This document shows, one piece after another, positions 1 to 64,000 of a stretch of DNA of 64,000 nucleotides. The translations under genes were made by a program, and so were the position numbers. The notes below the pieces were generated by a model. The model had not been told where the DNA came from. It searched no databases and worked only from the letters and a program-made list of their open reading frames with translations. The stretch is from positions 3,348,001 through 3,412,000 of the forward strand of contig NZ_CP107575.1 in NCBI RefSeq assembly GCF_025854375.1, given 5' to 3'. The stretch is from Glutamicibacter sp. JL.03c (GTDB taxonomy: Bacteria > Actinomycetota > Actinomycetes > Actinomycetales > Micrococcaceae). The stretch's first letter is position 1. Every line of letters starts with the position of its first letter.

Positions 1-370
1 CGAGGATCACGCCCACCGCACCGGAGACGACCACGGCGAGCACGCCGATCATCAGCGAGGTCTGTCCTCCGAACAGCACGCGGGAAAGCAGGTCGCGTCC
101 CAATTGGTCGGTGCCGAACAGGTGCCCGTCAACCAGCGGAGCCAGGCGCCGCGCGCCCAGGTCCTGCATATTCGGGTCCGCGATGGGCAGCAGGTTGGCC
201 AGGGCGATGGGCACGACCACCAGCAGTGTCAGGATGGTGCCCAACCAGAGCTTGATGCGCGTTGAGCGGGCTCGCCGGGCCGCCGATGACTTCCTGGCCA
301 GCTCCTTGGTGACCGCCGAACGGCGGACCGGCTCCGGGGCTTGGGTGGGGTTCTGGATGGTGGTGCTCAT
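1..370 (-). CDS. DppC/OppC-type ABC transporter permease, 3' part beyond window
   Basis: This is the N-terminal part (about 123 residues) of an inner-membrane permease of a peptide/nickel-type ABC importer. The start is the ATG at 370-368, which overlaps the TGA of the upstream permease as ATGA, so the two are translationally coupled. A cytoplasmic N-terminus rich in Arg/Lys is followed by one hydrophobic segment and then a periplasmic-type stretch with the family motif FGTDQLGRDLLSRVLFG, typical of DppC/OppC. The gene runs off the left edge, so the ATPase genes normally found downstream are not visible. Family assignment is firm; substrate is unknown. Confidence 0.9.
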   Translation of the reverse strand, partial: MSTTIQNPTQAPEPVRRSAVTKELARKSSAARRARSTRIKLWLGTILTLLVVVPIALANLLPIADPNMQDLGARRLAPLVDGHLFGTDQLGRDLLSRVLFGGQTSLMIGVLAVVVSGAVGVIL

Positions 371-1302
371 GCCGAAGCTGCCTTTCCGAGGCGGACCCGT
401 GGGTCCAGCAGTGGGTAGGCCAGGTCGATCAGCAGCTGGACGGCAACGGCCAGCAGGGCGGTGATCAGCACGGTGGCCTGGATCAGGGGGTAATCGCGCG
501 TTTCCAGCGCGCGGACAATCAGCGAACCGACGCCGGGCCAGCCGAAGACCACTTCGACAACCACCACGCCGTTGAGCATCGCCGCGAACCGGGTGCCCAG
601 TGCGGTGAAGACCGGGATCCCCGCGTTGCCCAGTGCGTAGCGCCAGGTCAGCGTGCGTTCACTGACACCGCGGGAGCGGGCGATGGTGAGATACGGGGCG
701 TTGAAGTTGGTGACCATCTCGCGTTTGACCATGCGTGAGACCAAGGCGATCTGCAAGATGGCGACAGTGATGGTCGGCAGGACCAGGCCACCCCAGGTGG
801 TGAAGCCGGAGGCCGGGAACAGCGGGATGATCACGGAGAATCCGGTCAGCAGCATGATGCCGGTCCAGAAGTCGGGCATGGACTGCCCGGCGATGGTCAA
901 CACGTTCACGCCCAGTTCAGCATCGGTATCCGCACGACGGGCCATCCACATGCCCAGCGGGATCGCGACCAGCGCTGCCAGCAGGATGGAGCTGGTGGCC
1001 AGGGTCAGGGTGTAGGGCAGGCGGTCCATGACCACCTGCACCGCCGGGGCCTGGAAGGAATAGGACTGGCCGAGGTGGCCGGTGAACAGCTGGCCGAGGA
1101 AAATCACGTACTGCTGCAATAGCGGCTTGTCCAAGCCGAACTGCTCACGCACAGCAGCCAGTTGCTCATTGGTGGCCAGCGGGCCGGCGAAGGAGGCCGC
1201 CGGGTCGCCCGGCGCCATGCGGATGAGCAGGAAGACGACGGAGACGGTGAGGAATACCGTCAGCAGTCCCTGACCGATACGCTTGGGTAGATAGGTCAAC
1301 AC
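367..1302 (-). CDS. DppB/OppB-type ABC transporter permease
   Basis: This 311-residue protein is the first permease of the peptide/nickel-type ABC importer. It starts like DppB/GsiC proteins, with a membrane segment leading to the PGDP motif near residues 31-34, then about five further hydrophobic segments. The ATPase-contacting EAA-like loop is visible as ARSRGVSERTLTWRYALGN. The start is GTG at 1302, three bases after the stop of the binding-protein gene. Length fits the family. Being in one unit with the solute-binding protein and facing an acid-sugar catabolic gene, it may import the substrate of that pathway instead of peptides; this is inference. Confidence 0.9.
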   Translation of the reverse strand: MLTYLPKRIGQGLLTVFLTVSVVFLLIRMAPGDPAASFAGPLATNEQLAAVREQFGLDKPLLQQYVIFLGQLFTGHLGQSYSFQAPAVQVVMDRLPYTLTLATSSILLAALVAIPLGMWMARRADTDAELGVNVLTIAGQSMPDFWTGIMLLTGFSVIIPLFPASGFTTWGGLVLPTITVAILQIALVSRMVKREMVTNFNAPYLTIARSRGVSERTLTWRYALGNAGIPVFTALGTRFAAMLNGVVVVEVVFGWPGVGSLIVRALETRDYPLIQATVLITALLAVAVQLLIDLAYPLLDPRVRLGKAASA

Positions 1303-1305
1303 AGC

Positions 1306-2883
1306 TCAGCTCTCCAATCCAACACGAGCCAGCGGATAGGCGTTGGCGGCGGATAGTTCCAGGTTTTGCACGCGGTTGCGGCGGGCAAGAATTGATTTGG
1401 GGGTGAAGGCCCAGGCGCAGGGCCAGGTGTCCCAGACGGCTTTCTGAGCTTCTTCCAGGTAGGCGGTGCGCTTGGCTTCGTCGACTTCGGAGGCGGCGCG
1501 CACGATCTTGCGTTCGACGCTGGGAATGACGTAGCCCTGGTAGGTGTCGCGGGTCTTTTCCTTTTCCGCGGTCCCGGCGTACATGCCCTGCAGCATCGTG
1601 ATGGCCAGGCCGGTGGGGCTGGAGAAGCCGTTGCCGAGCAGGTCCCAATCCCCCTCCTTGCCCTGGCGCCACTGCAGGATGTTGCCACCGGGCTCGAATT
1701 GCTGCAGCTCGGTGGTCACGCCGATGTCGCCCAGCATCTGCACCAGGGCTTCCATGATGGCGGTATCCGAAGGGAATTCGCCGGTCTCCCAAATGATCTT
1801 GAGCTTCAGGTTCTCCACCCCCAGGTCCGAGAGCATCGACTTGGCCTTGCCCGGATCGTAGATGTAGTCGCCGGTCTTGGCGAACCCGGACAGGCTGGTC
1901 GCGGTGACCCCCTGGGCTTGCTCCACGGTGTCGATCAGCACATCGTGCACCAGGGACTTGCCGTCCACGGCGAAGGAGAGGGCCTGGCGCACCTTGGCAT
2001 CGGAGAGCGGGTGGGACTTCGGTTTGCGGAAGTTGTAGAAAATCTGGTTCAAGCGCAGCGAGGAGGCGGTTTCAATGCTGACTCCCGGAAGGCCCTGGAG
2101 CTGCTCCATGGAGTTCGGCGAGATGGAGTCGATGACATCGACCTCGCCACTGCGCAGCGCAATCACGCGGGAGGATTCTTCTGGCAGGAAGCGCACGTTG
2201 ACCTGGCGAATCGGCGCAGGTTCGCCCCAATAGTTCTCGTTTTTCACCAGGGTGTAGGTTCCAGCTCCGCGGTCGTAGGACTGCACGAGATAGGGTCCGG
2301 TGCCCACGCCGGTCTGCAATTCCTCGGCCTTGTTGTCTTCGGCGGGCGAGATCAGGATCAGTGCCATCAGGGCATCCAGGATGGGAATCGGCCCCTTGGA
2401 ATCCAGGTGGAACGTGCGGGCATCGACTTCGGTGACCATGGGGAACTCCGGGAAGAAGCTGGCGACGAAGGAGCCTTGCACCTTGGAGTACATTTCCAGG
2501 GCGGTGGCAACGTCCTTCGGCTTGACTGCGCGCCCGTCCGAGTAGGTGATGCCCTCGCGCAGCTTGACGGTCCAGCGCGTCGGCGAGGTCATTTCCATGG
2601 ATTCGGCGAGCATGGGAATCGGCGCGATGTCCGGTCCGATGGCGGTCAGCCCCTCGCGCACCGACCGCTGGACCGTCACCGCGGCATCAAACTGGTTGAG
2701 CTTGTTATCCAGCGATACCAGAGAACGGTTCAGGGCCAGGGTCAGCGTATCCTTGCCCGGCAACCCGGTGGGCCCTGCGCACGCGGTGGCGCTGACTCCC
2801 ACTGCAGCAAAGATCCCGGCGGCGCCGGCCAGCTTGAGCAGCTGGCGTCGCGACATCCCAGGAGCTGAGAATCTTGCGGTCAT
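1306..2883 (-). CDS. Extracellular solute-binding protein family 5 (ABC importer lipoprotein)
   Basis: This 525-residue protein is the substrate receptor of the importer encoded next to it. The N-terminus has a twin-arginine-like MSRRQLLKLAG segment, a hydrophobic core and a lipobox-like ATAC, so it is probably exported by Tat and lipid-anchored. The mature part has the SBP_bac_5 layout, for example the segment EESSRVIALRSGEVDVI. An in-frame ATG exists 51 bases upstream, but the ATG at 2883 was chosen because GGGAGG lies 6 bases before it. First gene of a minus-strand operon with both permeases. Members of this family bind peptides, nickel chelates, sugars or opines; the ligand cannot be read from sequence. 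Confidence 0.88.
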   Translation of the reverse strand: MTARFSAPGMSRRQLLKLAGAAGIFAAVGVSATACAGPTGLPGKDTLTLALNRSLVSLDNKLNQFDAAVTVQRSVREGLTAIGPDIAPIPMLAESMEMTSPTRWTVKLREGITYSDGRAVKPKDVATALEMYSKVQGSFVASFFPEFPMVTEVDARTFHLDSKGPIPILDALMALILISPAEDNKAEELQTGVGTGPYLVQSYDRGAGTYTLVKNENYWGEPAPIRQVNVRFLPEESSRVIALRSGEVDVIDSISPNSMEQLQGLPGVSIETASSLRLNQIFYNFRKPKSHPLSDAKVRQALSFAVDGKSLVHDVLIDTVEQAQGVTATSLSGFAKTGDYIYDPGKAKSMLSDLGVENLKLKIIWETGEFPSDTAIMEALVQMLGDIGVTTELQQFEPGGNILQWRQGKEGDWDLLGNGFSSPTGLAITMLQGMYAGTAEKEKTRDTYQGYVIPSVERKIVRAASEVDEAKRTAYLEEAQKAVWDTWPCAWAFTPKSILARRNRVQNLELSAANAYPLARVGLES

Positions 2884-2981
2884 CTTCGACCTCCCAATCG
2901 ACTTTTCTGGAGCGCTTCGCCCCAGGTGATTCAAGGGCCATACACTCTCCGTGGTGTGTAACTCATGTCACTTTGTCACGA

Positions 2982-3021
2982 TTGCGCGAAATGCGCAATA
3001 GGCATAGCGCATTTCGCGCAA
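2982..3021. promoter_or_regulatory. Double palindromic operator between divergent operons
   Basis: A perfect 15-bp inverted repeat (arms 2982-2996 and 3007-3021) is separated by 10 bp. The left half is itself a palindrome, TTGCGCGAAATGCGCAA (2982-2998), and the right half carries the same core in the opposite orientation. It sits between the importer operon and the kinase/dehydrogenase gene, so two copies of one regulator site could control both. The DeoR product nearby is a candidate binder, but its own upstream region has a different palindrome. Confidence 0.7.
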
Positions 3022-3100
3022 CTATGTCATGATGACTCCAGAAGCACACGGAGTCCCGGGACAGCCCGGGACGAGACCCAAGGAGGTGACAAGCACCCAA

Positions 3101-5341
3101 ATGACCAATAACCACGCGGATTTCCTGATTCTCGCCGACGATTTCTCCGGCGCTTGCGAAGTGTCCTTGCCGTGGAGCGAGCACGGATTTTCGACCCGGA
3201 TTTCCCTTGACGACGACGGCGCCACTTCGCAGAACACGCACCAGGCGATTGTCATCGATACCAACAGCCGCTATCTCGAACCGGCCGACGCGTACCATCG
3301 CATCCAGGCCCTCTGCCACGCTCAGCCGGCCGGGACCACCATCTTCAAGAAGATCGATTCCCTCTGGCGCGGCAACCTCAACGCAGAACTCGCGGCCCTG
3401 GCCCGCCAGGGGCACACGCTGATTATTGCCGGTGCACTGCCGCACTTGAACCGCACCGTGGCCAATGGACGCCCGCTGATCAATGGCCAACCGCTCTCGT
3501 CCACCGACGCCTGGCAGGTCGAGGCGGCCCAAGCCCCCGAAACAATCGCCGAACTGCTCAGCGACCTGGAAGCAACCAGCATCCCGAGCCCCGCCACCCT
3601 GGGCCCGGTCGAGAATTTCGCGCAGCGGCTCGCCCTGGCGGCCAGCACCCATTCCGCCGTCATCGTGGACTGCGCCACCGAAGCCGACCTGCAGGCCATC
3701 GCAGCAACCTGGCTGGAGCTGCGGGCGGAGAACACGCCGGCATTCCAGCACAGCATCCTGGTAGGCACCGGCGCCTTGAACGCTGCGCTGGCTGGCACGC
3801 TGGCAGCAACGGGCGCAGGCACCGCTGGGGGCCGGGTGCCAGGCCAGGCAGAGATCGATGCAGGTCCTCGCCACATCCTCGGCGTGGTTGGCTCGGCCTC
3901 CGGACCGGCCGGAGAGCAGCTCGGGATTGCCGGCAAAGCCGGGATTCCCTGCGGCGAAACCGCGCACGAGCTGCCAAGCCCCGCGCCCGGAGAGCCGGTG
4001 ATCCTGCACGCAACGCGCACCAGGACCGAACCTGCGGCAGCACTGGCCGAACTCCGGTCGCAGGCGGCCGAATTCCTGCTGGCGCACCCGGACGCAGACC
4101 TCTTCCTGACCGGTGGCGAAACCGCCCGGGCCGTGCTCGATGACCTCGGCATCAGGTCGCTCACCCCGCTGAAGCAGCTGGAACCCGGTGTGGTCATCTG
4201 CCGCACCGCCCACGGCCGGCTGGTCGGGAGCAAACCCGGCTCCTTCGGCAGCCCCCGCATACTCACCCACGCATTAGCCACCCTGCGCACATTACGCGCC
4301 CCTCTCTCACAGGAGCCAGAATCCATGAGCACTACCACCCTAGATACCCGCCCATTCATTGCCGTAACCATGGGAGACGGATCCGGTGTCGGCCCGGAGG
4401 TCACCGTCGGCGCCCTGGTTGATGCCAACGCCTACGAGATCAGCCGCCCGATTGTCATTGGCGATTGCCACCGCCTGGCCCTGGGCGCCAAGGCACTGGG
4501 CCTGGATGTCGAGATCGTGGAAATCACCGAGGTCTCCCAGGCCGAATTCACCCCAGGGCGCATCAATGTCATCGACCCCCATCTGCTGTCCGACGATCTT
4601 GAATGGGGCAAGGTTTCGGCAGAAGCCGGCAACGCCGCCTACCACTACATCCGCATTGCCTGCGAGCTGGGCATGCGCGGTGAGGTCCAGGGCATCTGCA
4701 CCGCGCCGCTGAACAAGGCCGCCCTGCATGAAGCCGGCCACATCTACCCGGGGCACACCGAATTGCTCGCCCACTTCATGGGCATTGAAGAAGTATCGAT
4801 GATGCTCTCCACCCCCAAGGTCAAGGTCATCCACGTGACCACCCATATCGGCCTGATCGATGCGATCAAGAAAATCGAGCCGGGCCTGGTCGAGCGCACC
4901 GTCCGCCGCGGCCATGAGGCCTTGGTCCGCGCCGGCAATCCGAATCCGAAGATCGGTGTCTGCGCCATCAACCCCCATGCCGGGGAAAACGGCCTCTTTG
5001 GCTACGGCGAGGAGGAGAAGAAGATCATTCCCGCGCTGCAGCAGCTGCAGGCCGACGGCATCAACGCCATTGGCCCCCTGCCGGCCGACACCGCATTCTT
5101 CCTGGCAGGACGCGGCGACTACGATCTGATTGTGGCCATGTACCATGACCAGGGCCACGGCCCGGTGAAGGTCCTGGGCATCGAGGCCGGCGTGAACATC
5201 ACCGTGGGCCTGCCCGTCATCCGCACCTCCGTGGACCACGGCACGGCCTTCGATATTGCCGGCAAGGGCATCGTGGAAGTAGGCAGCATGATCGAGGCCC
5301 TGCAGCAGTCGGTGAACCTGGCGTCGATCCCGGTTAAGTAA
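3101..5341 (+). CDS. Fused four-carbon acid-sugar kinase (DUF1537) and PdxA2-type 4-phosphate dehydrogenase
   Basis: This 746-residue protein joins two enzymes usually encoded separately. Residues 1 to about 400 are a four-carbon acid-sugar kinase (DUF1537), with the N-terminal LADDFSGACEV motif. From residue 409 it is a PdxA2-like NAD-dependent dehydrogenase with PGHTELLAHFMG, NPHAGENGLFG and MYHDQGHGPVK metal/substrate motifs. In the DtnK-PdxA2 route, threonate or erythronate is phosphorylated at C4, then oxidised and decarboxylated to dihydroxyacetone phosphate. No stop separates the parts; the linker is about 12 residues. ATG 3101 was preferred to ATG 3029 because AGGAGG lies at 3081-3086 (spacing a little long). 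Which C4 acid is used is unknown. Confidence 0.85.
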   Translation: MTNNHADFLILADDFSGACEVSLPWSEHGFSTRISLDDDGATSQNTHQAIVIDTNSRYLEPADAYHRIQALCHAQPAGTTIFKKIDSLWRGNLNAELAALARQGHTLIIAGALPHLNRTVANGRPLINGQPLSSTDAWQVEAAQAPETIAELLSDLEATSIPSPATLGPVENFAQRLALAASTHSAVIVDCATEADLQAIAATWLELRAENTPAFQHSILVGTGALNAALAGTLAATGAGTAGGRVPGQAEIDAGPRHILGVVGSASGPAGEQLGIAGKAGIPCGETAHELPSPAPGEPVILHATRTRTEPAAALAELRSQAAEFLLAHPDADLFLTGGETARAVLDDLGIRSLTPLKQLEPGVVICRTAHGRLVGSKPGSFGSPRILTHALATLRTLRAPLSQEPESMSTTTLDTRPFIAVTMGDGSGVGPEVTVGALVDANAYEISRPIVIGDCHRLALGAKALGLDVEIVEITEVSQAEFTPGRINVIDPHLLSDDLEWGKVSAEAGNAAYHYIRIACELGMRGEVQGICTAPLNKAALHEAGHIYPGHTELLAHFMGIEEVSMMLSTPKVKVIHVTTHIGLIDAIKKIEPGLVERTVRRGHEALVRAGNPNPKIGVCAINPHAGENGLFGYGEEEKKIIPALQQLQADGINAIGPLPADTAFFLAGRGDYDLIVAMYHDQGHGPVKVLGIEAGVNITVGLPVIRTSVDHGTAFDIAGKGIVEVGSMIEALQQSVNLASIPVK
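4311..4327 (+). promoter_or_regulatory. Internal Shine-Dalgarno and ATG inside the fused gene
   Basis: AGGAG at 4311-4315 stands 9 bases before an in-frame ATG at 4325, exactly where the PdxA2 domain begins. The site looks like the original start of a separate pdxA2 gene. Both a full-length fusion and a free dehydrogenase could be made from the same message. Confidence 0.6.
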
Positions 5342-5343
5342 AC

Positions 5344-5357
5344 GAATGGTTCCATTC
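5344..5357. promoter_or_regulatory. Short palindrome upstream of the DeoR gene
   Basis: GAATGG-TT-CCATTC is a perfect 6-bp inverted repeat located 53 bases before the deoR-type start and just after the stop of the fusion gene. It may be an autoregulatory operator; this is inference from position only. Confidence 0.35.
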
Positions 5358-5409
5358 TCGATACACTCGGCGTAGTAGCTTCACCGATCCAGGAAGGGAA
5401 AGGGGCTCC

Positions 5410-6177
5410 ATGTCAACCAGCGCCAAGGTACGCCAAGGGCAAATCCTCGAGCTGGCCCATACCAGCGGGTTGGCCAGCGTCGAGGAACTTTCCGAACGTT
5501 TCGGTGTCACCGCTTCGACGATCCGCCGGGATCTCTCCCGGTTGACCGAAGAAGGCAAGATCGCCCGCACCTACGGTGGCGCCATGCCGCTGACCGCGCC
5601 GGTGATCGAGTCCACCTTCCGGCAGCGCAACCTCCAGAACGCGGACGCGAAGAATGCCATCGGGCGCAAGGCGCGCGCAATGGTGGCCGAGGGGCAAACC
5701 ATCCTGCTTGATTCGGGATCAACCATCGCGTCCCTGGCCCATGAACTGCGCGACGCCAGCGATCTGACCGTGGCCACCACTTCGCTGGTGGTGGTGGAGG
5801 AACTGGCCGAAGCCGAGTCGGTGCACGTTGAATGCCTCGGGGGAACCCTGCGCCATCGCAGTGCGGCGTTCGTTGGCCCGCTGGCCGAGTACAGCTTGGA
5901 ACGCATGAGTTTCGACTCCGTCTTCCTTGGTGCCGATGCGGTCACGCCGGACGCCATCTGCGAGGCCGACCTGGTGCAAACCCGCCTCAAGGAGAAAATG
6001 GCGTCACGGGCGCAGCGCGTCTTCGTGCTTGCCGATAGCACCAAGCTCAACCAGCATCCCTTCCACGCATGGGCCAAACTGCCCGAAGGCTGGACGCTGA
6101 TCACCGATGCGCAGGCCAGTACCGGCCAACTCGCGCCTTTCAGGGAAGCCAGCGTCGAGGTCATCGTCGCGGGCTGA
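5410..6177 (+). CDS. DeoR/GlpR family transcriptional regulator
   Basis: This 255-residue protein has an N-terminal winged helix-turn-helix (residues about 7-60, with SVEELSERFGVTASTIRRDL) and a C-terminal DeoR sensor domain that usually binds a phosphorylated sugar intermediate, including the typical LDSGSTIASLAHEL and FLGADAV segments. It lies 68 bp downstream of the kinase/dehydrogenase gene and probably controls the acid-sugar operon, sensing a phosphorylated C4 acid or triose; that ligand is inference. The start ATG has a purine-rich GGAAGGGAAAGGGG stretch upstream. A strong hairpin follows the gene. Confidence 0.9.
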   Translation: MSTSAKVRQGQILELAHTSGLASVEELSERFGVTASTIRRDLSRLTEEGKIARTYGGAMPLTAPVIESTFRQRNLQNADAKNAIGRKARAMVAEGQTILLDSGSTIASLAHELRDASDLTVATTSLVVVEELAEAESVHVECLGGTLRHRSAAFVGPLAEYSLERMSFDSVFLGADAVTPDAICEADLVQTRLKEKMASRAQRVFVLADSTKLNQHPFHAWAKLPEGWTLITDAQASTGQLAPFREASVEVIVAG

Positions 6178-6247
6178 TCCCGGGACCCATCACCCGCGCC
6201 GCTGAAGGCACCGCCCAGCTGGAACATGCGAGCATTCCAGAACACGC

Positions 6248-6283
6248 AGCAGCGGGCGGGATCCGAGGATCCCGCCCGCTGCT
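6248..6283. terminator. Bidirectional hairpin between convergent genes
   Basis: A perfect 16-bp stem (6248-6263 with 6268-6283) closes a 4-base CGAG loop, immediately after the DeoR gene and 8 bases from the stop of the opposing GlsB-like gene. There is no long T run, but position and stem strength fit a shared terminator. Confidence 0.75.
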
Positions 6284-6290
6284 TGAAGTC

Positions 6291-6551
6291 CTAGTGGCGC
6301 TTTCCGGTCACCCAGCCCCAGACGATCAATACGAGCAGCGCACCTCCAATGGCCAGCAGCCAGGTAGACAGCGACCAGAACTGGCTCACGCCGACACCGA
6401 AAATTGCCGACCCGATCAGGCCTCCGAGCAGCGCGCCGACGATGCCCAGCAGGAGCGTCGCCAGCCAGCCGCCGCCCTGCTTCCCGGGCTTGATGGCCTT
6501 GGCGATCGCTCCAGCGATGAGGCCGAGGATGATCCAGCCGATAATTCCCAT
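6291..6551 (-). CDS. GlsB/YeaQ/YmgE family stress-response membrane protein
   Basis: This 86-residue protein consists almost entirely of hydrophobic, glycine-rich segments: GWIILGLIAGAIAKAI, a central LLLGIVGALLGGLIGSAIFG segment and a C-terminal helix ending in KRH. That is the transglycosylase-associated (YeaQ/GlsB) small membrane protein pattern. It is the last gene of the minus-strand Asp23 cluster, separated from the preceding gene by a hairpin, and probably contributes to envelope-stress tolerance like its homologues. Its exact biochemical role is not known. Confidence 0.85.
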   Translation of the reverse strand: MGIIGWIILGLIAGAIAKAIKPGKQGGGWLATLLLGIVGALLGGLIGSAIFGVGVSQFWSLSTWLLAIGGALLVLIVWGWVTGKRH

Positions 6552-6619
6552 TTGTTCTTGCTTTCCCGGTGTTACGGCACGCTCAGCGTGCCGCTAGTAA
6601 TTTGCTCTTGCTCTCCCAG
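6552..6619 (-). repeat. Duplicated leader-like sequence flanking a hairpin
   Basis: On the minus strand the 19 bases before the GlsB-like start (6570-6552, GGGAAAGCAAGAACAAATG) are nearly repeated at 6619-6601 (GGGAGAGCAAGAGCAAATT). Between the copies lies the hairpin CGGCACGC-tca-GCGTGCCG (6575-6593). This could be a partial terminator or processing hairpin and a decayed duplicate of the translation start. Confidence 0.4.
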
Positions 6620-6625
6620 GACGGC

Positions 6626-7210
6626 TCAGATGAGCACGGCCTTTTGCGGATCCTGTTTTTCCGGCTTCTGGAAACTGAAGGAAACATGCTTGCTGGCGAA
6701 GGGCACGCCCAGCACCATTTCGATGTCCGGGATGACGCGCCCGTTGACCAGGTCGATGCCGCGATTCGCCGGAGCGTCGGCACGCAAGGTGAACCGTGCA
6801 TACAACACAGGTTCGCTGGCGTTGCCACCGATCTGGACATTCGCATCCACGATTTCCGGTTGCGTTTGCGCGGCAGTTTCCACAGCCTTGGCTATGACCG
6901 AAGTTTCGATTTCACTAACTCCCTCGGAGCTCGATGCGTACCTGAATTCATGCGCCGAGGGGCGGCGCGGAATGGCGGTGATCAGCACGGCCAACGAGAG
7001 CACCATGCCGAGCAGCCCCAGGGCCACTCCCATCGGCACCAGATACTTCTGGCCGATCGGCAGGCTGCTGCCAATCCGTGCTTGGGCCAGGCTGGCGCTC
7101 CCGCCCAGCCCCCACCAGACCGCGGCCAGCCCCAGGCAGCCGGCGGCCAGCAGCACCAGGCCGAGGACCGCCAGGATCAGTCGCTGGCGCACCACATGCG
7201 TTCTGAACAT
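6626..7210 (-). CDS. Membrane protein of the Asp23 cluster (DUF6286-like)
   Basis: This 194-residue protein has two predicted membrane segments (residues about 11-35 and 58-78) and a soluble C-terminal domain of about 110 residues. The architecture and position match the DUF6286-type proteins that accompany Asp23/Gls24 proteins in actinobacteria; the family name is from recall and not certain. It starts 3 bases after the stop of the preceding gene, so it is co-translated. The soluble part ends with conserved-looking strand patterns such as MVLGVPFASKHVSFSFQKPE. A role as membrane anchor or scaffold for envelope-stress proteins is inferred. Confidence 0.7.
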   Translation of the reverse strand: MFRTHVVRQRLILAVLGLVLLAAGCLGLAAVWWGLGGSASLAQARIGSSLPIGQKYLVPMGVALGLLGMVLSLAVLITAIPRRPSAHEFRYASSSEGVSEIETSVIAKAVETAAQTQPEIVDANVQIGGNASEPVLYARFTLRADAPANRGIDLVNGRVIPDIEMVLGVPFASKHVSFSFQKPEKQDPQKAVLI

Positions 7211-7213
7211 TTC

Positions 7214-7765
7214 CTAGTTCCCTCCTCGCCGCTGCACCGAGACCTTGATCTTGGGAGCGCGGCGCAATGGCAAGCCATCGATCACCCGCTGCACCCGGGC
7301 CTGCGCGTTATCCCGTACGCGCTGCACCGAGTGGGCAGGAGTCTGCACCCTCACGTGCACCAGGCCGGGGCTGGTTATCACGCTCGCCCGGGTCACCGAA
7401 TCAGTTCGTTCAACCTCATGTCCCACCAAGGCTGATATTCCACGGCATGAGATCGCCTGTTCCGACCCGGCAGCGGGATCATCGCTGGTGAGCAGGATGC
7501 TCTGCCGGCGCCCCGGAAGGAGCGCACTGAACATCAGCAGCAGACCGAGCACCGCGAGGACCACCATGGCGATCACAGCCAGGGGGTCAGTGAAGTGCAT
7601 GTTGCTGACCGTGCTGATGCCCTGCTCGGCGGCCCCGGGCCACTGGCCGGTGGCCAAGCGCAGGATGCAGGCTAGCGCCACGAGTGTGCTCGCAGTCAGC
7701 ACCAAGGCAAAGCTCACCATCAAGGCCAGCGTCCGGGCACTGCGGACATGCCAGAACCTGTTCAT
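7214..7765 (-). CDS. Alkaline-shock membrane anchor-like protein (AmaP/DUF6286-like)
   Basis: This 183-residue protein has two membrane segments near residues 11-37 and 58-85, then a cytoplasmic domain (residues 90-175) resembling the Asp23-like fold of AmaP anchors. The ATG at 7765 overlaps the upstream stop as ATGA. AmaP anchors Asp23 to the membrane in Staphylococcus; the neighbourhood supports a similar role. It differs from the adjacent 194-residue protein in sequence but has the same layout, suggesting a diverged pair. Confidence 0.7.
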   Translation of the reverse strand: MNRFWHVRSARTLALMVSFALVLTASTLVALACILRLATGQWPGAAEQGISTVSNMHFTDPLAVIAMVVLAVLGLLLMFSALLPGRRQSILLTSDDPAAGSEQAISCRGISALVGHEVERTDSVTRASVITSPGLVHVRVQTPAHSVQRVRDNAQARVQRVIDGLPLRRAPKIKVSVQRRGGN

Positions 7766-8142
7766 CTCAGCCTCCTGTTTCCCGTTCCTTCTTCCGGCGC
7801 CGACATCCAGCTCACCCGGATATCGACTTGCACCTGCTCAACCCCGAGGAATTGGTGCAGGTCGGCGGCGACCATGTTCCGCACGTCTTCGCAGGCCTGC
7901 TGGACATTGCTCGGGTAGCTCAGGCCCAGGTCCAGGCCGATCACCACCGTTTGTCCCAGCACCTCGGCTTTGGCCTTGGGCCGGCGATCAAAATCCTTGT
8001 ATTTCCCCAGCCCCAGGATTCCTCCGGCGGCCGCCCCGACCACCGGGACCTTGTAGGCGGCCTGGGCGGCGATCTTTGAGTAGACGGCCGTGTTCACCGT
8101 GGTGCGTCCACGGTTCAAGGACAGCTGTGCCATCTGCGTCAC
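7762..8142 (-). CDS. Asp23/Gls24 family protein (second copy)
   Basis: This 126-residue protein is a compact Asp23/Gls24-like domain. Residues 15-60 carry the typical basic region and residues 60-115 the VVIGLDLGLSYPSNVQQACEDVR strand-helix pattern seen in alkaline-shock proteins. The start is a GTG at 8142 that overlaps the TGA of the DUF2273 gene as GTGA; an internal ATG lies 9 bases later. It probably works with the larger Asp23 protein encoded two genes upstream, under the membrane. Confidence 0.8.
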   Translation of the reverse strand: MTQMAQLSLNRGRTTVNTAVYSKIAAQAAYKVPVVGAAAGGILGLGKYKDFDRRPKAKAEVLGQTVVIGLDLGLSYPSNVQQACEDVRNMVAADLHQFLGVEQVQVDIRVSWMSAPEEGTGNRRLR

Positions 8143-8315
8143 CGCCGGCGTTTGCTGAACACTTGGCCAAGATCAACCCTGTCCTGCAAGAGCCAGCCCA
8201 CCGCGGCACCCACGATGGAAAAGAAGGCCACCACGATGAACTGGGTGAATGATCCGAAGGCAATCAGCAGACCGGCCAGGCAGCCTATCGCCAAACCCCA
8301 CTTGACGTGCAACAT
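8139..8315 (-). CDS. DUF2273 small membrane protein
   Basis: A 58-residue ORF fits exactly between the two Asp23 genes. It begins MLHVKWGLAIGCLAGLL, has two hydrophobic segments (residues about 5-20 and 24-42) and ends in a basic SKRRR tail. This matches the small DUF2273 proteins regularly found between Asp23 and anchor genes in Gram-positive bacteria. Its TGA overlaps the GTG of the next gene. The gene is short and easily missed. Confidence 0.85.
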   Translation of the reverse strand: MLHVKWGLAIGCLAGLLIAFGSFTQFIVVAFFSIVGAAVGWLLQDRVDLGQVFSKRRR

Positions 8316-8339
8316 GTTCTGCTCCTTAGATGCGGACCG

Positions 8340-8852
8340 TTATTTCAGGCCGTCGCGGGTTTCGGTGTCGTCGTCATCGTCCTCGGGCAGGTGCACGTCG
8401 GTGACATCGACGTTCACTTCGATCACTTCCAGCCCGGTGGCCCGCTCCACCTGGGTGACGATATTGGAACGGATCTCATCGGAAACCTCGACAATCGAGA
8501 ATCCGTAGGCGACAACGATGGACACGTCGATGGCGGTCTGCTGCTCGCCCTTTTCGACGCTCACTCCCCCGGCGGTATTGGCTTGGGCGCCGGGAATGCG
8601 CTCGGCCAGCGAGTTGAAGGTGCGGCGTGCGGCATTGCCCATCGCATAGACGCCAGGCACTTCCCGGGTTGCGACGCTGGCAATTTTCTGGACGACGCGG
8701 TCCTCGATGGTCGTCTTGCCCAGCTCGGTATGCAGCGGGCCGCGCAATTCCGTGCTGGCCTGCTGCTCCGTTGCGGCTTTCGCCTTGGCCTGGCGCTCCA
8801 GCTCCTCGCCGGTTGGCTTGACGATTGGTCCTTGTGAATCGTGCTGTGACAT
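8340..8852 (-). CDS. Asp23/Gls24 family envelope stress response protein
   Basis: This 170-residue protein has a charged N-terminus (residues 1-45), a central Asp23 domain with TTIEDRVVQKIASVATREVPGV, and a strongly acidic tail (EDDDDDTETRD). First gene of the minus-strand cluster, preceded by a good ribosome site (GAGGAGA before ATG 8852) and a promoter region shared with the sigma-factor gene on the other strand. Asp23 proteins form filaments or sheets below the membrane and are induced by envelope stress in Firmicutes; the same role is likely here. First of five to six genes in one unit. Confidence 0.9.
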   Translation of the reverse strand: MSQHDSQGPIVKPTGEELERQAKAKAATEQQASTELRGPLHTELGKTTIEDRVVQKIASVATREVPGVYAMGNAARRTFNSLAERIPGAQANTAGGVSVEKGEQQTAIDVSIVVAYGFSIVEVSDEIRSNIVTQVERATGLEVIEVNVDVTDVHLPEDDDDDTETRDGLK

Positions 8853-8940
8853 GACTGCGTCTCCTCGTACTTTGAAGGGATCTCTTGTGTCTTACACTCA
8901 TACAGACGAGATCTTGTTTGAAATCATCACACAATTTTAA

Positions 8941-8956
8941 TGTGATATAGATCACT
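8941..8956. promoter_or_regulatory. CRP/GlxR-like operator in the divergent Asp23-sigma promoter region
   Basis: TGTGATATAGATCACT matches the CRP-family consensus TGTGA-N6-TCACA at nine of ten positions. A further TCACA half-site lies just upstream (within 8925-8934), so TCACA, TGTGA and TCAC half-sites are stacked. It lies 14 bases before the TTG start of the sigma gene and could repress that gene or affect the opposite promoter. Confidence 0.5.
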
Positions 8957-8969
8957 TAAGGAGAGTTGC

Positions 8970-9512
8970 TTGGATTCACCCCGGTTGACCGGCTTGGTGG
9001 GCCGCTCCCTGGAGGGCGATCCCGAGGCCTTTGGCGAGCTCGTGACTTTGCTGACCCCGGGACTGCGCCAATACTGCAAGACGTTCTTCAGCAGCTGGCA
9101 CGATGCCGAGGATGCGACACAGGATGCCTGGATCCGCGCCTGGCAATCCTTGGGCTCGCTGCGCGACCGTTCGGTTTTCAAGACCTGGCTCTTCCGGCTG
9201 GCACGAAATATTTGCCTCGACCGCATTCGCCAACGTGCGAATGACCAGCAATCCGTGGATGATAGGGTGCTGGAGCAAACCCCCGTTCCCGACAGGGAGC
9301 TGCCCGAGAACCTGGCCCTGCAGCGCGGAGAGGTTGACGATGCCTGGGCCATCATCAATGGATTGCCATCGGCACTGCGCCAGACATTCGTGCTGATTGC
9401 GCTCCAAGGCATGAGCTACAAGGAAGCGGCTCTGGTCACCAACGTTTCAGAATCGACTGTGCGAGGACGCCTTGCACGGGCACGCAATGCAATCAGCGAG
9501 GCTGTGTCATGA
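8970..9512 (+). CDS. ECF-type RNA polymerase sigma factor
   Basis: This 180-residue protein has sigma region 2 at residues about 10-78 (including WHDAEDATQDAWIRAWQSL and FKTWLFRLARNICLDRIR) and region 4 at about 118-175 with LPSALRQTFVLIALQGMSYKEAA and the helix-turn-helix VSESTVRGRLARAR. The start is TTG at 8970, supported by AAGGAG at 8958-8963. Its stop overlaps the ATG of the next gene, the usual layout for a sigma/anti-sigma pair. Divergent orientation to the Asp23 cluster suggests that this cluster belongs to its regulon; this is inference. Confidence 0.93.
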   Translation: MDSPRLTGLVGRSLEGDPEAFGELVTLLTPGLRQYCKTFFSSWHDAEDATQDAWIRAWQSLGSLRDRSVFKTWLFRLARNICLDRIRQRANDQQSVDDRVLEQTPVPDRELPENLALQRGEVDDAWAIINGLPSALRQTFVLIALQGMSYKEAALVTNVSESTVRGRLARARNAISEAVS

Positions 9513-10084
9513 ATATTCTTCCCTGTGGGCGTTCCGCCGAAGACGTCGCACTCAAGCTGGATGAGCCAGCCGACGTGCATGAATTGCAGTGCCAGTGGTG
9601 CCATGCCGAACGCCAGCGGCTCAAGGATCAAAACAGCTTCATTACCCACCTGCTGGAATCCTCGACACCTCAGCATGAACCCCAAGCCGTTTCGGACAGC
9701 GTCCTGGGAAAAATCTCCCAATTGATTCCGCGTCAGAAGCTCTGGGACGTCCAAGATGCCTCAACGGGTGCACACACACGTCTGTCGTCATTGGACATCG
9801 TCAAGGCCATTCGGCGGGTTTTCGCCGAAGCAACCACGATTCAGCTGAACTACACCGAAATCAAGGCCACCGACACCGGAGCCCCGCATCGTCAATGGAA
9901 CGTGCAATGCTGGATCAGCATGGCCGAGGAAACATCGGTGCCCGTGATCGAGAAGGAAGTCCTGGACCTGGTCCGGGAGGCCATCACCCCGCTGTTTGCC
10001 TGGAATGAGGTGGTGGTCGACCTGGTGGTCGAGGATCTGCACGGCCGACCCATCGAATCAGTGACCTTGCGGGAAGAAGGCTAG
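9509..10084 (+). CDS. Probable zinc-binding anti-sigma factor with Asp23-like C-terminal domain
   Basis: This 191-residue protein starts in an ATGA overlap with the sigma-factor gene. Residues 24-31 read HELQCQWC, which is the H-x3-C-x2-C zinc motif of ZAS-type anti-sigma factors. There is no membrane segment. The C-terminal part (residues about 90-190, with PVIEKEVLDLVREAITPLFAWNEVVVD split by short loops) resembles Asp23-type domains, matching the products encoded on the opposite strand. The combination suggests an anti-sigma factor that senses the state of the Asp23 assembly. The zinc motif is seen directly; the domain resemblance is by eye. Confidence 0.75.
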   Translation: MNILPCGRSAEDVALKLDEPADVHELQCQWCHAERQRLKDQNSFITHLLESSTPQHEPQAVSDSVLGKISQLIPRQKLWDVQDASTGAHTRLSSLDIVKAIRRVFAEATTIQLNYTEIKATDTGAPHRQWNVQCWISMAEETSVPVIEKEVLDLVREAITPLFAWNEVVVDLVVEDLHGRPIESVTLREEG

Positions 10085-10153
10085 CCGGCACGCGGGCGCC
10101 GGCGGGCGGAACGGGCAGCCAGCCCTGAACGCCAAGCACCCCTGCGCCATGGC

Positions 10154-10206
10154 AGAAAAGTGCCATCCGCACTGCATGATCCATGCACTGCGGATGGCAC
10201 TTTTCT
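10154..10206. terminator. Strong intrinsic terminator after the sigma/anti-sigma operon
   Basis: A perfect 18-bp stem (10154-10171 with 10189-10206) is extended internally by TGCATG/CATGCA. The outer arms are A-rich on the 5' side and T-rich on the 3' side (GCACTTTTCT), so it can end transcripts from both directions. Confidence 0.85.
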
Positions 10207-10257
10207 TGACGCTTCGTAGCCAGCCGCGCAGGAAATCATGCGCGGCGTGCTGAGGGA

Positions 10258-10575
10258 CTACTTCTCAGCCGGCGCTCCCTCTTCGAACTCCGAACGGAGC
10301 CACTCCTCTTCATCATGGCTCAAGTTCGTGTGGATCAATTCCACGTCGGTCCCCTTGAAGGCCTCGGCCACGCGGCCGGTGACGCCGCGGGAGGACAAGA
10401 CGAATAGCGCGGAGGTGCCGGGAACGATCTTGTCGCGCGTTTCCTTGATGAAGGAGTCATCGATGCCCACGTCGCCCAGCGAACCATTGAGGGCACCGAG
10501 CGCTGCACCCATGGCCGCACCCAGCAGCGGGACGAAAAACAGCAAGCCGAAGAGGAAGCCCCAGAATGAGCCTCC
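10258..10575 (-). pseudogene. 5'-truncated DUF1269 family membrane protein
   Basis: The last about 105 residues of a DUF1269 protein are intact in sequence: the glycine-rich membrane segment FWGFLFGLLFFVPLLGAAMG, then GSLGDVGIDDSFIKE and the PGTSALFVLSSRGV block. In full-length relatives about 70 more residues precede this part. Upstream of about 10575 the reading frame continues into unrelated sequence with no recognisable start, so the 5' end has been lost. An in-frame ATG exists near 10674 but the extra residues do not resemble the family. Confidence 0.7.
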
Positions 10576-10881
10576 TCCTCGGCTTCTTATCGTTCTATTC
10601 CCAGTACAGCACAGCGGCACCGTGGAAGCGAATATGCGCTTGTCGTTCATGGTCACGCAGGATGCATCGGGCATCCGGTGCGCCGGGTGCTGCGGGGTCT
10701 TCTACACAGAAAGTGCAGCCACTGAGGTGCTCCTTTGGAATTAATTGGGAATTACTTTAATCACGAATCTAGTCATCAACGGCTTGAGGTAAAGCAGTTT
10801 AGACAGAGACTTCCTTTCAATTAACAGGGAATTGAAAAATTCATCTGAAAAGGCCTCGATCTAATCGAAGAGCGCAACCTG
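10576..10881. other. Degenerate spacer, no gene recognised
   Basis: This stretch lies between two broken genes. It is richer in A and T than its surroundings from about 10735 onward and carries a small hairpin (TTCAATT ... AATTGAA near 10817-10840). No ORF here resembles a known protein. It probably marks deletion or insertion junctions. Confidence 0.5.
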
Positions 10882-10993
10882 ATCACGTCAATTATTGGCG
10901 AACTACTACCACTAAATGCGGGCATAGCCATCGGTTCGGTCCCGATTATCGCAGCAGTCTTGATGTTATTTTCCGACGGCCGAAAACAACCAG
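10882..10993 (+). pseudogene. N-terminal fragment of a GAP-family (Sap-like) membrane protein
   Basis: The plus strand encodes about 37 residues beginning ITSIIGELLPLNAGIAIG and continuing SVPIIAAVLMLFSDGRK. This is the usual N-terminal segment of GAP/Sap-type membrane proteins, which run to more than 200 residues. No proper start codon precedes it, and the coding sense disappears at about 10993. It overlaps the tail of the DUF389 remnant on the other strand. Confidence 0.55.
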
Positions 10994-11631
10994 CACGCTG
11001 TTCTTCTCCAGATGGGTAGCAGGGATCAACTTCTCGCACTTCTTTCCAGAGAGCAACAGCACCCCCACCGAATGGCCATAGTCTCCGGCATCCATCGTTA
11101 ATCCGACAACGACTGAGGGCGGCACCCGCGAAATGGCGACGGCAACGACAGGAAGCGCGTCGGAGATGTCTATGCGGGCGACCGCGAAAGCGGAGACGAG
11201 GTCTATGAGCTTGTCGTGGCTGTGACATCCAGCGGGGTTACCAGCCCAATCAGGTACGCAATGCAGATGATTCCGATGGATCCGGCGGCCACGAGCGCTA
11301 TGTTGTGGACAATCTGCTTGCGGTTCGCCAGGGTCAACGCCAGCGCTGTTCCAAGGATCGGGGTCATCAGCGGCGCCACGATCATGGCTCCGATGACGGT
11401 GGCCGTCGAGTCTGCCACGACTCCGGCGGTCGCGATAACGGCCGACAAGAACAGCAGCACGCAGAACGTTGAAAGGTTCTTGGCCGCCAGCCCCTCGGAG
11501 AGATACAGGCGCTCGCGCATCCGCTGCAGGCCCGCGGCATCGGTGGCATTCCAGATGGAGGCAAAGAAGGAATCGCGGGAGGCAGCGCGCGCATCACCGG
11601 GAAGGGAGTTCTCGCGGGGTTCACCAGTCAT
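10946..11631 (-). pseudogene. Frameshifted and deleted DUF389 family membrane protein
   Basis: The 5' part (ATG at 11631) reads 142 residues with the DUF389 motif ADSTATVIGAMIVAPLMTPILG divided over a membrane hairpin, then stops after LVTPLDVTATTSS. Family homology resumes in another frame as DKLIDLVSAFA and then ISDALPVVAVAISRVPPSVVVG up to about 11020. Short blocks normally found between these segments are missing. Intact proteins are about 450-500 residues. At least one frameshift and two small deletions are needed to explain it. Confidence 0.75.
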
Positions 11632-12017
11632 GATTCAGTAATACACTGTTCTGGCGGAAAATATTAGTCTTGTTTGCCGAGAATTAATGCTTTTGTCCGG
11701 GATGGACGCATGAATTCATTTAGCCAGGAATTGTTTACTACATTCCCAAAGCCAGCTTTGGTACTGTTCCGCCAACCCTGGACGGTGCCGCGGCTGCCAG
11801 AAACGCGGAGAATTAACAGAGGCATCACCGCAAGATATTCTGGAAGAATTTATCAACTAAGCGCCGTGATTTCGGTGTTCAACGACGACCCCAGCAGAAA
11901 TCTTGACGCATTATCCTCGCTGCACCACCCTGCGGAAGCAGCGGATCTCTCCGCCTCCCGGATGCTGATGCTTGCTCCAGGCCTTACACCGCTGCCCGGC
12001 CCGCCACCGCATCGCCC
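11632..12017. other. Intergenic stretch without a supported gene
   Basis: These 386 bases have lower GC content than the neighbours in the first half. A plus-strand ORF of 127 codons (11674-12057) runs through but has no ribosome site and no recognisable domain, and it extends into the opposing GNAT gene. I see no repeat or strong hairpin. Confidence 0.5.
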
Positions 12018-12509
12018 TCAGGCCGGGACGCCGGAACGGTCCGTTTCACGCAGATAGCGCGTCATGTAGACGCTGTGAGGGTCTTCGGCATAGGCTCCGA
12101 ACGGCCGGCAACGGGCGAAGCCGAATTTCCGGTACAGCGCTCGTGCCGGGGCGAAGAATTCCGCAGCCCCGGTCTCCAGCGACACGCGCTCAAGCTGGCG
12201 CCTCCCAGCGTCGTCGAGCACGTGGCGCAGCAGCCTCGACGCCACGCCGCGCCCTCGCAAGGCCGGATCGGTCCGCATGCTCTTGAGCTCCTCGTGCTCC
12301 GCAGCGACGTCGGCCAGGGCACAGGTACCGGCGATGCGCCCGTCGAGCATCGCGACCCACATCCTGATCCCCGGCCGCCGCAGTGCCTCGAGGGCCAGGG
12401 CGTGCTGGGATTCAACCGGAGACTGCGGTGCCATGTCGGCCAGGTGGGCCGCCAGGAATGCGCTCAGCGCGGGATCATCAAAATCTGCCCATCGGATATC
12501 AAGTTCCAC
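12018..12509 (-). CDS. GNAT family N-acetyltransferase
   Basis: This 163-residue protein has the GNAT acetyl-CoA binding core near residues 75-120: MWVAMLDGRIAGTCAL, then MRTDPALRGRGVASRLLRHV with the R-G-x-G-V/A pyrophosphate-binding loop, and the late YRKFGFARCRPFG motif. It would transfer an acetyl group to a small amine or peptide; the substrate is unknown. GTG at 12509 is preferred because homology begins there; the longer frame upstream would extend into the TetR promoter. It is divergent from the TetR gene. Confidence 0.85.
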   Translation of the reverse strand: MELDIRWADFDDPALSAFLAAHLADMAPQSPVESQHALALEALRRPGIRMWVAMLDGRIAGTCALADVAAEHEELKSMRTDPALRGRGVASRLLRHVLDDAGRRQLERVSLETGAAEFFAPARALYRKFGFARCRPFGAYAEDPHSVYMTRYLRETDRSGVPA

Positions 12510-12578
12510 GGATCGAACGCTAGCAAAGAATGATTTCGCGGACGTTAAACTCGCTTCCGCGGGGCCGGACCACCGCCT

Positions 12579-12600
12579 AGGTGTGATTGACAACACACCT
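12579..12600. promoter_or_regulatory. Palindromic operator overlapping a TTGACA -35 box
   Basis: AGGTGTG (12579-12585) and CACACCT (12594-12600) form a 7-bp inverted repeat spaced by 8 bases. A TTGACA hexamer lies inside (12587-12592). A regulator bound here would block the promoter of the TetR/carboxylase operon, so autorepression by the TetR product is likely. Confidence 0.65.
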
Positions 12601-12658
12601 CTTCTGGAGTTGGATGTGAATTATCAATCGATTGATTGGGAATCCGGGGGAACGATTC

Positions 12659-13294
12659 ATGCAGCTCAGCGCAATCCAGCAGGTGGCCGTCACCTGCTTC
12701 GCCCAGCGCGGCTTCGCAGCCACCGGGATCCGCGAGCTTGCAGCCGCCGTGGGCCTGAACTCGGCAACCCTCTACCACTACGTCGGCGGCAAAGAGGAGC
12801 TTCTGGTCGGACTCATCGAAAACTGCTTGGATTCGATGATCGCAGGCGCCCAGCGGGCGCTGTCCACCAGCGCGGATCCGCTGCGCCAACTAGCGATGCT
12901 CGTGGCCTTCCACGTGGGCTTCACCGCCAGCAATCCGAAGACATCCCGGGTAGCCGATCACGAGATGCGCGCACTGGCACCGGAGAACGCAGCTCGCATG
13001 CAGGCCCTGCGCGATGCCTACGAACGGCTTTTCGCCAGGACCCTTGAAGCGGGCCAGGCGGCCGGGCAGCTCCACGCGGCGGATTTGGGCATCGCCCGCC
13101 TGGCCATCATGGAGATGGGCACCGGCACCTCGCACTGGTACCGGCCGACCGGGCGGCTGACCCTGCCCGAGGTCCAGCTGAACTTCGTCACCCTGGTGAT
13201 GCGGATGCTCGGGGTCGCCGACGAGCATCCGCTGGATGCCGGCGAACTGCCGATCCCCCCGTCCCTTGCCAGCGAACCCGAACCTAAGGATTGA
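12659..13294 (+). CDS. TetR family regulator of the acyl-CoA carboxylase operon
   Basis: This 211-residue protein has the N-terminal TetR helix-turn-helix (residues 5-50: VTCFAQRGFAATGIRELAAA then LNSATLYHYVGGKEEL) and an all-helical ligand domain. ATG 12659 follows GGGGGA at good spacing; an in-frame TTG 27 bases upstream is less likely. The gene lies only 3 bases before the carboxylase beta gene, so it is the first gene of the operon. By analogy with liu and accD1 clusters, its ligand may be a branched-chain acyl-CoA or related thioester; this is inference. Confidence 0.9.
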   Translation: MQLSAIQQVAVTCFAQRGFAATGIRELAAAVGLNSATLYHYVGGKEELLVGLIENCLDSMIAGAQRALSTSADPLRQLAMLVAFHVGFTASNPKTSRVADHEMRALAPENAARMQALRDAYERLFARTLEAGQAAGQLHAADLGIARLAIMEMGTGTSHWYRPTGRLTLPEVQLNFVTLVMRMLGVADEHPLDAGELPIPPSLASEPEPKD

Positions 13295-13297
13295 CTA

Positions 13298-14902
13298 GTG
13301 AAGACGCTTTCTTCCCGCCCGGATCCCGCAGCATTCGAACGCAACGCCGCGGCCAACGCCCCGCTGCTGGCCGAGCTGCAGGAGCGCCTGGAGCGCGCGG
13401 CCCGCGGCGGTTCAGAAAAATCCCGCACCCGCCACGTTGAGCGCGGCAAGCTGCTTCCCCGCGAACGGGTCGACCAGCTGCTCGATGAAGGCTCGCCTTT
13501 CCTGGAGATCGCCCCGCTGGCTGCCGAAGACCTGTACGAGGATGCCAGCCCCGGCGCCGGAATCATTGCCGGCATCGGCCTGGTGCACGGCCGGCACGTG
13601 CTGGTCATCGCCAATGATGCCACCGTCAAGGGCGGAACGTATTTCCCCATGACCGTCAAGAAGCATCTGCGGGCGCAGGACATCGCCCTGGAGAACCAGC
13701 TGCCCTGCATCTACCTGGTCGACTCGGGCGGCGCGTTCCTGCCGATGCAGGACGAGGTCTTCCCGGGCCGCGACCACTTTGGCCGCATCTTCTACAACCA
13801 GGCACAGCTCTCCGCGCGCAAGATCCCGCAGCTGGCTGCGGTCCTGGGCTCGTGCACCGCGGGCGGCGCATACGTCCCGGCGATGAGCGACGAGACGGTG
13901 ATCGTGCGCAACCAGGGCACCATCTTCCTGGGCGGCCCGCCGCTGGTCAAGGCGGCCATCGGCGAGGTCGTCACCGCGGAGGAGCTCGGCGGCGGCGACC
14001 TGCACGCCAGGACCTCGGGCGTAGCGGACCACCTGGCCGAAAGCGACGAGCATGCCCTGATGATCATCCGCGACATCGTCTCCACGCTGCCGCCGAACCC
14101 CGCCCCCGCGTGGCAGGTCGAACCCCAGGTGGCCGAACCGCTCTACCCGGGCAGCGAACTGGCCGGGATCGTTCCGGTCGACGTGAATGCCCCCTACGAT
14201 GTGCACGAGGTCATCGCCCGGCTGGTGGACGGCAGCAGGTTCCACGAGTTCAAGGCCGAGTACGGCACCACCCTGGTCACCGGCTTCGCCCACCTCCATG
14301 GCCACCAGGTCGGGATCATCGCGAACAATGGGGTGCTGTTCTCCGAATCGGCGATGAAGGGGGCCCACTTCATCGAGCTTTGCGACCAGCGCGGCATCCC
14401 GCTGCTCTTCCTGCAGAACCTGGCAGGATTCATGGTGGGCCGGGACTACGAGGCCGACGGCATCGCCAAGCACGGCGCGAAAATGGTCACCGCGGTGGCC
14501 ACCGCCCGGGTGCCGAAGCTGACCGTGATCATTGGCGGCTCCTTTGGCGCCGGCAACTATTCCATGTGCGGGCGCGCCTACGGCCCGCGATTCCTGTGGA
14601 TGTGGCCGAATGCGCGCATTTCGGTCATGGGCGGAGCCCAAGCCTCCTCCGTGCTGGCCACGGTCAAGCGCGATGGCATTGAGGCCGCCGGCGGCACCTG
14701 GAGCGCCGAGGACGAGGAACGCTTCAAGACGCCGATCCGCGAGCAGTATGAGACCCAGGGCAGCCCGTACTATTCCACCGCCCGATTATGGGACGACGGA
14801 GTCATCGACCCTGCCGATACCCGCCGGGTGCTCGGATTGGCCCTGGAGGTCTGCGCCCGTACCCCACTGCCGGAGACCAGCTTCGGCCTGTTCCGGATGT
14901 AG
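13298..14902 (+). CDS. Acyl-CoA carboxylase beta subunit, methylcrotonyl-CoA carboxylase type
   Basis: This 534-residue protein is the carboxyltransferase half of a biotin-dependent acyl-CoA carboxylase. It has the two crotonase-like carboxyltransferase domains, with [38 protein letters not shown] and [16 protein letters not shown] in the first and [20 protein letters not shown] and [20 protein letters not shown] in the second. The [12 protein letters not shown] and [14 protein letters not shown] forms are typical of methylcrotonyl-CoA carboxylases rather than propionyl-CoA ones. Start is GTG 13298 with AAGGA 7 bases upstream. It pairs with the biotinylated alpha subunit encoded next, catalysing the carboxylation step of leucine breakdown. 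Confidence 0.9.
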
Positions 14903-14916
14903 GCGAGGAGATCACC

Positions 14917-16953
14917 ATGAACACCCCACTCTTTGACACGGTCCTGGTGGCCAACCGCGGAGAAATCGCGGTGCGCATCATCCGCACCCTGCGCGCCCTG
15001 GGCATCAAATCGGTGGCCGTGTACTCCGATGCGGATGCCGGTGCCTTGCATGTCTCCCAGGCAGACACCGCCATCCGCCTCGGCGGAGCCCCAGCGGCCG
15101 ACAGCTACCTGAATATCGAGGCGGTAATCACCGCCTGCCAGGCCAGTGGCGCCCAAGCGGTCCACCCGGGCTACGGCTTCCTCTCCGAGAATGTGGACTT
15201 CGCCCGTGCCCTGGAGGCTGCGGGGATCACCTTCATCGGCCCCCCGGTGCACGCCATCAACCTCATGGGCGACAAGATCCGCTCCAAGAACCACGTCCAG
15301 GCCCATCAGGTCCCCGTGGTTCCTGGCATCGCCGAACCCTCGCTCAGCGATGAGCAGCTGCTGGCCGCCGCGGCCGAGGTGGGCTACCCGCTGCTGATCA
15401 AGCCTTCGGCCGGTGGCGGCGGCAAGGGCATGTTCGCCGTGGACGCCGCCGAGCAGCTGCCCGAGGCGCTGGCCAGCGCCCGGCGCACCGCGCTGAAGGC
15501 TTTCGGCGATGACACGCTCTTCCTCGAGCGCCTGGTGCGCAACCCGCGGCATATCGAAGTGCAGGTCCTGGCCGACGCGCACGGTACCACGGTGCACCTG
15601 GGTGAACGCGAGTGCTCGCTGCAGCGGCGCCACCAGAAGGTCATCGAGGAGGCTCCCGCCCCGCTCTTCGAGCACCTGGAACGCGGTGCGCAGATCCGTG
15701 AGCGCATCGGTGCCGCCGCGGTGGCCGCCGCGCAATCGGTGGGTTATGTCGGTGCCGGAACCGTTGAATTCCTGGTCAGCGATGAGAACCCCGACGAATT
15801 CTTCTTCATGGAAATGAATACCCGGCTGCAGGTGGAGCACCCGGTCACCGAAGAAGTCGTGCGGGTGCGCGGGCAGAAGCTGGATCTGGTGGACTGGCAG
15901 GTGCGCATCGCCGCCGGCCAGCGGCTGGATTTCGCCCAGGATGATCTGACGCTGCACGGCCATGCCATCGAGGCCCGCCTGTATGCCGAAGACCCCTCGG
16001 CGAACTTCCTGCCCTCGGTGGGAAGGATCCTGGAGGTCAGGGAACCAGATGGCGTGCGAGTGGACAGCTCGCTGCGCAGCGGGCTGGAAATCAGCGCCCA
16101 CTACGACCCGATGCTGGCCAAGCTGATCGCCTGGGCCCCGGATCGCGCCGGTGCCCTGGCACGGCTTGATCGCGCCCTCGAGCAGAACGTAGTGCTCGGG
16201 GTGCTGACCAATGGCGAGTACCTGCGCCTGCTGCTGGCCGAGGAGGATGTGGTGGCAGGAAGGCTGGATACCAACCTCATCGAACGCAAAATGGGCGAGT
16301 TCACCTTCCGCGCCCCTGGCCCACGTGAACTGGCTCTGGCCGCGCATCTCCACTGCCAGAGCCTTCCCGCCAGCCGCACGCCCTGGGGCGCGCGAGATGG
16401 GTGGCGGGCTGGGCAGCATCGGCCGATCACCCAGCATTTCGACGACGGCCGGCAGGTCGTGGAAACCACGTTGCTGCCCACCCCCGGGGGCAGCCTCGTC
16501 ACGGTGTCCGGGGAGCAATTCCTCGTGAGAGCCGTGGATTCCGGTCTTGAAATCAACGCCGCGCGCAGCACCACGAAGCAGGCGCTGGCGGCCGATGGCA
16601 CCTGGTGGTTCAGTGAATCCGGCTGGAGCGCCGCGGTGCGCAAGCTGCGCCGCGAAGAGGTCCTGGACCAACAGCTCGCCTCCCGGGCCCAGCAGTCAGG
16701 AGCCTACTGCCCTGATGTGCTCTCCCCGATGCCGGGAACCGTCATTTCGGTACAGGTCAGCGACGGCCAGCAGGTGGTGTCCGGGCAATTATTGGCCATC
16801 GTGGAAGCCATGAAGATGGAGCATCAACTTTTGGCACCGGCCGATGGAATCGTGCACCTGGCGGCGCTGACCCCGGGAGACACCGTCAAGGCCAAGCAGG
16901 TCATCGCCACCGTCGAAGCAGCAGATCCCGAAGCAGAGGAGCAACCGGCATGA
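14917..16953 (+). CDS. Biotin carboxylase/biotin carrier (alpha) subunit of acyl-CoA carboxylase
   Basis: This 678-residue protein has the biotin carboxylase domain (residues about 3-450: FDTVLVANRGEIAVRIIRT, SAGGGGKGMFAVD, EMNTRLQVEHPVTE) and a C-terminal biotin carrier domain with VEAMKMEH, where Lys633 would carry biotin. ATG 14917 follows GCGAGGAG. It supplies carboxybiotin to the beta subunit. A region of about 150 residues between these domains has the BT-like linker role. The four-base overlap with the next gene shows translational coupling. Confidence 0.93.
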   Translation: MNTPLFDTVLVANRGEIAVRIIRTLRALGIKSVAVYSDADAGALHVSQADTAIRLGGAPAADSYLNIEAVITACQASGAQAVHPGYGFLSENVDFARALEAAGITFIGPPVHAINLMGDKIRSKNHVQAHQVPVVPGIAEPSLSDEQLLAAAAEVGYPLLIKPSAGGGGKGMFAVDAAEQLPEALASARRTALKAFGDDTLFLERLVRNPRHIEVQVLADAHGTTVHLGERECSLQRRHQKVIEEAPAPLFEHLERGAQIRERIGAAAVAAAQSVGYVGAGTVEFLVSDENPDEFFFMEMNTRLQVEHPVTEEVVRVRGQKLDLVDWQVRIAAGQRLDFAQDDLTLHGHAIEARLYAEDPSANFLPSVGRILEVREPDGVRVDSSLRSGLEISAHYDPMLAKLIAWAPDRAGALARLDRALEQNVVLGVLTNGEYLRLLLAEEDVVAGRLDTNLIERKMGEFTFRAPGPRELALAAHLHCQSLPASRTPWGARDGWRAGQHRPITQHFDDGRQVVETTLLPTPGGSLVTVSGEQFLVRAVDSGLEINAARSTTKQALAADGTWWFSESGWSAAVRKLRREEVLDQQLASRAQQSGAYCPDVLSPMPGTVISVQVSDGQQVVSGQLLAIVEAMKMEHQLLAPADGIVHLAALTPGDTVKAKQVIATVEAADPEAEEQPA

Positions 16954-17456
16954 GCGCACAACGGATCGAACAACGTGGACTGTACTTTGACGAGCTGGTG
17001 CTCGGTGCCACCTACGCCCACAAGCCCGGGCGCACGCTGAGCGAAGCGGATAACATCGCCTTCACCACGATGACCATGAACACTCAGGGGCTGCACCTAG
17101 ATGCCGCGTGGGCCGCCACCCAGCCCTTCGGCAAGCCGCTGGTCAACTCGCTGCTGACCCTGAGCACGATGATCGGCCAGTCGGTGGCCCAGCTGACCGA
17201 AGGAACGATCATCGGGCAACTGGGAATCAACGACGTGCGCTTCCCGCATCCGATGTTCCACGGCGACACCCTGTACACCGAAACCGAGATCACCGCCTTG
17301 CGGCCCTCGAAGTCCAGGCCCGGGCAGGGGCTGGCCTCGATGGCTCACACCGGACGCAACCAGCACGGCCAGATCGTTGCCACGGCCACCCGCACCTGCC
17401 TGATGTGGACCCGACAGGCCCATGAGGCATCCAGGAAGGCGGCCGGGGATGAATGA
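16950..17456 (+). CDS. MaoC family dehydratase
   Basis: This 168-residue hot-dog-fold protein has the MaoC-type dehydratase pattern, with GRTLSEADNIAFTTMTMNTQ near residues 28-47 and the later FPHPMFHGDTLYTETEI segment. MaoC enzymes add water to enoyl-CoA thioesters. In the similar mycobacterial accD1-accA1-fadE19-maoC-citE order it acts beside the carboxylase and lyase, so hydration of a glutaconyl- or mesaconyl-like CoA ester is plausible. ATG overlaps the carboxylase stop as ATGA. Confidence 0.88.
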   Translation: MSAQRIEQRGLYFDELVLGATYAHKPGRTLSEADNIAFTTMTMNTQGLHLDAAWAATQPFGKPLVNSLLTLSTMIGQSVAQLTEGTIIGQLGINDVRFPHPMFHGDTLYTETEITALRPSKSRPGQGLASMAHTGRNQHGQIVATATRTCLMWTRQAHEASRKAAGDE

Positions 17457-18264
17457 GTTCATGATGGGCCCGGCCATCCTGTTCTGCCCGGGCGATCGGC
17501 CCGAGCGCTTCGCCAAGGCGGCCGACCGGGCCGACGCGGTGATCATCGACCTGGAAGATGCCGTCGCCCAAGACCAGAAAGAGGCCGCCCGCCGTGCCTT
17601 GCGCGAGAGCGAACTGCACCCCGCGCGCACGATCGTGCGCGTCAACCCGGTGGACTCCGTGCACTTCGCCGAGGACTTCAATGCGCTCAAGGGCACCACG
17701 TACTCCACCGTGATGCTGCCCAAGGCCCAATCCCCGGAAGACTGCGCCCAGCTGGCGGACTATTCGGTGGTGGCGCTGTGCGAAACAGCGGCCGGCGTCG
17801 CCAACGCGGCGCAAATTGCGGCGGCACCGAATGTGGTGGCCTTGATGTGGGGCGCCGAGGATCTGATTGCCTCGCTGGGCGGAACCTCATCACGCCATGG
17901 CGATGGAAGCTACCGGCAGGTGGCCCGCTTCGCCCGCTCCCACGTGCTGATCCACGCGGCCGCCCAGGGCAAGGCAGCCATTGATTCGGTCTATCTGGAC
18001 ATCCCGGATACCGACGGACTGTTCCTCGAAGCCCAGGACGCCAAGGCCTCCGGCTTCGCGGCCAAGGCATCAATCCACCCCAGCCAGATGCAGATCATCC
18101 GCCGCGCCTACGCACCGACCGCGGCAGAGGTGGAACTGGCCGAGCGCGTCCTGGATGAGGCCAAGCGCCATCCCGGCGTCTTCTCCCTGGACGGAAAGAT
18201 GGTGGACGAACCGCTTCTGCGTCAAGCCCGTGCCACCTTGGCGCGCGCAGCGAAACTGGGGTAG
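17449..18264 (+). CDS. HpcH/HpaI-CitE family beta-hydroxyacyl-CoA lyase
   Basis: This 271-residue TIM-barrel protein has CitE-family motifs: PAILFCPGDRPERFAKA at the N-terminus, ADAVIIDLEDAVA (acidic metal ligand), ARTIVRVNPVD, TVMLPKAQSPED, ALCETAAGV and LMWGAEDL. Such lyases cleave 3-hydroxyacyl-CoA esters such as citramalyl-CoA or (R)-HMG-CoA. The mycobacterial relative Rv2498c, in the same gene order, does both, linking leucine and itaconate breakdown; a similar role is inferred. The chosen ATG at 17449 overlaps the MaoC stop by 8 bases. Confidence 0.87.
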   Translation: MNEFMMGPAILFCPGDRPERFAKAADRADAVIIDLEDAVAQDQKEAARRALRESELHPARTIVRVNPVDSVHFAEDFNALKGTTYSTVMLPKAQSPEDCAQLADYSVVALCETAAGVANAAQIAAAPNVVALMWGAEDLIASLGGTSSRHGDGSYRQVARFARSHVLIHAAAQGKAAIDSVYLDIPDTDGLFLEAQDAKASGFAAKASIHPSQMQIIRRAYAPTAAEVELAERVLDEAKRHPGVFSLDGKMVDEPLLRQARATLARAAKLG

Positions 18265-18385
18265 CCCCGATCGCGAGTTCCTGCCTTGCTGGCATGGCGG
18301 CGATGAGTAAGCTGGTTGCACGCAACACCAATCATCAGCCCCTCGCACTGATGTTGATTTCTCCGATCTTGAAAGCGAGCACCCA

Positions 18386-18871
18386 ATGCCCCGCTCCTGG
18401 CTTGAGCTGCGCCCATTTCTCGACACCGACGCAGAGTTTTTTGCCGCCTTGGCCTCGGACCAGCGAGTCGTGCGCTTCATTGGCTACGGGCAACCGTGGA
18501 GCCAACTGGAGATCGACTCGTGCGTCGAAGCGGCTCTTCACCACGAGAATCTGGAGCATATCGGCGCATCACGCTGGTTTGTGGCCACGGAAGCGGACCA
18601 CCGGGTTGGCGTGGTCTTTTCAACTCGCCAGGACAGCAGCGTAGAAATCGGCTACTGGGTTTCCCCCGAGCACTGGGGACGCGGAATCGGCGGATCGATG
18701 CTCGACCGCGCGCTGGCGATAACGGCTGAGCTCTTCGGTGTCGCAACGTTCAGCGCGGGTGTCGCCGCGGGGAATACGGTCTCCGCGCACTTGCTGACCA
18801 CACGGGGTTTTGTCCTCGAAAGCAGCAGTGACGAACTGGAGCAATACGTATTGAACCTGCCCGCGCGGTGA
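18386..18871 (+). CDS. GNAT family acetyltransferase (RimJ/RimL-like)
   Basis: This 161-residue protein begins with the RimJ/RimL pattern LELRPFLDTDAEFFAAL and carries the acetyl-CoA motif YWVSPEHWGRGIGGSMLDRAL followed by a SAHLLTTRGF segment typical of ribosomal-protein-type or aminoglycoside-type GNATs. The substrate is unknown. It stands alone between the carboxylase operon and the siderophore region. AAGCGAG before the ATG is a weak ribosome site. Confidence 0.85.
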   Translation: MPRSWLELRPFLDTDAEFFAALASDQRVVRFIGYGQPWSQLEIDSCVEAALHHENLEHIGASRWFVATEADHRVGVVFSTRQDSSVEIGYWVSPEHWGRGIGGSMLDRALAITAELFGVATFSAGVAAGNTVSAHLLTTRGFVLESSSDELEQYVLNLPAR

Positions 18872-18888
18872 GCCCCACCCCACGGGCT

Positions 18889-18918
18889 TATCCTTCGCCC
18901 TGATTCGCTTTCTATACT
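18889..18918 (+). promoter_or_regulatory. Promoter giving a leaderless AraC-type message
   Basis: TTATCC (18889-18894) and TATACT (18913-18918) are 18 bases apart. The ATG of the AraC-type gene begins 8 bases after the -10 box, at the expected transcription start, and no Shine-Dalgarno sequence can fit. A leaderless transcript is therefore predicted. Confidence 0.65.
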
Positions 18919-18925
18919 GCTAGAC

Positions 18926-19759
18926 ATGACCTACCCTTCTGCCCCAGTTTCTGGGCTCGGCGCCTGGCCGCGCGAACCAGACACTGCCTTGGCACAGGCT
19001 TCAGCCCTGCCCAGTGGCGCCACGTCGTCCTTTGTGATTCTGAGCGAAGCCCACGCCATAGACGTTTCCACGGAATGGGAACCTCACTTCCATCAAGCCC
19101 ACGAGTTGCTATGGGCGCACGAAGGAACGTTGACTGCCCAAATCGAAGGCCAGATCTTCACCGTCTCCGAAGGGTACGGCCTGTGGATCCCGGCGGGAAA
19201 ACTCCACGGCGGGCGGCTCACCGCGCACATCAAGCTTTTCAGCGCCTTCTTCGCCGTCGAACGAACGTCCGCTGCGTTCAAAGACCCCACGGTCATCACG
19301 ATGGAGCCGCTGCTGGAGGCTTTGCTGGTCTACCTCTCCCGCACGGAACTCGGAGAAAAGGAAAGGGCGAGAGCCGAATCTGTCGTTTTTGACGTGCTCA
19401 CGCCTTCTGCGAACCAGCTGGCGCTGCGCCTGCCAGATGATCCGCGGATCAGTGCCATCGCTGATCAATTATTGGCTGACCCGGCAGATCAGCGATCCCT
19501 CGATCAATGGGCCGCCGATAGCAAGGTGAGCGCCCGGACCATTACCCGCGCTTTCCGGGAATCCACCGGCCTGTCTTTCGCCCAGTGGCGTCAAGCGGTG
19601 AAAATCCACCGCGCCTTGGAGCTGCTGGCAGGTGGCGAGGTCGTCCAGGACGTCTCCGACCTGCTGGGTTATGCGCAACCGAGCACCTTTATCGATGCAT
19701 TTCGCCGCATTATGGGATCTACTCCTGGCGCATTTACTAGTGGAAACGCACATATGTGA
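18926..19759 (+). CDS. AraC family transcriptional regulator next to siderophore uptake
   Basis: This 277-residue protein has a cupin-type N-terminal sensor half (HFHQAHELLWAHEGTL, then LWIPAGKLHGGRL) and a C-terminal double helix-turn-helix of AraC type (ADSKVSARTITRAFRESTGLS and DLLGYAQPSTFIDAFRRIMG). It lies about 130 bases before the siderophore ABC importer genes in the same direction. AraC proteins in this position often sense the siderophore, so activation of the importer is a reasonable inference. No ribosome site precedes the ATG. Confidence 0.88.
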   Translation: MTYPSAPVSGLGAWPREPDTALAQASALPSGATSSFVILSEAHAIDVSTEWEPHFHQAHELLWAHEGTLTAQIEGQIFTVSEGYGLWIPAGKLHGGRLTAHIKLFSAFFAVERTSAAFKDPTVITMEPLLEALLVYLSRTELGEKERARAESVVFDVLTPSANQLALRLPDDPRISAIADQLLADPADQRSLDQWAADSKVSARTITRAFRESTGLSFAQWRQAVKIHRALELLAGGEVVQDVSDLLGYAQPSTFIDAFRRIMGSTPGAFTSGNAHM

Positions 19760-19810
19760 CCGAAAAACCTGATTACCTGTCTGAAATCATCGATTGCTGA
19801 CAGGAAGAAC

Positions 19811-19829
19811 TTAACTTAGACTTACCTAA
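19811..19829. promoter_or_regulatory. DtxR/IdeR-type iron box
   Basis: TTAACTTAGACTTACCTAA matches the IdeR/DtxR consensus TTAGGTTAGCCTAACCTAA at 15 of 19 positions. It lies 60 bases before the ATP-binding protein start, where it would repress the siderophore operon when iron is plentiful. Confidence 0.75.
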
Positions 19830-19888
19830 GTGAAAATCCATACTCAGCACGGACGTATTTGGTCCTTCGGCAATCCCGGCCAGCTCCC

Positions 19889-20719
19889 ATGACCGCAGCC
19901 ACCATCAGTGCCACCGGCAGCATGAAAGCCGAAAATGTCGTACTGCGCTACGGCAAGCACACCGTTGTTGAGAACGCATCCATCAGCCTCTCCCCGGGAC
20001 ATGTCACCGCGCTCATCGGCCCCAACGGAAGCGGCAAATCCACCTTGCTGCGATCCATGGCCAGATTGCACGAGCGTGCCGCGGGAACGATCACGCTCAC
20101 CGATTCCCAGGGGACGTCCCGCGAAATCAGCACCCTGAACGGGCGGGATTTCGCACATGAAGTCACGCTCTTCGCCCAATCCCATGCCACGCCGGAAGGC
20201 CTGGCGGTAGCCGACATCGTCGCTTTTGGCCGGCATCCGCACCGGCGCGGTTTCGCAGGGCTTTCCGCCAAAGACCGCGCAGCGATTGCCTGGGCCATGG
20301 AATTGACCGGAACCACGGACATGTCTGCCAAGGCCGCCGGAGAACTCTCCGGTGGCGAACTCCAACGGGTCTGGCTGGCAGTGTGCCTGGCGCAGCAAAC
20401 CAACGTGGTGCTGCTGGATGAACCAACGAACCACCTGGATCTGAAATACCAGGTTGAGACCCTGGACCTGGTCCATGACCTCGCCCAGCACAACGCGCTG
20501 GCCATCGGCATTGTGCTGCATGACCTCAACCAGGCCGCGGCCCTGGCCGATTCCCTGGTCTTGATGAAGCACGGGCGCGTTTATGCAACCGGAACCCCGT
20601 CTGAAGTGCTCACCGCACAGAACCTCACGGAGGTCTACGAGATCACCGTGCAGGTGCACGCCGATGCCGCGACCGGAGCACTCCGTGTCCAGCCGGTCAG
20701 CCGCCACCATCAAAACTGA
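19889..20719 (+). CDS. Iron-siderophore ABC transporter ATP-binding protein
   Basis: This 276-residue ATPase of the FecE/FepC family has Walker A GPNGSGKST, the signature LSGGELQR and Walker B VVLLDEPTNHLD, then the H-loop HDLNQAAALADS. It powers import by the permease encoded two genes downstream. The start is uncertain: ATG 19889 and ATG 19922 are both possible, neither with a strong ribosome site; homology begins near the second. The IdeR box upstream predicts iron control. Confidence 0.9.
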   Translation: MTAATISATGSMKAENVVLRYGKHTVVENASISLSPGHVTALIGPNGSGKSTLLRSMARLHERAAGTITLTDSQGTSREISTLNGRDFAHEVTLFAQSHATPEGLAVADIVAFGRHPHRRGFAGLSAKDRAAIAWAMELTGTTDMSAKAAGELSGGELQRVWLAVCLAQQTNVVLLDEPTNHLDLKYQVETLDLVHDLAQHNALAIGIVLHDLNQAAALADSLVLMKHGRVYATGTPSEVLTAQNLTEVYEITVQVHADAATGALRVQPVSRHHQN

Positions 20720-20762
20720 TCCGCACTTTTGCCATTACCCCATCCAACACCAAGGGAAACTC

Positions 20763-21830
20763 ATGCCTACACTCGCACGTAGCGCCGTTGTCAGCCTGAC
20801 CGGCCTCGCCTTGCTCCTCTCCGCCACCGCCTGTGGCGTCACCGACACTTCCAGCTCAGCGGCAACGCAAAGCACCACGGTCGCCTCGGCCAGCTGCGCC
20901 GAGGACACGACAAAAACCAGCACGGACCCGGTATCGATGACCGATGACCTGGGACGAAGCCTGAATCTGGACAAGCCCGCCGAACGCGTGGTCGTCCTGG
21001 AATGGCAGGAGATTGAAGACGCACTGACTCTGTGCATCAACCCTGTCGGTGTGGCTTCGCCAGAGGGCTACAGCACCTATGTCACCGCCGAAAAGCTCCC
21101 TGAGGGGGTTGAATCAGTAGGCGAGCGCGGGGAACCGGACCTGGATTCCATCTACGCGCTCAACCCCGATCTGATCATCGTGGACGCCTTCAGCGAAGAC
21201 GACCCAGTACTGGCCCAGCTCGACAAGTCAGATGTCCCGGTCCTCGCGCTGAAAGGCAACGACTCGTCGGATCCCATCGGCAACATGAAAAACGTCTTCT
21301 CCCAGGTCGCACAGGCCACGGGCCGCACTGAACGGGCCGAGGCGGTGCTGAAAGAGTTCGATGCCCACCTGGCGCAGAAAAAGCAGGAAGTCGCCGACGT
21401 GAAACCCCAGACCACCGATTTCCTCTTCTTCGACGGCTGGGTTGAAGGCTCGAATCTCACCATCCGCCCATATACCGATGGCGCCCTGTTCACCGAGCTG
21501 GGCAAGGAACTGGGCCTGACTCCCGCTTGGAACGACCAGGTCAATGAGTCCTTCGGTTCAGGCGGTGTCAACAAGGAGTACGGCCTGGCCCAAACCGACG
21601 TCGAGGGCCTGGCTGGCGTCGGCGATGCCAATCTCTTCTACTCCAATGATGCGGGCACCGGCTGGACGACGGAGCTTGAATCGAGCTCGATCTGGAAGAA
21701 TCTGACGGCGGTCAAGGAAGGACGCACCTACCAGTTCCCGAACATCTGGGGCGCCGGTGGACCAAAATCCACCAGCCAGGCGGTGGATGCCTTCACCGAT
21801 GCACTCACCTCCGCTGCGAAAGCCGAGTAG
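20763..21830 (+). CDS. Iron-siderophore ABC transporter substrate-binding lipoprotein
   Basis: This 355-residue protein has a lipoprotein signal (hydrophobic SLTGLALLLSATACG with Cys at the cleavage site) followed by a FecB-type binding domain with MTDDLGRSLNLDKPAERVVVLEW divided at its first strands and NPDLIIVDAF. It would capture a ferric siderophore outside the membrane and hand it to the fused permease. AAGGGAAA before ATG 20763 supports the start. The start lies 43 bases after the ATPase stop. Confidence 0.92.
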   Translation: MPTLARSAVVSLTGLALLLSATACGVTDTSSSAATQSTTVASASCAEDTTKTSTDPVSMTDDLGRSLNLDKPAERVVVLEWQEIEDALTLCINPVGVASPEGYSTYVTAEKLPEGVESVGERGEPDLDSIYALNPDLIIVDAFSEDDPVLAQLDKSDVPVLALKGNDSSDPIGNMKNVFSQVAQATGRTERAEAVLKEFDAHLAQKKQEVADVKPQTTDFLFFDGWVEGSNLTIRPYTDGALFTELGKELGLTPAWNDQVNESFGSGGVNKEYGLAQTDVEGLAGVGDANLFYSNDAGTGWTTELESSSIWKNLTAVKEGRTYQFPNIWGAGGPKSTSQAVDAFTDALTSAAKAE

Positions 21831-21842
21831 TTCACCACGGCA

Positions 21843-23984
21843 ATGAACACTGCTGAAAAAACCGCTCAGTCGCCAGCCCGGCACGGCAATGCGGCCTCGC
21901 CTTCTCCCCTGCCTCACTCGGCGATGCCCCCGGTCATCGGCGCGCGCGCCGCGGCCGGGGCGGGGGTGCTGGCAGCCTTGCTGGCCGCGGTGCTGCTGGC
22001 AGGGGCCTGGCACCTGACCCAGGGAACGTCCGGGGTGGGATTGCCGGAGCTATGGCGCGCCCTGGGCGGAGAGAGCACAAGTGTTGGCGGCGTGCGGGCC
22101 TCCGACATATTCACCGGTTCCCGCCTGCCGCGCCTTTGCGCGGGAGCCGCGGTGGGCCTCGCCCTCGGGGTGGCCGGGTCCCTGCTTCAATCGGTGACCC
22201 GCAATCCGCTGGCTTCACCGGATACCTTGGCAGTTACCTCCGGCGCCTATTTTGCGCTATGCATCGTGGCTGCCTTCGGGCTCAGTCTCTCCACCCTGGC
22301 CTCCAGCGCAGTGGCCTTTGCCGGTGGCATAGCTGCCGCCGGCACGGTGCTGGCGCTGGCCGGTCGCAGTACCGGGAGTGCCACCACTCGGCTGATCTTG
22401 GCCGGCTCGGCGATCGCGATGGCCCTGGAAGCCGGCAGCGGCATCGTCCTGCTGCTCTTCAAGGAAAACACCACCGGGTTGTACGCTTGGGGCTCCGGCT
22501 CGCTCGCCCAGCTGAATCTGGATGCATTCCTGCGCAGCCTGCCGGTGATGCTGGCGGTGCTTGCCGTGTGCCTGCTGCTTTCACGCCGTCTCGATGTCCT
22601 GTCCCTGGGGGATGACAACGCGGTGGTCCTCGGGATTCCAGTTCGTTCCACGCGCATCCTGGCTTTGCTCTGCGCGGTGCTGCTCACCGGCGTCTCGGTT
22701 TCCCTGGCCGGTCCCATCGCTTTTGTGGGTCTTGGGGCTCCGGTGCTCGCCCGATTGCTGGCGCGCAAGCTGACCGTCTTGCGCCGGCAGCTGTTCTTGC
22801 TCCCCGCGACCGGGCTCATCGGCGCCTTGCTGATTCTGCTGGCCGACGTGGTGCTGCGCGCGCTGCTCGGCGCACAGGGTGCGGCCTCCATCCCCACCGG
22901 GGTGCCCACGGCGATATTGGGTGGAGTGCTGATTATCGTGCTCGCGTTCAGGCTGCCCGAGGCTTCCAGGACAGGAAATGCGCTGCACGCCGCCAGCAAA
23001 TTGCGCAGCCGGCGGCGCTTCGCGTTCACCCTCGGATGGGGCGTGTTCCTGCTGGTCGTTGCCGCCGTGCTCGGGCTGCTGTCCGGCAGCATGCTGCTGC
23101 GCCTGGGCGATCTGGCCTTATGGCTCCAAGATGCCGCCCCGACGCTGATCGACCGGGCCTTCTCCGAGCGCGCACCGCGGACCACCGCGGCCTTGTGCGC
23201 CGGGGCCGCCCTGGGGCTGGCTGGTTGCCTGGTGCAGGGCACCGTCCGCAATCCGCTGGCAGAACCCGGGATTCTGGGCATCACCGCCGGCGCCGGCTTG
23301 GGTGCGGCCATTGTTGTCACCGTCTTCGGCGGTTCCCGATCCTTGCTCGTGGTTTTCGCGGTGGTTGCCGGCCTGGCGACCTTCGCTGCCGTCGCCTCGC
23401 TCGCCTGGCGCCGGGGCTTCTCCCCGGAACGATTCGTGCTGATTGGCATCGGCGCGGGATACACGCTCTCGGCGGTGACCACCTATTTGCTGCTGAGCAT
23501 CAATTCCTGGCAGACCCCGAGAATCTATACCTGGCTCTCCGGCTCGACCTACGGAAGGGAATTCGCCGATGTCCTGCCGGTGGCGGTGATGCTCCTCGGC
23601 GCCCTTCCGGCCGCAGTGCTGATGGGCCGCAAGCTTGATCTGCTGGCCGTTGACGAGGATTTGCCCAGGATCATGGGCGTCGCCCCGGCGCGGACCCGTC
23701 TCATCGCCCTGAGCCTTGCGGCGGGGCTGGCCGCGCTGAGTGTCGTAGCCATCGGTGTTGTTGGCTTCGTCGGGTTGATCGCCCCGCATTTGGCGCGGTC
23801 CCTGGTTGGTTCCCGGCATCACCGCGCGATTCCGGTTTCCATGCTCTTCGGGGCGGTCCTCGTGGCGCTGGCCGACGCCCTGGGGCGAACCGTCATAGCC
23901 CCCGCCCAGATCCCCGCAGGCTTGGTGGTGTCCCTGCTGGGCACCCCGTATTTCATCTGGCTGCTCTACCGCTCGCGCGGCTAG
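21843..23984 (+). CDS. Fused FecCD-type iron-siderophore permease
   Basis: This 713-residue membrane protein contains two complete FecCD permease halves in one chain. Each half has the family blocks: SRLPRLCAGAAVGLALGVAGSLLQ and RNPLASPDTLAVT in the first, and APRTTAALCAGAALGLAGCLVQ and RNPLAEPGILGITAG in the second. Each half also has the loop near FVGLGAPVLARLLA / FVGLIAPHLARSLVG that touches the ATPase. About 20 membrane helices are expected. The covalent arrangement resembles FhuB. It takes the ferric siderophore from the lipoprotein encoded 12 bases upstream. Confidence 0.92.
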   Translation: MNTAEKTAQSPARHGNAASPSPLPHSAMPPVIGARAAAGAGVLAALLAAVLLAGAWHLTQGTSGVGLPELWRALGGESTSVGGVRASDIFTGSRLPRLCAGAAVGLALGVAGSLLQSVTRNPLASPDTLAVTSGAYFALCIVAAFGLSLSTLASSAVAFAGGIAAAGTVLALAGRSTGSATTRLILAGSAIAMALEAGSGIVLLLFKENTTGLYAWGSGSLAQLNLDAFLRSLPVMLAVLAVCLLLSRRLDVLSLGDDNAVVLGIPVRSTRILALLCAVLLTGVSVSLAGPIAFVGLGAPVLARLLARKLTVLRRQLFLLPATGLIGALLILLADVVLRALLGAQGAASIPTGVPTAILGGVLIIVLAFRLPEASRTGNALHAASKLRSRRRFAFTLGWGVFLLVVAAVLGLLSGSMLLRLGDLALWLQDAAPTLIDRAFSERAPRTTAALCAGAALGLAGCLVQGTVRNPLAEPGILGITAGAGLGAAIVVTVFGGSRSLLVVFAVVAGLATFAAVASLAWRRGFSPERFVLIGIGAGYTLSAVTTYLLLSINSWQTPRIYTWLSGSTYGREFADVLPVAVMLLGALPAAVLMGRKLDLLAVDEDLPRIMGVAPARTRLIALSLAAGLAALSVVAIGVVGFVGLIAPHLARSLVGSRHHRAIPVSMLFGAVLVALADALGRTVIAPAQIPAGLVVSLLGTPYFIWLLYRSRG

Positions 23985-24036
23985 ATAACACCGAAGACCG
24001 GGTTGCACCCTCGGCAGCCGGCGAAAGAGAGAGAGC

Positions 24037-25119
24037 ATGGCCCGTAATTTTGCCCCCGGCATCACCCTCGAGGACTTCGATCCCTCGAGCCATCCAGAGC
24101 AGCTGGGACACCTGGCTCCGCCCGGGGAGGCCTGGGAACGTGATCTTTCCGCGTCCAACGCACAGATCCTGGCGATGCGCTCGGCCGAAGGCGCCATTGA
24201 CGGGTGCGCGCTGCTGACCGCCCGCTCGGCCGGGGCCTACCTGAAAATCTCCAGCGTCCTGGGGCGCACGACCGAGCATCTGGGGCAGGTGGTGCAGGCG
24301 GTGCTCGATCACGCGCGGCAGCAGGGGCTGGCCTGCGTCAAATGGGAGATCCGGCTAGGGCATCCCGACCTGCAGGACCTGGCCCAGAACCTGGGGTTCG
24401 AGCGCTTACCGGCGCCCCGGCGCTCCGCGCACCGCACCGGCCGGGCGTCGGCCGCCGGGTTCGTCCAGTGGCTCGCGCCGGCCCGCTACCTCCGGAATCC
24501 GCATTACCAGCAGACGGAGAATTTCACCTGCGCTGCGGTCGCCGCGCTCACCGCGCATCAGGAAACCTCCCGCATCCAGTCCCTCGGGGAACTGCGCGTC
24601 GCGGAGCTGATGCTGTGGCGCGAGGCGACCAATTTCATGGCCTGCGAACCGATTGAATTGGGGCTTGCCGTAGCCCGGCGCTGGCCCCGCAGCCCGGTCA
24701 GGGTCTGGCTGGATACCCGCGAGCCGGTGATGGTCGACTACTATTCCGAGGCCGACCGCGATTGGCGTGCCGTGCTGCAGCGGCAGTCGCGGCTGCAGGC
24801 CGACACCGCCGGACTGGATCTGCGCACCGAACGCTTGGCCATGCCGCAGATCGTGGAGGCCCTGGCCGGTGGCGCCCAGGTGTTGCTGCTGGTGTCGCTG
24901 GAGCGGATGCTCGGTTTCGATGTGCCGCATTGGGTCCTGTGCCACGGGATCGCCGGCACGGCTGAACGGCCTGTGGTGGTCATCGAGGATTCCTGGGTCA
25001 ATGACAGCAGTGCCGAGAGCTGGGTTGATGCAACCTGCCTGCCCATCGCGGCGCAGGAGCTGGATTCCATGTCGGTGCTCGAGGATGGCCGCTACCGGGC
25101 GGCGCTGGTTCTGGGATAG
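24037..25119 (+). CDS. GNAT-peptidase C39-like fusion protein
   Basis: This 360-residue protein has an N-terminal GNAT-like half (residues 1-140, incomplete in the acetyl-CoA motif: VVQAVLDHARQQGLACVKWE) and a C-terminal papain-like C39 half. Likely catalytic residues are Cys in QQTENFTCAAVAALTAHQ, His in FDVPHWVLCHGI and Asp in VVIEDSW. Similar two-domain proteins exist in Proteobacteria and are of unknown function. It lies 52 bases after the siderophore permease and may be co-transcribed, perhaps modifying or cleaving a peptide siderophore; this last point is inference. Confidence 0.75.
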   Translation: MARNFAPGITLEDFDPSSHPEQLGHLAPPGEAWERDLSASNAQILAMRSAEGAIDGCALLTARSAGAYLKISSVLGRTTEHLGQVVQAVLDHARQQGLACVKWEIRLGHPDLQDLAQNLGFERLPAPRRSAHRTGRASAAGFVQWLAPARYLRNPHYQQTENFTCAAVAALTAHQETSRIQSLGELRVAELMLWREATNFMACEPIELGLAVARRWPRSPVRVWLDTREPVMVDYYSEADRDWRAVLQRQSRLQADTAGLDLRTERLAMPQIVEALAGGAQVLLLVSLERMLGFDVPHWVLCHGIAGTAERPVVVIEDSWVNDSSAESWVDATCLPIAAQELDSMSVLEDGRYRAALVLG

Positions 25120-25141
25120 CGCGGCCACCGGGCAAAAAACC

Positions 25142-25177
25142 GCGGCACCGCAGATCATCGCTGATCTGCGGTGCCGC
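25142..25177. terminator. Perfect hairpin with T run on the minus strand
   Basis: A 16-bp perfect stem (25142-25157 and 25162-25177) closes a TCGC loop. On the minus strand the stem is followed by TTTTTT, so it is an intrinsic terminator for the 4-helix membrane protein gene; on the plus strand it may also end the siderophore operon. Confidence 0.88.
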
Positions 25178-25196
25178 AGCTGGGGCGCCATCTTCG

Positions 25197-25634
25197 CTAG
25201 GCGAGCACAACGTCCTTGGAAGCAACGTGCAGCTTCTTGTTGCCGTAGTGCACGGCGAAGAACCAGGCGATGCCGGTGACAATGTGGATCAGGCTCAGCG
25301 TCAGTGCCGTGGCCGCATCCGCGGCGGACAGGATGGCCGCCAGGCTCGAGACGACGGCAACGATCAAGCCGACCCACTGGGCCACCTTGGTGACACCCTT
25401 CTTGGCGCGGCCGATCAGGAAGACCACCAGGCCCAGCACCAGCAGGGGCAGCCAGGTGAACTGCAGGATGTTGTCGAAGCCGACAATCTCCTCCGGATTG
25501 CTGCCCACCTTCATCGACGCGCCCGAGGCGATGCCGATGAAGAAGATGATCACATTGAGGTAGCCTGCGCCCAGTGCGGCGATGACGACCTGAATGTAGT
25601 TGAACGGGCTGTTGGGTTGTCCCTGAGCGGTCAT
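25197..25634 (-). CDS. Four-helix membrane protein (DUF6069-like)
   Basis: This 145-residue protein has four hydrophobic segments at residues about 13-35, 55-73, 82-103 and 110-130, and ends with a polar KDVVLA tail. The pattern resembles DUF6069 proteins of actinobacteria; that name is tentative. ATG 25634 was chosen because GAGGA lies 7 bases before it. It is a single-gene unit with its own terminator. No function can be assigned. Confidence 0.7.
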   Translation of the reverse strand: MTAQGQPNSPFNYIQVVIAALGAGYLNVIIFFIGIASGASMKVGSNPEEIVGFDNILQFTWLPLLVLGLVVFLIGRAKKGVTKVAQWVGLIVAVVSSLAAILSAADAATALTLSLIHIVTGIAWFFAVHYGNKKLHVASKDVVLA

Positions 25635-25853
25635 GGTGTTCCTCAAAAATCGTTGAAAGTCCTCAACAATTCTAGGTTCACCCTCCCGTGCCCCGGCTCT
25701 CATTGCCCCGTGATCTTGGCGACAGCCCTGAACCGCACAATTCGCTGGCCCGTGGATGGTTCCGGGTCATTGGGCGCTAGAATCACTCCAAGCATCAAGC
25801 AGGCCAGGCACCGGATTCCAGCAGCCCGCGCCGCAGAGCACCGAGGAGCGCAG

Positions 25854-27116
25854 ATGAACCGATGGATTGTGCATGTGAGGCAGGCACTGCGGGGCATATG
25901 GTTCCCGGCAACCCTCTTCACGGTGCTGGGCATTGCGCTGGTGATGGCGGCGCACCTTTTCGGGCACCTGGTCCCGCCCGAACTCTCCCGGGCCCTGGGC
26001 AAGGATTCGACGGCCTCGATCCTGCAAATCCTGGCGACCTCGATGCTCGCGGTCACGACCTTCTCGCTGACCACCATGGTCTCCGCCTACGCCACGGCGA
26101 CCCAGATCGGCACCCCGAGGTCCATCCAGCTGCTCGCCGCGGACCGCACCTCGCACCATGCGCTCTCCACGTTCATCGGGGCCTTCGCCTTCGCCATCGT
26201 CGGCATCGTCGCCCAATCCGCCGGCGTCTACGGCGACGGCGGGCAGGCTTTCCTGCTGCTGGGCACCGTCGCGGTCATCCTCGCCGTCCTGATCACCTTG
26301 CTGCGCTGGATTTCCTTCCTGACCCGCTTTGGCCGCATGTCCGATATCATCGACCGCGTGGAAAACGCCGCGGCCAAGGCCATGGGCGATTACGCGCACA
26401 ACCCGCTGATGGGCGCCTGCCCCTGGGCCTCCCCGCCGAGCACCGCGCACCCGGTCACCGGCCAGGACTCGGGGTTCGTGCTCAATGTGGATGTGGCCGC
26501 CCTGCAGCGGATCGCTGAACAGCAGCAGTGCATGATCTGGGTGGATCGGCGTGGTGGATCCCGGATTTTCGCTGGCCAGCCCCTGGGCTTCACGAGCATC
26601 GCGCTGCCCGATTCGGCCTGCGAGGCCATCACCCACGCGTTCACCATCGCCGCCCACCGCACCTTCGACCAGGACCCCCGGCTCGGCCTGATTGCGCTCT
26701 CAGAGATCTCCAGCCGCGCGCTCTCCCCGGCCGTCAACGATCCGGGCACCGCGATCGAGGTGCTCAGCGCCACCCACCGGGTGCTGCAGCCGGCGCTGCG
26801 CACCGATCTGGACGCGTCCCGCACAGCGCCCCGGGTCTATCTCCAGGCCCTGGACCCGCAGGATCTGGTGCAGGACGCGTTCCGCCCGGTCTCGCGCGAT
26901 GGCGCCGCAACGGTGGAAGTGGCCATGCGCATCCAGAGGGAACTGGGCGCGCTGCTCGCCGCCGCGGATGCGCAGTGGGCCCCGGCCTTGCGCGCACAAG
27001 CCATCGAGTCCTTCCACCGGGCCCGCCACGCATTGCACGCGCCGGAGGATATCGAGCAGGTGCAGCGCCTGCACACCGAGGCGTTGTCCCAGCCCGGGAA
27101 CCTGAGCGGATCCTGA
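25854..27116 (+). CDS. DUF2254 family membrane protein
   Basis: This 420-residue protein has four N-terminal membrane segments (within residues 1-160) and a large soluble C-terminal domain. The segment ATSMLAVTTFSLTTMV followed by PRSIQLLAADRTSHHALSTF, and the later ALSPAVNDPGTAIE, are DUF2254 hallmarks. GAGGAG precedes the ATG at 25854. Function of the family is unknown. The ferrochelatase gene follows 43 bases downstream with its own promoter-like sequence. Confidence 0.88.
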   Translation: MNRWIVHVRQALRGIWFPATLFTVLGIALVMAAHLFGHLVPPELSRALGKDSTASILQILATSMLAVTTFSLTTMVSAYATATQIGTPRSIQLLAADRTSHHALSTFIGAFAFAIVGIVAQSAGVYGDGGQAFLLLGTVAVILAVLITLLRWISFLTRFGRMSDIIDRVENAAAKAMGDYAHNPLMGACPWASPPSTAHPVTGQDSGFVLNVDVAALQRIAEQQQCMIWVDRRGGSRIFAGQPLGFTSIALPDSACEAITHAFTIAAHRTFDQDPRLGLIALSEISSRALSPAVNDPGTAIEVLSATHRVLQPALRTDLDASRTAPRVYLQALDPQDLVQDAFRPVSRDGAATVEVAMRIQRELGALLAAADAQWAPALRAQAIESFHRARHALHAPEDIEQVQRLHTEALSQPGNLSGS

Positions 27117-27159
27117 AAGGACCGCCGCTTCATTTTCTACGCTTTGTAAAATCCAGCCT

Positions 27160-28275
27160 ATGGAACCCACCCACATCGAACCTTTCGACGCACTAGTGCT
27201 CATGTCCTTTGGCGGACCGGAACGCGAAGAGGATGTCCTGCCTTTCCTGCAGAATGTCACCCGCGGCCGCGGCATCCCCGATGAACGGCTGGTCGAGGTC
27301 GGCGAGCACTACTACGGCTTCGGCGGCAAATCGCCGATCAATGGCCAAAACCGCGAACTGCTCGCCGCCCTCCAGCAAGAACTCAAGCGCCGCGGAATCG
27401 CCACCCCGGTGTTGTGGGGCAACCGGAACTGGGACCCCTTCCTCACCGACACGGTGCGCGAGTTCGCCCGGCGCACCTCGGGCTCGCGCTTTCTCGCCAT
27501 CGACACCTCCGCCTACTCCTCCTATTCCTCCTGCCGCCAGTACCGCGAGGATTTCGCCCGCACCGAGCAGGCGCTGGCCGAGGAAGGGCTGCAGGTGTCC
27601 TTCGAGAAGATCCGCCAGTACTACAACCACCCCGGCTTCGCGGCCGCACAGCTGGAGTGCGTGCGCCGCGGCTTGGCCGATCTCGCGGCACAGGCCGGGA
27701 CGCTGGATCCAGCCAAGCACGCCCTGCTCTATGTCACGCATTCGATTCCCGAGGCCATGCTGCAAGCCTCGCAGCGCGAAACCATCGGCTACCGCGCGCA
27801 GCACGAGCAGCTGATGGCATGGATCGACCAGCAGCTCGCAGGGCAGCAGCCGCTGACCGCGGAACTGGTCTTCTGCTCGCGCTCCGGCTCGCCGCAGACG
27901 CCCTGGCTGGAACCGGACATCAACGACCGGCTGGAGGAACTCGCCGCGGCGGGCATCGAGGGCGTGGTCGTCGTGCCGCTGGGCTTCGTTTCCGACCACA
28001 TGGAGGTGAAATACGACCTGGATACCGAGGCCGCCCAGACCGCCGCGGACCTCGGGCTGGCGTATGTGCGTGCCGCGACGGTCGGGGTCGACCCGGTGTT
28101 CGTCTCGGGCCTGGTGGATGCGGTGCTGGAACGGGCCGCCCAGGTTCGCGGCGAAGCGGTCGAGGCGCCGGCAGTGACCGCTGAGGGCGCGTTGCGCCCG
28201 GGCAGCGGCGCCTGCTCGGCGACCTGCTGCTGGGGCAGCCAGCGCAAGCCCGCGGCCCCCAGCTGGGATCGCTAG
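27160..28275 (+). CDS. hemH: Ferrochelatase (coproporphyrin III type)
   Basis: This 371-residue enzyme inserts iron into coproporphyrin III in the actinobacterial haem pathway. Family motifs are ALVLMSFGGPEREEDV, GEHYYGFGGKSPINGQN, the catalytic His in YVTHSIPEAM and VVPLGFVSDHMEVKYDLD. The C-terminus is Cys-rich (GACSATCCWG), and Cys125 lies in the middle; actinobacterial enzymes use such Cys to bind a 2Fe-2S cluster, so one is likely here. No ribosome site precedes the ATG, but a TAAAAT box ends 8 bases upstream, suggesting a leaderless message. Its neighbour downstream is convergent. Confidence 0.92.
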   Translation: MEPTHIEPFDALVLMSFGGPEREEDVLPFLQNVTRGRGIPDERLVEVGEHYYGFGGKSPINGQNRELLAALQQELKRRGIATPVLWGNRNWDPFLTDTVREFARRTSGSRFLAIDTSAYSSYSSCRQYREDFARTEQALAEEGLQVSFEKIRQYYNHPGFAAAQLECVRRGLADLAAQAGTLDPAKHALLYVTHSIPEAMLQASQRETIGYRAQHEQLMAWIDQQLAGQQPLTAELVFCSRSGSPQTPWLEPDINDRLEELAAAGIEGVVVVPLGFVSDHMEVKYDLDTEAAQTAADLGLAYVRAATVGVDPVFVSGLVDAVLERAAQVRGEAVEAPAVTAEGALRPGSGACSATCCWGSQRKPAAPSWDR

Positions 28276-28289
28276 CCCCGGGGCCCGGC

Positions 28290-28619
28290 CTAGCCGAGCA
28301 GCACCAGGGCCAGGGCGCCGGCGGCCACGATGACCAGCAGCGCCGTGGTGGCCAGGACGGCGGTTGCATCGGCCTGCATCCGCTGCCTGCGCAGCTGCTG
28401 GTCCATGCGCCGGTAGCGCGTCCGCTGGGAGCCGAGAATTCCCAGTCCTGCCAGCACGGACAGCGCGCACAGCCAGATCGCCGAGGCACCGATGGCAGGC
28501 AGCCAATGCAGGAAGATGGCGCCCGTGATGAAGAACGAGTACATCGTCCGGCTCCATGCCATCACGGTGCGTTCGGGCTGCAACCCGGGATCGCGCGGCG
28601 CGGGGAATCCGTCGCTCAT
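28290..28619 (-). CDS. DUF202 family membrane protein (second of pair)
   Basis: This 109-residue protein begins with the DUF202 pattern LQPERTVMAWSRTMYSFFITG and has three hydrophobic helices with the RRMDQQLRRQRM loop between the second and third. ATG overlaps the upstream gene as ATGA. The pair of DUF202 proteins is common in actinobacteria; the molecular role is unknown. Confidence 0.88.
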   Translation of the reverse strand: MSDGFPAPRDPGLQPERTVMAWSRTMYSFFITGAIFLHWLPAIGASAIWLCALSVLAGLGILGSQRTRYRRMDQQLRRQRMQADATAVLATTALLVIVAAGALALVLLG

Positions 28620-28996
28620 CGGGTGGCACCCAGGACCATGGCCAGGGCCGCCACGGACGCCAGGACCGCACCGGCCGAAAGCAGCGGGACAATCGCCGGC
28701 ACCGGCAGCGAGCGGCCGTGCCGCAGCCTGCGCTCAACCCGCAGCCAGTGGATGGCCGCGCCGGTGCCGATCAGGATGCCGATGCCGATGACCAGTGCCG
28801 CGACGATGGTGCGCAAGGGGGCGGCGAAGACCTCCGCGGTGAATCCTTCCAAGGCCGTGCCCCCGGCGACAAAGGCCAGCGAGGTGCGGATCCAGGCCAG
28901 AAACGTCCGCTCATTGGCCAGCGTGAACCGGGGATCGGGATCGGTCCCCCCGGGCAAGAGCCACCGTGCTAGGGCGCTGCGCTTCTCATCGGCCAT
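28616..28996 (-). CDS. YidH-like DUF202 membrane protein (first of pair)
   Basis: This 126-residue protein has the YidH/DUF202 motif LANERTFLAWIRTSLAFVAGG (split over the first helix) and three membrane helices. It is the first gene of a two-gene unit with the second DUF202 protein. Start ATG at 28996 leads directly into the charged N-terminus MADEKRSALARWLLPGG. Function of the family is unknown. Confidence 0.9.
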   Translation of the reverse strand: MADEKRSALARWLLPGGTDPDPRFTLANERTFLAWIRTSLAFVAGGTALEGFTAEVFAAPLRTIVAALVIGIGILIGTGAAIHWLRVERRLRHGRSLPVPAIVPLLSAGAVLASVAALAMVLGATR

Positions 28997-29056
28997 GCTT
29001 CTCCCCTCGGACCCTGCCTTTTGGGATCAGCCTACACAATCACCGCTGGCCGGTGG

Positions 29057-30286
29057 CTACTTCGAGGCGCCGATGGCCCAGATCCGCGGCAGCTCGGCCC
29101 CGTTGACCGCCACATCGCCGATCAGCCGCGCCTTGAACACCCACGGATTGTGGTTGCCCGCGGTGCGCGCATTGCGCCAATGCCGGTCCAGGTTCTTCGA
29201 CACGCTCGTGGCCGAGGCGGCCAGCGCATCAAAGGCATGGGTGATGGAGTTGAGCACCAGCGGGGTGAGCACCACTTGGGCCTGCGCGCTGGCCAGCTCG
29301 GCGGCGTCATTGGCCGCCTCGTCCTCGTCCACGGAAATCTCGCCCGCCTGCAGGGCCAGCGCCGTCTCGTAAGCTCCTTGGAGTGACTGGGACACGCGCT
29401 CCACGGTTCCCGCCGCAGCAAAGGCAGCCGCCGAAACCTCACCAATCACCTGCAACAGCTGCGGATCTTCGGCAGCGACATTGGCCGCCGCGTGGCTGAA
29501 GGTGCGCCTGCGAGCCTTCAGCTCTGCAGCGAAGTCGCGTTCGGCAGCTTTAGCTGACCCGGCGAGCACCGCTAACAGTACTTGCTGATAGAAAGCGGTC
29601 TGGTACTTGAAGCGGGTATCGAAGTCGATCAGATCCTCTTCGGCCACAATCGCATCGGTGAAGGTCGAGGTCCCGGTGCCGGTGGTGCGCTGGCCAAAAC
29701 CGTCCCAGTCATCGGCCAATTCCACGCCAGGCTGGTGGCGGTTGACCGCGGCGATCACGCGCTTGCCGGTATCGGTGCGCTCCGCGTAGGTATCCAGCCA
29801 GTCGGCAAAGATGGAACCGGTGGAATAGTACTTGGTGCCGTTGATCCGGAACCCACCTTCCCCATTCGGGGTGACCTTGGTGATCACGTCCCCGACCTTC
29901 ACCGTACCTACCTCGGTCCAGGAGTTGCCGACCAGCTCGCCGGCCACGAAGCGTGCCAGCCACTTATCCCGGCCCGCCCCGGGGGCAGCGATCAGCCGAT
30001 CTTCCACGAAGGCGAAGTGGGCGCGCAACGCCTGGGCGATATTTGAGTCAGCGGCCGCCAAATCAACAAAGAGCTCAAAGAGCTCCGGCAGGGTGGCGCC
30101 CGCGCCGCCATGGGACACCGGCACGCGCACCGCCCCGAAACCGGCGGCAGCCAGGTCGGCAATCTGCTGGTAGGGCAACTCGCCACTGCGGTCGCGTTCG
30201 GCAGCGCCCTCGGCAATCTGTTCAAAGAGTGGCGCGAAGCGGGCCTTGAGTTGATTCAGTCGATTATCGGTAGTCAATAAAGTCAT
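29057..30286 (-). CDS. DszC/SfnB-like flavoprotein monooxygenase (second)
   Basis: This 409-residue acyl-CoA-dehydrogenase-fold protein resembles DszC and SfnB, which use reduced flavin to oxygenate organosulfur compounds. Visible features are an N-terminal helical domain (PYQQIADLAAAGFGAVRVP), a central beta domain with FRINGTKYYSTGSIFADWL and a C-terminal bundle with the DRHWRNARTAGNHNP signature, which in DszC-type enzymes replaces the acyl-CoA dehydrogenase catalytic loop. ATG 30286 is preferred over the adjacent GTG. It follows its paralogue by 27 bases under the same SAM riboswitch. The substrate is unknown. Confidence 0.85.
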   Translation of the reverse strand: MTLLTTDNRLNQLKARFAPLFEQIAEGAAERDRSGELPYQQIADLAAAGFGAVRVPVSHGGAGATLPELFELFVDLAAADSNIAQALRAHFAFVEDRLIAAPGAGRDKWLARFVAGELVGNSWTEVGTVKVGDVITKVTPNGEGGFRINGTKYYSTGSIFADWLDTYAERTDTGKRVIAAVNRHQPGVELADDWDGFGQRTTGTGTSTFTDAIVAEEDLIDFDTRFKYQTAFYQQVLLAVLAGSAKAAERDFAAELKARRRTFSHAAANVAAEDPQLLQVIGEVSAAAFAAAGTVERVSQSLQGAYETALALQAGEISVDEDEAANDAAELASAQAQVVLTPLVLNSITHAFDALAASATSVSKNLDRHWRNARTAGNHNPWVFKARLIGDVAVNGAELPRIWAIGASK

Positions 30287-30313
30287 CACAGGATCCTGTC
30301 CGTAGAAAAGTTC

Positions 30314-31540
30314 TTAGGTGTACAGCGAGAGCGGCTGGGACTCCCCGCGCAGGAAGTAGGCGCCGACTTCGATCTTCTTGTAGTCCACCGGGTCATGCAG
30401 GGAGTGGGTGCGCACATTGCGCCAGAACAGGTCCAGGCCCACCGAGTTGGCGGTGGAGGACGAACCGGTGACTTCGAAAATGCGGTTGGCCACCTCGACA
30501 CCGACCTCGGTGGAGACCACCTTGGCTTCGGCAATGTCCACGGCCAGCGCCGCGCGCTCGGGCTGGGTGACGTCCCCGCCCTTGGCAAGTAGCGCATCGA
30601 ATTTGCGTCCCAGCTTTTCGGTGAGCGCCGCTACCGCTGCGGTGCGCGCCTTCAGCTCGCCCACGGTGCGTTGGAAGATCGGATCCTGCGAGTAGGTCTC
30701 GGCCTGCGAGAACAGCCACGCGTTCTTGCGACCAAGCAGAATCTGCTTGCCACGCGCCAGCGCGCCCTCTGCAATGCCCAGATAGAAGTTGGCAAACGCC
30801 AGTTGGATGCCAGGGGTGAGTAGTGTCGAGACTGGTTCCTCGGTCACCTCGCCGAGCAGATCCGTCGGCTCAATACGCACGTTGTGATACTTCAGCGAGT
30901 TCGAAGCGCTCAGGCGCTGACCCAGGTAGTCCCAGTCATCGACAATTTCCAGGCCCTCACGGTTCCTATCAATGATGAAGGCCAGAACCTGACCCTTGCG
31001 TTCACCTTCAGTGACCTCGGCATTGATGACGATGACCTCGCCGACCCCGGAGCCCGTGGAGAAACGCTTGGAGCCATTGAGCCGGAATCCATCGCCTTCC
31101 GGAATCAGGGTCAGTGTCGGGTCGACAGGGTTGACCGAGTCGCCCCACAGCCAACCGCCTTCCACGGTGCGGGTCCACCATTCGGCTTGGGTTTCCGGTG
31201 CCCCGTAGAAAGCGATGCCCGACTGGTTCACGTAGTGGTAGGCCAGCAGCTGGGAAATAGAGCCATCGGCGGCAGCAAGAATACGAACCACCTCAAAAGC
31301 AGTTTCCCAGTGAGCTCCCGCTCCCCCGAACTGCGCTGGAACCAACAGGTTCAGCAGGCCAGCGTCGCGCAGCAGCTGCACTTCGGCAAAAGGCTGGGCG
31401 TTCTTGCGGTCGCGCTCCAGGGCATCGGCGGCCAGCTGGTCGGCAACTTTCCGGGCTGCTGCGCGCCACTGCGCGAGTTCTGCTTCATCGGCGGTGCCGG
31501 TGTATGGCACACGCGGCAGCTGGGTGCTCAGTACGGTCAT
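30314..31540 (-). CDS. DszC/SfnB-like flavoprotein monooxygenase (first)
   Basis: This 408-residue protein is a paralogue of the next gene, with LLRDAGLLNLLVPAQFGGAG, the beta-domain motif FRLNGSKRFSTGSGVGEV and the C-terminal LFWRNVRTHSLHDPVDYK signature of flavin-dependent sulfur monooxygenases. ATG 31540 follows AGGAG at 8 bases; an in-frame ATG 21 bases upstream is less likely. A SAM riboswitch lies in its leader, so the gene should be expressed when S-adenosylmethionine is scarce. No flavin reductase, which such enzymes need, is encoded nearby. Confidence 0.87.
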   Translation of the reverse strand: MTVLSTQLPRVPYTGTADEAELAQWRAAARKVADQLAADALERDRKNAQPFAEVQLLRDAGLLNLLVPAQFGGAGAHWETAFEVVRILAAADGSISQLLAYHYVNQSGIAFYGAPETQAEWWTRTVEGGWLWGDSVNPVDPTLTLIPEGDGFRLNGSKRFSTGSGVGEVIVINAEVTEGERKGQVLAFIIDRNREGLEIVDDWDYLGQRLSASNSLKYHNVRIEPTDLLGEVTEEPVSTLLTPGIQLAFANFYLGIAEGALARGKQILLGRKNAWLFSQAETYSQDPIFQRTVGELKARTAAVAALTEKLGRKFDALLAKGGDVTQPERAALAVDIAEAKVVSTEVGVEVANRIFEVTGSSSTANSVGLDLFWRNVRTHSLHDPVDYKKIEVGAYFLRGESQPLSLYT

Positions 31541-31594
31541 CTTCGTTCTCCTCATCTTCATGGATTCCGAAGGATGCAGAAAGATTCTGCGAAT

Positions 31595-31679
31595 CCATCG
31601 AACCTGGCGTTAGCACTTACTGCGGAAGGCAGGCTTGCTGCGGCGTCGCGGAGCCAGGTCTCTCAGCCGCTCTGGATGG
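31595..31679 (-). ncRNA. SAM-I (S-box) type riboswitch
   Basis: On the minus strand the RNA starts with CCAUCCAGAG and ends with CCAGGUUCGAUGG, closing the P1 helix. Between them are the S-box core segments AGAGCGGCTGAGAGAC and CTGGCTC, then GACGCCGCAGCAA and GTGCTAACGCC, which correspond to the conserved GAG, GCAA and kink-turn-like parts of SAM-I. About 55 bases separate it from the monooxygenase start. There is no T-rich terminator, so control is probably at translation. A second copy lies at 37977-38061. Confidence 0.88.
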
Positions 31680-31760
31680 TTTGCCCTACCAGTGAAGCAT
31701 CGGGGCCTGCCCGTTGGCAGTGACGGCGTCACAGGGCGGAACATCGTCATGTATCGACAT

Positions 31761-31784
31761 TTTCGCGGCCCTGAAGCCGCGAAA
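31761..31784. terminator. Hairpin after the LLM monooxygenase gene
   Basis: TTTCGCGGC (31761-31769) pairs perfectly with GCCGCGAAA (31776-31784) around a 6-base loop. It follows the minus-strand LLM gene stop and precedes riboswitch 1. There is no T run, so termination would be weak; a transcript reading through to the DszC-like genes remains possible. Confidence 0.45.
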
Positions 31785-31789
31785 GAATC

Positions 31790-31807
31790 CGTCATATTTC
31801 CTCATAT
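31790..31807 (-). promoter_or_regulatory. Conserved 18-bp element upstream of riboswitch 1
   Basis: CGTCATATTTCCTCATAT (plus strand) recurs with one mismatch at 38193-38210, in both cases about 110-130 bases before a SAM riboswitch. It contains the inverted repeat CATAT-N6-ATATG when one flanking base is added. It may be a binding site for a sulfur regulator acting on both transcripts. Confidence 0.5.
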
Positions 31808-31808
31808 G

Positions 31809-33245
31809 TCACGGTGCGCCCAATACCGCTTCAGGGGTTTGGCTGGCCTTCGCATCGGCCGCCGAGGCCTTGCCCGCATAGGCTCCGCGGTAGGCCGCTG
31901 CCGGGTGGTGCCCAGCCACCCGCGTGGTGCCAGGCTCGGTCAGGTACTCGCGCAGGGTATTGCCTTCGTATCCTGCCCAGGTCCGCCCGCGCTTGCGCAG
32001 CTCCGGGACCACCAGATCGGTGAACTGCTCGAAGGAGCCGGGGGTGATGGCGTAGGCCAGGTTGATCCCGTCCAGCCCGGATTCATCCACCCAGCGCTCG
32101 ATTTCATCGGCCACGGTCTGAGCCGAGCCCACCAGCACCGGCCCGATGCCACCCACCCCGAGGTAGTCGGCAATGGCATTCGGGGTCCACTTCTGCTGGG
32201 GGTTCGCGGTAGTGAAAATCGACACCGCCGAGCGGGCCGCATTGGTTTCCAGGTACTGCAGCTCCTCATCCGGCGCGTACTGGCTCAGATCCAGCCCGGA
32301 CCAGCCGCCGTAGAAGGCCATGGCGCCCTCGCGCGAGGCATAGGACTGGTATTCGCGGTAGAGCTTCTCGGCTTGGGCATCCGAGTCGGCCACCACGGTG
32401 GTCATCAGCGCGTAGATCTTGGCCGCATCCCGGGGCCTGCCGACCAGTTCGAATTCGTCGCGGATCGCGTCGGTCTGCCGACGGGTGACCGCGGTGTTGA
32501 TCGAGTTCAGGAAGATGCCCTCGGCATGCTGGGCGCCGAAGCGCCGGCCGCGGGAAGACGCGCCGGCTTGGAAGATCGCCGGGGTGCGCTGGATGGAGGG
32601 CTCGGAGAGGTGGATGCCGGGCACGGTGAAGTACTCGCCGTGATGGTTGATCGGATGCACCTTGGAAGGATCGGTGTAGACGCCGCGTTCGCGGTCCTTG
32701 AGCACCGCGCCTTCCTCCCAGGAGCCTTCCCAGAGCTTGTAGACCACGTCCATGAATTCATCGGCGATGTCGTAGCGGGCATCGTGATCCAGCTGCCGGG
32801 TCATGCCCAGGTTGCGGGCCGCCGACTCCAGGTAGCTGGTCACTACATTCCAGCCGATGCGCCCGCGGGTGAGGTGATCCAGCGAGGAGAACTTCCGGGC
32901 CAAGGCGTAGGGCTGCTCGTAGGTCAGCGCGCTGGTCACCGCGAAGCCGAGGTTTTTCGTGGCCGCGGCCATGGCGGAAACCTGCATAAAGGGATCGTTC
33001 AGCGGCACCTGGTCGGCATCGAGCAGCGCAGGCCCGCTGGAGTTCTGGTACACGTCATAGATGCCCAGCACATCGGCCAGGAACAACGCGTCGAATCCAC
33101 CGCGCTCCAGGGTCTTGGCCAGATCAACCCAGTAGTCAAGGGTGTTGTACTCATCGGCCCTATTCTGCGGATGCCGCCACAGCCCCGGGCTTTGGTGGCT
33201 GACGCAGGTCATGTCAAAGGCGTTCAGGTGGATGCGCTGGCTCAT
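31809..33245 (-). CDS. DszA/SnaA/NtaA-like FMN-dependent monooxygenase (LLM class)
   Basis: This 478-residue flavin-dependent monooxygenase belongs to the NtaA/SnaA/DszA group. Motifs are LNAFDMTCVSHQSPGLWRHP at the N-terminus, TRGRIGWNVVTSYLESAARN in the barrel, and PAIFQAGASSRGRRFGAQHAE, which shapes the FMN phosphate site. Relatives split nitrilotriacetate, dibenzothiophene sulfone or dimethyl sulfide. The start overlaps the stop of the permease gene as ATGA, so it is made together with the ABC importer, implying that the imported compound is its substrate. Reduced FMN must come from elsewhere. Confidence 0.88.
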   Translation of the reverse strand: MSQRIHLNAFDMTCVSHQSPGLWRHPQNRADEYNTLDYWVDLAKTLERGGFDALFLADVLGIYDVYQNSSGPALLDADQVPLNDPFMQVSAMAAATKNLGFAVTSALTYEQPYALARKFSSLDHLTRGRIGWNVVTSYLESAARNLGMTRQLDHDARYDIADEFMDVVYKLWEGSWEEGAVLKDRERGVYTDPSKVHPINHHGEYFTVPGIHLSEPSIQRTPAIFQAGASSRGRRFGAQHAEGIFLNSINTAVTRRQTDAIRDEFELVGRPRDAAKIYALMTTVVADSDAQAEKLYREYQSYASREGAMAFYGGWSGLDLSQYAPDEELQYLETNAARSAVSIFTTANPQQKWTPNAIADYLGVGGIGPVLVGSAQTVADEIERWVDESGLDGINLAYAITPGSFEQFTDLVVPELRKRGRTWAGYEGNTLREYLTEPGTTRVAGHHPAAAYRGAYAGKASAADAKASQTPEAVLGAP

Positions 33246-34348
33246 GAGTTGCTGCTTCCCTTTGCGGTGGTGGTCGGTGCTTGGCGCTTTGCTGTGCGCA
33301 GGAGCGCGAAAATGCCGGTTGCCGGCTGCCCCTTGGCCCGCCCGAGCACCACGGCGGCGAGCAGGATCGCCAGCAGCACCAGCCCGCGGGCCAGGTCCTG
33401 CCAGAAGAAGGACAGGCCGATCAGGTTCAGCCCGTTATCCAGCAGGCCGAAGATCACCACGCCGATCAGTGTTCCGCCCACGGACACCCGTCCGTAGCGG
33501 CTGATGGTTGCCCCGATGAAGACCGCTCCGATGGCATCCATCAGATAGGCCTGGCCGCTGCCCGGAACGTAGCCGTTGGAGCGTGCGGCCAGCACCACTC
33601 CGGCGAATCCGGCAATGACCGCGCACAGCAGGTACGCGCTGGCAATCAGCGTAGTGATCCGCAGCCCCGAGATCTTCGCGGCGCTGGGCTGCTCGCCGGC
33701 CATGGTCAGCGTGCGCCCATAACGGGTGATGCCCAGCAGCAAAGCCACCACCACGGCGATGGATGCGGCGTTGATGATGGCGGCATCGATGTCCAGGAAG
33801 TAGCCGCGCCCGATCACGGCAAAACCATCGGGCACCAGTGGCGCCGAGAGGTAGATCGGCGCGCCTCCGCTGGTGAGCAGCTGCTGCACGCTGGTGCCGA
33901 CAAACCAGACGCTCAGCGTGGCCAGGAAGGCAGGGATCCGCAGGAGAACGATCAAGAGCGCATTCACCAGCCCCACGGCCAAGGCAAAAAGCAATCCGCC
34001 GGCCACAGCCACCCACGCACGATACCCGTCGTGGATCAGCCAGGCGCTGGCCAGGGCGCCCAAGTCGAGGGCCACGCCGATCGACAGGTCAATGCCGCCG
34101 GCCCGCACCACCAGGGTCAGGCCAAGGGCAACCAGCGCCAGCAGCGCTACCTGCCCCAGGATTCCCACGAGGTTTCCCGCTGTGAAGAACACCGGGCTGA
34201 GCACCGAGAAAACGATGAGGATCAGGGCCAAAGTTCCAGGCGCCACCAGCCGCGACGCCTGGAAGGAGCCGCGCTTCTTGGCGCTCTTGGCGGTTGGAGA
34301 TTCAGGGGCTGGGGCCGCTGGCGCGGCAAGAGTCGGGGCAGTGCTCAT
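33242..34348 (-). CDS. Ribose-type ABC transporter permease (second)
   Basis: This 368-residue protein is an RbsC-like permease with about nine hydrophobic segments and the RbsC motifs ALGLTLVVRAGGIDLSIG and DAIGAVFIGATISRYGRVSV. An Ala/Pro-rich N-terminal tail of about 35 residues precedes the first helix. ATG 34348 follows GGAAGGAAG and overlaps the upstream permease stop. Ribose-type permeases usually carry sugars or sugar-like compounds; here the linkage to sulfur enzymes suggests a sulfur-bearing ligand. Confidence 0.9.
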   Translation of the reverse strand: MSTAPTLAAPAAPAPESPTAKSAKKRGSFQASRLVAPGTLALILIVFSVLSPVFFTAGNLVGILGQVALLALVALGLTLVVRAGGIDLSIGVALDLGALASAWLIHDGYRAWVAVAGGLLFALAVGLVNALLIVLLRIPAFLATLSVWFVGTSVQQLLTSGGAPIYLSAPLVPDGFAVIGRGYFLDIDAAIINAASIAVVVALLLGITRYGRTLTMAGEQPSAAKISGLRITTLIASAYLLCAVIAGFAGVVLAARSNGYVPGSGQAYLMDAIGAVFIGATISRYGRVSVGGTLIGVVIFGLLDNGLNLIGLSFFWQDLARGLVLLAILLAAVVLGRAKGQPATGIFALLRTAKRQAPTTTAKGSSNS

Positions 34349-35346
34349 CGGTTCTTCCTTCCGCGCAGGGTCACGCTGGCCAGAACCAGCAAGATCAGCA
34401 GGCCCTTGGCAGCGCCCACCCACTGGCTGGCCACGCCGAGCAGGGTCAGCCCGTTATCCAGGGCGGCGACGAACACGGCGGCCAGCACGGTGCCGGCAAC
34501 GCTGACCAGTCGCCGGCGGGAGAAGATCATGGACATGTAGGCCACCAGGATGATGTCCAGCAGAATCTGCGTTCCAATGCCGGGAACCGCGGCCGAGAGC
34601 CGGGCCACCAACAGCGTCCCGGCCAGGCCCGCCAAGGCCGAGCTGAGCACATAGCTGGCCAGCCGGTACCTGCGGGGATCAAGCCCTGCCACCTGGGCGG
34701 CGGTGGGATTCTGGCCGACAGCATAGGAATTCACTCCCCAGCTGGTCTTGCCATAGACCCACCAGCCCGCAGCCCCGATGAGGATCATCAGCCAGGCCGC
34801 CAGCGGGATCCCGAGAAAAACGCTGCCGCGGGCAGCCTCGAAGAAGCCGCCGGATACGGCGATCTTCAGGTTCTGGCTGAAGACCAGTTCCAGCGAAGCG
34901 GCCACGCCCATGGTGGCCAAGGTCGCCAGCAGCGGGCGCAGCCCCAAGGTCACCGAGATCCCGTTGATCACGCCGATCGCGGTAGCCACCAGCACCCCGT
35001 AGAGCACCGCTATCAAGCCCGGGGTGCCGGCGGCGGCAGCCAGCGCAGTCACGGTGCCGGCCAGTCCTGCCACCGCTGAGGTGGACAGGTCGATGCCGCC
35101 GTTCAGCACATCATCGCCGCCGGCGATAATCACGATCGCGAGCCCCACCCCGGCAATGCCGAAGACCGAAGCCTGGGTCAGGATGGTGGCGATATTCGAT
35201 GCCGTCAGGAAAAATGGCGAGCCGACAACGAAGAGCAGCAGGACCGCGGCGATCCCGGCGTAGCCGATCCAGGCGGCCAGGCCCGGTTTCGTACCGCGCG
35301 CGCTGCGCGCGCTCGCCTCGTTGGCGGGAGCAATGGCGGTGCTCAT
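34345..35346 (-). CDS. Ribose-type ABC transporter permease (first)
   Basis: This 333-residue RbsC-like permease has ITVIIAGG-like features: GLAIVIIAGGDDVLNGGIDLS in the second helix region and DIILVAYMSMIFSRRRLVSV near the C-terminus. It probably forms a heterodimer with the second permease. It overlaps the ATPase stop and the next start by four bases each, so the genes are tightly coupled. About nine membrane helices are expected. Confidence 0.9.
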   Translation of the reverse strand: MSTAIAPANEASARSARGTKPGLAAWIGYAGIAAVLLLFVVGSPFFLTASNIATILTQASVFGIAGVGLAIVIIAGGDDVLNGGIDLSTSAVAGLAGTVTALAAAAGTPGLIAVLYGVLVATAIGVINGISVTLGLRPLLATLATMGVAASLELVFSQNLKIAVSGGFFEAARGSVFLGIPLAAWLMILIGAAGWWVYGKTSWGVNSYAVGQNPTAAQVAGLDPRRYRLASYVLSSALAGLAGTLLVARLSAAVPGIGTQILLDIILVAYMSMIFSRRRLVSVAGTVLAAVFVAALDNGLTLLGVASQWVGAAKGLLILLVLASVTLRGRKNR

Positions 35347-36881
35347 GCGTTCACCTCTTCTCGTGGTGTTCCGGTTCCTTGGCCGCTGGAGGCCAACTGC
35401 AAGATGCGTTCGGTGCTCGCTTCGGCGCAGGACAGCTCGGCGATGACCCGGCCTCGATACAACACCAGCACCCGATCGGCCATCCCCGCGACTTCTTCCA
35501 GGTCAACGCTGACCATCAATGCGGCCGCGCCGTCGTCGACCAGCTGGTTGATCTGCGCGTAGATCTGCGCGCGGCTGCCCACGTCCACGCCCGAGGTGGG
35601 CTGGTCCAGCACCAGCACATCGGATCCCCTGGCCAGCCAGCGGGCCAGCACGGCTTTCTGCTGGTTGCCGCCGGAGAGGCCCGCAGCCACGGCTTCGGGA
35701 TCACCCGGGCGGATATCCAGGCGCTGCACCAGTTCGCTGGCCGCCGCACGCTCCTTGCGCGCGTCGAGCAGCCCGAGCCGGCGTCCGAGTGTGCGCAGGC
35801 TGGCCGCGGCGATATTCTCGCGCACGGTGTTGCGCAGGAAGATGCCATCGCGATGCCGGTTCGATGGGACATAGGCGCCGGCGCGGGCGACAAAGTCCGC
35901 CGCCGATTTCACCGGGCGGCCATGCAATACCACGGTTCCGGCGTGCGGATGGTTCCCGGTCACCGCATCGGCCAGCACCTCGATCCCCGATCCCACCAGC
36001 CCGGTCACTGCCACGATTTCCCCGGGTGCCACCGAGAAATTGATTTCCTCCAGCTTCCCGGCGACCGCCACACCCGAGAGCTCCAGGGCAGGCTCCCCCG
36101 GCGTGGGAGGCGCCTCGCGCTTCTGATGCGAGAACTCGTCGACCTGGCTGCCCAGCATCAAGCCGATGACATCCTCGATGCTGTCACCGGCGGCGAAACT
36201 GGCGTCGCCGGCATTCTTGCCGTTGCGCAGCACCGTGATCCGGTCGGCAATCTGCTGCAGTTCCTGCAGATAGTGGGAGATGAAGATGAGGCCCACCCCG
36301 CGATCACGCAGATGCCGGATCGTGCCGAAGAGCTGTTCCACCTCGTCATTGGCCAGCGGCGCGGTCGGCTCATCGAGGATCAGCACCTTGGGCTCTGCCA
36401 GTACCGCGCGGGCGATCTGGATCAGCTGCTGCTGGGCAACGCTCAGCTCGTCAACGAAGACCGAGGCATCCAGTTCCTGGCCGGTGGTGCGCAGGATATC
36501 GGCTCGCGCCGACTCCTGCACGGTGCGCTCATGGCGCCAAAGCCCGCGGCTTGTGCTCGTGCCCAGGTACAGCTGCTCGGCTACGGTCAGGCGTCCGGCC
36601 AGGTGGCGGTCCTGGTGGATCACCTCGATGCCCAGAGCTTCTGCATCGGCGGGGCGGCGGATCTGCACGGCTTTGCCAGCCAGTTCGATGTGGCCGGTAT
36701 CCAGGGTGTACAGGCCCGTGAGAATCTTGATCAGCGTGGACTTGCCGGCACCGTTTTCGCCCACGAGGCCCAGGACTTCCCCGGCTCGAAGCTGCAGGTG
36801 GACATCATCGAGCACCTTGACGTTGCCAAAAGATTTATTGATCCCGGCCATGCTCAGCAAGTCATTAGATGCCGTTGTCAT
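35343..36881 (-). CDS. Ribose-type ABC transporter ATP-binding protein, two ABC domains
   Basis: This 512-residue protein has two ABC domains as in RbsA. The first has Walker A GENGAGKSTLIKIL, the signature-like LSVAQQQLIQIARAV and Walker B VLILDEPTAPL. The second lacks a standard Walker A (GLVGSGIEV) but keeps LSGGNQQKAVLARWLA and VLVLDQPTSGVD. That asymmetry is normal in sugar importers. The ATG at 36881 lies inside the end of the binding-protein gene (17-base overlap). Confidence 0.92.
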   Translation of the reverse strand: MTTASNDLLSMAGINKSFGNVKVLDDVHLQLRAGEVLGLVGENGAGKSTLIKILTGLYTLDTGHIELAGKAVQIRRPADAEALGIEVIHQDRHLAGRLTVAEQLYLGTSTSRGLWRHERTVQESARADILRTTGQELDASVFVDELSVAQQQLIQIARAVLAEPKVLILDEPTAPLANDEVEQLFGTIRHLRDRGVGLIFISHYLQELQQIADRITVLRNGKNAGDASFAAGDSIEDVIGLMLGSQVDEFSHQKREAPPTPGEPALELSGVAVAGKLEEINFSVAPGEIVAVTGLVGSGIEVLADAVTGNHPHAGTVVLHGRPVKSAADFVARAGAYVPSNRHRDGIFLRNTVRENIAAASLRTLGRRLGLLDARKERAAASELVQRLDIRPGDPEAVAAGLSGGNQQKAVLARWLARGSDVLVLDQPTSGVDVGSRAQIYAQINQLVDDGAAALMVSVDLEEVAGMADRVLVLYRGRVIAELSCAEASTERILQLASSGQGTGTPREEVNA

Positions 36882-37905
36882 TGCGCACCTGATTCACGTT
36901 GTCCTTGTCGACAAAAATCGGCTCGGCATAGCTGGTGCTCGGGACCTGATCGGTTTGCCCATCGAGGAACAGGGCGATATTGCTGGCCGAGGTCGCGGCG
37001 ATCTGCTTGGTGGGCTGGGCGACGGTGAACTGGTAGGAGCTGTTCGGGTCGGCGATCAAATCCAGGGCTCCGGGCTCCGCATCGACGCCATAGAGCTTGA
37101 TGTCATTATCGGTGGGGTCGATGGCCTGCGCCGCTCCGATCAGCGGCATGTCCCAGCACGACCAGATCGCGTCGACTTCGCCCTCGGGCAGCCTGCGCAG
37201 CTGGTCCTGGATCTGGTTCTTGGCATCTTCGATGGTGCCCTCATACTTGTCCTGGAGTTCAGGGGTGATCTTCTCGATATTCGGGTAGTCCTCGAGCACC
37301 AGGTTCAGGCTGTTGTAGCGGATCCGGCACGGCGTCACGCCGGGGAAGCCGTTGAAGACCAGGATCTTGCCCTTGCCGTGCAGGTCTTCTGCCATGGTGC
37401 GAGCCAGCGTGGTGCCCACATTCCAGTTGTCGCTGGTGACGTTGTTCTTCGAGTATTCGCTCTGGAAGTCGATGGTGAACAGCGGAATGCCTGCGGCGTC
37501 CACCTTGGCCAGGGCAGGGGTGAGCGTCTGCGCATCACCCAGGATCACCACGATGGCATCGGGCGACTGGGTAATCAGGTTTTCCACGTCGGAAACGTGC
37601 TTCTCGTCCTTGGCTTCGGCCTGGGTAGCGATGACCTCGCCGCCGAGCTCCTTGATGCGTTCCTGGATCTGCTGGTAGACCACCCGCGAGTAATCGTGCA
37701 GGATGTCCTTGGCCGCGATGCCGACTTTCTTGCCTTCCAGCGAAGGAACATCCTCCAGCTGCTGCTCGGCTTGCGGGTTGCTGCTTTGCGCCGCGACCGG
37801 AGCCGCTTGGGGGCGCGGTTCTTTCAACGAGCAGCCCGTGAGCAGCGTGGTGGCAGCCAGGGCAACAGCCACAAGCTTCAAGGTGTGCGGGCGAGTACGA
37901 GTCAT
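36865..37905 (-). CDS. Ribose-type substrate-binding lipoprotein
   Basis: This 346-residue protein has a lipoprotein signal ending LATTLLTGC-like (TTLLTGCSL, Cys25) and a periplasmic-binding-protein type I fold with GKKVGIAAKDILHDYSRVVYQ divided over the first unit, PDAIVVILGDAQ, IPLFTIDFQSEYS and IWSCWDMPLIGAAQA. ATG 37905 has GAGAGGG upstream; an upstream in-frame stretch runs through the riboswitch and is not coding. First gene after SAM riboswitch 2. Ribose-family receptors bind furanoses and similar molecules, so methylthioribose-like or sulfonated sugars are possible ligands; this is inference. Confidence 0.88.
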   Translation of the reverse strand: MTRTRPHTLKLVAVALAATTLLTGCSLKEPRPQAAPVAAQSSNPQAEQQLEDVPSLEGKKVGIAAKDILHDYSRVVYQQIQERIKELGGEVIATQAEAKDEKHVSDVENLITQSPDAIVVILGDAQTLTPALAKVDAAGIPLFTIDFQSEYSKNNVTSDNWNVGTTLARTMAEDLHGKGKILVFNGFPGVTPCRIRYNSLNLVLEDYPNIEKITPELQDKYEGTIEDAKNQIQDQLRRLPEGEVDAIWSCWDMPLIGAAQAIDPTDNDIKLYGVDAEPGALDLIADPNSSYQFTVAQPTKQIAATSASNIALFLDGQTDQVPSTSYAEPIFVDKDNVNQVRNDNGI

Positions 37906-37976
37906 GCCGTCCCTCTCTGAGACATCTAGGACCGAGGGATCCCGCACAGAAGTCCTTGCTTCTGAACCCGGGAGCT

Positions 37977-38061
37977 CCATCGAACCTGGCTTTAGCACTA
38001 TCTGCAGGAGGCAAACTTGCTGCGGCGTCATGGAGCCAGGTCTCTCAGCCGCTCTGGATGG
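37977..38061 (-). ncRNA. SAM-I (S-box) type riboswitch, second copy
   Basis: The minus-strand RNA has the same P1 ends (CCAUCCAGAG ... CCAGGUUCGAUGG) and the same core as the copy at 31595-31679, differing mainly in P3/P4 loops (GCAAGTTTGCCTCCTGCAG against GCAAGCCTGCCTTCCGCAG). It is 72 bases before the binding-protein start. A small AGAAG/CTTCT hairpin follows, but no T run, so the output is probably translational. Confidence 0.88.
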
Positions 38062-38192
38062 GGTGTCATTCGAGTCAAGCATCGATCAGCCACGTTGGCT
38101 AAGCCGGCGTCATGGGAGGGAACCCTGCGTCAGATCTCGTCACAAATCCGGGGTTTTTGACAGCTTCAAGCCCCGTGAATGCGTGGACAGCG

Positions 38193-38210
38193 CGTCATAT
38201 TTCCGCATAT
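38193..38210 (-). promoter_or_regulatory. Conserved 18-bp element upstream of riboswitch 2
   Basis: CGTCATATTTCCGCATAT is 17/18 identical to the element at 31790-31807 and lies 132 bases before the 5' end of riboswitch 2 on the minus strand. The shared position suggests a common regulator or promoter part. Confidence 0.5.
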
Positions 38211-38347
38211 TACGATCCCCGGTTCGCGTTCCCCGGTTCGCATTTGCCTGGCTGCTTGAGCCGGGCAAGCCGTGCACGATGCGGGTACTGCCCAATATCA
38301 CAATCGCCTAGACTGAATCCAAGGACACCGATCGAGAGGACATCCGC

Positions 38348-38710
38348 GTGGATTCGACCAGCACAGTGAGCCTGATGTTCGGGCTGCTTGTCCTAGCGCT
38401 CACCGCGGGCCTACTGGCCCGCATGGGGGCCGACGGCCGCCTGCCGCGCAACAGCAGCGTTGGCCTGAAAACCCGTCACACCCTGGCCAGCGATGAAGCC
38501 TGGCTGGCGGCGCACCGCGAAGCCTCACCAACCCTCAAGCTCTCTGGCATCACCGGCTGGCTCTTCTTGATCTCCTCGGCAATCTTCTGTTTCCTGCAGA
38601 ATTTCGCCGCAGCATTCGCCCTAGCCGCTATCGGCTTTGCCCTGGTCCTCGTGCTGATGCTGCGTGCCGCGTCCAAGGGGAACAAGGTCGCCAAACGGTT
38701 CTCCGCCTGA
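38348..38710 (+). CDS. SdpI/YhfL family membrane protein
   Basis: This 120-residue protein has an N-terminal helix, the SdpI-family stretch NSSVGLKTRHTLASDEAWLAAHR and two more helices. In Bacillus, SdpI gives immunity to a toxic peptide and acts as a signal receptor; short actinobacterial relatives are of unknown function. GTG 38348 follows GAGAGGA. It is a single gene convergent with gntP-like. Confidence 0.8.
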   Translation: MDSTSTVSLMFGLLVLALTAGLLARMGADGRLPRNSSVGLKTRHTLASDEAWLAAHREASPTLKLSGITGWLFLISSAIFCFLQNFAAAFALAAIGFALVLVLMLRAASKGNKVAKRFSA

Positions 38711-38725
38711 GCGCCGAATCAACAG

Positions 38726-38768
38726 CGCACCGCGCCATCAATGAGGAAATCACTGACGACGCGGTGCG
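38726..38768. terminator. Possible shared terminator between convergent genes
   Basis: CGCACCGCG (38726-38734) is complementary to CGCGGTGCG (38760-38768), with 25 bases between. It lies in the spacer of two convergent genes. The large loop and missing T run keep this tentative. Confidence 0.35.
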
Positions 38769-38791
38769 GGTGCGCAATGCCCGGCAGCCCC

Positions 38792-40153
38792 CTAGAGCAG
38801 AACTGCCCCGAGGATCCAGACGGTGGCAAACGCCGCGGTCCCCTGGATCGCGGTGGCCACGCTGAGGGTCTTGTACGCGGTGATCACCGGGATCCGGCTG
38901 AGCTGCGACACCACCCAGAAGTACGAATCGTTCGCATGCGAAACGACCATCGCACCGGCGCCGACCGCCAGCACGCTGAGCACCATGCCCAGCTCGGAGT
39001 CCAGCCCCAGCGAGCCGAGCATCGGGGCGACCAGCGCGGAGGTGGTCACCATCGATACCGTGGACGATCCCTGCGCCGACTTCAATGCGGCGGCAATCAG
39101 GAATGGCACCGCCAGCCCCAGCCCCAGGCCGCTCAAGGAACCTGAGAGGAATTCGGTCAGCTTGGAGGAGGCCAGCACGGCGCCGAAGGCCGCCCCGGCT
39201 CCGGTGATCAGCAGGATCGGAGCGGCAGTGCGCACCGCCTCATTCATCTGGTCATTGAAATCGGAGAGCTTCTTATCCCCGCTCAGCAGCGGTGTGGCCG
39301 ACAGCAGGCCGAAGATCAGCGCGATCACCGGGGTGCCGATGAAGGAGAGCACCTCCACCAGCGTTCCGCCACCCAGTGGCGCCGAGGGCAGCTTGGCAAT
39401 GGAGGCGGCGCAGATCAAAACCAGCGGCACCAGAATCGGCAGGAAAGCCAGGGCCGGATGCGGCAGCTTTCCGAAGCTGGCGCGCAGCTGCTCGTAGTCC
39501 AGGCCTGCCAGGTCGTTTTCGTCTTCCGAGGCCATCGGAGTCCACTGGGACTTGTTGAACCGGCTGGCGTAGGCCAGGCCGGCCAACGCGGAGATGGCAG
39601 CTACCGGCAGGCCCACGGCGATGATCAGCCCGAGGTTATCGGCAATGCCGATGCTCTCGGCCGCGGCCAACGGCCCGGGGGTCGGCGGGACCATGGTGTG
39701 CGTGGCATACAGGCCGGTCATCAGCGCGACCGATGTCGCCAGCGCCGAAACGCCGGTGCGCAACGTGATGGCCTTGCGCAGCGAGTTCAGCACCACGTAG
39801 CCGGAGTCGCAGAAGACCGGGATCGATACGATGTAGCCGATGATGCTCAGTGTCAGGTTCGGGAACCGGGTGCCCAGGACCTTGATCAGGGCGTCGGCCA
39901 TCGAGATGGCGGCCCCCGAGCGCTCCAGGATGATGCCGATCATCGTGCCGAAGAGGATCACCAAGCCGATATTTCCCATGGTGTTGCCGAACGCCGTGGT
40001 GACGGTGCTGGCCACTTCGGCCAAGGGGATCTTGTAGGCGAAGGCGGCAAGAATGGCGGCGCCGATCAGCGCAAGGAAGGGGCTGATTTTCCAGCGCGCT
40101 GTCACCAGCACAATGGCGACTACGAGGATCAAGAGAATAATGAGTTCGTACAC
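38792..40153 (-). CDS. GntP family permease (gluconate/glycerate type)
   Basis: This 453-residue transporter has about twelve hydrophobic segments and GntP hallmarks: FGNTMGNIGLVILFGTMIG, VFCDSGYVVLNSLRKAI, HTMVPPTPGPLAAAE and SHANDSYFWVVSQL. It would import gluconate or a similar sugar acid by cation symport. Start is GTG 40153, preceded by AAAGGAG. A CdaR regulator and a glycerate kinase encoded nearby suggest glycerate as substrate; this is inference from context. Confidence 0.9.
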   Translation of the reverse strand: MYELIILLILVVAIVLVTARWKISPFLALIGAAILAAFAYKIPLAEVASTVTTAFGNTMGNIGLVILFGTMIGIILERSGAAISMADALIKVLGTRFPNLTLSIIGYIVSIPVFCDSGYVVLNSLRKAITLRTGVSALATSVALMTGLYATHTMVPPTPGPLAAAESIGIADNLGLIIAVGLPVAAISALAGLAYASRFNKSQWTPMASEDENDLAGLDYEQLRASFGKLPHPALAFLPILVPLVLICAASIAKLPSAPLGGGTLVEVLSFIGTPVIALIFGLLSATPLLSGDKKLSDFNDQMNEAVRTAAPILLITGAGAAFGAVLASSKLTEFLSGSLSGLGLGLAVPFLIAAALKSAQGSSTVSMVTTSALVAPMLGSLGLDSELGMVLSVLAVGAGAMVVSHANDSYFWVVSQLSRIPVITAYKTLSVATAIQGTAAFATVWILGAVLL

Positions 40154-40497
40154 GGTTGGTTGGCTCCTTTGCCACGATCTGCGGTGCGTTCTCCAGCAAA
40201 GCGGCTCAAGCTTTGGCGGTTCGAACAGTCGGCAATGAGCCAATACTAGGAAACGGGCAAGAGATCACCTATGGGCATGTGCCCGGAATTCCCAGGGCCC
40301 AAAGAGTGAAAAGTGTGCACGGGGTCCAAAGAATGCCTTCGGGTGAGCATCAAAACCGCACTGATACCCACATGTCGTTCAAGCAGCCATCGAGATCGTA
40401 GCCCGCAAAGGCGACTCCGGATGCTGGATTCCTACGAGCGCGTTCGCGACGGAGCGCGGACCGAACATGAATGAGACCGCTCTGGCAGTGACGGCTC
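40154..40497. other. Intergenic region upstream of the GntP gene
   Basis: These 344 bases contain no supported gene. A short inverted repeat, GGGCA-TG-TGCCC (40273-40284), lies 120 bases before the permease start and could be an operator. The stretch before 40498, where an antitoxin gene would be expected next to yoeB, has no recognisable antitoxin sequence. Confidence 0.45.
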
Positions 40498-40632
40498 ATG
40501 CGTCTACCGTGGGACGAGTCCGCGTGGGAGGACGGCGAATATTGGCAGCAGACAGATCGCAAAATCCGCACGCGGATAAACATGTTGACCGATGCCTGCC
40601 TGCTTGATGCCATCAACGGCAACGGGAAGCCC
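40498..40632 (+). pseudogene. Truncated YoeB/Txe toxin gene
   Basis: Translation from ATG 40498 gives AWEDGEYWQQTDRKIRTRIN and then NGNGKP, which is the N-terminal half of a YoeB-type mRNA interferase (usual form AWEDYLYWQQTDKKILKRIN). Intact toxins are about 85 residues. After GKP the sequence no longer resembles the family, and the end of the CdaR gene begins within 40 bases, so the catalytic C-terminal half (with its Arg and His) is missing. No antitoxin is left. The toxin cannot be active. Confidence 0.8.
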
Positions 40633-40669
40633 GTTATCACTACCCGGATCCCGCTTTGGAGAACTGCAG

Positions 40670-41731
40670 CTAGAAGACCTGCAGTTCATCCAGCGCGATC
40701 CGCGCGTACACAGCATGCTGCAATCGCAGCGATTCGGCGGCCTGGCGAATATCAGCACCCGTCACCTGGCCGATTCGCTCCAGCCTTTGCACCAGCGTAT
40801 TGCGGTGGATATGCAAGGATTCCGCGGCCTCGGACATGGAGGAAGCGGCAGCGACCACCAATAGCGTCCTGGCCTGCTCCTGGTTCAAAACCTGCGCGCG
40901 GGCGGCCAGATACTTCAGGCTCCGCGCCGGAGTGCGGGCCACAGCCACCGCAATATCCTGGTTCCAGATTCCTTCGAGTTCTCGCCGAGGAAGCATCGCC
41001 GGGCGCCCCGCCAACGTCCGCATCGCTTCGGCCTGGGCCAACAGCTCGCCCGCATCCTCGGCGGCCGGCCCGATCAGATAACGGTCATTGGCATTCGGGG
41101 CATCCGCCGCCGGCTCATCGCTGGCCTTTCGCAGTCGCCAATGAGCACCAAACAGCCCCACCCAGCAGGTGCGCGCCCCGTCGAGCGCCGGCTGTTCCAG
41201 CAACGGATCCTGTTCGCTGCGCGGCAGCCACAGCTCAAGTTGCAACGGCGCACGCAGCCCGTGCGCATCCAGGGTTCTCTCGATCACGTCGGCCGCCACA
41301 TGCCCGGCAAGCAGCGCTGAAATGATATCCCGGGCCTCGGCGGCCCGGCGAGCGCTCCGCGAGTGCTCGCGTTCCTGGGTGAACAGCAATTGCACGGTCA
41401 GCGCGATCAGGTCAGCCAGCGGCTCGACCTCATGCGGTGCGCCGGTCACGCCAACTGCTCCGCACAACCGCTCGTTGAGTATCAGCGGAAGGTTCACCCC
41501 GGGCTGGGTGCCTGCGGTGTCATCGGCCTGGGCAACCCGGATGATCTGATTGCGGCGGATCGCTTCGACGCTGCCTTCATGCAGGGTGCCGATGCGCGCG
41601 GCATCGCTGGAGGCGATGATGATTCCATGGGCATTCATGATGTTCACGTGGCGATCGATCGTCGGCGCAATGGTATCGACGACCTTTTGCGCGAGCCCGC
41701 TGGCCAGTCGAGGTTGCTCCTTTTCGCTCAT
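40670..41731 (-). CDS. CdaR family transcriptional regulator (sugar diacid/glycerate type)
   Basis: This 353-residue regulator has an N-terminal sugar-diacid recognition domain (MNAHGIIIASSDAARIGTLHEG and PLILNERLCGAVGVTGAP) and a C-terminal PucR-type helix-turn-helix with AAESLHIHRNTLVQRLERI. CdaR activates glucarate, galactarate and glycerate genes in E. coli. It lies next to a GntP permease and near a glycerate kinase gene, so it probably senses glycerate and turns on both. Its 3' end abuts the yoeB remnant. Confidence 0.9.
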   Translation of the reverse strand: MSEKEQPRLASGLAQKVVDTIAPTIDRHVNIMNAHGIIIASSDAARIGTLHEGSVEAIRRNQIIRVAQADDTAGTQPGVNLPLILNERLCGAVGVTGAPHEVEPLADLIALTVQLLFTQEREHSRSARRAAEARDIISALLAGHVAADVIERTLDAHGLRAPLQLELWLPRSEQDPLLEQPALDGARTCWVGLFGAHWRLRKASDEPAADAPNANDRYLIGPAAEDAGELLAQAEAMRTLAGRPAMLPRRELEGIWNQDIAVAVARTPARSLKYLAARAQVLNQEQARTLLVVAAASSMSEAAESLHIHRNTLVQRLERIGQVTGADIRQAAESLRLQHAVYARIALDELQVF

Positions 41732-41868
41732 GGATTCATCCTAGCCGTCACCTCGCCCGGGGAACTGCCACTTTTCAACATGGCACGCTCGGGGACGTGA
41801 GGTGCTTCACGTTGAACTTCAGTGATGCTAGGCTCGCCCCAGTCAAGAATCGCGATGAAAGGTCCACC

Positions 41869-42063
41869 ATGAGTTCGGCGATCAGCTACTTAACGGGCGG
41901 CTTCCTAGTCTCCTTGCTCGTAACGCTCAACATGACATGGAACCAGCGTTTGCCCGGCATGGTCGGCCCGGCCCTCATCGTGGCGTGCCTTGCAGGGCTC
42001 GTCGCATGCCGGCTCTACACCGCTCGAAACCTGCCCCGCCGGCACGATCCAAGGGAAACCTAG
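41869..42063 (+). CDS. Small two-helix membrane protein
   Basis: This 64-residue ORF has hydrophobic segments at residues about 7-23 and 34-52 and a basic C-terminus (RNLPRRHDPRET). ATG 41869 has AAAGG upstream. Its TAG shares the tetranucleotide CTAG with the stop of the opposing lipoprotein gene. I do not recognise a family. A longer upstream extension is possible but less likely. Confidence 0.55.
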   Translation: MSSAISYLTGGFLVSLLVTLNMTWNQRLPGMVGPALIVACLAGLVACRLYTARNLPRRHDPRET

Positions 42064-42596
42064 GACGCCTCCCGCTCCTGCTGAATCGACCTGACCGTGC
42101 TGTTGGCATCAGGCGCAAACGCAAACAACTTGCCATCGGCAACGTGGACCCAGAATCGGCCACATAAATCCGTGGTCCGGTTTTCGGCGCCCTGAGGCCA
42201 CCAATCGGCGTCCAGGGTTCGGGTGGTGGAGATTTCATTCGCTTCAAAAGACTTGGTACGCGCATCCGAGGCGTAGGCCTTCTTGAGTTCGGCTTCGCTC
42301 GGATGTCCCGTGCTCTTGATCGGGACGCATTGTTCGCCTGGCACTTCGCCGGAGTAGTCCATCACGAAAATGCGTTCCATTCCCGTATTGCGCTGCATGA
42401 GTTTCACATCGGTTCCGCCCTGGGGCACCCAGGTTGGCAACAATTCTGCTGATACTGCTTCTTCTGAGGTCTTCGCGGTCTTTTCGGTGGATTCATCGTA
42501 CTTGTCCACGAGCAGATCCGACACGGAGCAACCGGAGAGGACAAGGGACAAGGGAGCTGCCATCAACACGGTGGCGACGTACTTTTTCTTCATCAT
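42060..42596 (-). CDS. Putative secreted lipoprotein
   Basis: This 178-residue protein has a lipoprotein signal MMKKKYVATVLMAAPLSL followed by the lipobox LSGC, then a soluble domain with three further cysteines of which two (GEQCVPI and TDLCGRF) could form a disulfide. No domain is recognised. ATG 42596 is chosen because the signal peptide begins there. The stop codons of this gene and its convergent neighbour overlap. Confidence 0.75.
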   Translation of the reverse strand: MMKKKYVATVLMAAPLSLVLSGCSVSDLLVDKYDESTEKTAKTSEEAVSAELLPTWVPQGGTDVKLMQRNTGMERIFVMDYSGEVPGEQCVPIKSTGHPSEAELKKAYASDARTKSFEANEISTTRTLDADWWPQGAENRTTDLCGRFWVHVADGKLFAFAPDANSTVRSIQQEREAS

Positions 42597-42754
42597 GATT
42601 CCATCGTAGAAATCGGTCGCCACTTGGCACATCGTCTTCTCGTCGCAAGTGGGCCGGCGGCAGTTCATCCCCACGGTGGAGCAGCCGAAAGCTTTTCTCC
42701 ACCCGCACCACCTAAACTGGCCTCAACAACCGATCCGTCTGGGAGCCAGAAGCC

Positions 42755-43597
42755 ATGGACACTACACCTCACATTGCCGTCACCGGCTCTACCGGGGCGC
42801 TCGGCTCGCTGGTGGCCAAGAATCTGGCCGGCCGCTCCATCGCCCAACGCCTTCTGGTACGCGACACAGCCCGGGCTCCGCAACTGCCCTTGGCCACGGC
42901 CAGCGCTTTCGACTACGCCGATCGCGCCGCCAGCATCACAGCGCTGGAAGGCATCGAGGTGCTGTTCATGGTTTCGGCCCCGGAGAGCGATCACCGTTTG
43001 GACCTGCACGCCGCCTTCATCGACGCCGCGGTGGCCGCTGGGGTGCAGCACATCGTCTACACCTCCTTCACCGCTGCGGCCCCCGACGCGGAGTTCACCC
43101 TGGCGCGCGAGCACTACGCCACCGAGGAGCTCCTGCGGTCTTCGGGCCTGCGCTTCACCGCCTTGCGTGACAGCTTCTACCAGGATTTCCTGCCCGATCT
43201 GGTGGGGGACGACGGGGTGATCCGCGGCCCGGCCGGGACCGGGCATTTCGCCCCGGTGGCCCGCGAGGATGTCGCACGCACCGCAGCCACCGTCGTGGCC
43301 TCGGCGTCCGAACATGCCAGTGCCACCTATGAGCTCACCGGCCCGCAGTCGTTGAGCATGCTGGATGTGGCCCGGATGCTGGGCGCCGAGCGCGGCCAGG
43401 CCATCGCCTTCCACGATGAAACCATCGATGAGGCCTACGCTTCGCGTGCCAGGTACGGAGCATCGCAGTGGCAACTTGATGCCTGGGTCAGCACCTATAC
43501 GGCCATCGCCAGCAACGCCATGGCCACGGTGAGCGACCATATCGAAATCATCACCGGCAGCGCGCCGATGTCCTTCCAGGACTATTTGCGCAAATAG
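42755..43597 (+). CDS. NmrA-like NAD(P)-dependent oxidoreductase
   Basis: This 280-residue Rossmann-fold protein has the dinucleotide motif AVTGSTGALGSLVAKNL and the quinone-reductase/NmrA pattern VLFMVSAPE, GVQHIVYTSF and EELLRSSGLRFTALRDSFY. Relatives act as NAD(P)H:quinone reductases (QOR2) or redox sensors. GGGAG precedes the ATG. The last 16 bases, a palindrome, are also the end of the opposing glycerate kinase gene, so both proteins end in YLRK. Confidence 0.88.
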   Translation: MDTTPHIAVTGSTGALGSLVAKNLAGRSIAQRLLVRDTARAPQLPLATASAFDYADRAASITALEGIEVLFMVSAPESDHRLDLHAAFIDAAVAAGVQHIVYTSFTAAAPDAEFTLAREHYATEELLRSSGLRFTALRDSFYQDFLPDLVGDDGVIRGPAGTGHFAPVAREDVARTAATVVASASEHASATYELTGPQSLSMLDVARMLGAERGQAIAFHDETIDEAYASRARYGASQWQLDAWVSTYTAIASNAMATVSDHIEIITGSAPMSFQDYLRK

Positions 43598-44763
43598 GTC
43601 CGGGCCACGCTGAATGCGGTGCGCTCGACCAATGCGAGCGTATCGGCCGAAAGCTCGGCCAAGCTCGCAGGTCCCTGCGCGATGGAGTAGGCCGCCAGGA
43701 TCCCGGCCTGCTCCAGTGCCGCATCGTCCAGATCCACCGACCCGGCCACCACGATCACATCGGCCTGCTCCCCGGCGGCGTGCAGCACCCCGGACACCAC
43801 TTTGCCTTCCAGCGACTGGCTATCGAGGCGTCCTTCTCCGGTGATCACCAGATCCGCCGCGCCCAGGATCCGGTGCGCGTCGAGCACCTCGGCGACCAGT
43901 TCCCACCCGGGGGTCAGTTCCACGTCGAAGTACGAGGCCAGGCACGTGGCCAAGCCGCCCGCAGCACCCATGCCTGGTTGCTCGCGCAGCGCCCTGCCGG
44001 TATCGGCTTCCAGCACGTCGGCCAGCCGGGCCAGGCCGCGATCGAGCACCTGCACCTGCTCTGGCGAGGCGCCCTTCTGCGGTCCGAAGACGGCGGCCGC
44101 CCCCTTGGCGCCGAGCAGTGGATTGGTCACATCGCAGGCGATCTGCCAGCGCACCGTGGCCGCCCGCGGGTCCAACTGCGAGACATCGATCTGCGCCAGG
44201 TCATTGAGCGCCCCTCCGCCTTCCGGCAGCTCCCGCCCCTGGGCATCGAGGAACCTGGCGCCCAGAGCGCGCAGCAATCCGGTGCCCCCGTCGGTGGTAG
44301 CCGAGCCACCGAGGCACAAGATGATCTGCCCAACTCCCCGCTCCAGGGCATGAACAACCAGCGCCCCCAATCCATAGGTGCTGGCCCTCAGGGGCTGGCG
44401 TTGGACGTCGCTGACCTGTGGCAGGCCGGCGGCTTCTGCTGCTTCCACCACGGCAATCTTGTGGTCTTTGCTCAAACCCAGCCGGGAGACCACTGGCCGG
44501 CCCAGCGCATCTGTGGTCTGCACGGTGAGGGCCTCGGTGCCCCAGGCATCGATCAGCGCCTGGAGGGTTCCCTCGCCGCCGTCGGCGAAAGGCACCGCCG
44601 TGATCTCGACCGGGATCCCCAGGCTGGTGGCGGCCGTGTTCACCCCCTGGGCCAGTGCGCCGGCAACCTCGCTGGCCCGGGCGCTGCCCTTGAAGGAGTC
44701 GGGCACGATGGCCACCTGCAGCGCGCGCCCTGCGCCGGATCCTGGATTCTGCTCTGAAGTCAT
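43582..44763 (-). CDS. Glycerate kinase (GarK/GlxK family)
   Basis: This 393-residue enzyme phosphorylates glycerate to 2- or 3-phosphoglycerate. Motifs are IVPDSFKGSARASEVAGALAQ, PFADGGEGTLQALIDAW, CLGGSATTDGGTGLLRALGA and DLVITGEGRLDSQSLEGKV, all typical of the family. ATG 44763 is chosen with GGGGGA upstream; another ATG is 12 bases earlier. It probably completes a glycerate utilisation set with the GntP permease and CdaR regulator 2-6 kb away. Confidence 0.93.
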   Translation of the reverse strand: MTSEQNPGSGAGRALQVAIVPDSFKGSARASEVAGALAQGVNTAATSLGIPVEITAVPFADGGEGTLQALIDAWGTEALTVQTTDALGRPVVSRLGLSKDHKIAVVEAAEAAGLPQVSDVQRQPLRASTYGLGALVVHALERGVGQIILCLGGSATTDGGTGLLRALGARFLDAQGRELPEGGGALNDLAQIDVSQLDPRAATVRWQIACDVTNPLLGAKGAAAVFGPQKGASPEQVQVLDRGLARLADVLEADTGRALREQPGMGAAGGLATCLASYFDVELTPGWELVAEVLDAHRILGAADLVITGEGRLDSQSLEGKVVSGVLHAAGEQADVIVVAGSVDLDDAALEQAGILAAYSIAQGPASLAELSADTLALVERTAFSVARTYLRK

Positions 44764-44918
44764 GTCCCCCAGCATAGAGAGCCCCGGGGCACAGAACTAT
44801 GGGCCGATGACCGCATTTATCCGGGACGCTCCCACGTTGATATGTGCACCGCGCCTAGTCATGTGAAACGCGAAGCCCAGCCAAAGGATCGGCACAGGAA
44901 CCGTGGCTAGCGTAGGAA

Positions 44919-44990
44919 CTACCTCATTGAAGGTGCGAGTGATGATCGTAAAGGTTCCCGCCGGATATTGCCCGGCGGGAACCTTTCTTT
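44919..44990 (+). ncRNA. Tandem small RNA unit 1 (unknown family)
   Basis: TAGCGT (44908-44913) serves as -10 box. The transcript would start with CTACCTCATTGAAGGTG, then CGAGTGATGATC, and end in a perfect 15-bp hairpin (44950-44964 with 44972-44986) followed by CTTT. The 5' part folds as TACCT/AGGTG. GAAGGTG also looks like a Shine-Dalgarno site 8 bases before ATG 44942, which opens a 16-codon frame (MIVKVPAGYCPAGTFL) running through the terminator to TAA 44992. Whether RNA or peptide acts is unknown. Confidence 0.65.
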
Positions 44991-45066
44991 AACCCCACAC
45001 CCAAATCCATGGCCTACGCGCAGTGCCTGCTTATTGCCTGCACAGGCACCGGCCCTAGAGTCATAA

Positions 45067-45135
45067 GTACCTCATGAAGGTGCGAGTGATGACGAAGAAC
45101 TGGCCCTGTCGGTCTTGCGACAGGGCCAGTTCTTT
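45067..45135 (+). ncRNA. Tandem small RNA unit 2 (unknown family)
   Basis: TTGCCT (45034-45039) and TAGAGT (45056-45061) form a promoter spaced 16. The transcript would begin GTACCTCATGAAGGTG, then CGAGTGATGACG, and end in a perfect 17-bp stem (45095-45111 with 45118-45134). Compared with the other copies one T is missing from the loop of the 5' hairpin. The frame from the ATG (MTKNWPCRSCDR) does not stop at the terminator, unlike unit 1. Confidence 0.65.
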
Positions 45136-45243
45136 GCCCTTAAACGCTGGCCCGGGTCCTGGTTCCCGGGCAGCGGGCAACACCCGAAGCAAATGCGCAG
45201 ACCATGCTTATTTGGCACACAGAGTGCGCCCCTAGAGTAGTAA

Positions 45244-45324
45244 GTACCTCATTGAAGGTGCGAGTGATGATCGAGAAGCCCCAGCCCTCCGGAGCAATCC
45301 GGACCGGCTGGGGCTTCGAATTTA
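45244..45324 (+). ncRNA. Tandem small RNA unit 3 (unknown family)
   Basis: TTGGCA (45212-45217) and TAGAGT (45233-45238) are the likely promoter boxes, 15 apart. The transcript would begin GTACCTCATTGAAGGTG, then CGAGTGATGATC, and end in a two-part hairpin: outer stem 45275-45286 with 45306-45317, inner stem TCCGGA-gcaa-TCCGGA (45288-45303), followed by GAATTT. It is 80 bases before the SulP gene, so it could also act as an attenuator for that gene. Confidence 0.65.
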
Positions 45325-45405
45325 ATGGCTCCGGGACCCGGTGCGATAACGTAGATGGGTCCCTGCACCTCCATCGCCCGGGACATCCTCGTGAATGGAG
45401 CCCCG

Positions 45406-46896
45406 GTGAGAATCCCGATCGCAGAACTGACCCCGATGCAGCGCCAATCGGTGTGGCGCACCGTGAGATCCCCGCGGTTGCTCAAGACCGAGCTGCTGGC
45501 CGGACTGGTGGTCTCGCTGGCGCTGATCCCCGAGGTCATCGCGTTCACCGTGATCGCCGGAGTGGATCCGCGCGTGGGCATTTTCGCCTCCTTCACCATG
45601 TCCGTAGTCATCGCCATCACCGGCGGGCGCCCGGCGATGATCTCGGCCGCGGCCGGCGCGGTGGCCCTGGTAGTGGCCCCGCTGGTGCGCACCCACGGGG
45701 TGGAATACCTGTTCGCCACGGTGATCCTGGCCGGAGTGATCCAGGTGGTGCTGGCCTTGCTGGGCGTGGCCAAATTGCTGCGCTTCATCCCCCGACAGGT
45801 GATGATCGGCTTCGTCAACGGCCTGGCCATCTCGATCTTCTGGGCGCAGATGCCCGAGCTGCGCCAGGTGCCCTGGCAGGTGTACCCGCTGGTCGTCCTG
45901 GGCGTGGCGATCGTCTGCTTCTTCCCGAAAATCACCAAGGCGGTGCCGGCGCCGCTGATCGCCATCGTGGTGCTCACCGCGATCACCGTCTTCGCAAAAA
46001 TCGTGGTGCCGACCGTGGGCGACAAGGGCGCGCTGCCCGAGTCCCTGCCCCTGCTGCACCTGCCGGGGGTGCCGTTGGACCTGGGAACCCTGCAGATCAT
46101 CGCGCCCTACGCGATCGCGGTGGCCTTTGTGGGCCTGCTCGAATCACTGCTCACCGCCAAGCTGGTTGATGACATCACCGATACCCCCTCCAGCAAGACC
46201 CGCGAGTCCTGGGCCCAGGGCACCGCGAATATTGTCACCGGATTCTTCGGCGGGATCTGCGGTTGCGCCATGATCGGCCAGACCATGGTGGGGGTAAAGG
46301 TCTCCGGGGGCCGCACGCGCATCTCCACGGCCTTTGCCGGGATTTTCATGCTGCTGCTGGCGGTGCTGCTCGGCGATGTGGTGGCGCAGATCCCGATGGC
46401 CGCGCTGGTCGCGGTGATGATCGTGGTTTCGGCGACCACCTTCGACTGGCACTCCATCCGCCCGAGCACGCTGAAGATCATGCCCAAGAGCGAAACCTTC
46501 GTCATGGCCATCACCGTGGTGCTGACCGTGGCCACCCACAACCTCGCCATCGGCGTGGGCGTGGGCATCCTCTCCGCGATGGTGCTCTTCGCCAACCGCG
46601 TGGCCCACATGGTCACCGTCACCCGCACCGTCACCGCCCAGCAAGCGCACTACGAGGTCAACGGAGAGCTGTTCTTCGCCTCCTCGAACGATTTGTTCAC
46701 CCAATTCCGCTACGCCGAGGACCCGCAGCTGGTCATCATCGACCTGGCCCACTCGCACCTGTGGGATGCCTCGACCATTGCCGCCATCGACTCGATCCGC
46801 AGCAAATACCACCACTACGGCAAGAGCGTGGAAATCCGCGGGCTCAATGAGGCCAGCGCGAAAATGCAGGAGCGCCTGGGCGGCAAGCTTTCCTAG
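45406..46896 (+). CDS. SulP family anion transporter with STAS domain
   Basis: This protein (496 residues from GTG 45406) has about eleven membrane helices and the SulP motifs LAGLVVSLALIPEVIAF, NIVTGFFGGICGCAMIGQT (split by the helix turn) and GGRTRISTAFAG. The C-terminal about 90 residues form a STAS domain (QLVIIDLAHSHLWDASTIAAIDS). It would carry sulfate, bicarbonate or another anion. GGAG lies 5 bases before GTG 45406; ATG 45355 and GTG 45391 are other possible starts. The third small RNA unit lies just upstream. Confidence 0.88.
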   Translation: MRIPIAELTPMQRQSVWRTVRSPRLLKTELLAGLVVSLALIPEVIAFTVIAGVDPRVGIFASFTMSVVIAITGGRPAMISAAAGAVALVVAPLVRTHGVEYLFATVILAGVIQVVLALLGVAKLLRFIPRQVMIGFVNGLAISIFWAQMPELRQVPWQVYPLVVLGVAIVCFFPKITKAVPAPLIAIVVLTAITVFAKIVVPTVGDKGALPESLPLLHLPGVPLDLGTLQIIAPYAIAVAFVGLLESLLTAKLVDDITDTPSSKTRESWAQGTANIVTGFFGGICGCAMIGQTMVGVKVSGGRTRISTAFAGIFMLLLAVLLGDVVAQIPMAALVAVMIVVSATTFDWHSIRPSTLKIMPKSETFVMAITVVLTVATHNLAIGVGVGILSAMVLFANRVAHMVTVTRTVTAQQAHYEVNGELFFASSNDLFTQFRYAEDPQLVIIDLAHSHLWDASTIAAIDSIRSKYHHYGKSVEIRGLNEASAKMQERLGGKLS

Positions 46897-46905
46897 GCCA
46901 GCCGG

Positions 46906-47946
46906 CTAGCCTTCGCCCTGGGCGCGCTTGCGCTCGCTGGCCCGGCTGCGCTTCAACGCGTACATGTCCCGGTCCGCCCGGAGGATCATGGTGCTCAGGT
47001 TGTCGTCGTTGCGCGCCTGGGCGGTGCCGAAGCTCCACGCCAGGTCCGAGGAGGCCTCGATGCGCTCCATGAGTTGCTGCGCCTCGCAGCGCGAGGTATC
47101 GGGGAACACCAGCACGAATTCGTCCCCGCCCAGGCGGCACACCAGATCTCCCGCGCGGGTGCTGCTGCGCAGGTGCTTGACCAGGCTCTTGAGCGCGCGG
47201 TCCCCGGCTTCATGCCCCTCCTTGTCATTGATCTGCTTGAATCCGTCCATGTCCAGCAGCGCCACGGCCAGCGGCCGGTAGGTGCGGCGCGCAGCGACCA
47301 GGGCGGCATCTCCCCGGGCCGCCAGCCCCGTGCGATTCAGGGCCCCGGTGAGCGCATCGATCTGGGTCTGCTGCCGGAACCGGCGCTTGACGAAGTGCCC
47401 GACGAACATTCCCGCCATGGTGAAGAAGACCAGGCTCAGGACATTGAGCAAGCCGCTTTGGTGCTCGGTGCCCACCGCCGGACCCAGGTACACCGAATAC
47501 GGGATGGTGAAGAGCATGACCGGGTAGATCGTCCAGCGGGTGATGTTGGGGGTGAACAGCCAGGACAGATACAGCGCGATCAGCGGGAATTCCTGGAGCC
47601 TGAACACGATCTGCTCATGGTTCACGGAAAAGCCCACGAAGATCACGAAGGCCGACAGCTCGCTCACGGCTCCGAGGTAGGCAATCCACAGCGGGAAGCG
47701 ATCCAGGTAGGCCCACACCAGGATGACTCCGGCCAGCGCGCCCAGCACGCGAACGACCGCCAGGGCGTGGAGCACCGGCGAACTGAAGTCATTGAACAGG
47801 TTGAGCGCGTAGAACACCAGCAAGAAGGCAGAGGCCATGCCGGTGACGGCCACCTCCAAGCGGCTGATCCGCAGCAGCCGCGCCGGCAGCAGGCGGGCCC
47901 ACCAGAAAGTACCATCACTTTCACGGCGTCGTGAAACATTTGGCAT
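46906..47946 (-). CDS. Membrane-bound diguanylate cyclase (GGDEF)
   Basis: This 346-residue protein has six predicted membrane helices (residues about 30-185) and a C-terminal GGDEF domain starting at QTQIDALTGALNRTGL. The active-site motif is intact, GGDEF at residues 273-277 in CRLGGDEFVLVF. No RxxD inhibitory site is seen at the usual place five residues upstream. It would make cyclic di-GMP. It is divergent from the EAL phosphodiesterase gene, forming a synthesis/degradation pair. Confidence 0.92.
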   Translation of the reverse strand: MPNVSRRRESDGTFWWARLLPARLLRISRLEVAVTGMASAFLLVFYALNLFNDFSSPVLHALAVVRVLGALAGVILVWAYLDRFPLWIAYLGAVSELSAFVIFVGFSVNHEQIVFRLQEFPLIALYLSWLFTPNITRWTIYPVMLFTIPYSVYLGPAVGTEHQSGLLNVLSLVFFTMAGMFVGHFVKRRFRQQTQIDALTGALNRTGLAARGDAALVAARRTYRPLAVALLDMDGFKQINDKEGHEAGDRALKSLVKHLRSSTRAGDLVCRLGGDEFVLVFPDTSRCEAQQLMERIEASSDLAWSFGTAQARNDDNLSTMILRADRDMYALKRSRASERKRAQGEG

Positions 47947-48076
47947 TACGTACTTTCCTTTCCCGTAATGTGCTGACTTCGGCGCTTTTCGGGCCGCGAC
48001 GGGGTATGATCACCCTTGTGCGCATCGGCCTAATCAGCGCCATACCTTTAATCGGAATCGCCAGGTTAGGTGGACT

Positions 48077-48772
48077 ATGAAGTTCGCGTTTCAGCCGTTA
48101 ATCGACCTACATTCGAAAACTCTACTGGGCTTTGAAGCCCTCGCACGATTCGACGACGGGCGGGGCCCGCACGAGCACTTCGCTCAAGCCGCCGCCGAGG
48201 GGCGCCTGGTGAGCCTGGAGCTGGAGGCCATCGAGCAAATCCTGGCCGCCAGCGCTGCCATCCCCGACGGCATGCTGCTGACCGTCAATGCCTCGGGACC
48301 CACCATCGAGGCCTTCTCGACCGCCGGCCAGCACCTGGACGCACGCTTGACCTGGGGACTGGAGCTGAATGAGGAATCAGCGCCGGAGCTGTGCGCCCGC
48401 GCCCGCTCCTACGCCGATTTGCTGGGCTGCCTCTTGCTCATCGACGATGCCGGGGTCGGCTACGCGACAGCGGAACGCATCCTGCTGCTGAAGCCGAATA
48501 TCGTCAAGCTCGATCGCACGATGATCGGGCGATACGCCTCCTCCGAATGCATCCGGGACCTCGTCGATTCGCTGCTGGAAGCCGCCAGGCGCACCGGGGC
48601 GAAAACCCTGGCCGAAGGCGTGGAAACCGAGGAGCACCTGGAGCTGGTGCAGCGCCTCGGCTTCGACTACGCACAGGGCTACTACTTCTCGCCCGGACTG
48701 CTCGATAGCGACCTGGCCGCCGGGATGCGCGACCTAGGACAACGCGTCGGGATCGATATTCCTGGTTTCTGA
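48077..48772 (+). CDS. EAL domain cyclic di-GMP phosphodiesterase
   Basis: This 231-residue protein is a stand-alone EAL domain. It keeps the catalytic residues: Glu in GFEALARF, Asn in LTVNASG, the Asp pair in LIDDAGVGYA, Lys in VKLDRT, Glu in LAEGVETEEH and Gln in YAQGYYFSP. It should cleave cyclic di-GMP to pGpG. The loop 6 region (IDDAGVGYATAERIL) is close to normal. The gene is divergent from the GGDEF gene. Its last 39 bases overlap the end of a small gene on the other strand. Confidence 0.9.
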   Translation: MKFAFQPLIDLHSKTLLGFEALARFDDGRGPHEHFAQAAAEGRLVSLELEAIEQILAASAAIPDGMLLTVNASGPTIEAFSTAGQHLDARLTWGLELNEESAPELCARARSYADLLGCLLLIDDAGVGYATAERILLLKPNIVKLDRTMIGRYASSECIRDLVDSLLEAARRTGAKTLAEGVETEEHLELVQRLGFDYAQGYYFSPGLLDSDLAAGMRDLGQRVGIDIPGF

Positions 48773-48958
48773 GCGCCGCTCCCGCCCCTTGGAGCCGCCC
48801 AGGCGCAGCACCGGAAGGATCTTGGACAAGCTCAGGACCAGATACAGCACGGTGTTGATGGCGACGAATGAGGCGAGGATGCCGAACCAGGGGGTGAGCA
48901 AGACGCTCTCGGGCAGCAGTATTCCGCGCGGAAGAATGACCAGATGGCTCAGGATCAT
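48734..48958 (-). CDS. Small membrane protein coupled to the glycosyltransferase
   Basis: This 74-residue protein has two hydrophobic segments (residues about 1-22 and 23-47) and a basic, polar tail (GGSKGRERRSETRN). ATG 48958 overlaps the glycosyltransferase stop as ATGA, so it is co-translated. Similar small partners (for example PgaD of the PNAG synthase) stabilise membrane glycosyltransferases, but no family likeness is seen. It overlaps the EAL gene tail-to-tail by 39 bases. Confidence 0.65.
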   Translation of the reverse strand: MILSHLVILPRGILLPESVLLTPWFGILASFVAINTVLYLVLSLSKILPVLRLGGSKGRERRSETRNIDPDALS

Positions 48959-50391
48959 GATGAGGACTCCTTGCTGGTGGCGGCGTGTTCTACGTGTTTC
49001 CATTCGGCCCGGCGCGCGAAGGCGATGTCGGCCACGCCCTTGAGAAACGCGAGGTCAAGGAAGGCGTCGTAGACCAGTTCGGGGACGACCAGCGCGGCCA
49101 CGATGCGCGCCCGCCACCCTCCCTGCCAGGCCGTGACGACGCGTTCCACCGCGAACAGCGCGCCAAGCAGCATCCAGAAGGGGAACCAGACCCAGGTGTC
49201 CATGGAAACGAGCATGATCAGCATCAGCGCGAAGTAGCTGAACAGGGCGATCACCCCATAGCCGATGCCGATCTGCTGCGCCCAATAGCGCATCGTCTGG
49301 GGCGTGACCCCATAGGCGCCGAGGTTCTCCAGCGCACCGCGCTGCCAGCGCAGGCGCTGCGCCCACAGCATCTTCCACGTGGGCATGAGCTCGGTGACCA
49401 CCGTGCAGGGCTCGGGCGAGGTCGTGAGCGCCCCGAGAGTCTTCAGCGCGATCGTCAGCTCGTTGTCCTCGGTCAGCGCGGCCGTGTCATAGACGTCGCC
49501 GCGCCGTCCGGGCAATACGGTGCCGCGGGAGGCCGCGACTTCGCGCAACGCCGACGCGCGGAAGACCGAGGCCGTTCCGGTGAGGACAAACACCCGGCCA
49601 TTCCTGCGGCTGATCTCGCGCTGGTACCGCGTGTATTCATTGCGCTGGAACTGGCCGAGCAGCCCGTGGCCCTCCTCGCCGTGGAACAGCCCGCCCACCG
49701 CGGACAGCGCACGATCCTGGGTGAAGCGATCACGGGCTGTGGCCAGGAAATGATCACCGATCTGGCTATCGGCGTCCATGACCATGACGCAGTCGTTATC
49801 GCCCAGCTCCGGGAGCAGCGCGCTCAGGGCCTGGTTCAGCGCCCCGCCCTTCTTGTGGATGTTGTCCCGGGACTCGAAGACCTCCACCCCGTGCTGCCGG
49901 GCCACCTCCACCGTCTTGTCGGTGCAGTTATCGGCCACGACGATCACGCGCGAAGGGGCGAAGTGCTGCTGGTCGAGTGCCTTCAGGGTTTCGGGCAGCG
50001 AGCGTTCCTCGTTGTGGGCCGGGATCAGAACGCTGATGGTGACCGGTCCGGCATGCACCCCGCGGGTCCGGTCCATGATCCCCTTGGGGGCCAGGGGGCG
50101 GCCGGAGGTCTGCACCGGGGTACGGCGGTAGCGCAGCGTGACGATTCGTTCGCCGATGACCACCAGCAGCACGAGGACCACGGCGGCGGTGACGGCAAAG
50201 AGGAGAATATCCAGCGCCGGCAGCTCGCTGCTGTAGAAGGTCGTCCACAGGTTGCCAACGTGGAATTCCGCCGGATTCCACATCTGCACCGGTTGGCCGC
50301 GCGCACTCAGCGCCCAGACCAGCAAGGCCGCGGCGAGCGCGACGATCACGATGACCAGGATCCCGACCAGCCGGCCGAAGTGCTTGTGCAA
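48955..50391 (-). CDS. Processive family 2 membrane glycosyltransferase
   Basis: This 478-residue protein has two N-terminal membrane helices, a cytoplasmic GT-A domain (residues about 110-330) and three to four C-terminal helices. Motifs are VLIPAHNEERSLPETL, VMVMDADSQ (D-x-D type), LTEDNELTIAL and the QRLRWQRGALEN motif (Q-x-x-R-W) of processive enzymes making polysaccharides. TTG 50391 is the start. Position beside GGDEF and EAL genes suggests that cyclic di-GMP controls an exopolysaccharide, though no PilZ domain is present. Confidence 0.88.
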   Translation of the reverse strand: MHKHFGRLVGILVIVIVALAAALLVWALSARGQPVQMWNPAEFHVGNLWTTFYSSELPALDILLFAVTAAVVLVLLVVIGERIVTLRYRRTPVQTSGRPLAPKGIMDRTRGVHAGPVTISVLIPAHNEERSLPETLKALDQQHFAPSRVIVVADNCTDKTVEVARQHGVEVFESRDNIHKKGGALNQALSALLPELGDNDCVMVMDADSQIGDHFLATARDRFTQDRALSAVGGLFHGEEGHGLLGQFQRNEYTRYQREISRRNGRVFVLTGTASVFRASALREVAASRGTVLPGRRGDVYDTAALTEDNELTIALKTLGALTTSPEPCTVVTELMPTWKMLWAQRLRWQRGALENLGAYGVTPQTMRYWAQQIGIGYGVIALFSYFALMLIMLVSMDTWVWFPFWMLLGALFAVERVVTAWQGGWRARIVAALVVPELVYDAFLDLAFLKGVADIAFARRAEWKHVEHAATSKESSS

Positions 50392-50681
50392 GGTAGTGCC
50401 CCATTTCCGTGTCGGCAGGAGTTGTGAGAGGTGGCGGGAAATCCTGCCGGCTGCGCGGCAGTTCCACCAGTTAGAAGAAAACTAACATGTTCCGCCGTCG
50501 CAGCCAACAACGGGCAAGTGCACGCTGACCGGGGATTTCTGCAGGCTGCGCAGCTCCCGGAAAAAAATTCACGAAGATTCCAATCCGCCGGGGACCCGGG
50601 CCCGAATACCCCATGACAGCCCAAGCCAAGGGGTTTGGATCACCGACTGGCCCAACGGGGTCGCCAGGTAAGGAGTTCGAC

Positions 50682-51377
50682 ATGAAAACCATGCAGCGCA
50701 AGACGGCAGGACTGCTTTCGATCGCCGCGGTCGCCGCGTTCGGATTGAGCGCCTGCTCGATGGACAGCAGCAGCGAGACCACCCCCAGCAGCGAAAGCTC
50801 GGCCTCCAGCATGAGCGAGAGCAGCCCGAGCGCTTCCGAGGATTCGGGTATGGCCAGCGAATCGGCCATGGACCCGGCCGCCAATCTCGTGGGCCCGGGC
50901 TGCGCGGCCTACGCAGAAGCCGTGCCCGAAGGCGATGGCTCGGTGGCCGGCATGGCCAAGGATCCGGTCGCCGTGGCAGCATCGAACAACCCGTTGCTGA
51001 CCACCCTCACCAAGGCCGTTTCGGGCGAGCTGAACAAGGATGTCGATCTGGTGGACACCCTCAACGGCGATGAGTTCACGGTCTTTGCCCCGGTGGATGA
51101 TGCCTTCAAGGCCATTCCGGAGAAGGACCTGAACGCTGTCGTATCGGATGCCGACATGCTCACCAAGGTGCTGACCTACCACGTGGTTCCCGGCCAGATG
51201 ACCCCCGATGAGCTGAAGGGCGATCTTGAAACCGTTGAAGGGGACACCGTCAAGGTCAGCGGCAGCGGCGATGACCTGATGGTCAACGACGCCAAGGTCA
51301 TCTGCGGCGGAGTGCAGACCGCCAATGCCACCGTCTATCTCGTCGATTCGGTCCTGATGCCACCGGCCAAGAAGTAG
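50682..51377 (+). CDS. Fasciclin domain lipoprotein
   Basis: This 231-residue protein has a lipoprotein signal (LLSIAAVAAFGLSACS), a Ser-rich linker of about 40 residues, and a fasciclin (FAS1) domain of about 135 residues with NPLLTTLTKAVSG, FTVFAPVDDAFKAIP and LTYHVVPGQMTPDEL. It resembles the actinobacterial MPB70-type proteins that sit on the surface and may mediate adhesion. AAGGAG 6 bases before ATG 50682 sets the start. It has its own terminator. Confidence 0.92.
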   Translation: MKTMQRKTAGLLSIAAVAAFGLSACSMDSSSETTPSSESSASSMSESSPSASEDSGMASESAMDPAANLVGPGCAAYAEAVPEGDGSVAGMAKDPVAVAASNNPLLTTLTKAVSGELNKDVDLVDTLNGDEFTVFAPVDDAFKAIPEKDLNAVVSDADMLTKVLTYHVVPGQMTPDELKGDLETVEGDTVKVSGSGDDLMVNDAKVICGGVQTANATVYLVDSVLMPPAKK

Positions 51378-51398
51378 CACTGCCGCATCACCGCACGC

Positions 51399-51443
51399 AG
51401 CCAGGAAATGAACCGGTCTTCTTGATCGGCTCGTTTCCTGGCT
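51399..51443. terminator. Terminator hairpin after the fasciclin gene
   Basis: AGCCAGGAAATGA (51399-51411) pairs with TCGTTTCCTGGCT (51431-51443), 13 bp with one G-U pair. It lies between the convergent fasciclin and P1-peptidase genes and can serve both. Confidence 0.75.
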
Positions 51444-51476
51444 TTGCACTGTCCTGGATCCGGGATTCCGCCCCGG

Positions 51477-52631
51477 CTAGACGGCTTGCCGCTGCGCCAG
51501 CGCGGCCTTCACTTCCGCATGCGGCAGCGCCGGCGAAAAGTGCCCCTCGCGGCCGGTCGCATCGCGATTGTTGACCAGCGCATTCAGGACGGCTTCCTCC
51601 ACCGCTTCGACCGTGGCCTCATAGAGCGCGTCCATTTGGCTCCACGGCAGGAACTTGATCTCGTCCAGCGGCACCGGATCGGATTTCTTTTCCAGCACCG
51701 AGCGCAATGCCCCGGGGTTGCCCGTGGAGAACGCGAGGAAAATGTCCCCCGAGAAGTGCCCGCCGGTGGTGCCTGTGCGGGCCAGCCCCAGGGGAACCCG
51801 CCGAGCCAGGGCCTTGGCCTGCCCCGGAAGCAGCGGCGCATCGGTGCCGACCACGACAATGACCGAGCCGGACCCGCCAGGAATCGCCGCGGCTTCCTGG
51901 TCGCTCTCGAACCAGCTGGTGTCCTCGATCGGGCAGGGCGCCTGGGAGCTGCGCCCGATCGGCGCCCCGTTGATCTGCAGTTCCTTGCGGCTTCCAAAAT
52001 TCGCCTGGGTGAAGACCCCCACCGTGTACTGCTGCCCGCTGGCCGTCACCAGCCGCGAGGAGGTCCCCGAGCCGCCCTTGAAGCCATAGCAGTTCATCCC
52101 GGTGCCACCGCCGACCGATCCTTCGGGCACCGGGCCGGTGGCCGCATTGTCCAAGGCCTGGGCCGCATGCTCCGGGGTAATGAGATTGTCATTGATGCGG
52201 TTCAGGTACCCATCCCAGGTTTCTGCAACCACCGGCAGCATCCATTGCGCCGAAACCTGCGGATGATTCTTGTGCATCCACTGGTCGACCCCCGTGTGGC
52301 ATGCCCCGACCGCATGCGAATTGCTGATGAGGATCGGGGTGGAGAATTGCCCGGACTCCTCGATCCAGGCACGGCCGGTCATTTCGCCATTCCCGTTCAG
52401 CGAATAGGTGCCCGCGGCGCAGGGCACGCCCACCGACCCGGCGCCGCGCGGAAGTATAGCTGTCACCCCGGTGCAGGCGGAGCCGTCCCCGGGATCGAGC
52501 GTCACGTAGCCGACGCTGACACCCGGGACATCGGTGATGGCGTTGTGCTTGCCCGGGGTGCCCTCCAGCCGGATGCCCAGGTCCCGCGCGCGCACCGACG
52601 GGCCACGTTGATCTTCTGAATAGTCGTTCAT
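51477..52631 (-). CDS. P1 family N-terminal nucleophile aminopeptidase (DmpA/BapA type)
   Basis: This 384-residue protein belongs to the self-cleaving DmpA group, which removes L- or beta-amino acids or opens D-amino-acid amides. Features are the N-terminal ITDVPGVSVGYVTL, GGGTGMNCYGFKGGSGTSSR in the middle, and the Gly-Ser site in GSGSVIVVVGTDAPLLPGQ, where Ser256 would become the N-terminal nucleophile of the small chain. ATG 52631 is chosen; GTG 52649 is possible. It is divergent from an APC transporter that may supply its products or substrates. Confidence 0.9.
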   Translation of the reverse strand: MNDYSEDQRGPSVRARDLGIRLEGTPGKHNAITDVPGVSVGYVTLDPGDGSACTGVTAILPRGAGSVGVPCAAGTYSLNGNGEMTGRAWIEESGQFSTPILISNSHAVGACHTGVDQWMHKNHPQVSAQWMLPVVAETWDGYLNRINDNLITPEHAAQALDNAATGPVPEGSVGGGTGMNCYGFKGGSGTSSRLVTASGQQYTVGVFTQANFGSRKELQINGAPIGRSSQAPCPIEDTSWFESDQEAAAIPGGSGSVIVVVGTDAPLLPGQAKALARRVPLGLARTGTTGGHFSGDIFLAFSTGNPGALRSVLEKKSDPVPLDEIKFLPWSQMDALYEATVEAVEEAVLNALVNNRDATGREGHFSPALPHAEVKAALAQRQAV

Positions 52632-52734
52632 ATTCTGTCCAATCTCCACCTATGTATTGACTTTGCAGGGATCACTATATTTGAATCAGTGTTCAGATTA
52701 TGACGAATGTCACTAATGTTACGGAGTGTTGAAC

Positions 52735-54213
52735 ATGCCACCGCAAGAAACGACGAGCGTCGAGATGAACCAGCTGACCCGGGGCAAGCTCGGTGTGTGG
52801 GGCGTGATCTTCCTGGTCATCTCCGCCGCGGCCCCGCTGACCGTGGTGGTGTCCGCGGCACCCCTGGGCTTCCGGCTGGGCGGCATTGGCGCGCCCGGGG
52901 CCATGCTGTACTGCGGCGCGGTGCTGATCCTGTTCGCCCTGGGATTCACCGCCATGTCCAACCACGTGCCCAACGCCGGCGCGTTCTATGCCTACGCGCT
53001 GCATGGGCTGGGCAAGGGGCCAGGCATCGGCCTGGCCTTCGTGACCGTCTTCGCCTACATCTTCCTCTGCGTGAGCTTCTACGGGTTCTTCGGGTACTTC
53101 GCGCACCTGACCATGCTCGAACTGGCCGGCATCGATCTCCCCTGGTGGGGATTCTCCGCCCTGGCGATTGCGCTGGTGGCCCTGCTCGGTGTCCGCCAGG
53201 TGGATGTCGGCGCCAAATTGCTGGCGGCGCTCGTCACCGCCGAGATCGCCATCCTCTTGGCCATTTCGATCGCCGTCCTGCTCACGGGAGGCCCGGAGCC
53301 CATCTCGCTGGCTGGTTTCAACCCGAAGAACATCTTCTTCTCCGGCGGAGTCGCCGGGCTCATGGTCATCGGCTTCGGCGCCTACCTGGGCTTTGAGGGC
53401 ACGGCCATCTACGCCGAAGAGGCCCGCAGGCCGCAGCGCACCATCCCGATTGCCACCTATCTGGCAGTAACCCTGCTCGCCTGCTTCTACGCCTTCACCT
53501 TCTGGGTGCTCACGGTGGCGTTCGGCGTCGACGGGATCATCGCCTTTGCCACCGGGGAGAACTTCGAATCAATGATCTTCGAGGCCTCCGGCAGCTACCT
53601 GGGCAGCTGGGCCGCGATCTGCATCCAGGTGCTGATCGTCACCAGCTTCTTCGCCTGCATCCTCGCATTCCACAATGCCGCGGCACGCTACATGTATTCG
53701 CTGGGCCGCGAACGGATCCTGCCCGCGGCCCTGGCACGCATCAGCCGACGCCACAACTCCCCGGCGACCGCCTCCATCGTGTTGAGCGCCTTCTGCGCCG
53801 CGGCCATCGCCATCGCCGGCTACCTGGTCACCGACGCCTACCTCGGGTTGGCCACCTGGACCTACGCCACCGGCGTGCAGGGGCTGGTCTTCGGGCAGAC
53901 CGTCGCCTCGATTTCCGTGGTCGCCTATTTCCTCAGGGACCGCAGGGGGCACAGCTCGTGGCGTGTCGTGTTCGCCCCGGCGCTCGGCGCATTGGGCCTA
54001 GTGGTCGGATTGATTATGATCGTAGGGAACTTCGAAATCACTACCGGCATGGACGGAGCGGTCAATTGGATTCTGCTGGCACCCACACCGTTGCTCTTCG
54101 GCGGCGGGCTGCTCTACGCGGCGTGGCTCAAGCGGCGTTCCCCGGCCGTGTATGCGGAGCTCGGCACGCAGCAGGCTGCCCATGAGCACCTCATCGAACG
54201 GCAAGAAGGCTGA
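52735..54213 (+). CDS. APC family amino acid/polyamine permease
   Basis: This 492-residue transporter has about twelve membrane helices and APC motifs LGVWGVIFLVISAAAPLTVVV in helix 1, FGAYLGFEGTAIYAEEARRP in helix 6 with its following loop, and the NAAARYMYSLGRERILP segment. ATG 52735 has CGGAG at 8 bases. It likely imports amino acids or amines; the neighbouring aminopeptidase and TetR gene may form one functional group. Confidence 0.9.
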   Translation: MPPQETTSVEMNQLTRGKLGVWGVIFLVISAAAPLTVVVSAAPLGFRLGGIGAPGAMLYCGAVLILFALGFTAMSNHVPNAGAFYAYALHGLGKGPGIGLAFVTVFAYIFLCVSFYGFFGYFAHLTMLELAGIDLPWWGFSALAIALVALLGVRQVDVGAKLLAALVTAEIAILLAISIAVLLTGGPEPISLAGFNPKNIFFSGGVAGLMVIGFGAYLGFEGTAIYAEEARRPQRTIPIATYLAVTLLACFYAFTFWVLTVAFGVDGIIAFATGENFESMIFEASGSYLGSWAAICIQVLIVTSFFACILAFHNAAARYMYSLGRERILPAALARISRRHNSPATASIVLSAFCAAAIAIAGYLVTDAYLGLATWTYATGVQGLVFGQTVASISVVAYFLRDRRGHSSWRVVFAPALGALGLVVGLIMIVGNFEITTGMDGAVNWILLAPTPLLFGGGLLYAAWLKRRSPAVYAELGTQQAAHEHLIERQEG

Positions 54214-54790
54214 GGCCAAGCGGGCCGAACTCGTGGCCGCGGCGGTGCGCGTGGTGATGCGCGAAGGCATCGGCGCGGCCAGCGTCCGCGCGGTGGCGCA
54301 GGAAGCGCAGATCAGCGTGGGCTCGGTGCTCTACTACTTCTCGGGGATCGACGAGCTCTTGCGCCGCACCGTGGAAAGCGTCATGGACCGGTATTTCGCC
54401 CAGCGGCTGCACGTGCTGGCCTCCTCCGGCACCGCCGCGCAGCGGCTCGCGCGGCTCATCGATCTCGGGGTGCCCGATGACATCGGCGAGGACCTCTCGC
54501 GGTTGTACAAGAGCATTGCGCTCAAGCCCACCAACTCGGAAGACCTCGCGCTCTATGAGGGCCTGTACAAGCGCCAGGTGAGCCTGTACCTGAGCATTAT
54601 CGAAACCGGCCAGGACAACGGCGAATTCACCCCGGAGGCACCGGCCCTGCGGATCGCGCAGAATCTGATCGCGCTGGAAGATGCCTACGACCTGTACCCG
54701 GTGATCGGCGTGCCGTTGAGCGGTGCCGAAAAGCGCGCGAACGTCCGATCCTACGCCGAGCTCGCCCTGGGCTGCACGCTCCAGGAGTAG
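54182..54790 (+). CDS. TetR family regulator
   Basis: This 202-residue protein has an N-terminal TetR helix-turn-helix (VAAAVRVVMREGIGAASVRA then ISVGSVLYYFSGIDELL) and a helical C-terminal ligand domain. ATG 54182 overlaps the end of the permease gene by 32 bases, so it is co-transcribed. It is likely to control the permease and aminopeptidase promoters, which share a 103-base divergent spacer; this is inference from position. Confidence 0.88.
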   Translation: MSTSSNGKKAEAKRAELVAAAVRVVMREGIGAASVRAVAQEAQISVGSVLYYFSGIDELLRRTVESVMDRYFAQRLHVLASSGTAAQRLARLIDLGVPDDIGEDLSRLYKSIALKPTNSEDLALYEGLYKRQVSLYLSIIETGQDNGEFTPEAPALRIAQNLIALEDAYDLYPVIGVPLSGAEKRANVRSYAELALGCTLQE

Positions 54791-54828
54791 CCAGTGCACG
54801 CCGGCTGCGGCCGACGGCCCGGAGGCTG

Positions 54829-56439
54829 CTACCCGAACTGCCTCGCGGCATCCTCGCGCAACTGGTTCTTGCGGATCTTGCCGGTCACCGTGGTCGGGAA
54901 ATCCTCCAGGATCTGCACATAGGCCGGGATCTTGAAGTGGGCCAGCTGCCCGCTGCAGTACTCGCGCACGGCCTCGTTGGACAGCGCCTCGCGTCCGGCT
55001 TTCATGCGCAGGCAGGCGCAGACCGCCTCGCCGTACTTCTCGTCGGGCACGCCGATGACCTGCACATCCTCGATATCCGGGTGCTGGTAGAGGAATTCCT
55101 CGATCTCTGCCGGGTAGATGTTCTCGCCGCCGCGGATGATCATGTCCTTGATCCGGCCCACGATGGTGCAATAGCCGTCCTCGCGCATCACCGCCAGGTC
55201 GCCGGTGTGCATCCAGCCCTCGTCGTCGATAGCGGCCCGGGTTTTCTCCTCGTCACTCCAGTAGCCGAGCATCACCGAGTAGCCGCGGGTGCAGTATTCT
55301 CCGGTTTCCCCGCGTTCCAGGGTGTCGCCGGTGAGCGGATCGACCACTTTGATCTCCACATGGGGGTGCACCCGGCCGATGGTGGCGGTGCGGCGTTCGA
55401 AGTCGTCGTCGCCGCGGGTCTGGCAGGAGACCGGGCTGGTTTCAGTCATGCCGTAGGCGATGGAGACCGCGCTCATCCCCATGTCCTCGACGCAGCGGCG
55501 CATCACCTCTACCGGGCAGATGGATCCGGCCATGATGCCCGTGCGCAGCGAGGACAGATCGAAGTCGGCAAAGTTGGGGTGGTTTTGCATGGCGATGAAC
55601 ATGGTCGGCACCCCGTACAGGCCCGTGCATTGCTCCTCGGCCACCACGCGCAGGGTGGTTTCCGCGTCGAATCCGGGTGCCGGGATGACCATGGTGGCGC
55701 CTCGCGAAGTGCAACCTAGGTTGCCCATGACCATGCCGAAACAGTGGTAGAACGGCACCGGAATGCACAGCCGGTCGTGCTCGTCCAGGTCGATCATCCC
55801 GGTGACCTGGTAGCCGTTGTTCAGGATATTGCGGTGGCTGAGCATCGCGCCCTTGGGGTACCCGGTGGTTCCCGAGGTGTATTGGATATTGATCGGGTCT
55901 TCGGGTTTGGTGGCCGCCAGCCGGGCGGCCAGTTCGGCATCGCCGATGGCCGAGCCCTCATCCAGCAGCTGCTGCCAATCCCCGGTATCCAGGTACACCA
56001 CGCGCTCCAGCTCCGGAGTCTGCGCGCGGGCCTGCTCGACCATCTGCCGGTAGTTGCTGGTCTTGAATTCGCTGGCGGCCACCAGCATCCGCAACCCGCT
56101 GTGGTTCACCGCGTAGGCGTATTCATGGGTGCGGTAGGCCGGGTTCACATTGACCAGGATGACGCCGATTTTCGCCGTCGCATACTGGGTGAAGACCCAT
56201 TCGGCGCAGTTCGGCGCCCAGATCCCCACGCGGTCCCCGGGCTGCAGGCCGGCTGCGATCATGCCCTTGGCCAGCTGGTTGACCTGCTCATCGAGCTGCT
56301 GCCAGCTCCAGCGCCGTTGCGTGCTGACTTCTACCAGGGCCTCTGCAGTTCCCCAACGGGCTGCCGTTCTTTCGAAGTTGACGCCGATCGTCTCGTCCAG
56401 CAGTTCTGGTTCGCTCTCGCCCTTGGCATAAGCCTTCAT
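54829..56439 (-). CDS. Acyl-CoA synthetase (AMP-forming)
   Basis: This 536-residue ligase activates a carboxylic acid with ATP and CoA. Motifs are the P-loop YTSGTTGYPKGAMLSH, AYGMTETSPVS (adenine binding), DEEGWMHTGDLAV-like DDEGWMHTGDLAV and GRIKDMIIRGGENIYPAEIE, with the catalytic Lys in TVTGKIRKNQL. Size and sequence fit medium- or long-chain fatty acyl-CoA ligases. ATG 56439 follows GAGGGG. It is convergent with the TetR gene. Confidence 0.93.
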   Translation of the reverse strand: MKAYAKGESEPELLDETIGVNFERTAARWGTAEALVEVSTQRRWSWQQLDEQVNQLAKGMIAAGLQPGDRVGIWAPNCAEWVFTQYATAKIGVILVNVNPAYRTHEYAYAVNHSGLRMLVAASEFKTSNYRQMVEQARAQTPELERVVYLDTGDWQQLLDEGSAIGDAELAARLAATKPEDPINIQYTSGTTGYPKGAMLSHRNILNNGYQVTGMIDLDEHDRLCIPVPFYHCFGMVMGNLGCTSRGATMVIPAPGFDAETTLRVVAEEQCTGLYGVPTMFIAMQNHPNFADFDLSSLRTGIMAGSICPVEVMRRCVEDMGMSAVSIAYGMTETSPVSCQTRGDDDFERRTATIGRVHPHVEIKVVDPLTGDTLERGETGEYCTRGYSVMLGYWSDEEKTRAAIDDEGWMHTGDLAVMREDGYCTIVGRIKDMIIRGGENIYPAEIEEFLYQHPDIEDVQVIGVPDEKYGEAVCACLRMKAGREALSNEAVREYCSGQLAHFKIPAYVQILEDFPTTVTGKIRKNQLREDAARQFG

Positions 56440-56539
56440 CAACAAGCCCCTCAACTCGGTTCAAATGGTGCCCTGCATCACATTCAAACAATAGTCCGGG
56501 GGGATCACCCTGCCAACCCTGAGCTCGCAGCGTGCCAGA

Positions 56540-56881
56540 TCAGCCCGCGGCTTTGACCACCAGCGCGCGGATCTTGCCTTCGGTCGCTTCGTCCAGCGCG
56601 GTGATCGTCCACGCCACCGGATGCATCAGCGCGCCTTCCTCGAACGCAGGATTCACCACTTCGCCGAACCCGAAGACCAGAAAGTTCTTATCGGGCTTGA
56701 TGTAGCAAACGTCCTGGCCGTCCTTGACGTAGAAGACGAGACCCCAGCGCACCACCGGCTCCAGGGACGGCGCGCTCTCGCTGATAATCTCGTGCAGCCG
56801 CAACGCGATTTCCTTGTAAGGGGCCGGGGCACCTGCCAATTTATTGCGGACTGCGTCATCGCCTTTTTTGCCAAAAATCAT
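56540..56881 (-). CDS. DUF1801 family protein (short)
   Basis: This 113-residue protein has the DUF1801/YdhG-like fold pattern: LHEIISESAPSLEPVVRWG, then VCYIKPDKNFLVFGFGEV and a helical end. Function is unknown. It stands as a single gene, divergent from the DUF222-HNH gene. A second, distinct DUF1801 protein is encoded at 60397. Confidence 0.82.
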   Translation of the reverse strand: MIFGKKGDDAVRNKLAGAPAPYKEIALRLHEIISESAPSLEPVVRWGLVFYVKDGQDVCYIKPDKNFLVFGFGEVVNPAFEEGALMHPVAWTITALDEATEGKIRALVVKAAG

Positions 56882-57030
56882 GTTCGGCTCCTCTGGATCA
56901 TGGCCGGATCTGCCGTGGCCAATTTGTAACTTTTCTGCCCTGTTCTAACAATCCAATAATCTACCCGATGAGACCCCCAAAACCTGTGGATAACCAGCCA
57001 AACTGTCCGTATTCCGCGGGAAAATGAAGC

Positions 57031-58614
57031 ATGAGAAATAACTACTTTGCACCCGATGACGATGACGAACATCGCCTCCCGCTGGATCCGCCGGGCACCC
57101 GTGGCGAATCCCAATCGGACTCGTTCTTCACGGACCAACTGGAGCACCAGATGTTTTTCGGTCCAATGAAGAAGCTCACCGACGAACTGTACAACGCCGG
57201 CCCGCTCAAGGACCCCGGCGAGGGGCTTCGCCGTCTGGAGAAGATCCAGAAGCTGAAGAGCATGCTTGATGCTGCCACCTCGGTCATCATGGCCGACAGT
57301 GTTGAGCTGGTTGCCCAGGCCTTCGCCGAGGAGGACGTCGCCAAGCCCTATCTCGAATCTGATCAGGAGCGGCGTGAACGTCTCAGCGCCAACTACTACT
57401 CCGTGGACCGCGCTAGCGACCAAGTCATCACGTCGAATTTTGTTGCCGAAGCGGCGATCGCCCTTCGCATGACGACTCAGAAAGCTCGTGCCCGGATGTT
57501 CACGGCCAAGGGCTTGCGCCATGCTTGCCCGCAGACCCTGCAGGCACTGGCCGCTGGGCAGATCACTACCTCTGCGGCGCGTGCCATCGTGAAAAGCTCG
57601 CAGGATCTTTCGCCGGAGCAGATCGAGCTGATGGAGCACCAGCTATTGCCGGTTGCCACGACATCATCCGATGACACAGTCAGCCAGCGGGCCCGCAGGT
57701 TCCATGATCGATCCAATCCGGAAGCTGCTACGGCTCGTCATGAAAAGGCTGCCGACTCGAGGAAAGTCACCAGTTGGAGCCGCCCCGACGGGATGGCTTC
57801 CCTCAACTTGACCGCCTCCGCTATCAACGTGCGTTCCATTATGAACACCTTGGACTACGAGGTCTCTCAGCATAATGATCCGCAGGACACTCGCACCAAA
57901 GCCCAGCTCATGTCAGATATTCTCTGCGACGCACTGATCAACGGTTGGCCGAGCACCAATGGCACCCCGCTCAAGCCCCGGGTTGTCGTGACCATTCCGG
58001 CGTTGCAGATGCTGGCTAATCCGAAGTGCTCCATGGCTGATCTGGAAGGCTACGGCCCGATCCCCATGGGCTTGGCCATGCAGCTGGCCAAGGATGCGCC
58101 TTCCATCATCCCCATGCTCACCGATCCATTTAGCGGAGCCGTGATGGATGTGGGGCGCAAGCGCTACAAGGCACCGCGCGCGCTCAAGGAATTCCTTCGC
58201 GCACGCGATCAGCATTGCTGCTACCCAGGATGCCGACGCACCGCGGATACCTCCGAGGTGGACCACGTTGACGCATGGGAGACCGGCGGGCACACCGACC
58301 GGGAAAACACCGAACTGCTGTGCAAGCAGCATCAGATGTTCAAGCACGCGCTTGGCTGGAGGGTCACCAACCGCCCCGATGGCTCCAAATGCTGGCGTAC
58401 CCCTCACGGGCTGAATTCGCTGGTGATCCCGGGCAGTGTTGAGAACGTCGAACACTTCGAGCACGTTCACAACCGCTGCCCCGAGCGCAAAGTTGCCTCG
58501 CCAGCGGACCTTCGGCGGATCCTGGCCAGGCCCCATCTTGGCGATGGCGACTTCAACTTCAAGCTTCACAAGCCTGCGACCGACACTGCAGGACAGACCC
58601 CAGCTCCTGACTGA
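57031..58614 (+). CDS. DUF222-HNH endonuclease domain protein (13E12-like)
   Basis: This 527-residue protein has a long helical DUF222 region (residues about 60-370) and a C-terminal HNH domain with the CCYPGCRRTADTSEVDHVDA segment (zinc Cys pair and the HNH Asp-His) followed by NTELLCKQHQMFKH. Actinobacterial genomes usually carry many such genes, named after the mycobacterial 13E12 repeat. They may be nucleases of mobile origin; their actual role is unclear. ATG 57031 has a weak purine-rich site upstream. Confidence 0.88.
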   Translation: MRNNYFAPDDDDEHRLPLDPPGTRGESQSDSFFTDQLEHQMFFGPMKKLTDELYNAGPLKDPGEGLRRLEKIQKLKSMLDAATSVIMADSVELVAQAFAEEDVAKPYLESDQERRERLSANYYSVDRASDQVITSNFVAEAAIALRMTTQKARARMFTAKGLRHACPQTLQALAAGQITTSAARAIVKSSQDLSPEQIELMEHQLLPVATTSSDDTVSQRARRFHDRSNPEAATARHEKAADSRKVTSWSRPDGMASLNLTASAINVRSIMNTLDYEVSQHNDPQDTRTKAQLMSDILCDALINGWPSTNGTPLKPRVVVTIPALQMLANPKCSMADLEGYGPIPMGLAMQLAKDAPSIIPMLTDPFSGAVMDVGRKRYKAPRALKEFLRARDQHCCYPGCRRTADTSEVDHVDAWETGGHTDRENTELLCKQHQMFKHALGWRVTNRPDGSKCWRTPHGLNSLVIPGSVENVEHFEHVHNRCPERKVASPADLRRILARPHLGDGDFNFKLHKPATDTAGQTPAPD

Positions 58615-59009
58615 GGCTGGTTGAACTCCAAGGATCCTGGGTGACGTATTTTTTCCGTCACTGCGCACGAACCAGAACACCACTACCCTCACAAATCCAC
58701 GACGGCGAGGACATCGGCAACGTCGCGCACCTCCGGCGCGCGCTCTTCAGCCCCGTGCTTCCGAGCTACATGGAAGCATCAGCGTGAGGCCGCTGAATGA
58801 AGGAATTTTTCCGTCACATCGTCAGGGGGAAGGTGCCCCGCGCGGCCGTGACGACATCAGCCCAAGGGCTTCCTGAGCGAAGGAAAAAATCCGTCAGCCA
58901 GGAGCGTCGCCCTGGCAGTCATCGACAGCTTGCCGACAGCTATCGTCCAAGTTGCCATCAAGGTATTCTGGTGAAACCATCATCGGCACCACATCAAGCA
59001 GGTCGCCCC
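58615..59009. repeat. Spacer with three copies of an 18-bp element
   Basis: This 395-base spacer has no supported gene. Copies at 58799-58816 and 58879-58896 read GAAGGAA-N5-CCGTCA, and a related copy at 58643-58660 ends in the same TTTTTTCCGTCA form. The first copy is part of an inverted repeat GTGACG/CGTCAC (58641-58661). A frame of 71 codons continuing upstream of the MFS start runs through the last two copies but has no coding character. Confidence 0.55.
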
Positions 59010-60395
59010 ATGAATGAAGAGTACGTCGAAAAAACCGCGGCACCGGACACCCAGGGCCCCGCGGCACCGGCCCATGGTCAGCGCAGCTTCCTGCATATCC
59101 TGATCAATACCGCGGTAGCGAACTTCACCACCAGCTTCCTGTGGTTCGCGCTGACGTTCTGGGTGTATCTGGAAACCGAAAACGTGATGGCGACCGGCAT
59201 TATCGGCGGCGCTTTCATGCTATTGATCGCGGTGTTCTCCATGGTCTTCGGAACCATCGTGGACAACCACCGCAAGAAGCCGGTGTTCGTGTTTTCCGCG
59301 ATGATCACCGCCATTGCCTTCAGCCTCGCCGGGCTCATCTACCTGTGGCTGCCGACCGAAGACATCCTGGACGTTGGCGGCTGGCAGTTCTGGCTCTTCT
59401 GCCTGGTGATCCTCTTCGGCTCCATCGTTGAACAGATGCGCGGGATCGCCCTGTCCACCACGGTGACACTGCTGATCCCGGTCGAACGCCACGCCAACGC
59501 CAACGGCCTGGTGGGCACGGTGCAGGGCATCGCGTTCATCATCACCAGCGTGTTCAGCGGCTTGGCCATCGGCTGGCTGGGGATGGGCTGGACCCTGGCG
59601 ATTTCCATCGTGATGGTGGTGCTGACCATGCTGCATCTGCTGCAGATCAGCATCCCGGAAGACGAGCCTGTGAAAGAGGAAGGCCGCACCAAGACCAGCG
59701 ACCTGCGCCTGGGATTCAGCACAGTGATGGCCATCCCCGGGTTGTTCGCGCTGATCATCTTCTCGATGTTCAACAACTTCATCGGGGGCACCTACATGGC
59801 GCTGATGGATCCCTACGGGCTGACCATCATGTCGGTCCAGGCCTGGGGGCTGACCTTCGGGCTGGCCTCGACCGGGTTCATCATCGGAGGCCTGGCGATC
59901 GCGAAATTCGGCTTGGGCAGCAATCCGATCCGCACCATGCTCTGGCTGGTGGCGGCCATGGGACTGCTCGGCGCGATCTTCACCATCCGCGAATGGACAT
60001 GGCTGTATATCGTGGGCATCTGGCTGTACATGATGCTGATCCCGGCGGTGGAGGCCTCGGAGCAGACCGTCATCCAGAAGGTGGTTCCCTTCCGGCGCCA
60101 GGGCAGGGTCTTCGGCTTCGCGCAGATGATGGAGGCCTCGGCGGCGCCGATCACCGCATTCTTGATTGCGCCGATCGCCCAGTACTGGGTCATCCCCTAT
60201 ATGCGCAGCGAGCAGGGAGGCGAACAGCTCGGCTGGCTGCTCGGCGCCGGCCAGGCCCGCGGCATCGCGCTGATCTTCCTGGTGGGCGGGCTGATCATGA
60301 TTGTGGTGGCCCTGCTGTCCATGGGCACCAAGCAGTACCGCAAGCTGTCCGCAATTTTCCAGACAGAAAACCCGACCACCGCTATGGAGCAATAA
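59010..60395 (+). CDS. MFS transporter
   Basis: This 461-residue transporter has twelve predicted helices. The N-terminal half begins HILINTAVANFTTSFLWFAL and carries FGTIVDNHRKKPVFVFSAM, a form of the MFS loop 2-3 motif. The C-terminal half includes KVVPFRRQGRVFGFAQMMEA. This subgroup resembles efflux-type (MFS_3/TetV-like) proteins; substrate unknown. ATG 59010 is chosen with AGCAGG upstream. It overlaps no gene but the DUF1801 gene starts two bases after its stop. Confidence 0.88.
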   Translation: MNEEYVEKTAAPDTQGPAAPAHGQRSFLHILINTAVANFTTSFLWFALTFWVYLETENVMATGIIGGAFMLLIAVFSMVFGTIVDNHRKKPVFVFSAMITAIAFSLAGLIYLWLPTEDILDVGGWQFWLFCLVILFGSIVEQMRGIALSTTVTLLIPVERHANANGLVGTVQGIAFIITSVFSGLAIGWLGMGWTLAISIVMVVLTMLHLLQISIPEDEPVKEEGRTKTSDLRLGFSTVMAIPGLFALIIFSMFNNFIGGTYMALMDPYGLTIMSVQAWGLTFGLASTGFIIGGLAIAKFGLGSNPIRTMLWLVAAMGLLGAIFTIREWTWLYIVGIWLYMMLIPAVEASEQTVIQKVVPFRRQGRVFGFAQMMEASAAPITAFLIAPIAQYWVIPYMRSEQGGEQLGWLLGAGQARGIALIFLVGGLIMIVVALLSMGTKQYRKLSAIFQTENPTTAMEQ

Positions 60396-60396
60396 C

Positions 60397-60822
60397 TTGG
60401 CAGCAACCCAGAAAACCCTTCCCACCGACGTTGATGTCCATGAATTCATCGCTGCCGCGACCCCGGAAAAGCGCCGGGTTGATGGTGAAGCACTGGAAAA
60501 GATTTTCAGCGAAGCCACCGGGGAAAAGCCGGTGATGTGGGGACCGAGCATCGTGGGCTACGGGACCTACACCTACGTGTCGCCCAGCAACCCCAAAAAC
60601 ACCGGCATCTGGCCCAAAACCGGCTTCTCGCCGCGCAAGGCACAGCTGTCGATCTACGGGGTGAAGGATCTTCCCGAAGGCGCGGCGCTGTTGCCGCAGC
60701 TGGGCAAATACACCGAAGGTGCCGGCTGCGTTTATGTGAAGAAGCTCGAGGACATTGATCTTGAGGTGCTCAAGAAATTGGTCGCCATCGCCGCTGCCCG
60801 CCCGGATCACACCGCGGGCTAA
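60397..60822 (+). CDS. DUF1801 family protein (second)
   Basis: This 141-residue protein has the DUF1801 pattern EKRRVDGEALEKIFSEATGE, then PVMWGPSIVGYGTYTY and GFSPRKAQLSIYGVKDLPE. Start is TTG 60397, two bases after the MFS stop, with GGAG at 60386-60389. It is therefore co-translated with the transporter. Function is unknown. Confidence 0.85.
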   Translation: MAATQKTLPTDVDVHEFIAAATPEKRRVDGEALEKIFSEATGEKPVMWGPSIVGYGTYTYVSPSNPKNTGIWPKTGFSPRKAQLSIYGVKDLPEGAALLPQLGKYTEGAGCVYVKKLEDIDLEVLKKLVAIAAARPDHTAG

Positions 60823-60844
60823 ATCCGAAGATGGCGGCCAATGG

Positions 60845-61954
60845 CTATTCGGCTTCTTCGAAGAAGGTCTCGACCTCGGTGATGCCCGCGGAGATGACCG
60901 GCACCAGGCGTTCGTCGATGCTGTAGGTTTCCCCATCCTTGGCCAGCAGCCCGTAGCCGACCAGCGAGTCCATGGCGGCCTGCGCTTCGGGGAGGACCGC
61001 GTCATAGTTCTTCGGGCCGACATTGCGGCGCAGGCCTTCGAGGTCGCCGTCACGTCCGGTGGAGGCGGTGACCAGGAGGTTGCGCAGCACCAGGTAATGG
61101 GCTTCATCGCGCAGGGTGACGTCGAACGCGGGGTTCAGGTGCGCCTGGACGCATCCGACAGCCATCTCGAAGAGGATCTGCGCGCTGGCGGCCTGGTCGC
61201 CATCCACCAAAAGGTCGTAGGATTCCTCGTCCAGGGTCATCATCGGCCCGTCGAAGTCCACGACGGATAGGCGTGCGGCGCCCCAGATGTAGGTGAAGAC
61301 CAATGGTGCGGGGGCGTCGTTGTCGAGGGCTTGGGGGTCCAGTCCCAGGGCGGTGAGCACCCGGGCGCGTGCCTGGCTGCCGGCTTCGCTGTCATCGGAC
61401 ATGTCCACACCGTCACCCAGGGCCAAGGCGAAGGCCTTGACCTTGTTGAACAGTTCGGTGTCGCGCAGCAGTTCGCAGATTTCCGCGTCGCCTTCGGCGA
61501 AGCCATCCAAGGTGTCTTCGAGCATTTCGCGCAGCGCTTCGAAGTTCTCTGGCTCGCCTTCCCAGAGCTCGCGCTCTTCGAGGAAGCTGAGGTAATCCAG
61601 CCAGGAGACGAAGATCGGTTCCGGCGCCATGGAGTCCGGTAGGCCCATCAGGTGCTCAGCCAGGGATTCGCCGAAGAGGTCAATATCGATATCGCGCAGG
61701 TTGGAGCTGCTGGCTTTCTGCGCGTATTCCGCGCCGACAGCGCCGATGGCAAAGAGCTGCGCGCTTGCGGCAGTGGCGGCATCTTCTGGCGAGAAAGCAG
61801 GGACGGTGGCCGACACCCAAGCGGTGTAGTCTTCGCGCAGCGAGTCGACGTATTGCTCCACCTGGATGCGATAGACGCTGCGGCCACGCTGGGCGGCTTT
61901 GGCAGGATTTCCTGCGCCGGAGTTCTTCTTGCTTTGACGCTTTTTGCTGGCCAT
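60845..61954 (-). CDS. Unknown conserved-looking acidic protein
   Basis: This 369-residue soluble protein starts with a very basic tail (MASKKRQSKKNSGAGNPAKA) and continues as an acidic, mostly helical protein with no membrane segment or signal peptide. Possible repeat-like helical pairs occur (FEALREMLEDTLDGFAEGD, ICELLRDTELFNKVKAFALA). The C-terminus has a short wHTH-like pattern, AQAAMDSLVGYGLLAKDGETY. I recognise no family. It is divergent from the ETF operon, separated by 147 bases. Confidence 0.7.
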   Translation of the reverse strand: MASKKRQSKKNSGAGNPAKAAQRGRSVYRIQVEQYVDSLREDYTAWVSATVPAFSPEDAATAASAQLFAIGAVGAEYAQKASSSNLRDIDIDLFGESLAEHLMGLPDSMAPEPIFVSWLDYLSFLEERELWEGEPENFEALREMLEDTLDGFAEGDAEICELLRDTELFNKVKAFALALGDGVDMSDDSEAGSQARARVLTALGLDPQALDNDAPAPLVFTYIWGAARLSVVDFDGPMMTLDEESYDLLVDGDQAASAQILFEMAVGCVQAHLNPAFDVTLRDEAHYLVLRNLLVTASTGRDGDLEGLRRNVGPKNYDAVLPEAQAAMDSLVGYGLLAKDGETYSIDERLVPVISAGITEVETFFEEAE

Positions 61955-62101
61955 GAGCGTTCCTTTGAGTGATCGATCGTGCTCTTAGCATCAAGCCTAC
62001 GGTGTCCGGGGAAAATCCATTGACCTATCGGTGGGAATCGGACAAGATGAGCAACAGAGGAACTTGGAAGTCCTAGCACCTGCGGTACGAGGGAGAACCG
62101 A

Positions 62102-62878
62102 ATGAAGATCGCCGTTCTAATCAAGGAGGTCCCGGATACGGGGGCCGATCGGACGCTGGAGAAGCAGACCGGCTTGGCTGATCGCGCCGCCTCCGAAGCG
62201 GTGCTTGATGAAATCGGCGAGCGCACGCTTGAAGTGGCACTCAAGATCCAGGATGCGGATGCGGACACCCGGATCACGGCGCTGAGCATGGGACCGGAAT
62301 CCATCCAAGCCACCCTGCGCAAGGCCCTGGCCATGGGGGCCGCCGACGCAGTGCAGATCAGCGACGATGCGCTGATCGGCGCCGACCTGGTCCTCACCGC
62401 CGAAGTCCTGGCCGCCGCATTGCGCCGCGGGCACTACGACCTGATCCTGGCCGGGAACATGTCCACCGATGGCTCGGCGGGCATGCTGCCAGTGATGCTG
62501 GCCGAGTTGCTCTCCCTGCCCGCAGCCACCTCGCTGTCCGAAATCAGCATCGCCGACGGGGTGCTGCGCGGAACCCGCGAGCTGGAGGGCGCCACCGCGC
62601 AGATCAGCACCCCACTGCCAGCCATCGCGTCGATCACCGAGGCCCTGCCCGATGCGCGCTTCCCGAATTTCAAGGGCATCATGGCCGCGAAGAAGAAGCC
62701 GATCGAAATCCTCTCGCTGGCGGATCTCGGCGTTGACGCCCTGCCGGCGGATACCGCCCGGTCGATCATGCTCGCCGTGTCCCAGAAGCCTGCGCGCGAG
62801 GCGGGCACGATCATGAATGATGACGGCCAGGCCGGTGCCGCGCTGGTCGATTTCCTGGCGAAGAACAACCTGGTGTGA
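62102..62878 (+). CDS. etfB: Electron transfer flavoprotein beta subunit
   Basis: This 258-residue protein is the AMP-binding beta subunit of ETF. Motifs are [56 protein letters not shown] and [19 protein letters not shown] carries electrons from acyl-CoA dehydrogenases to the respiratory chain, so it serves the branched-chain and fatty acid routes seen in this window. AGGGAGA precedes the ATG. Confidence 0.94.
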
Positions 62879-62892
62879 ACGGAAAGATGACC

Positions 62893-63876
62893 ATGACAGC
62901 CTTTGCCGCAGATTCCATCCTTGTTTTCCTTGAAACCACGGCCGCCGGCGAATTGTCGAAAAGCAGTGCCGAACTGCTCGGCGCCGCCGCCGGTGTCGGC
63001 ACCCCGGTAGCCCTGGTGGCCGCGCCCGACGAACATCGTGAAGCCTTCGCCGCCCAAGCCGCGCAGGCCGGTGCGTCGGCGGTGCTCAGCGCTGGTGTTG
63101 AGTCAGCGATCCTCACCGGGCAGCTGGCCGACGCGCTGCAGCAAGCCTACGATCTGGTGCAGCCGCACGCCGTGCTGCTGGCCCATAGCCTGACCTCGCG
63201 CGAGGTGGCCGCCCGATTCGCCGTGCGCAACAAGCTGGCCCTGAGCGTGGATGCGCTGGGGGTCCAGCGTGATGAGCAGGGAGTCATCGCCAGCCATTCG
63301 ATCTACGGCGGGGCCTTCTCGACCACGAGCGCTCCGACCTTCGGCGCGCCGGTGATCACGGTGCGGGTGGGCAGCATCGATGCCCGTGCGCAGGGGCAGG
63401 AACCGGCGGTGACCGCTCTGGAGCTGGCTGGCGGCACGACCCCGGACATCCAGGTGCTTGATCTGACGAAGGCCGAGTCCGACTCGGCTCGCCCCGAGTT
63501 GCGCACCGCCGCCAAGGTGGTTTCGGGAGGCCGCGGGCTGGGCAGCACCGAGCAATTCGACGTGGTGTACCAGCTGGCCGATGCCTTGGGCGCCGGCGTG
63601 GGCGCTTCGCGCGCCGCGGTGGATGCAGGGTTCATCGAACACGCAGCCCAGGTCGGGCAGACCGGCGTGGCCGTGTCCCCGCAGCTTTATGTCGCCCTGG
63701 GCATCTCCGGCGCAATCCAGCACAAGGCGGGAATGCAGACGGCCAAGACCATAGTGGCCATTAATAAGGATCGCGATGCGCCGATCTTCGAGATTGCCGA
63801 TTTCGGCATTGTCGGCGACGTCTTCAAGGTGGTCCCCCAGGTGATTTCCGCGCTGGAAGCACGCAAGGCGCAGTAA
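62893..63876 (+). CDS. etfA: Electron transfer flavoprotein alpha subunit
   Basis: This 327-residue protein is the FAD-binding alpha subunit. The C-terminal FAD domain has [50 protein letters not shown]-like segments ([16 protein letters not shown]) and [20 protein letters not shown], as in other ETF alpha chains. ATG 62893 is chosen because GGAAAG lies 6 bases before it; GTG 62875 and ATG 62887 are in frame. It follows the beta gene by 14 bases. Confidence 0.93.
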
Positions 63877-64000
63877 TGACTAGTCCAGCATCCAAGAGCC
63901 TGCGGCAGGGCCTGCCCCGGATTCCCGGGGGCGAACCATGGCCGCCGGCCGGCGCACAGGCGGTGGAACCCCAGACACCCGTCGCCACTGAACCGGCCGG
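63876..64000 (+). CDS. 5' part of an unidentified gene after etfA
   Basis: ATG at 63876 overlaps the TAA of etfA as TAATG, so it is translationally coupled. The first 41 residues are visible, beginning [20 protein letters not shown] and continuing Pro/Ala-rich. The part seen is a low-complexity N-terminal tail; the gene runs past the right edge and the product cannot be named. Confidence 0.55.
   Translation, partial: MTSPASKSLRQGLPRIPGGEPWPPAGAQAVEPQTPVATEPA

What the first reader, a model, noticed from the sequence alone, without database searches (positions are those of the whole stretch)
28997..38210. SAM-riboswitch-controlled import and oxidative desulfurisation system
Two SAM-I-type riboswitches lead a ribose-type ABC importer coupled to a DszA/NtaA-like monooxygenase and two DszC/SfnB-like monooxygenases. 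Overlaps (17 bases, then three ATGA) tie the importer to the LLM enzyme. A sugar-type importer under methionine control suggests a sulfur-bearing sugar or nucleoside ligand (for example a methylthioribose or sulfone compound). I know of no described pathway with this set. The need for a flavin reductase encoded elsewhere is implied.
Basis: partly seen in the sequence, partly recalled or inferred. Interest (0 to 1): 0.8.

Follow-up and report, generated by a model that had tools for sequence, protein, structure and literature searches.

The report
SAM-gated import and oxidation of sulfur-sugar
A soil-type bacterium and its relatives carry an operon, led by RNA switches that sense a methionine product, that pairs a sugar-type importer with enzymes that probably cut sulfur out of a sugar-like molecule; the parts are known kinds, the combination looks undescribed, and the molecule is not yet identified.

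Summary
On the minus strand two SAM-I riboswitches (56.4 and 52.9 bits) lead a ribose-class (CUT2) ABC importer joined by overlaps to a DmoA-like flavin monooxygenase, then two SfnB/MsuC/DszC-like monooxygenases. It is not chance: in 11 of 11 Micrococcaceae loci with this importer the LLM and sfnB1 are there too, with a SAM-I aptamer before the importer (three aptamers just under Rfam's cut-off). Of 120 family genomes 12 hold the LLM orthologue: nine are exactly those with this importer; the other three have an unrelated carbohydrate importer (CUT1) in its place, led by SAM-IV or SAM-I. Two unrelated sugar importers on one enzyme set favour a polyhydroxylated sulfur compound. One of the binding protein's two closest solved relatives was solved with allitol, and most of that pocket is kept. 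Best reading: scavenging of a sugar- or polyol-like organosulfur compound by oxidative C-S cleavage, shut off by SAM. The ligand is unproven; methylthioribose is possible, not specifically supported; sulfoquinovose is less likely. New variant of a known kind.

The parts
37974..38064 (-). SAM-I (S-box) riboswitch aptamer leading the importer-LLM operon
   Evidence: Rfam RF00162, 56.4 bits (cut-off 44.4), E 2.4e-10; before the importer in 11 of 11 Micrococcaceae loci
36865..37905 (-). CUT2 solute-binding lipoprotein (Peripla_BP_4)
   Evidence: Pfam E 1.1e-46; closest solved 3L49 and 4WT7, about 40% identity
35343..36881 (-). CUT2 double-domain ABC ATPase
   Evidence: Pfam ABC_tran, two stretches; 17-base overlap with the binding-protein gene
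34345..35346 (-). CUT2 permease 1 (BPD_transp_2)
   Evidence: Pfam E 4.8e-30; ATGA overlap
33242..34348 (-). CUT2 permease 2 (BPD_transp_2)
   Evidence: Pfam E 2e-34; start placed at the ATGA overlap
31809..33245 (-). Group C flavin (LLM, NtaA/DmoA family) monooxygenase, DmoA-like
   Evidence: TIGR03860 529 bits, cut-off 279.7; 6AK1 DmoA 614 bits
31592..31682 (-). Second SAM-I riboswitch aptamer, leading sfnB1-sfnB2
   Evidence: RF00162, 52.9 bits, E 2.5e-9; 86% identical to the first aptamer
30314..31540 (-). sfnB1: group D type flavin monooxygenase, MsuC/DszC/SfnB-like
   Evidence: TIGR04022 273.7 bits (below cut-off 430.9); 8CDA 285, MsuC 248, DszC 233 bits
29057..30283 (-). sfnB2: second, more divergent SfnB/DszC-like monooxygenase
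   Evidence: TIGR04022 248.8 bits (below cut-off); thermophilic DszC 113 bits; absent from the held stretches of 7 of the 11 Micrococcaceae loci

Best explanation
It is a sulfur-scavenging operon that is off while S-adenosylmethionine is plentiful. When SAM falls, the unliganded aptamers let the operon be expressed (the switch is inferred from the aptamer class; control is probably at translation, because no terminator-like site was found on that strand in either leader). The CUT2 importer brings in a polyhydroxylated, sugar- or polyol-like organosulfur compound. The group D type enzymes SfnB1 (and SfnB2) oxygenate sulfur (thioether to sulfoxide or sulfone, or sulfinate to sulfonate), and the group C, DmoA-like LLM oxidatively cuts a C-S bond, giving an aldehyde and a thiol, sulfinate or sulfite that enters methionine synthesis through other genes of the same SAM regulon. 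Reduced FMN comes from a reductase encoded elsewhere. Shown here: anatomy, conservation, SAM-riboswitch leaders, replacement of one sugar importer by another. Inferred: switching, sulfur in the ligand, the order of the oxidations, the products.
For: Riboswitches. Importer, LLM and sfnB1 together in 11 of 11 Micrococcaceae loci with this importer. Of 120 family genomes 12 hold the LLM at 73-100% identity (next 62%); 9 of these are exactly the 9 with the binding protein at 68-100% (next 34%); the other 3 have a CUT1 carbohydrate importer in front of the LLM, led by SAM-IV in one and SAM-I in two. On the LLM tree the three fall inside a clade of CUT2-type LLMs (0.99; their own grouping 0.84), so one sugar importer seems to have displaced another. 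L064 has sfnB1 upstream with its own SAM-I aptamer, 96% identical to the other. Own genome: 8 SAM-I sites; others lead ssuA/ssuC, sfnB+LLM, a MetNIQ-type importer+sfnB+LLM, an O-acetylhomoserine sulfhydrylase-type gene and two further Cys/Met PLP genes. Pocket: of ten 4WT7 residues named around a sorbitol modelled onto the bound allitol (PMC10318746, Tables 2-3), seven are identical and one is Phe or Tyr in 13 of 13 orthologues. No terminator-like site on the minus strand in either leader.
Against: No ligand evidence. Microbacteriaceae relatives show no SAM-I aptamer (six loci at gathering, four of them also at E up to 0.5). In 2 of 12 named loci (Frigoribacterium) no LLM orthologue is adjacent and the best in the genome is 52%. 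In L050 the importer lies on another contig than the llm-sfnB1-sfnB2 operon and beside a YihS-like sugar isomerase. 4WT7 was solved with a plain polyol, and the CUT1 proteins resemble plain sugar and polyol binders. The sfnB1 tree does not group the three CUT1-type loci, with very low support there. The Agrobacterium neighbourhood L051, which first looked like the same set, has a binding protein 85-86% identical to two rhizobial copies without sulfur genes around them, so it may be incidental.
Confidence: 0.6

Rival explanations
1. The importer carries an ordinary sugar or polyol; it shares an operon with sulfur enzymes for another reason (for example carbon needed in sulfur starvation), and the monooxygenases work on a substrate that enters otherwise.
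For: Pocket close to the allitol-binding 4WT7; L050 importer beside a YihS-like isomerase, away from the LLM operon; two rhizobial relatives without sulfur genes nearby.
Against: The LLM stands behind one of two unrelated carbohydrate importers, under a SAM riboswitch, in 12 of 12 family genomes that have it; the other SAM-led LLM/SfnB sets of the own genome lie beside Ssu-type and MetNIQ-type importers.
Confidence: 0.17
2. The ligand is an anionic sulfo-sugar such as sulfoquinovose, degraded as in the sulfo-ASMO pathway.
For: A flavin monooxygenase that cuts the C-S bond of a sugar is the logic of sulfo-ASMO (PMC12890257, passages); the CUT1 proteins of L122 and L123 find SmoF among lower-ranking hits; Arthrobacter use sulfoquinovose, though by sulfo-EMP (PMC12890257, passages).
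Against: The LLM is DmoA-like and far below the SsuD model (59 against 518 bits); no SsuD over cut-off in the genome; an Arg of the 4WT7 pocket is Ala here (an invariant Lys is next to it); SfnB/DszC-type enzymes are not part of sulfo-ASMO in the passages read.
Confidence: 0.08
3. The importer has been recruited for a small non-sugar organosulfur compound (a thioether, sulfone or amino-acid derivative), as its sister modules use Ssu-type and MetNIQ-type importers.
For: The enzyme families act on small thioethers, sulfones and sulfinates (DmoA, SfnG, MsuC; PMC8234197, passages); sister SAM-led modules in the same genome lie beside non-sugar importers.
Against: Two unrelated carbohydrate importer classes at the same place; polyol-type contacts kept in the pocket.
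Confidence: 0.1
4. The enzymes do not act on sulfur: the LLM is a relative of riboflavin lyase or of a dehalogenase and breaks another bond.
For: HcbA1 (328 bits) and riboflavin lyase (313 bits) are solved relatives; L122 lies beside riboflavin-synthesis genes.
Against: DmoA is far closer (614 bits); partner enzymes are SfnB/MsuC/DszC-like; SAM riboswitch control.
Confidence: 0.05

Closest known systems
Pseudomonas sfn/msu dimethyl sulfone pathway (SfnG-MsuC-MsuD; PMC8234197, passages)
   Same: Group C LLM that cuts C-S plus a group D acyl-CoA-dehydrogenase-fold monooxygenase that makes an S-O bond, for sulfur assimilation
   Different: Here: sugar-type importer, SAM riboswitches, DmoA-like rather than SfnG-like LLM (SfnG model 75.5 against cut-off 383 bits), no MsuD/SsuD in the operon and no SsuD over cut-off in the genome
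Dimethyl-sulfide monooxygenase DmoA (PDB 6AK1)
   Same: The LLM is its close relative, 614 bits over residues 1-468
   Different: Dimethyl sulfide should need no sugar importer; partner enzymes and regulation differ
Dsz 4S pathway (DszA/DszC)
   Same: A group D S-oxygenase with a group C C-S cleaving enzyme
   Different: LLM less like BdsA/DszA (250 bits) than like DmoA; SfnB1 below the DszC model (261 against 850 bits); importer of sugar class
B. subtilis CmoO/CmoJ S-alkylcysteine salvage (PMC10863075, abstract and passages)
   Same: Two flavoenzymes: sulfoxidation, then oxidative C-S cleavage
   Different: Both work on N-acetyl-S-alkylcysteine; no sugar importer in the passages read
5-methylthioribose transporter solute binding protein of Thermotoga lettingae (PDB 4RY8, title)
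   Same: CUT2 binding protein named for a sulfur-bearing sugar: precedent for the proposed ligand class
   Different: 20% identity, Z 26.9, no closer than many other CUT2 proteins
Agrobacterium vitis allitol-bound protein 4WT7
   Same: Best fold match (Z 33.2, 40% identity); most pocket residues kept
   Different: Asp64 to Ser and Arg89 to Ala in all 13 actinobacterial orthologues aligned

Membership tests
SAM-I riboswitch (RF00162) | Covariance-model score over Rfam's gathering score | tested here: met
   56.4 and 52.9 bits against 44.4
SAM-I riboswitch (RF00162) | Binds SAM and switches expression | not testable with these tools
   Needs in-line probing or a reporter
CUT2 carbohydrate ABC importer | Peripla_BP_4 binding protein, two BPD_transp_2 permeases, double-domain ATPase | tested here: met
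   Pfam hits of all four
NtaA/DmoA family monooxygenase (TIGR03860) | Score over the curated cut-off | tested here: met
   529.1 bits against 279.7
NtaA/DmoA family monooxygenase (TIGR03860) | FMNH2-dependent oxygenation of a substrate | not testable with these tools
   Needs an assay
SfnB (TIGR04022 equivalog) | Score over the curated cut-off (430.9 bits) | tested here: not met
   273.7 and 248.8 bits; relatives, not members by that rule
DszC (NF043015 equivalog) | Score over the curated cut-off (850 bits) | tested here: not met
   260.9 and 101.9 bits
Dsz 4S pathway | DszB-type desulfinase | not tested
   No DszB model was run; none of the seven genes is one by its family hits
Sulfo-ASMO sulfoquinovose pathway | SsuD-type (alkanesulfonate) monooxygenase | tested here: not met
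   LLM 59 bits against the SsuD cut-off 518; no SsuD over cut-off in the genome
Methylthioribose importer of the 4RY8 kind | Closest relationship to 4RY8 | tested here: inconclusive
   Z 26.9, 20% identity, tied with many CUT2 proteins
Universal methionine salvage (MTR route) | Methylthioribose kinase in the genome | tested here: not met
   TIGR01767: no match at E 0.001; the control rings in B. subtilis and E. coli

The most novel reading that the evidence does not exclude
An undescribed oxidative salvage pathway for thio-sugars or thio-polyols (of the 5-methylthioribose kind): a SAM-gated sugar importer feeds a DmoA-like C-S cleaving oxygenase and an S-oxygenase, so that sulfur lost from SAM as methylthio sugars returns to methionine without methylthioribose kinase. 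The importer is interchangeable (CUT2 or CUT1) while the enzymes and the SAM control stay.
Probability: 0.2. Interest if true: 0.8.

Novelty: new variant of a known kind. Interest (0 to 1): 0.57.

Why it matters
If true, it adds a sugar-like class of sulfur source to those that Actinobacteria take up under SAM control, and it gives a small, concrete set of proteins to test. The link made here (one enzyme set, two unrelated sugar importers, two riboswitch classes) points at the ligand class without prior knowledge of the substrate and could be applied to other DmoA/SfnB sets of unknown substrate. A methylthio-sugar ligand would show a second, oxidative way to recover the sulfur of SAM by-products.

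Tried and rejected
Chance: rejected, since the set and the aptamer recur in all 11 loci and the genes show dN/dS 0.03-0.13. Some of the 11 loci are from close species (L041/L065, L044/L066), so they are fewer than 11 independent cases.

Alphaproteobacterial spread: L051 (Agrobacterium leguminum) holds a 42-44% related importer beside LLM and two SfnB genes. I first took it for the same unit. Its binding protein keeps the Asp and Arg of the allitol binder, is 85-86% identical to the copies in L052 and L053, whose shown neighbourhoods hold no LLM or SfnB gene, and no RNA family was found in L051, L059 or L060 at E 0.3. I do not count it.

Sulfoquinovose: the YihS-like isomerase beside the importer in L050 suggested it. 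The two Gln that I recall as sulfonate contacts of YihS are His and Pro there (their role is recalled, not from a call), and among ten further proteins of that locus that I searched none looked like a sulfo-sugar gene; several are general sugar-type genes. Left as a minor rival.

Methylthioribose: kinase absent, MTA/SAH nucleosidase match below cut-off, 4RY8 not specially close. Possible, not supported in particular.

Class-wide search (394 genomes) found only the own genome at E 1e-40; uninformative, since the sample was thin and only up to five candidates per genome were scored in the rows shown.

Expression platform: folding the two leaders gave no clear switch; a possible pairing over the ribosome site of sfnB1 is weak evidence. 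Pattern scans found no minus-strand terminator-like site.

Literature: ten searches. Searches found nothing; one gave 84 papers (40 listed), 58 gave 18 (all listed), 94 gave 7, 107 gave 138 (15 listed), 108 gave 3. In these listings and in the passages read of six papers I saw none describing this set. That is not proof of absence from print.
Full report
Observation. Overlaps are 17 bases (sbp/atp, 36865-36881) and three of four bases (35343-35346, 34345-34348, 33242-33245). The window is part of a 3.59 Mb single-contig genome, of the Micrococcaceae to judge by its named relatives (family membership of the named genera is recalled). Upstream lies a separate glycerate-type cluster (GntP permease, sugar-diacid regulator, glycerate kinase); downstream a DUF202 gene and, on the other strand, a ferrochelatase gene.

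What the proteins are. The importer is of the CUT2 class (Peripla_BP_4, ABC_tran twice, BPD_transp_2 in both permeases). The LLM passes the NtaA/DmoA model and its best solved relative is DmoA (614 bits), then LadA (462), HcbA1 (328), riboflavin lyase (313), BdsA (250). SfnB1 and SfnB2 belong with SfnB, MsuC and DszC but stay below the SfnB and DszC equivalog cut-offs. By PMC8234197 (passages read) group C enzymes such as DmoA, CmoJ, BdsA and SsuD cut C-S bonds and the group D enzyme MsuC makes an S-O bond, with FMNH2 from a separate reductase. Five flavin-reductase genes (PF01613) lie elsewhere in the genome, the nearest more than 150 kb away.

SAM regulon of the same genome. There are eight SAM-I sites. 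Besides the two here they lead ssuA/ssuC (L055), a SfnB-LLM pair (L055), a MetNIQ-type importer with SfnB and LLM (L055; the Met components are below NCBIfam's cut-offs), an O-acetylhomoserine sulfhydrylase-type gene (L054) and two further Cys/Met-metabolism PLP genes (L056). For the eighth (L057) I saw only small open frames just downstream and did not identify its gene. So the window unit is the third SAM-led LLM/SfnB set of the genome, each with another importer type nearby (Ssu, MetNIQ, CUT2). A fourth LLM over cut-off lies at 361906-363165, which I did not follow.

Conservation. In 120 family genomes the binding protein has close relatives (68-100% identity) in 9, then a gap down to 34%. 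A named-genome scan gave 12 loci: six Micrococcaceae, six Microbacteriaceae. With four unnamed loci and the window that makes 11 Micrococcaceae loci, some from close species. All 11 have sbp-atp-perm1-perm2-llm and sfnB1, and all 11 have a SAM-I aptamer before sbp: 8 over Rfam's gathering score and 3 at 41.7-43.3 bits against 44.4. In L064 sfnB1 stands upstream with its own SAM-I aptamer, 96% identical to the other one. The window also has an aptamer before sfnB1, and L039 a very similar sequence (seen by eye; not listed over the cut-off). sfnB2 is found in the window, L039, L042 (106 residues only), L044, the Rathayibacter and Frigoribacterium loci, L099 and L122-L124, and not in the held stretches of L040, L041, L043 and L063-L066.

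Microbacteriaceae. Three Rathayibacter loci have the LLM and both SfnB genes divergent from the importer. Two Frigoribacterium loci have the SfnB genes but no LLM beside them (best in the genome 52%). In L050 the importer stands beside a YihS-like isomerase, while llm-sfnB1-sfnB2 form an operon on another contig. No SAM-I aptamer was found: six loci at gathering; L045, L047, L048 and L050 also at E up to 0.5.

The importer swap. The LLM in the same 120 genomes gives 12 at 73-100% identity, then 62%. Nine are exactly the nine with the CUT2 binding protein. The other three (G080, G064, G040; L122-L124) have in its place a CUT1 importer: an SBP_bac_1 protein and two BPD_transp_1 permeases (the L124 genes and the second permease of L123 and L124 by similarity). 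The three CUT1 binding proteins are 68-93% identical. L122 is led by a SAM-IV riboswitch (99.6 bits), L123 and L124 by SAM-I, with a second SAM-I before sfnB1-sfnB2 in L123 and L124. In the LLM tree the three lie inside a clade with CUT2-type LLMs (0.99); the sfnB1 tree does not group them and has very low support there. Two more distant LLMs (60-62%; L125, L126) stand under SAM-IV without either sugar importer beside them. So enzyme set and SAM control are constant while the importer changes between two unrelated carbohydrate classes. That is the best evidence for the ligand class.

The pocket. The model of the binding protein (13 sequences, mean pLDDT 76) is closest to 4WT7 (Z 33.2, rmsd 3.0, 289 aligned) and 3L49 (Z 31.9), then 28.9 and below. 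4WT7 was solved with allitol (PMC10318746, passages and section 10). That paper lists His61, Arg89, Arg187, Asp268 and Gln290 as contacts of a sorbitol modelled on the allitol backbone, and Phe63, Asp64, Asp137, Val181, Cys184 as near. By the alignments these are His70, Ala98, Arg196, Asp275, Gln297, Tyr/Phe72, Ser73, Asp146, Val190 and Cys193 here. Seven are identical and one is Phe or Tyr in 13 of 13 orthologues; Asp64 to Ser and Arg89 to Ala are the changes. An invariant Lys99 stands next to Ala98 in a loop that the model predicts poorly (pLDDT below 50 at 96-103), so the loss of charge is not certain. Three rhizobial/agrobacterial relatives keep Asp and Arg. The CUT1 proteins find 5IAI high (first for L122, second for L123), whose coordinates contain ribitol (PMC8468352, passages), at low similarity.

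Mechanism. See Best explanation. Shown: anatomy, conservation, SAM-riboswitch leaders by class, importer replacement. Inferred: switching, ligand, chemistry, products.

Verdict. A real, conserved uptake-and-oxidation unit with SAM-riboswitch leaders. The pieces are known kinds; the combination with sugar importers was not found in the papers searched. New variant of a known kind.

Noticed in passing
window 38065-38264 and 31683-31882; leaders of L039-L047, L049, L050, L063-L066, L122-L125: TGACG/CGTCA is enriched before the aptamers or start sites of this unit: 92 sites in 34 upstream regions (six of them other SAM-led genes of the own genome; two L125 rows overlap) against 12.9 expected from simple base shuffles; 20 other intergenic stretches of the own genome have 36 in 15.8 kb, 0.45 per 200 bp. 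L048, L126 and one own site have none. It also occurs in Microbacteriaceae loci without a riboswitch, so a second, protein regulator may act.
   Followed up: partly
L057 6447-6557 (own genome 1053946-1054056, minus): Eighth SAM-I site of the genome; just downstream on that strand I saw only open frames of 129 and 136 residues, not searched further.
   Followed up: partly
L122 13929-15833: The SAM-IV-led CUT1/LLM operon lies directly downstream of riboflavin-synthesis genes (lumazine synthase, RibBA), the source of the flavin such enzymes use.
   Followed up: no
L125 8726-10144 and L126 8436-9962: LLMs at 60-62% identity stand under SAM-IV riboswitches without a sugar importer beside them; in L125 a SAM-I site leads an Ssu-like importer divergently.
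   Followed up: partly
L060, L061 (Klebsiella and Pantoea plasmid records): LLM relatives (about 55%) sit with ssuD, an FAD oxidoreductase, MetNIQ-type and MFS transporters and an acyl-CoA-dehydrogenase-type or monooxygenase gene: other organosulfur clusters of unknown substrate.
   Followed up: no
L059 (Rhizobium sp. NZLR1 plasmid p4) 928-10398: A different sugar-type ABC importer lies beside two LLMs, a SfnB gene and an acyl-CoA-dehydrogenase-type gene; no RNA family was found.
   Followed up: partly
L050 14928-16403: YihS-like isomerase directly after the importer's second permease in a Microbacteriaceae genome.
   Followed up: partly
own genome 361906-363165 (L070): A fourth NtaA/DmoA-type LLM over cut-off, about 6 kb from a SAM-led LLM set.
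   Followed up: no
window 38792-44775: Neighbouring glycerate-type cluster: GntP permease, sugar-diacid regulator, glycerate kinase.
   Followed up: no
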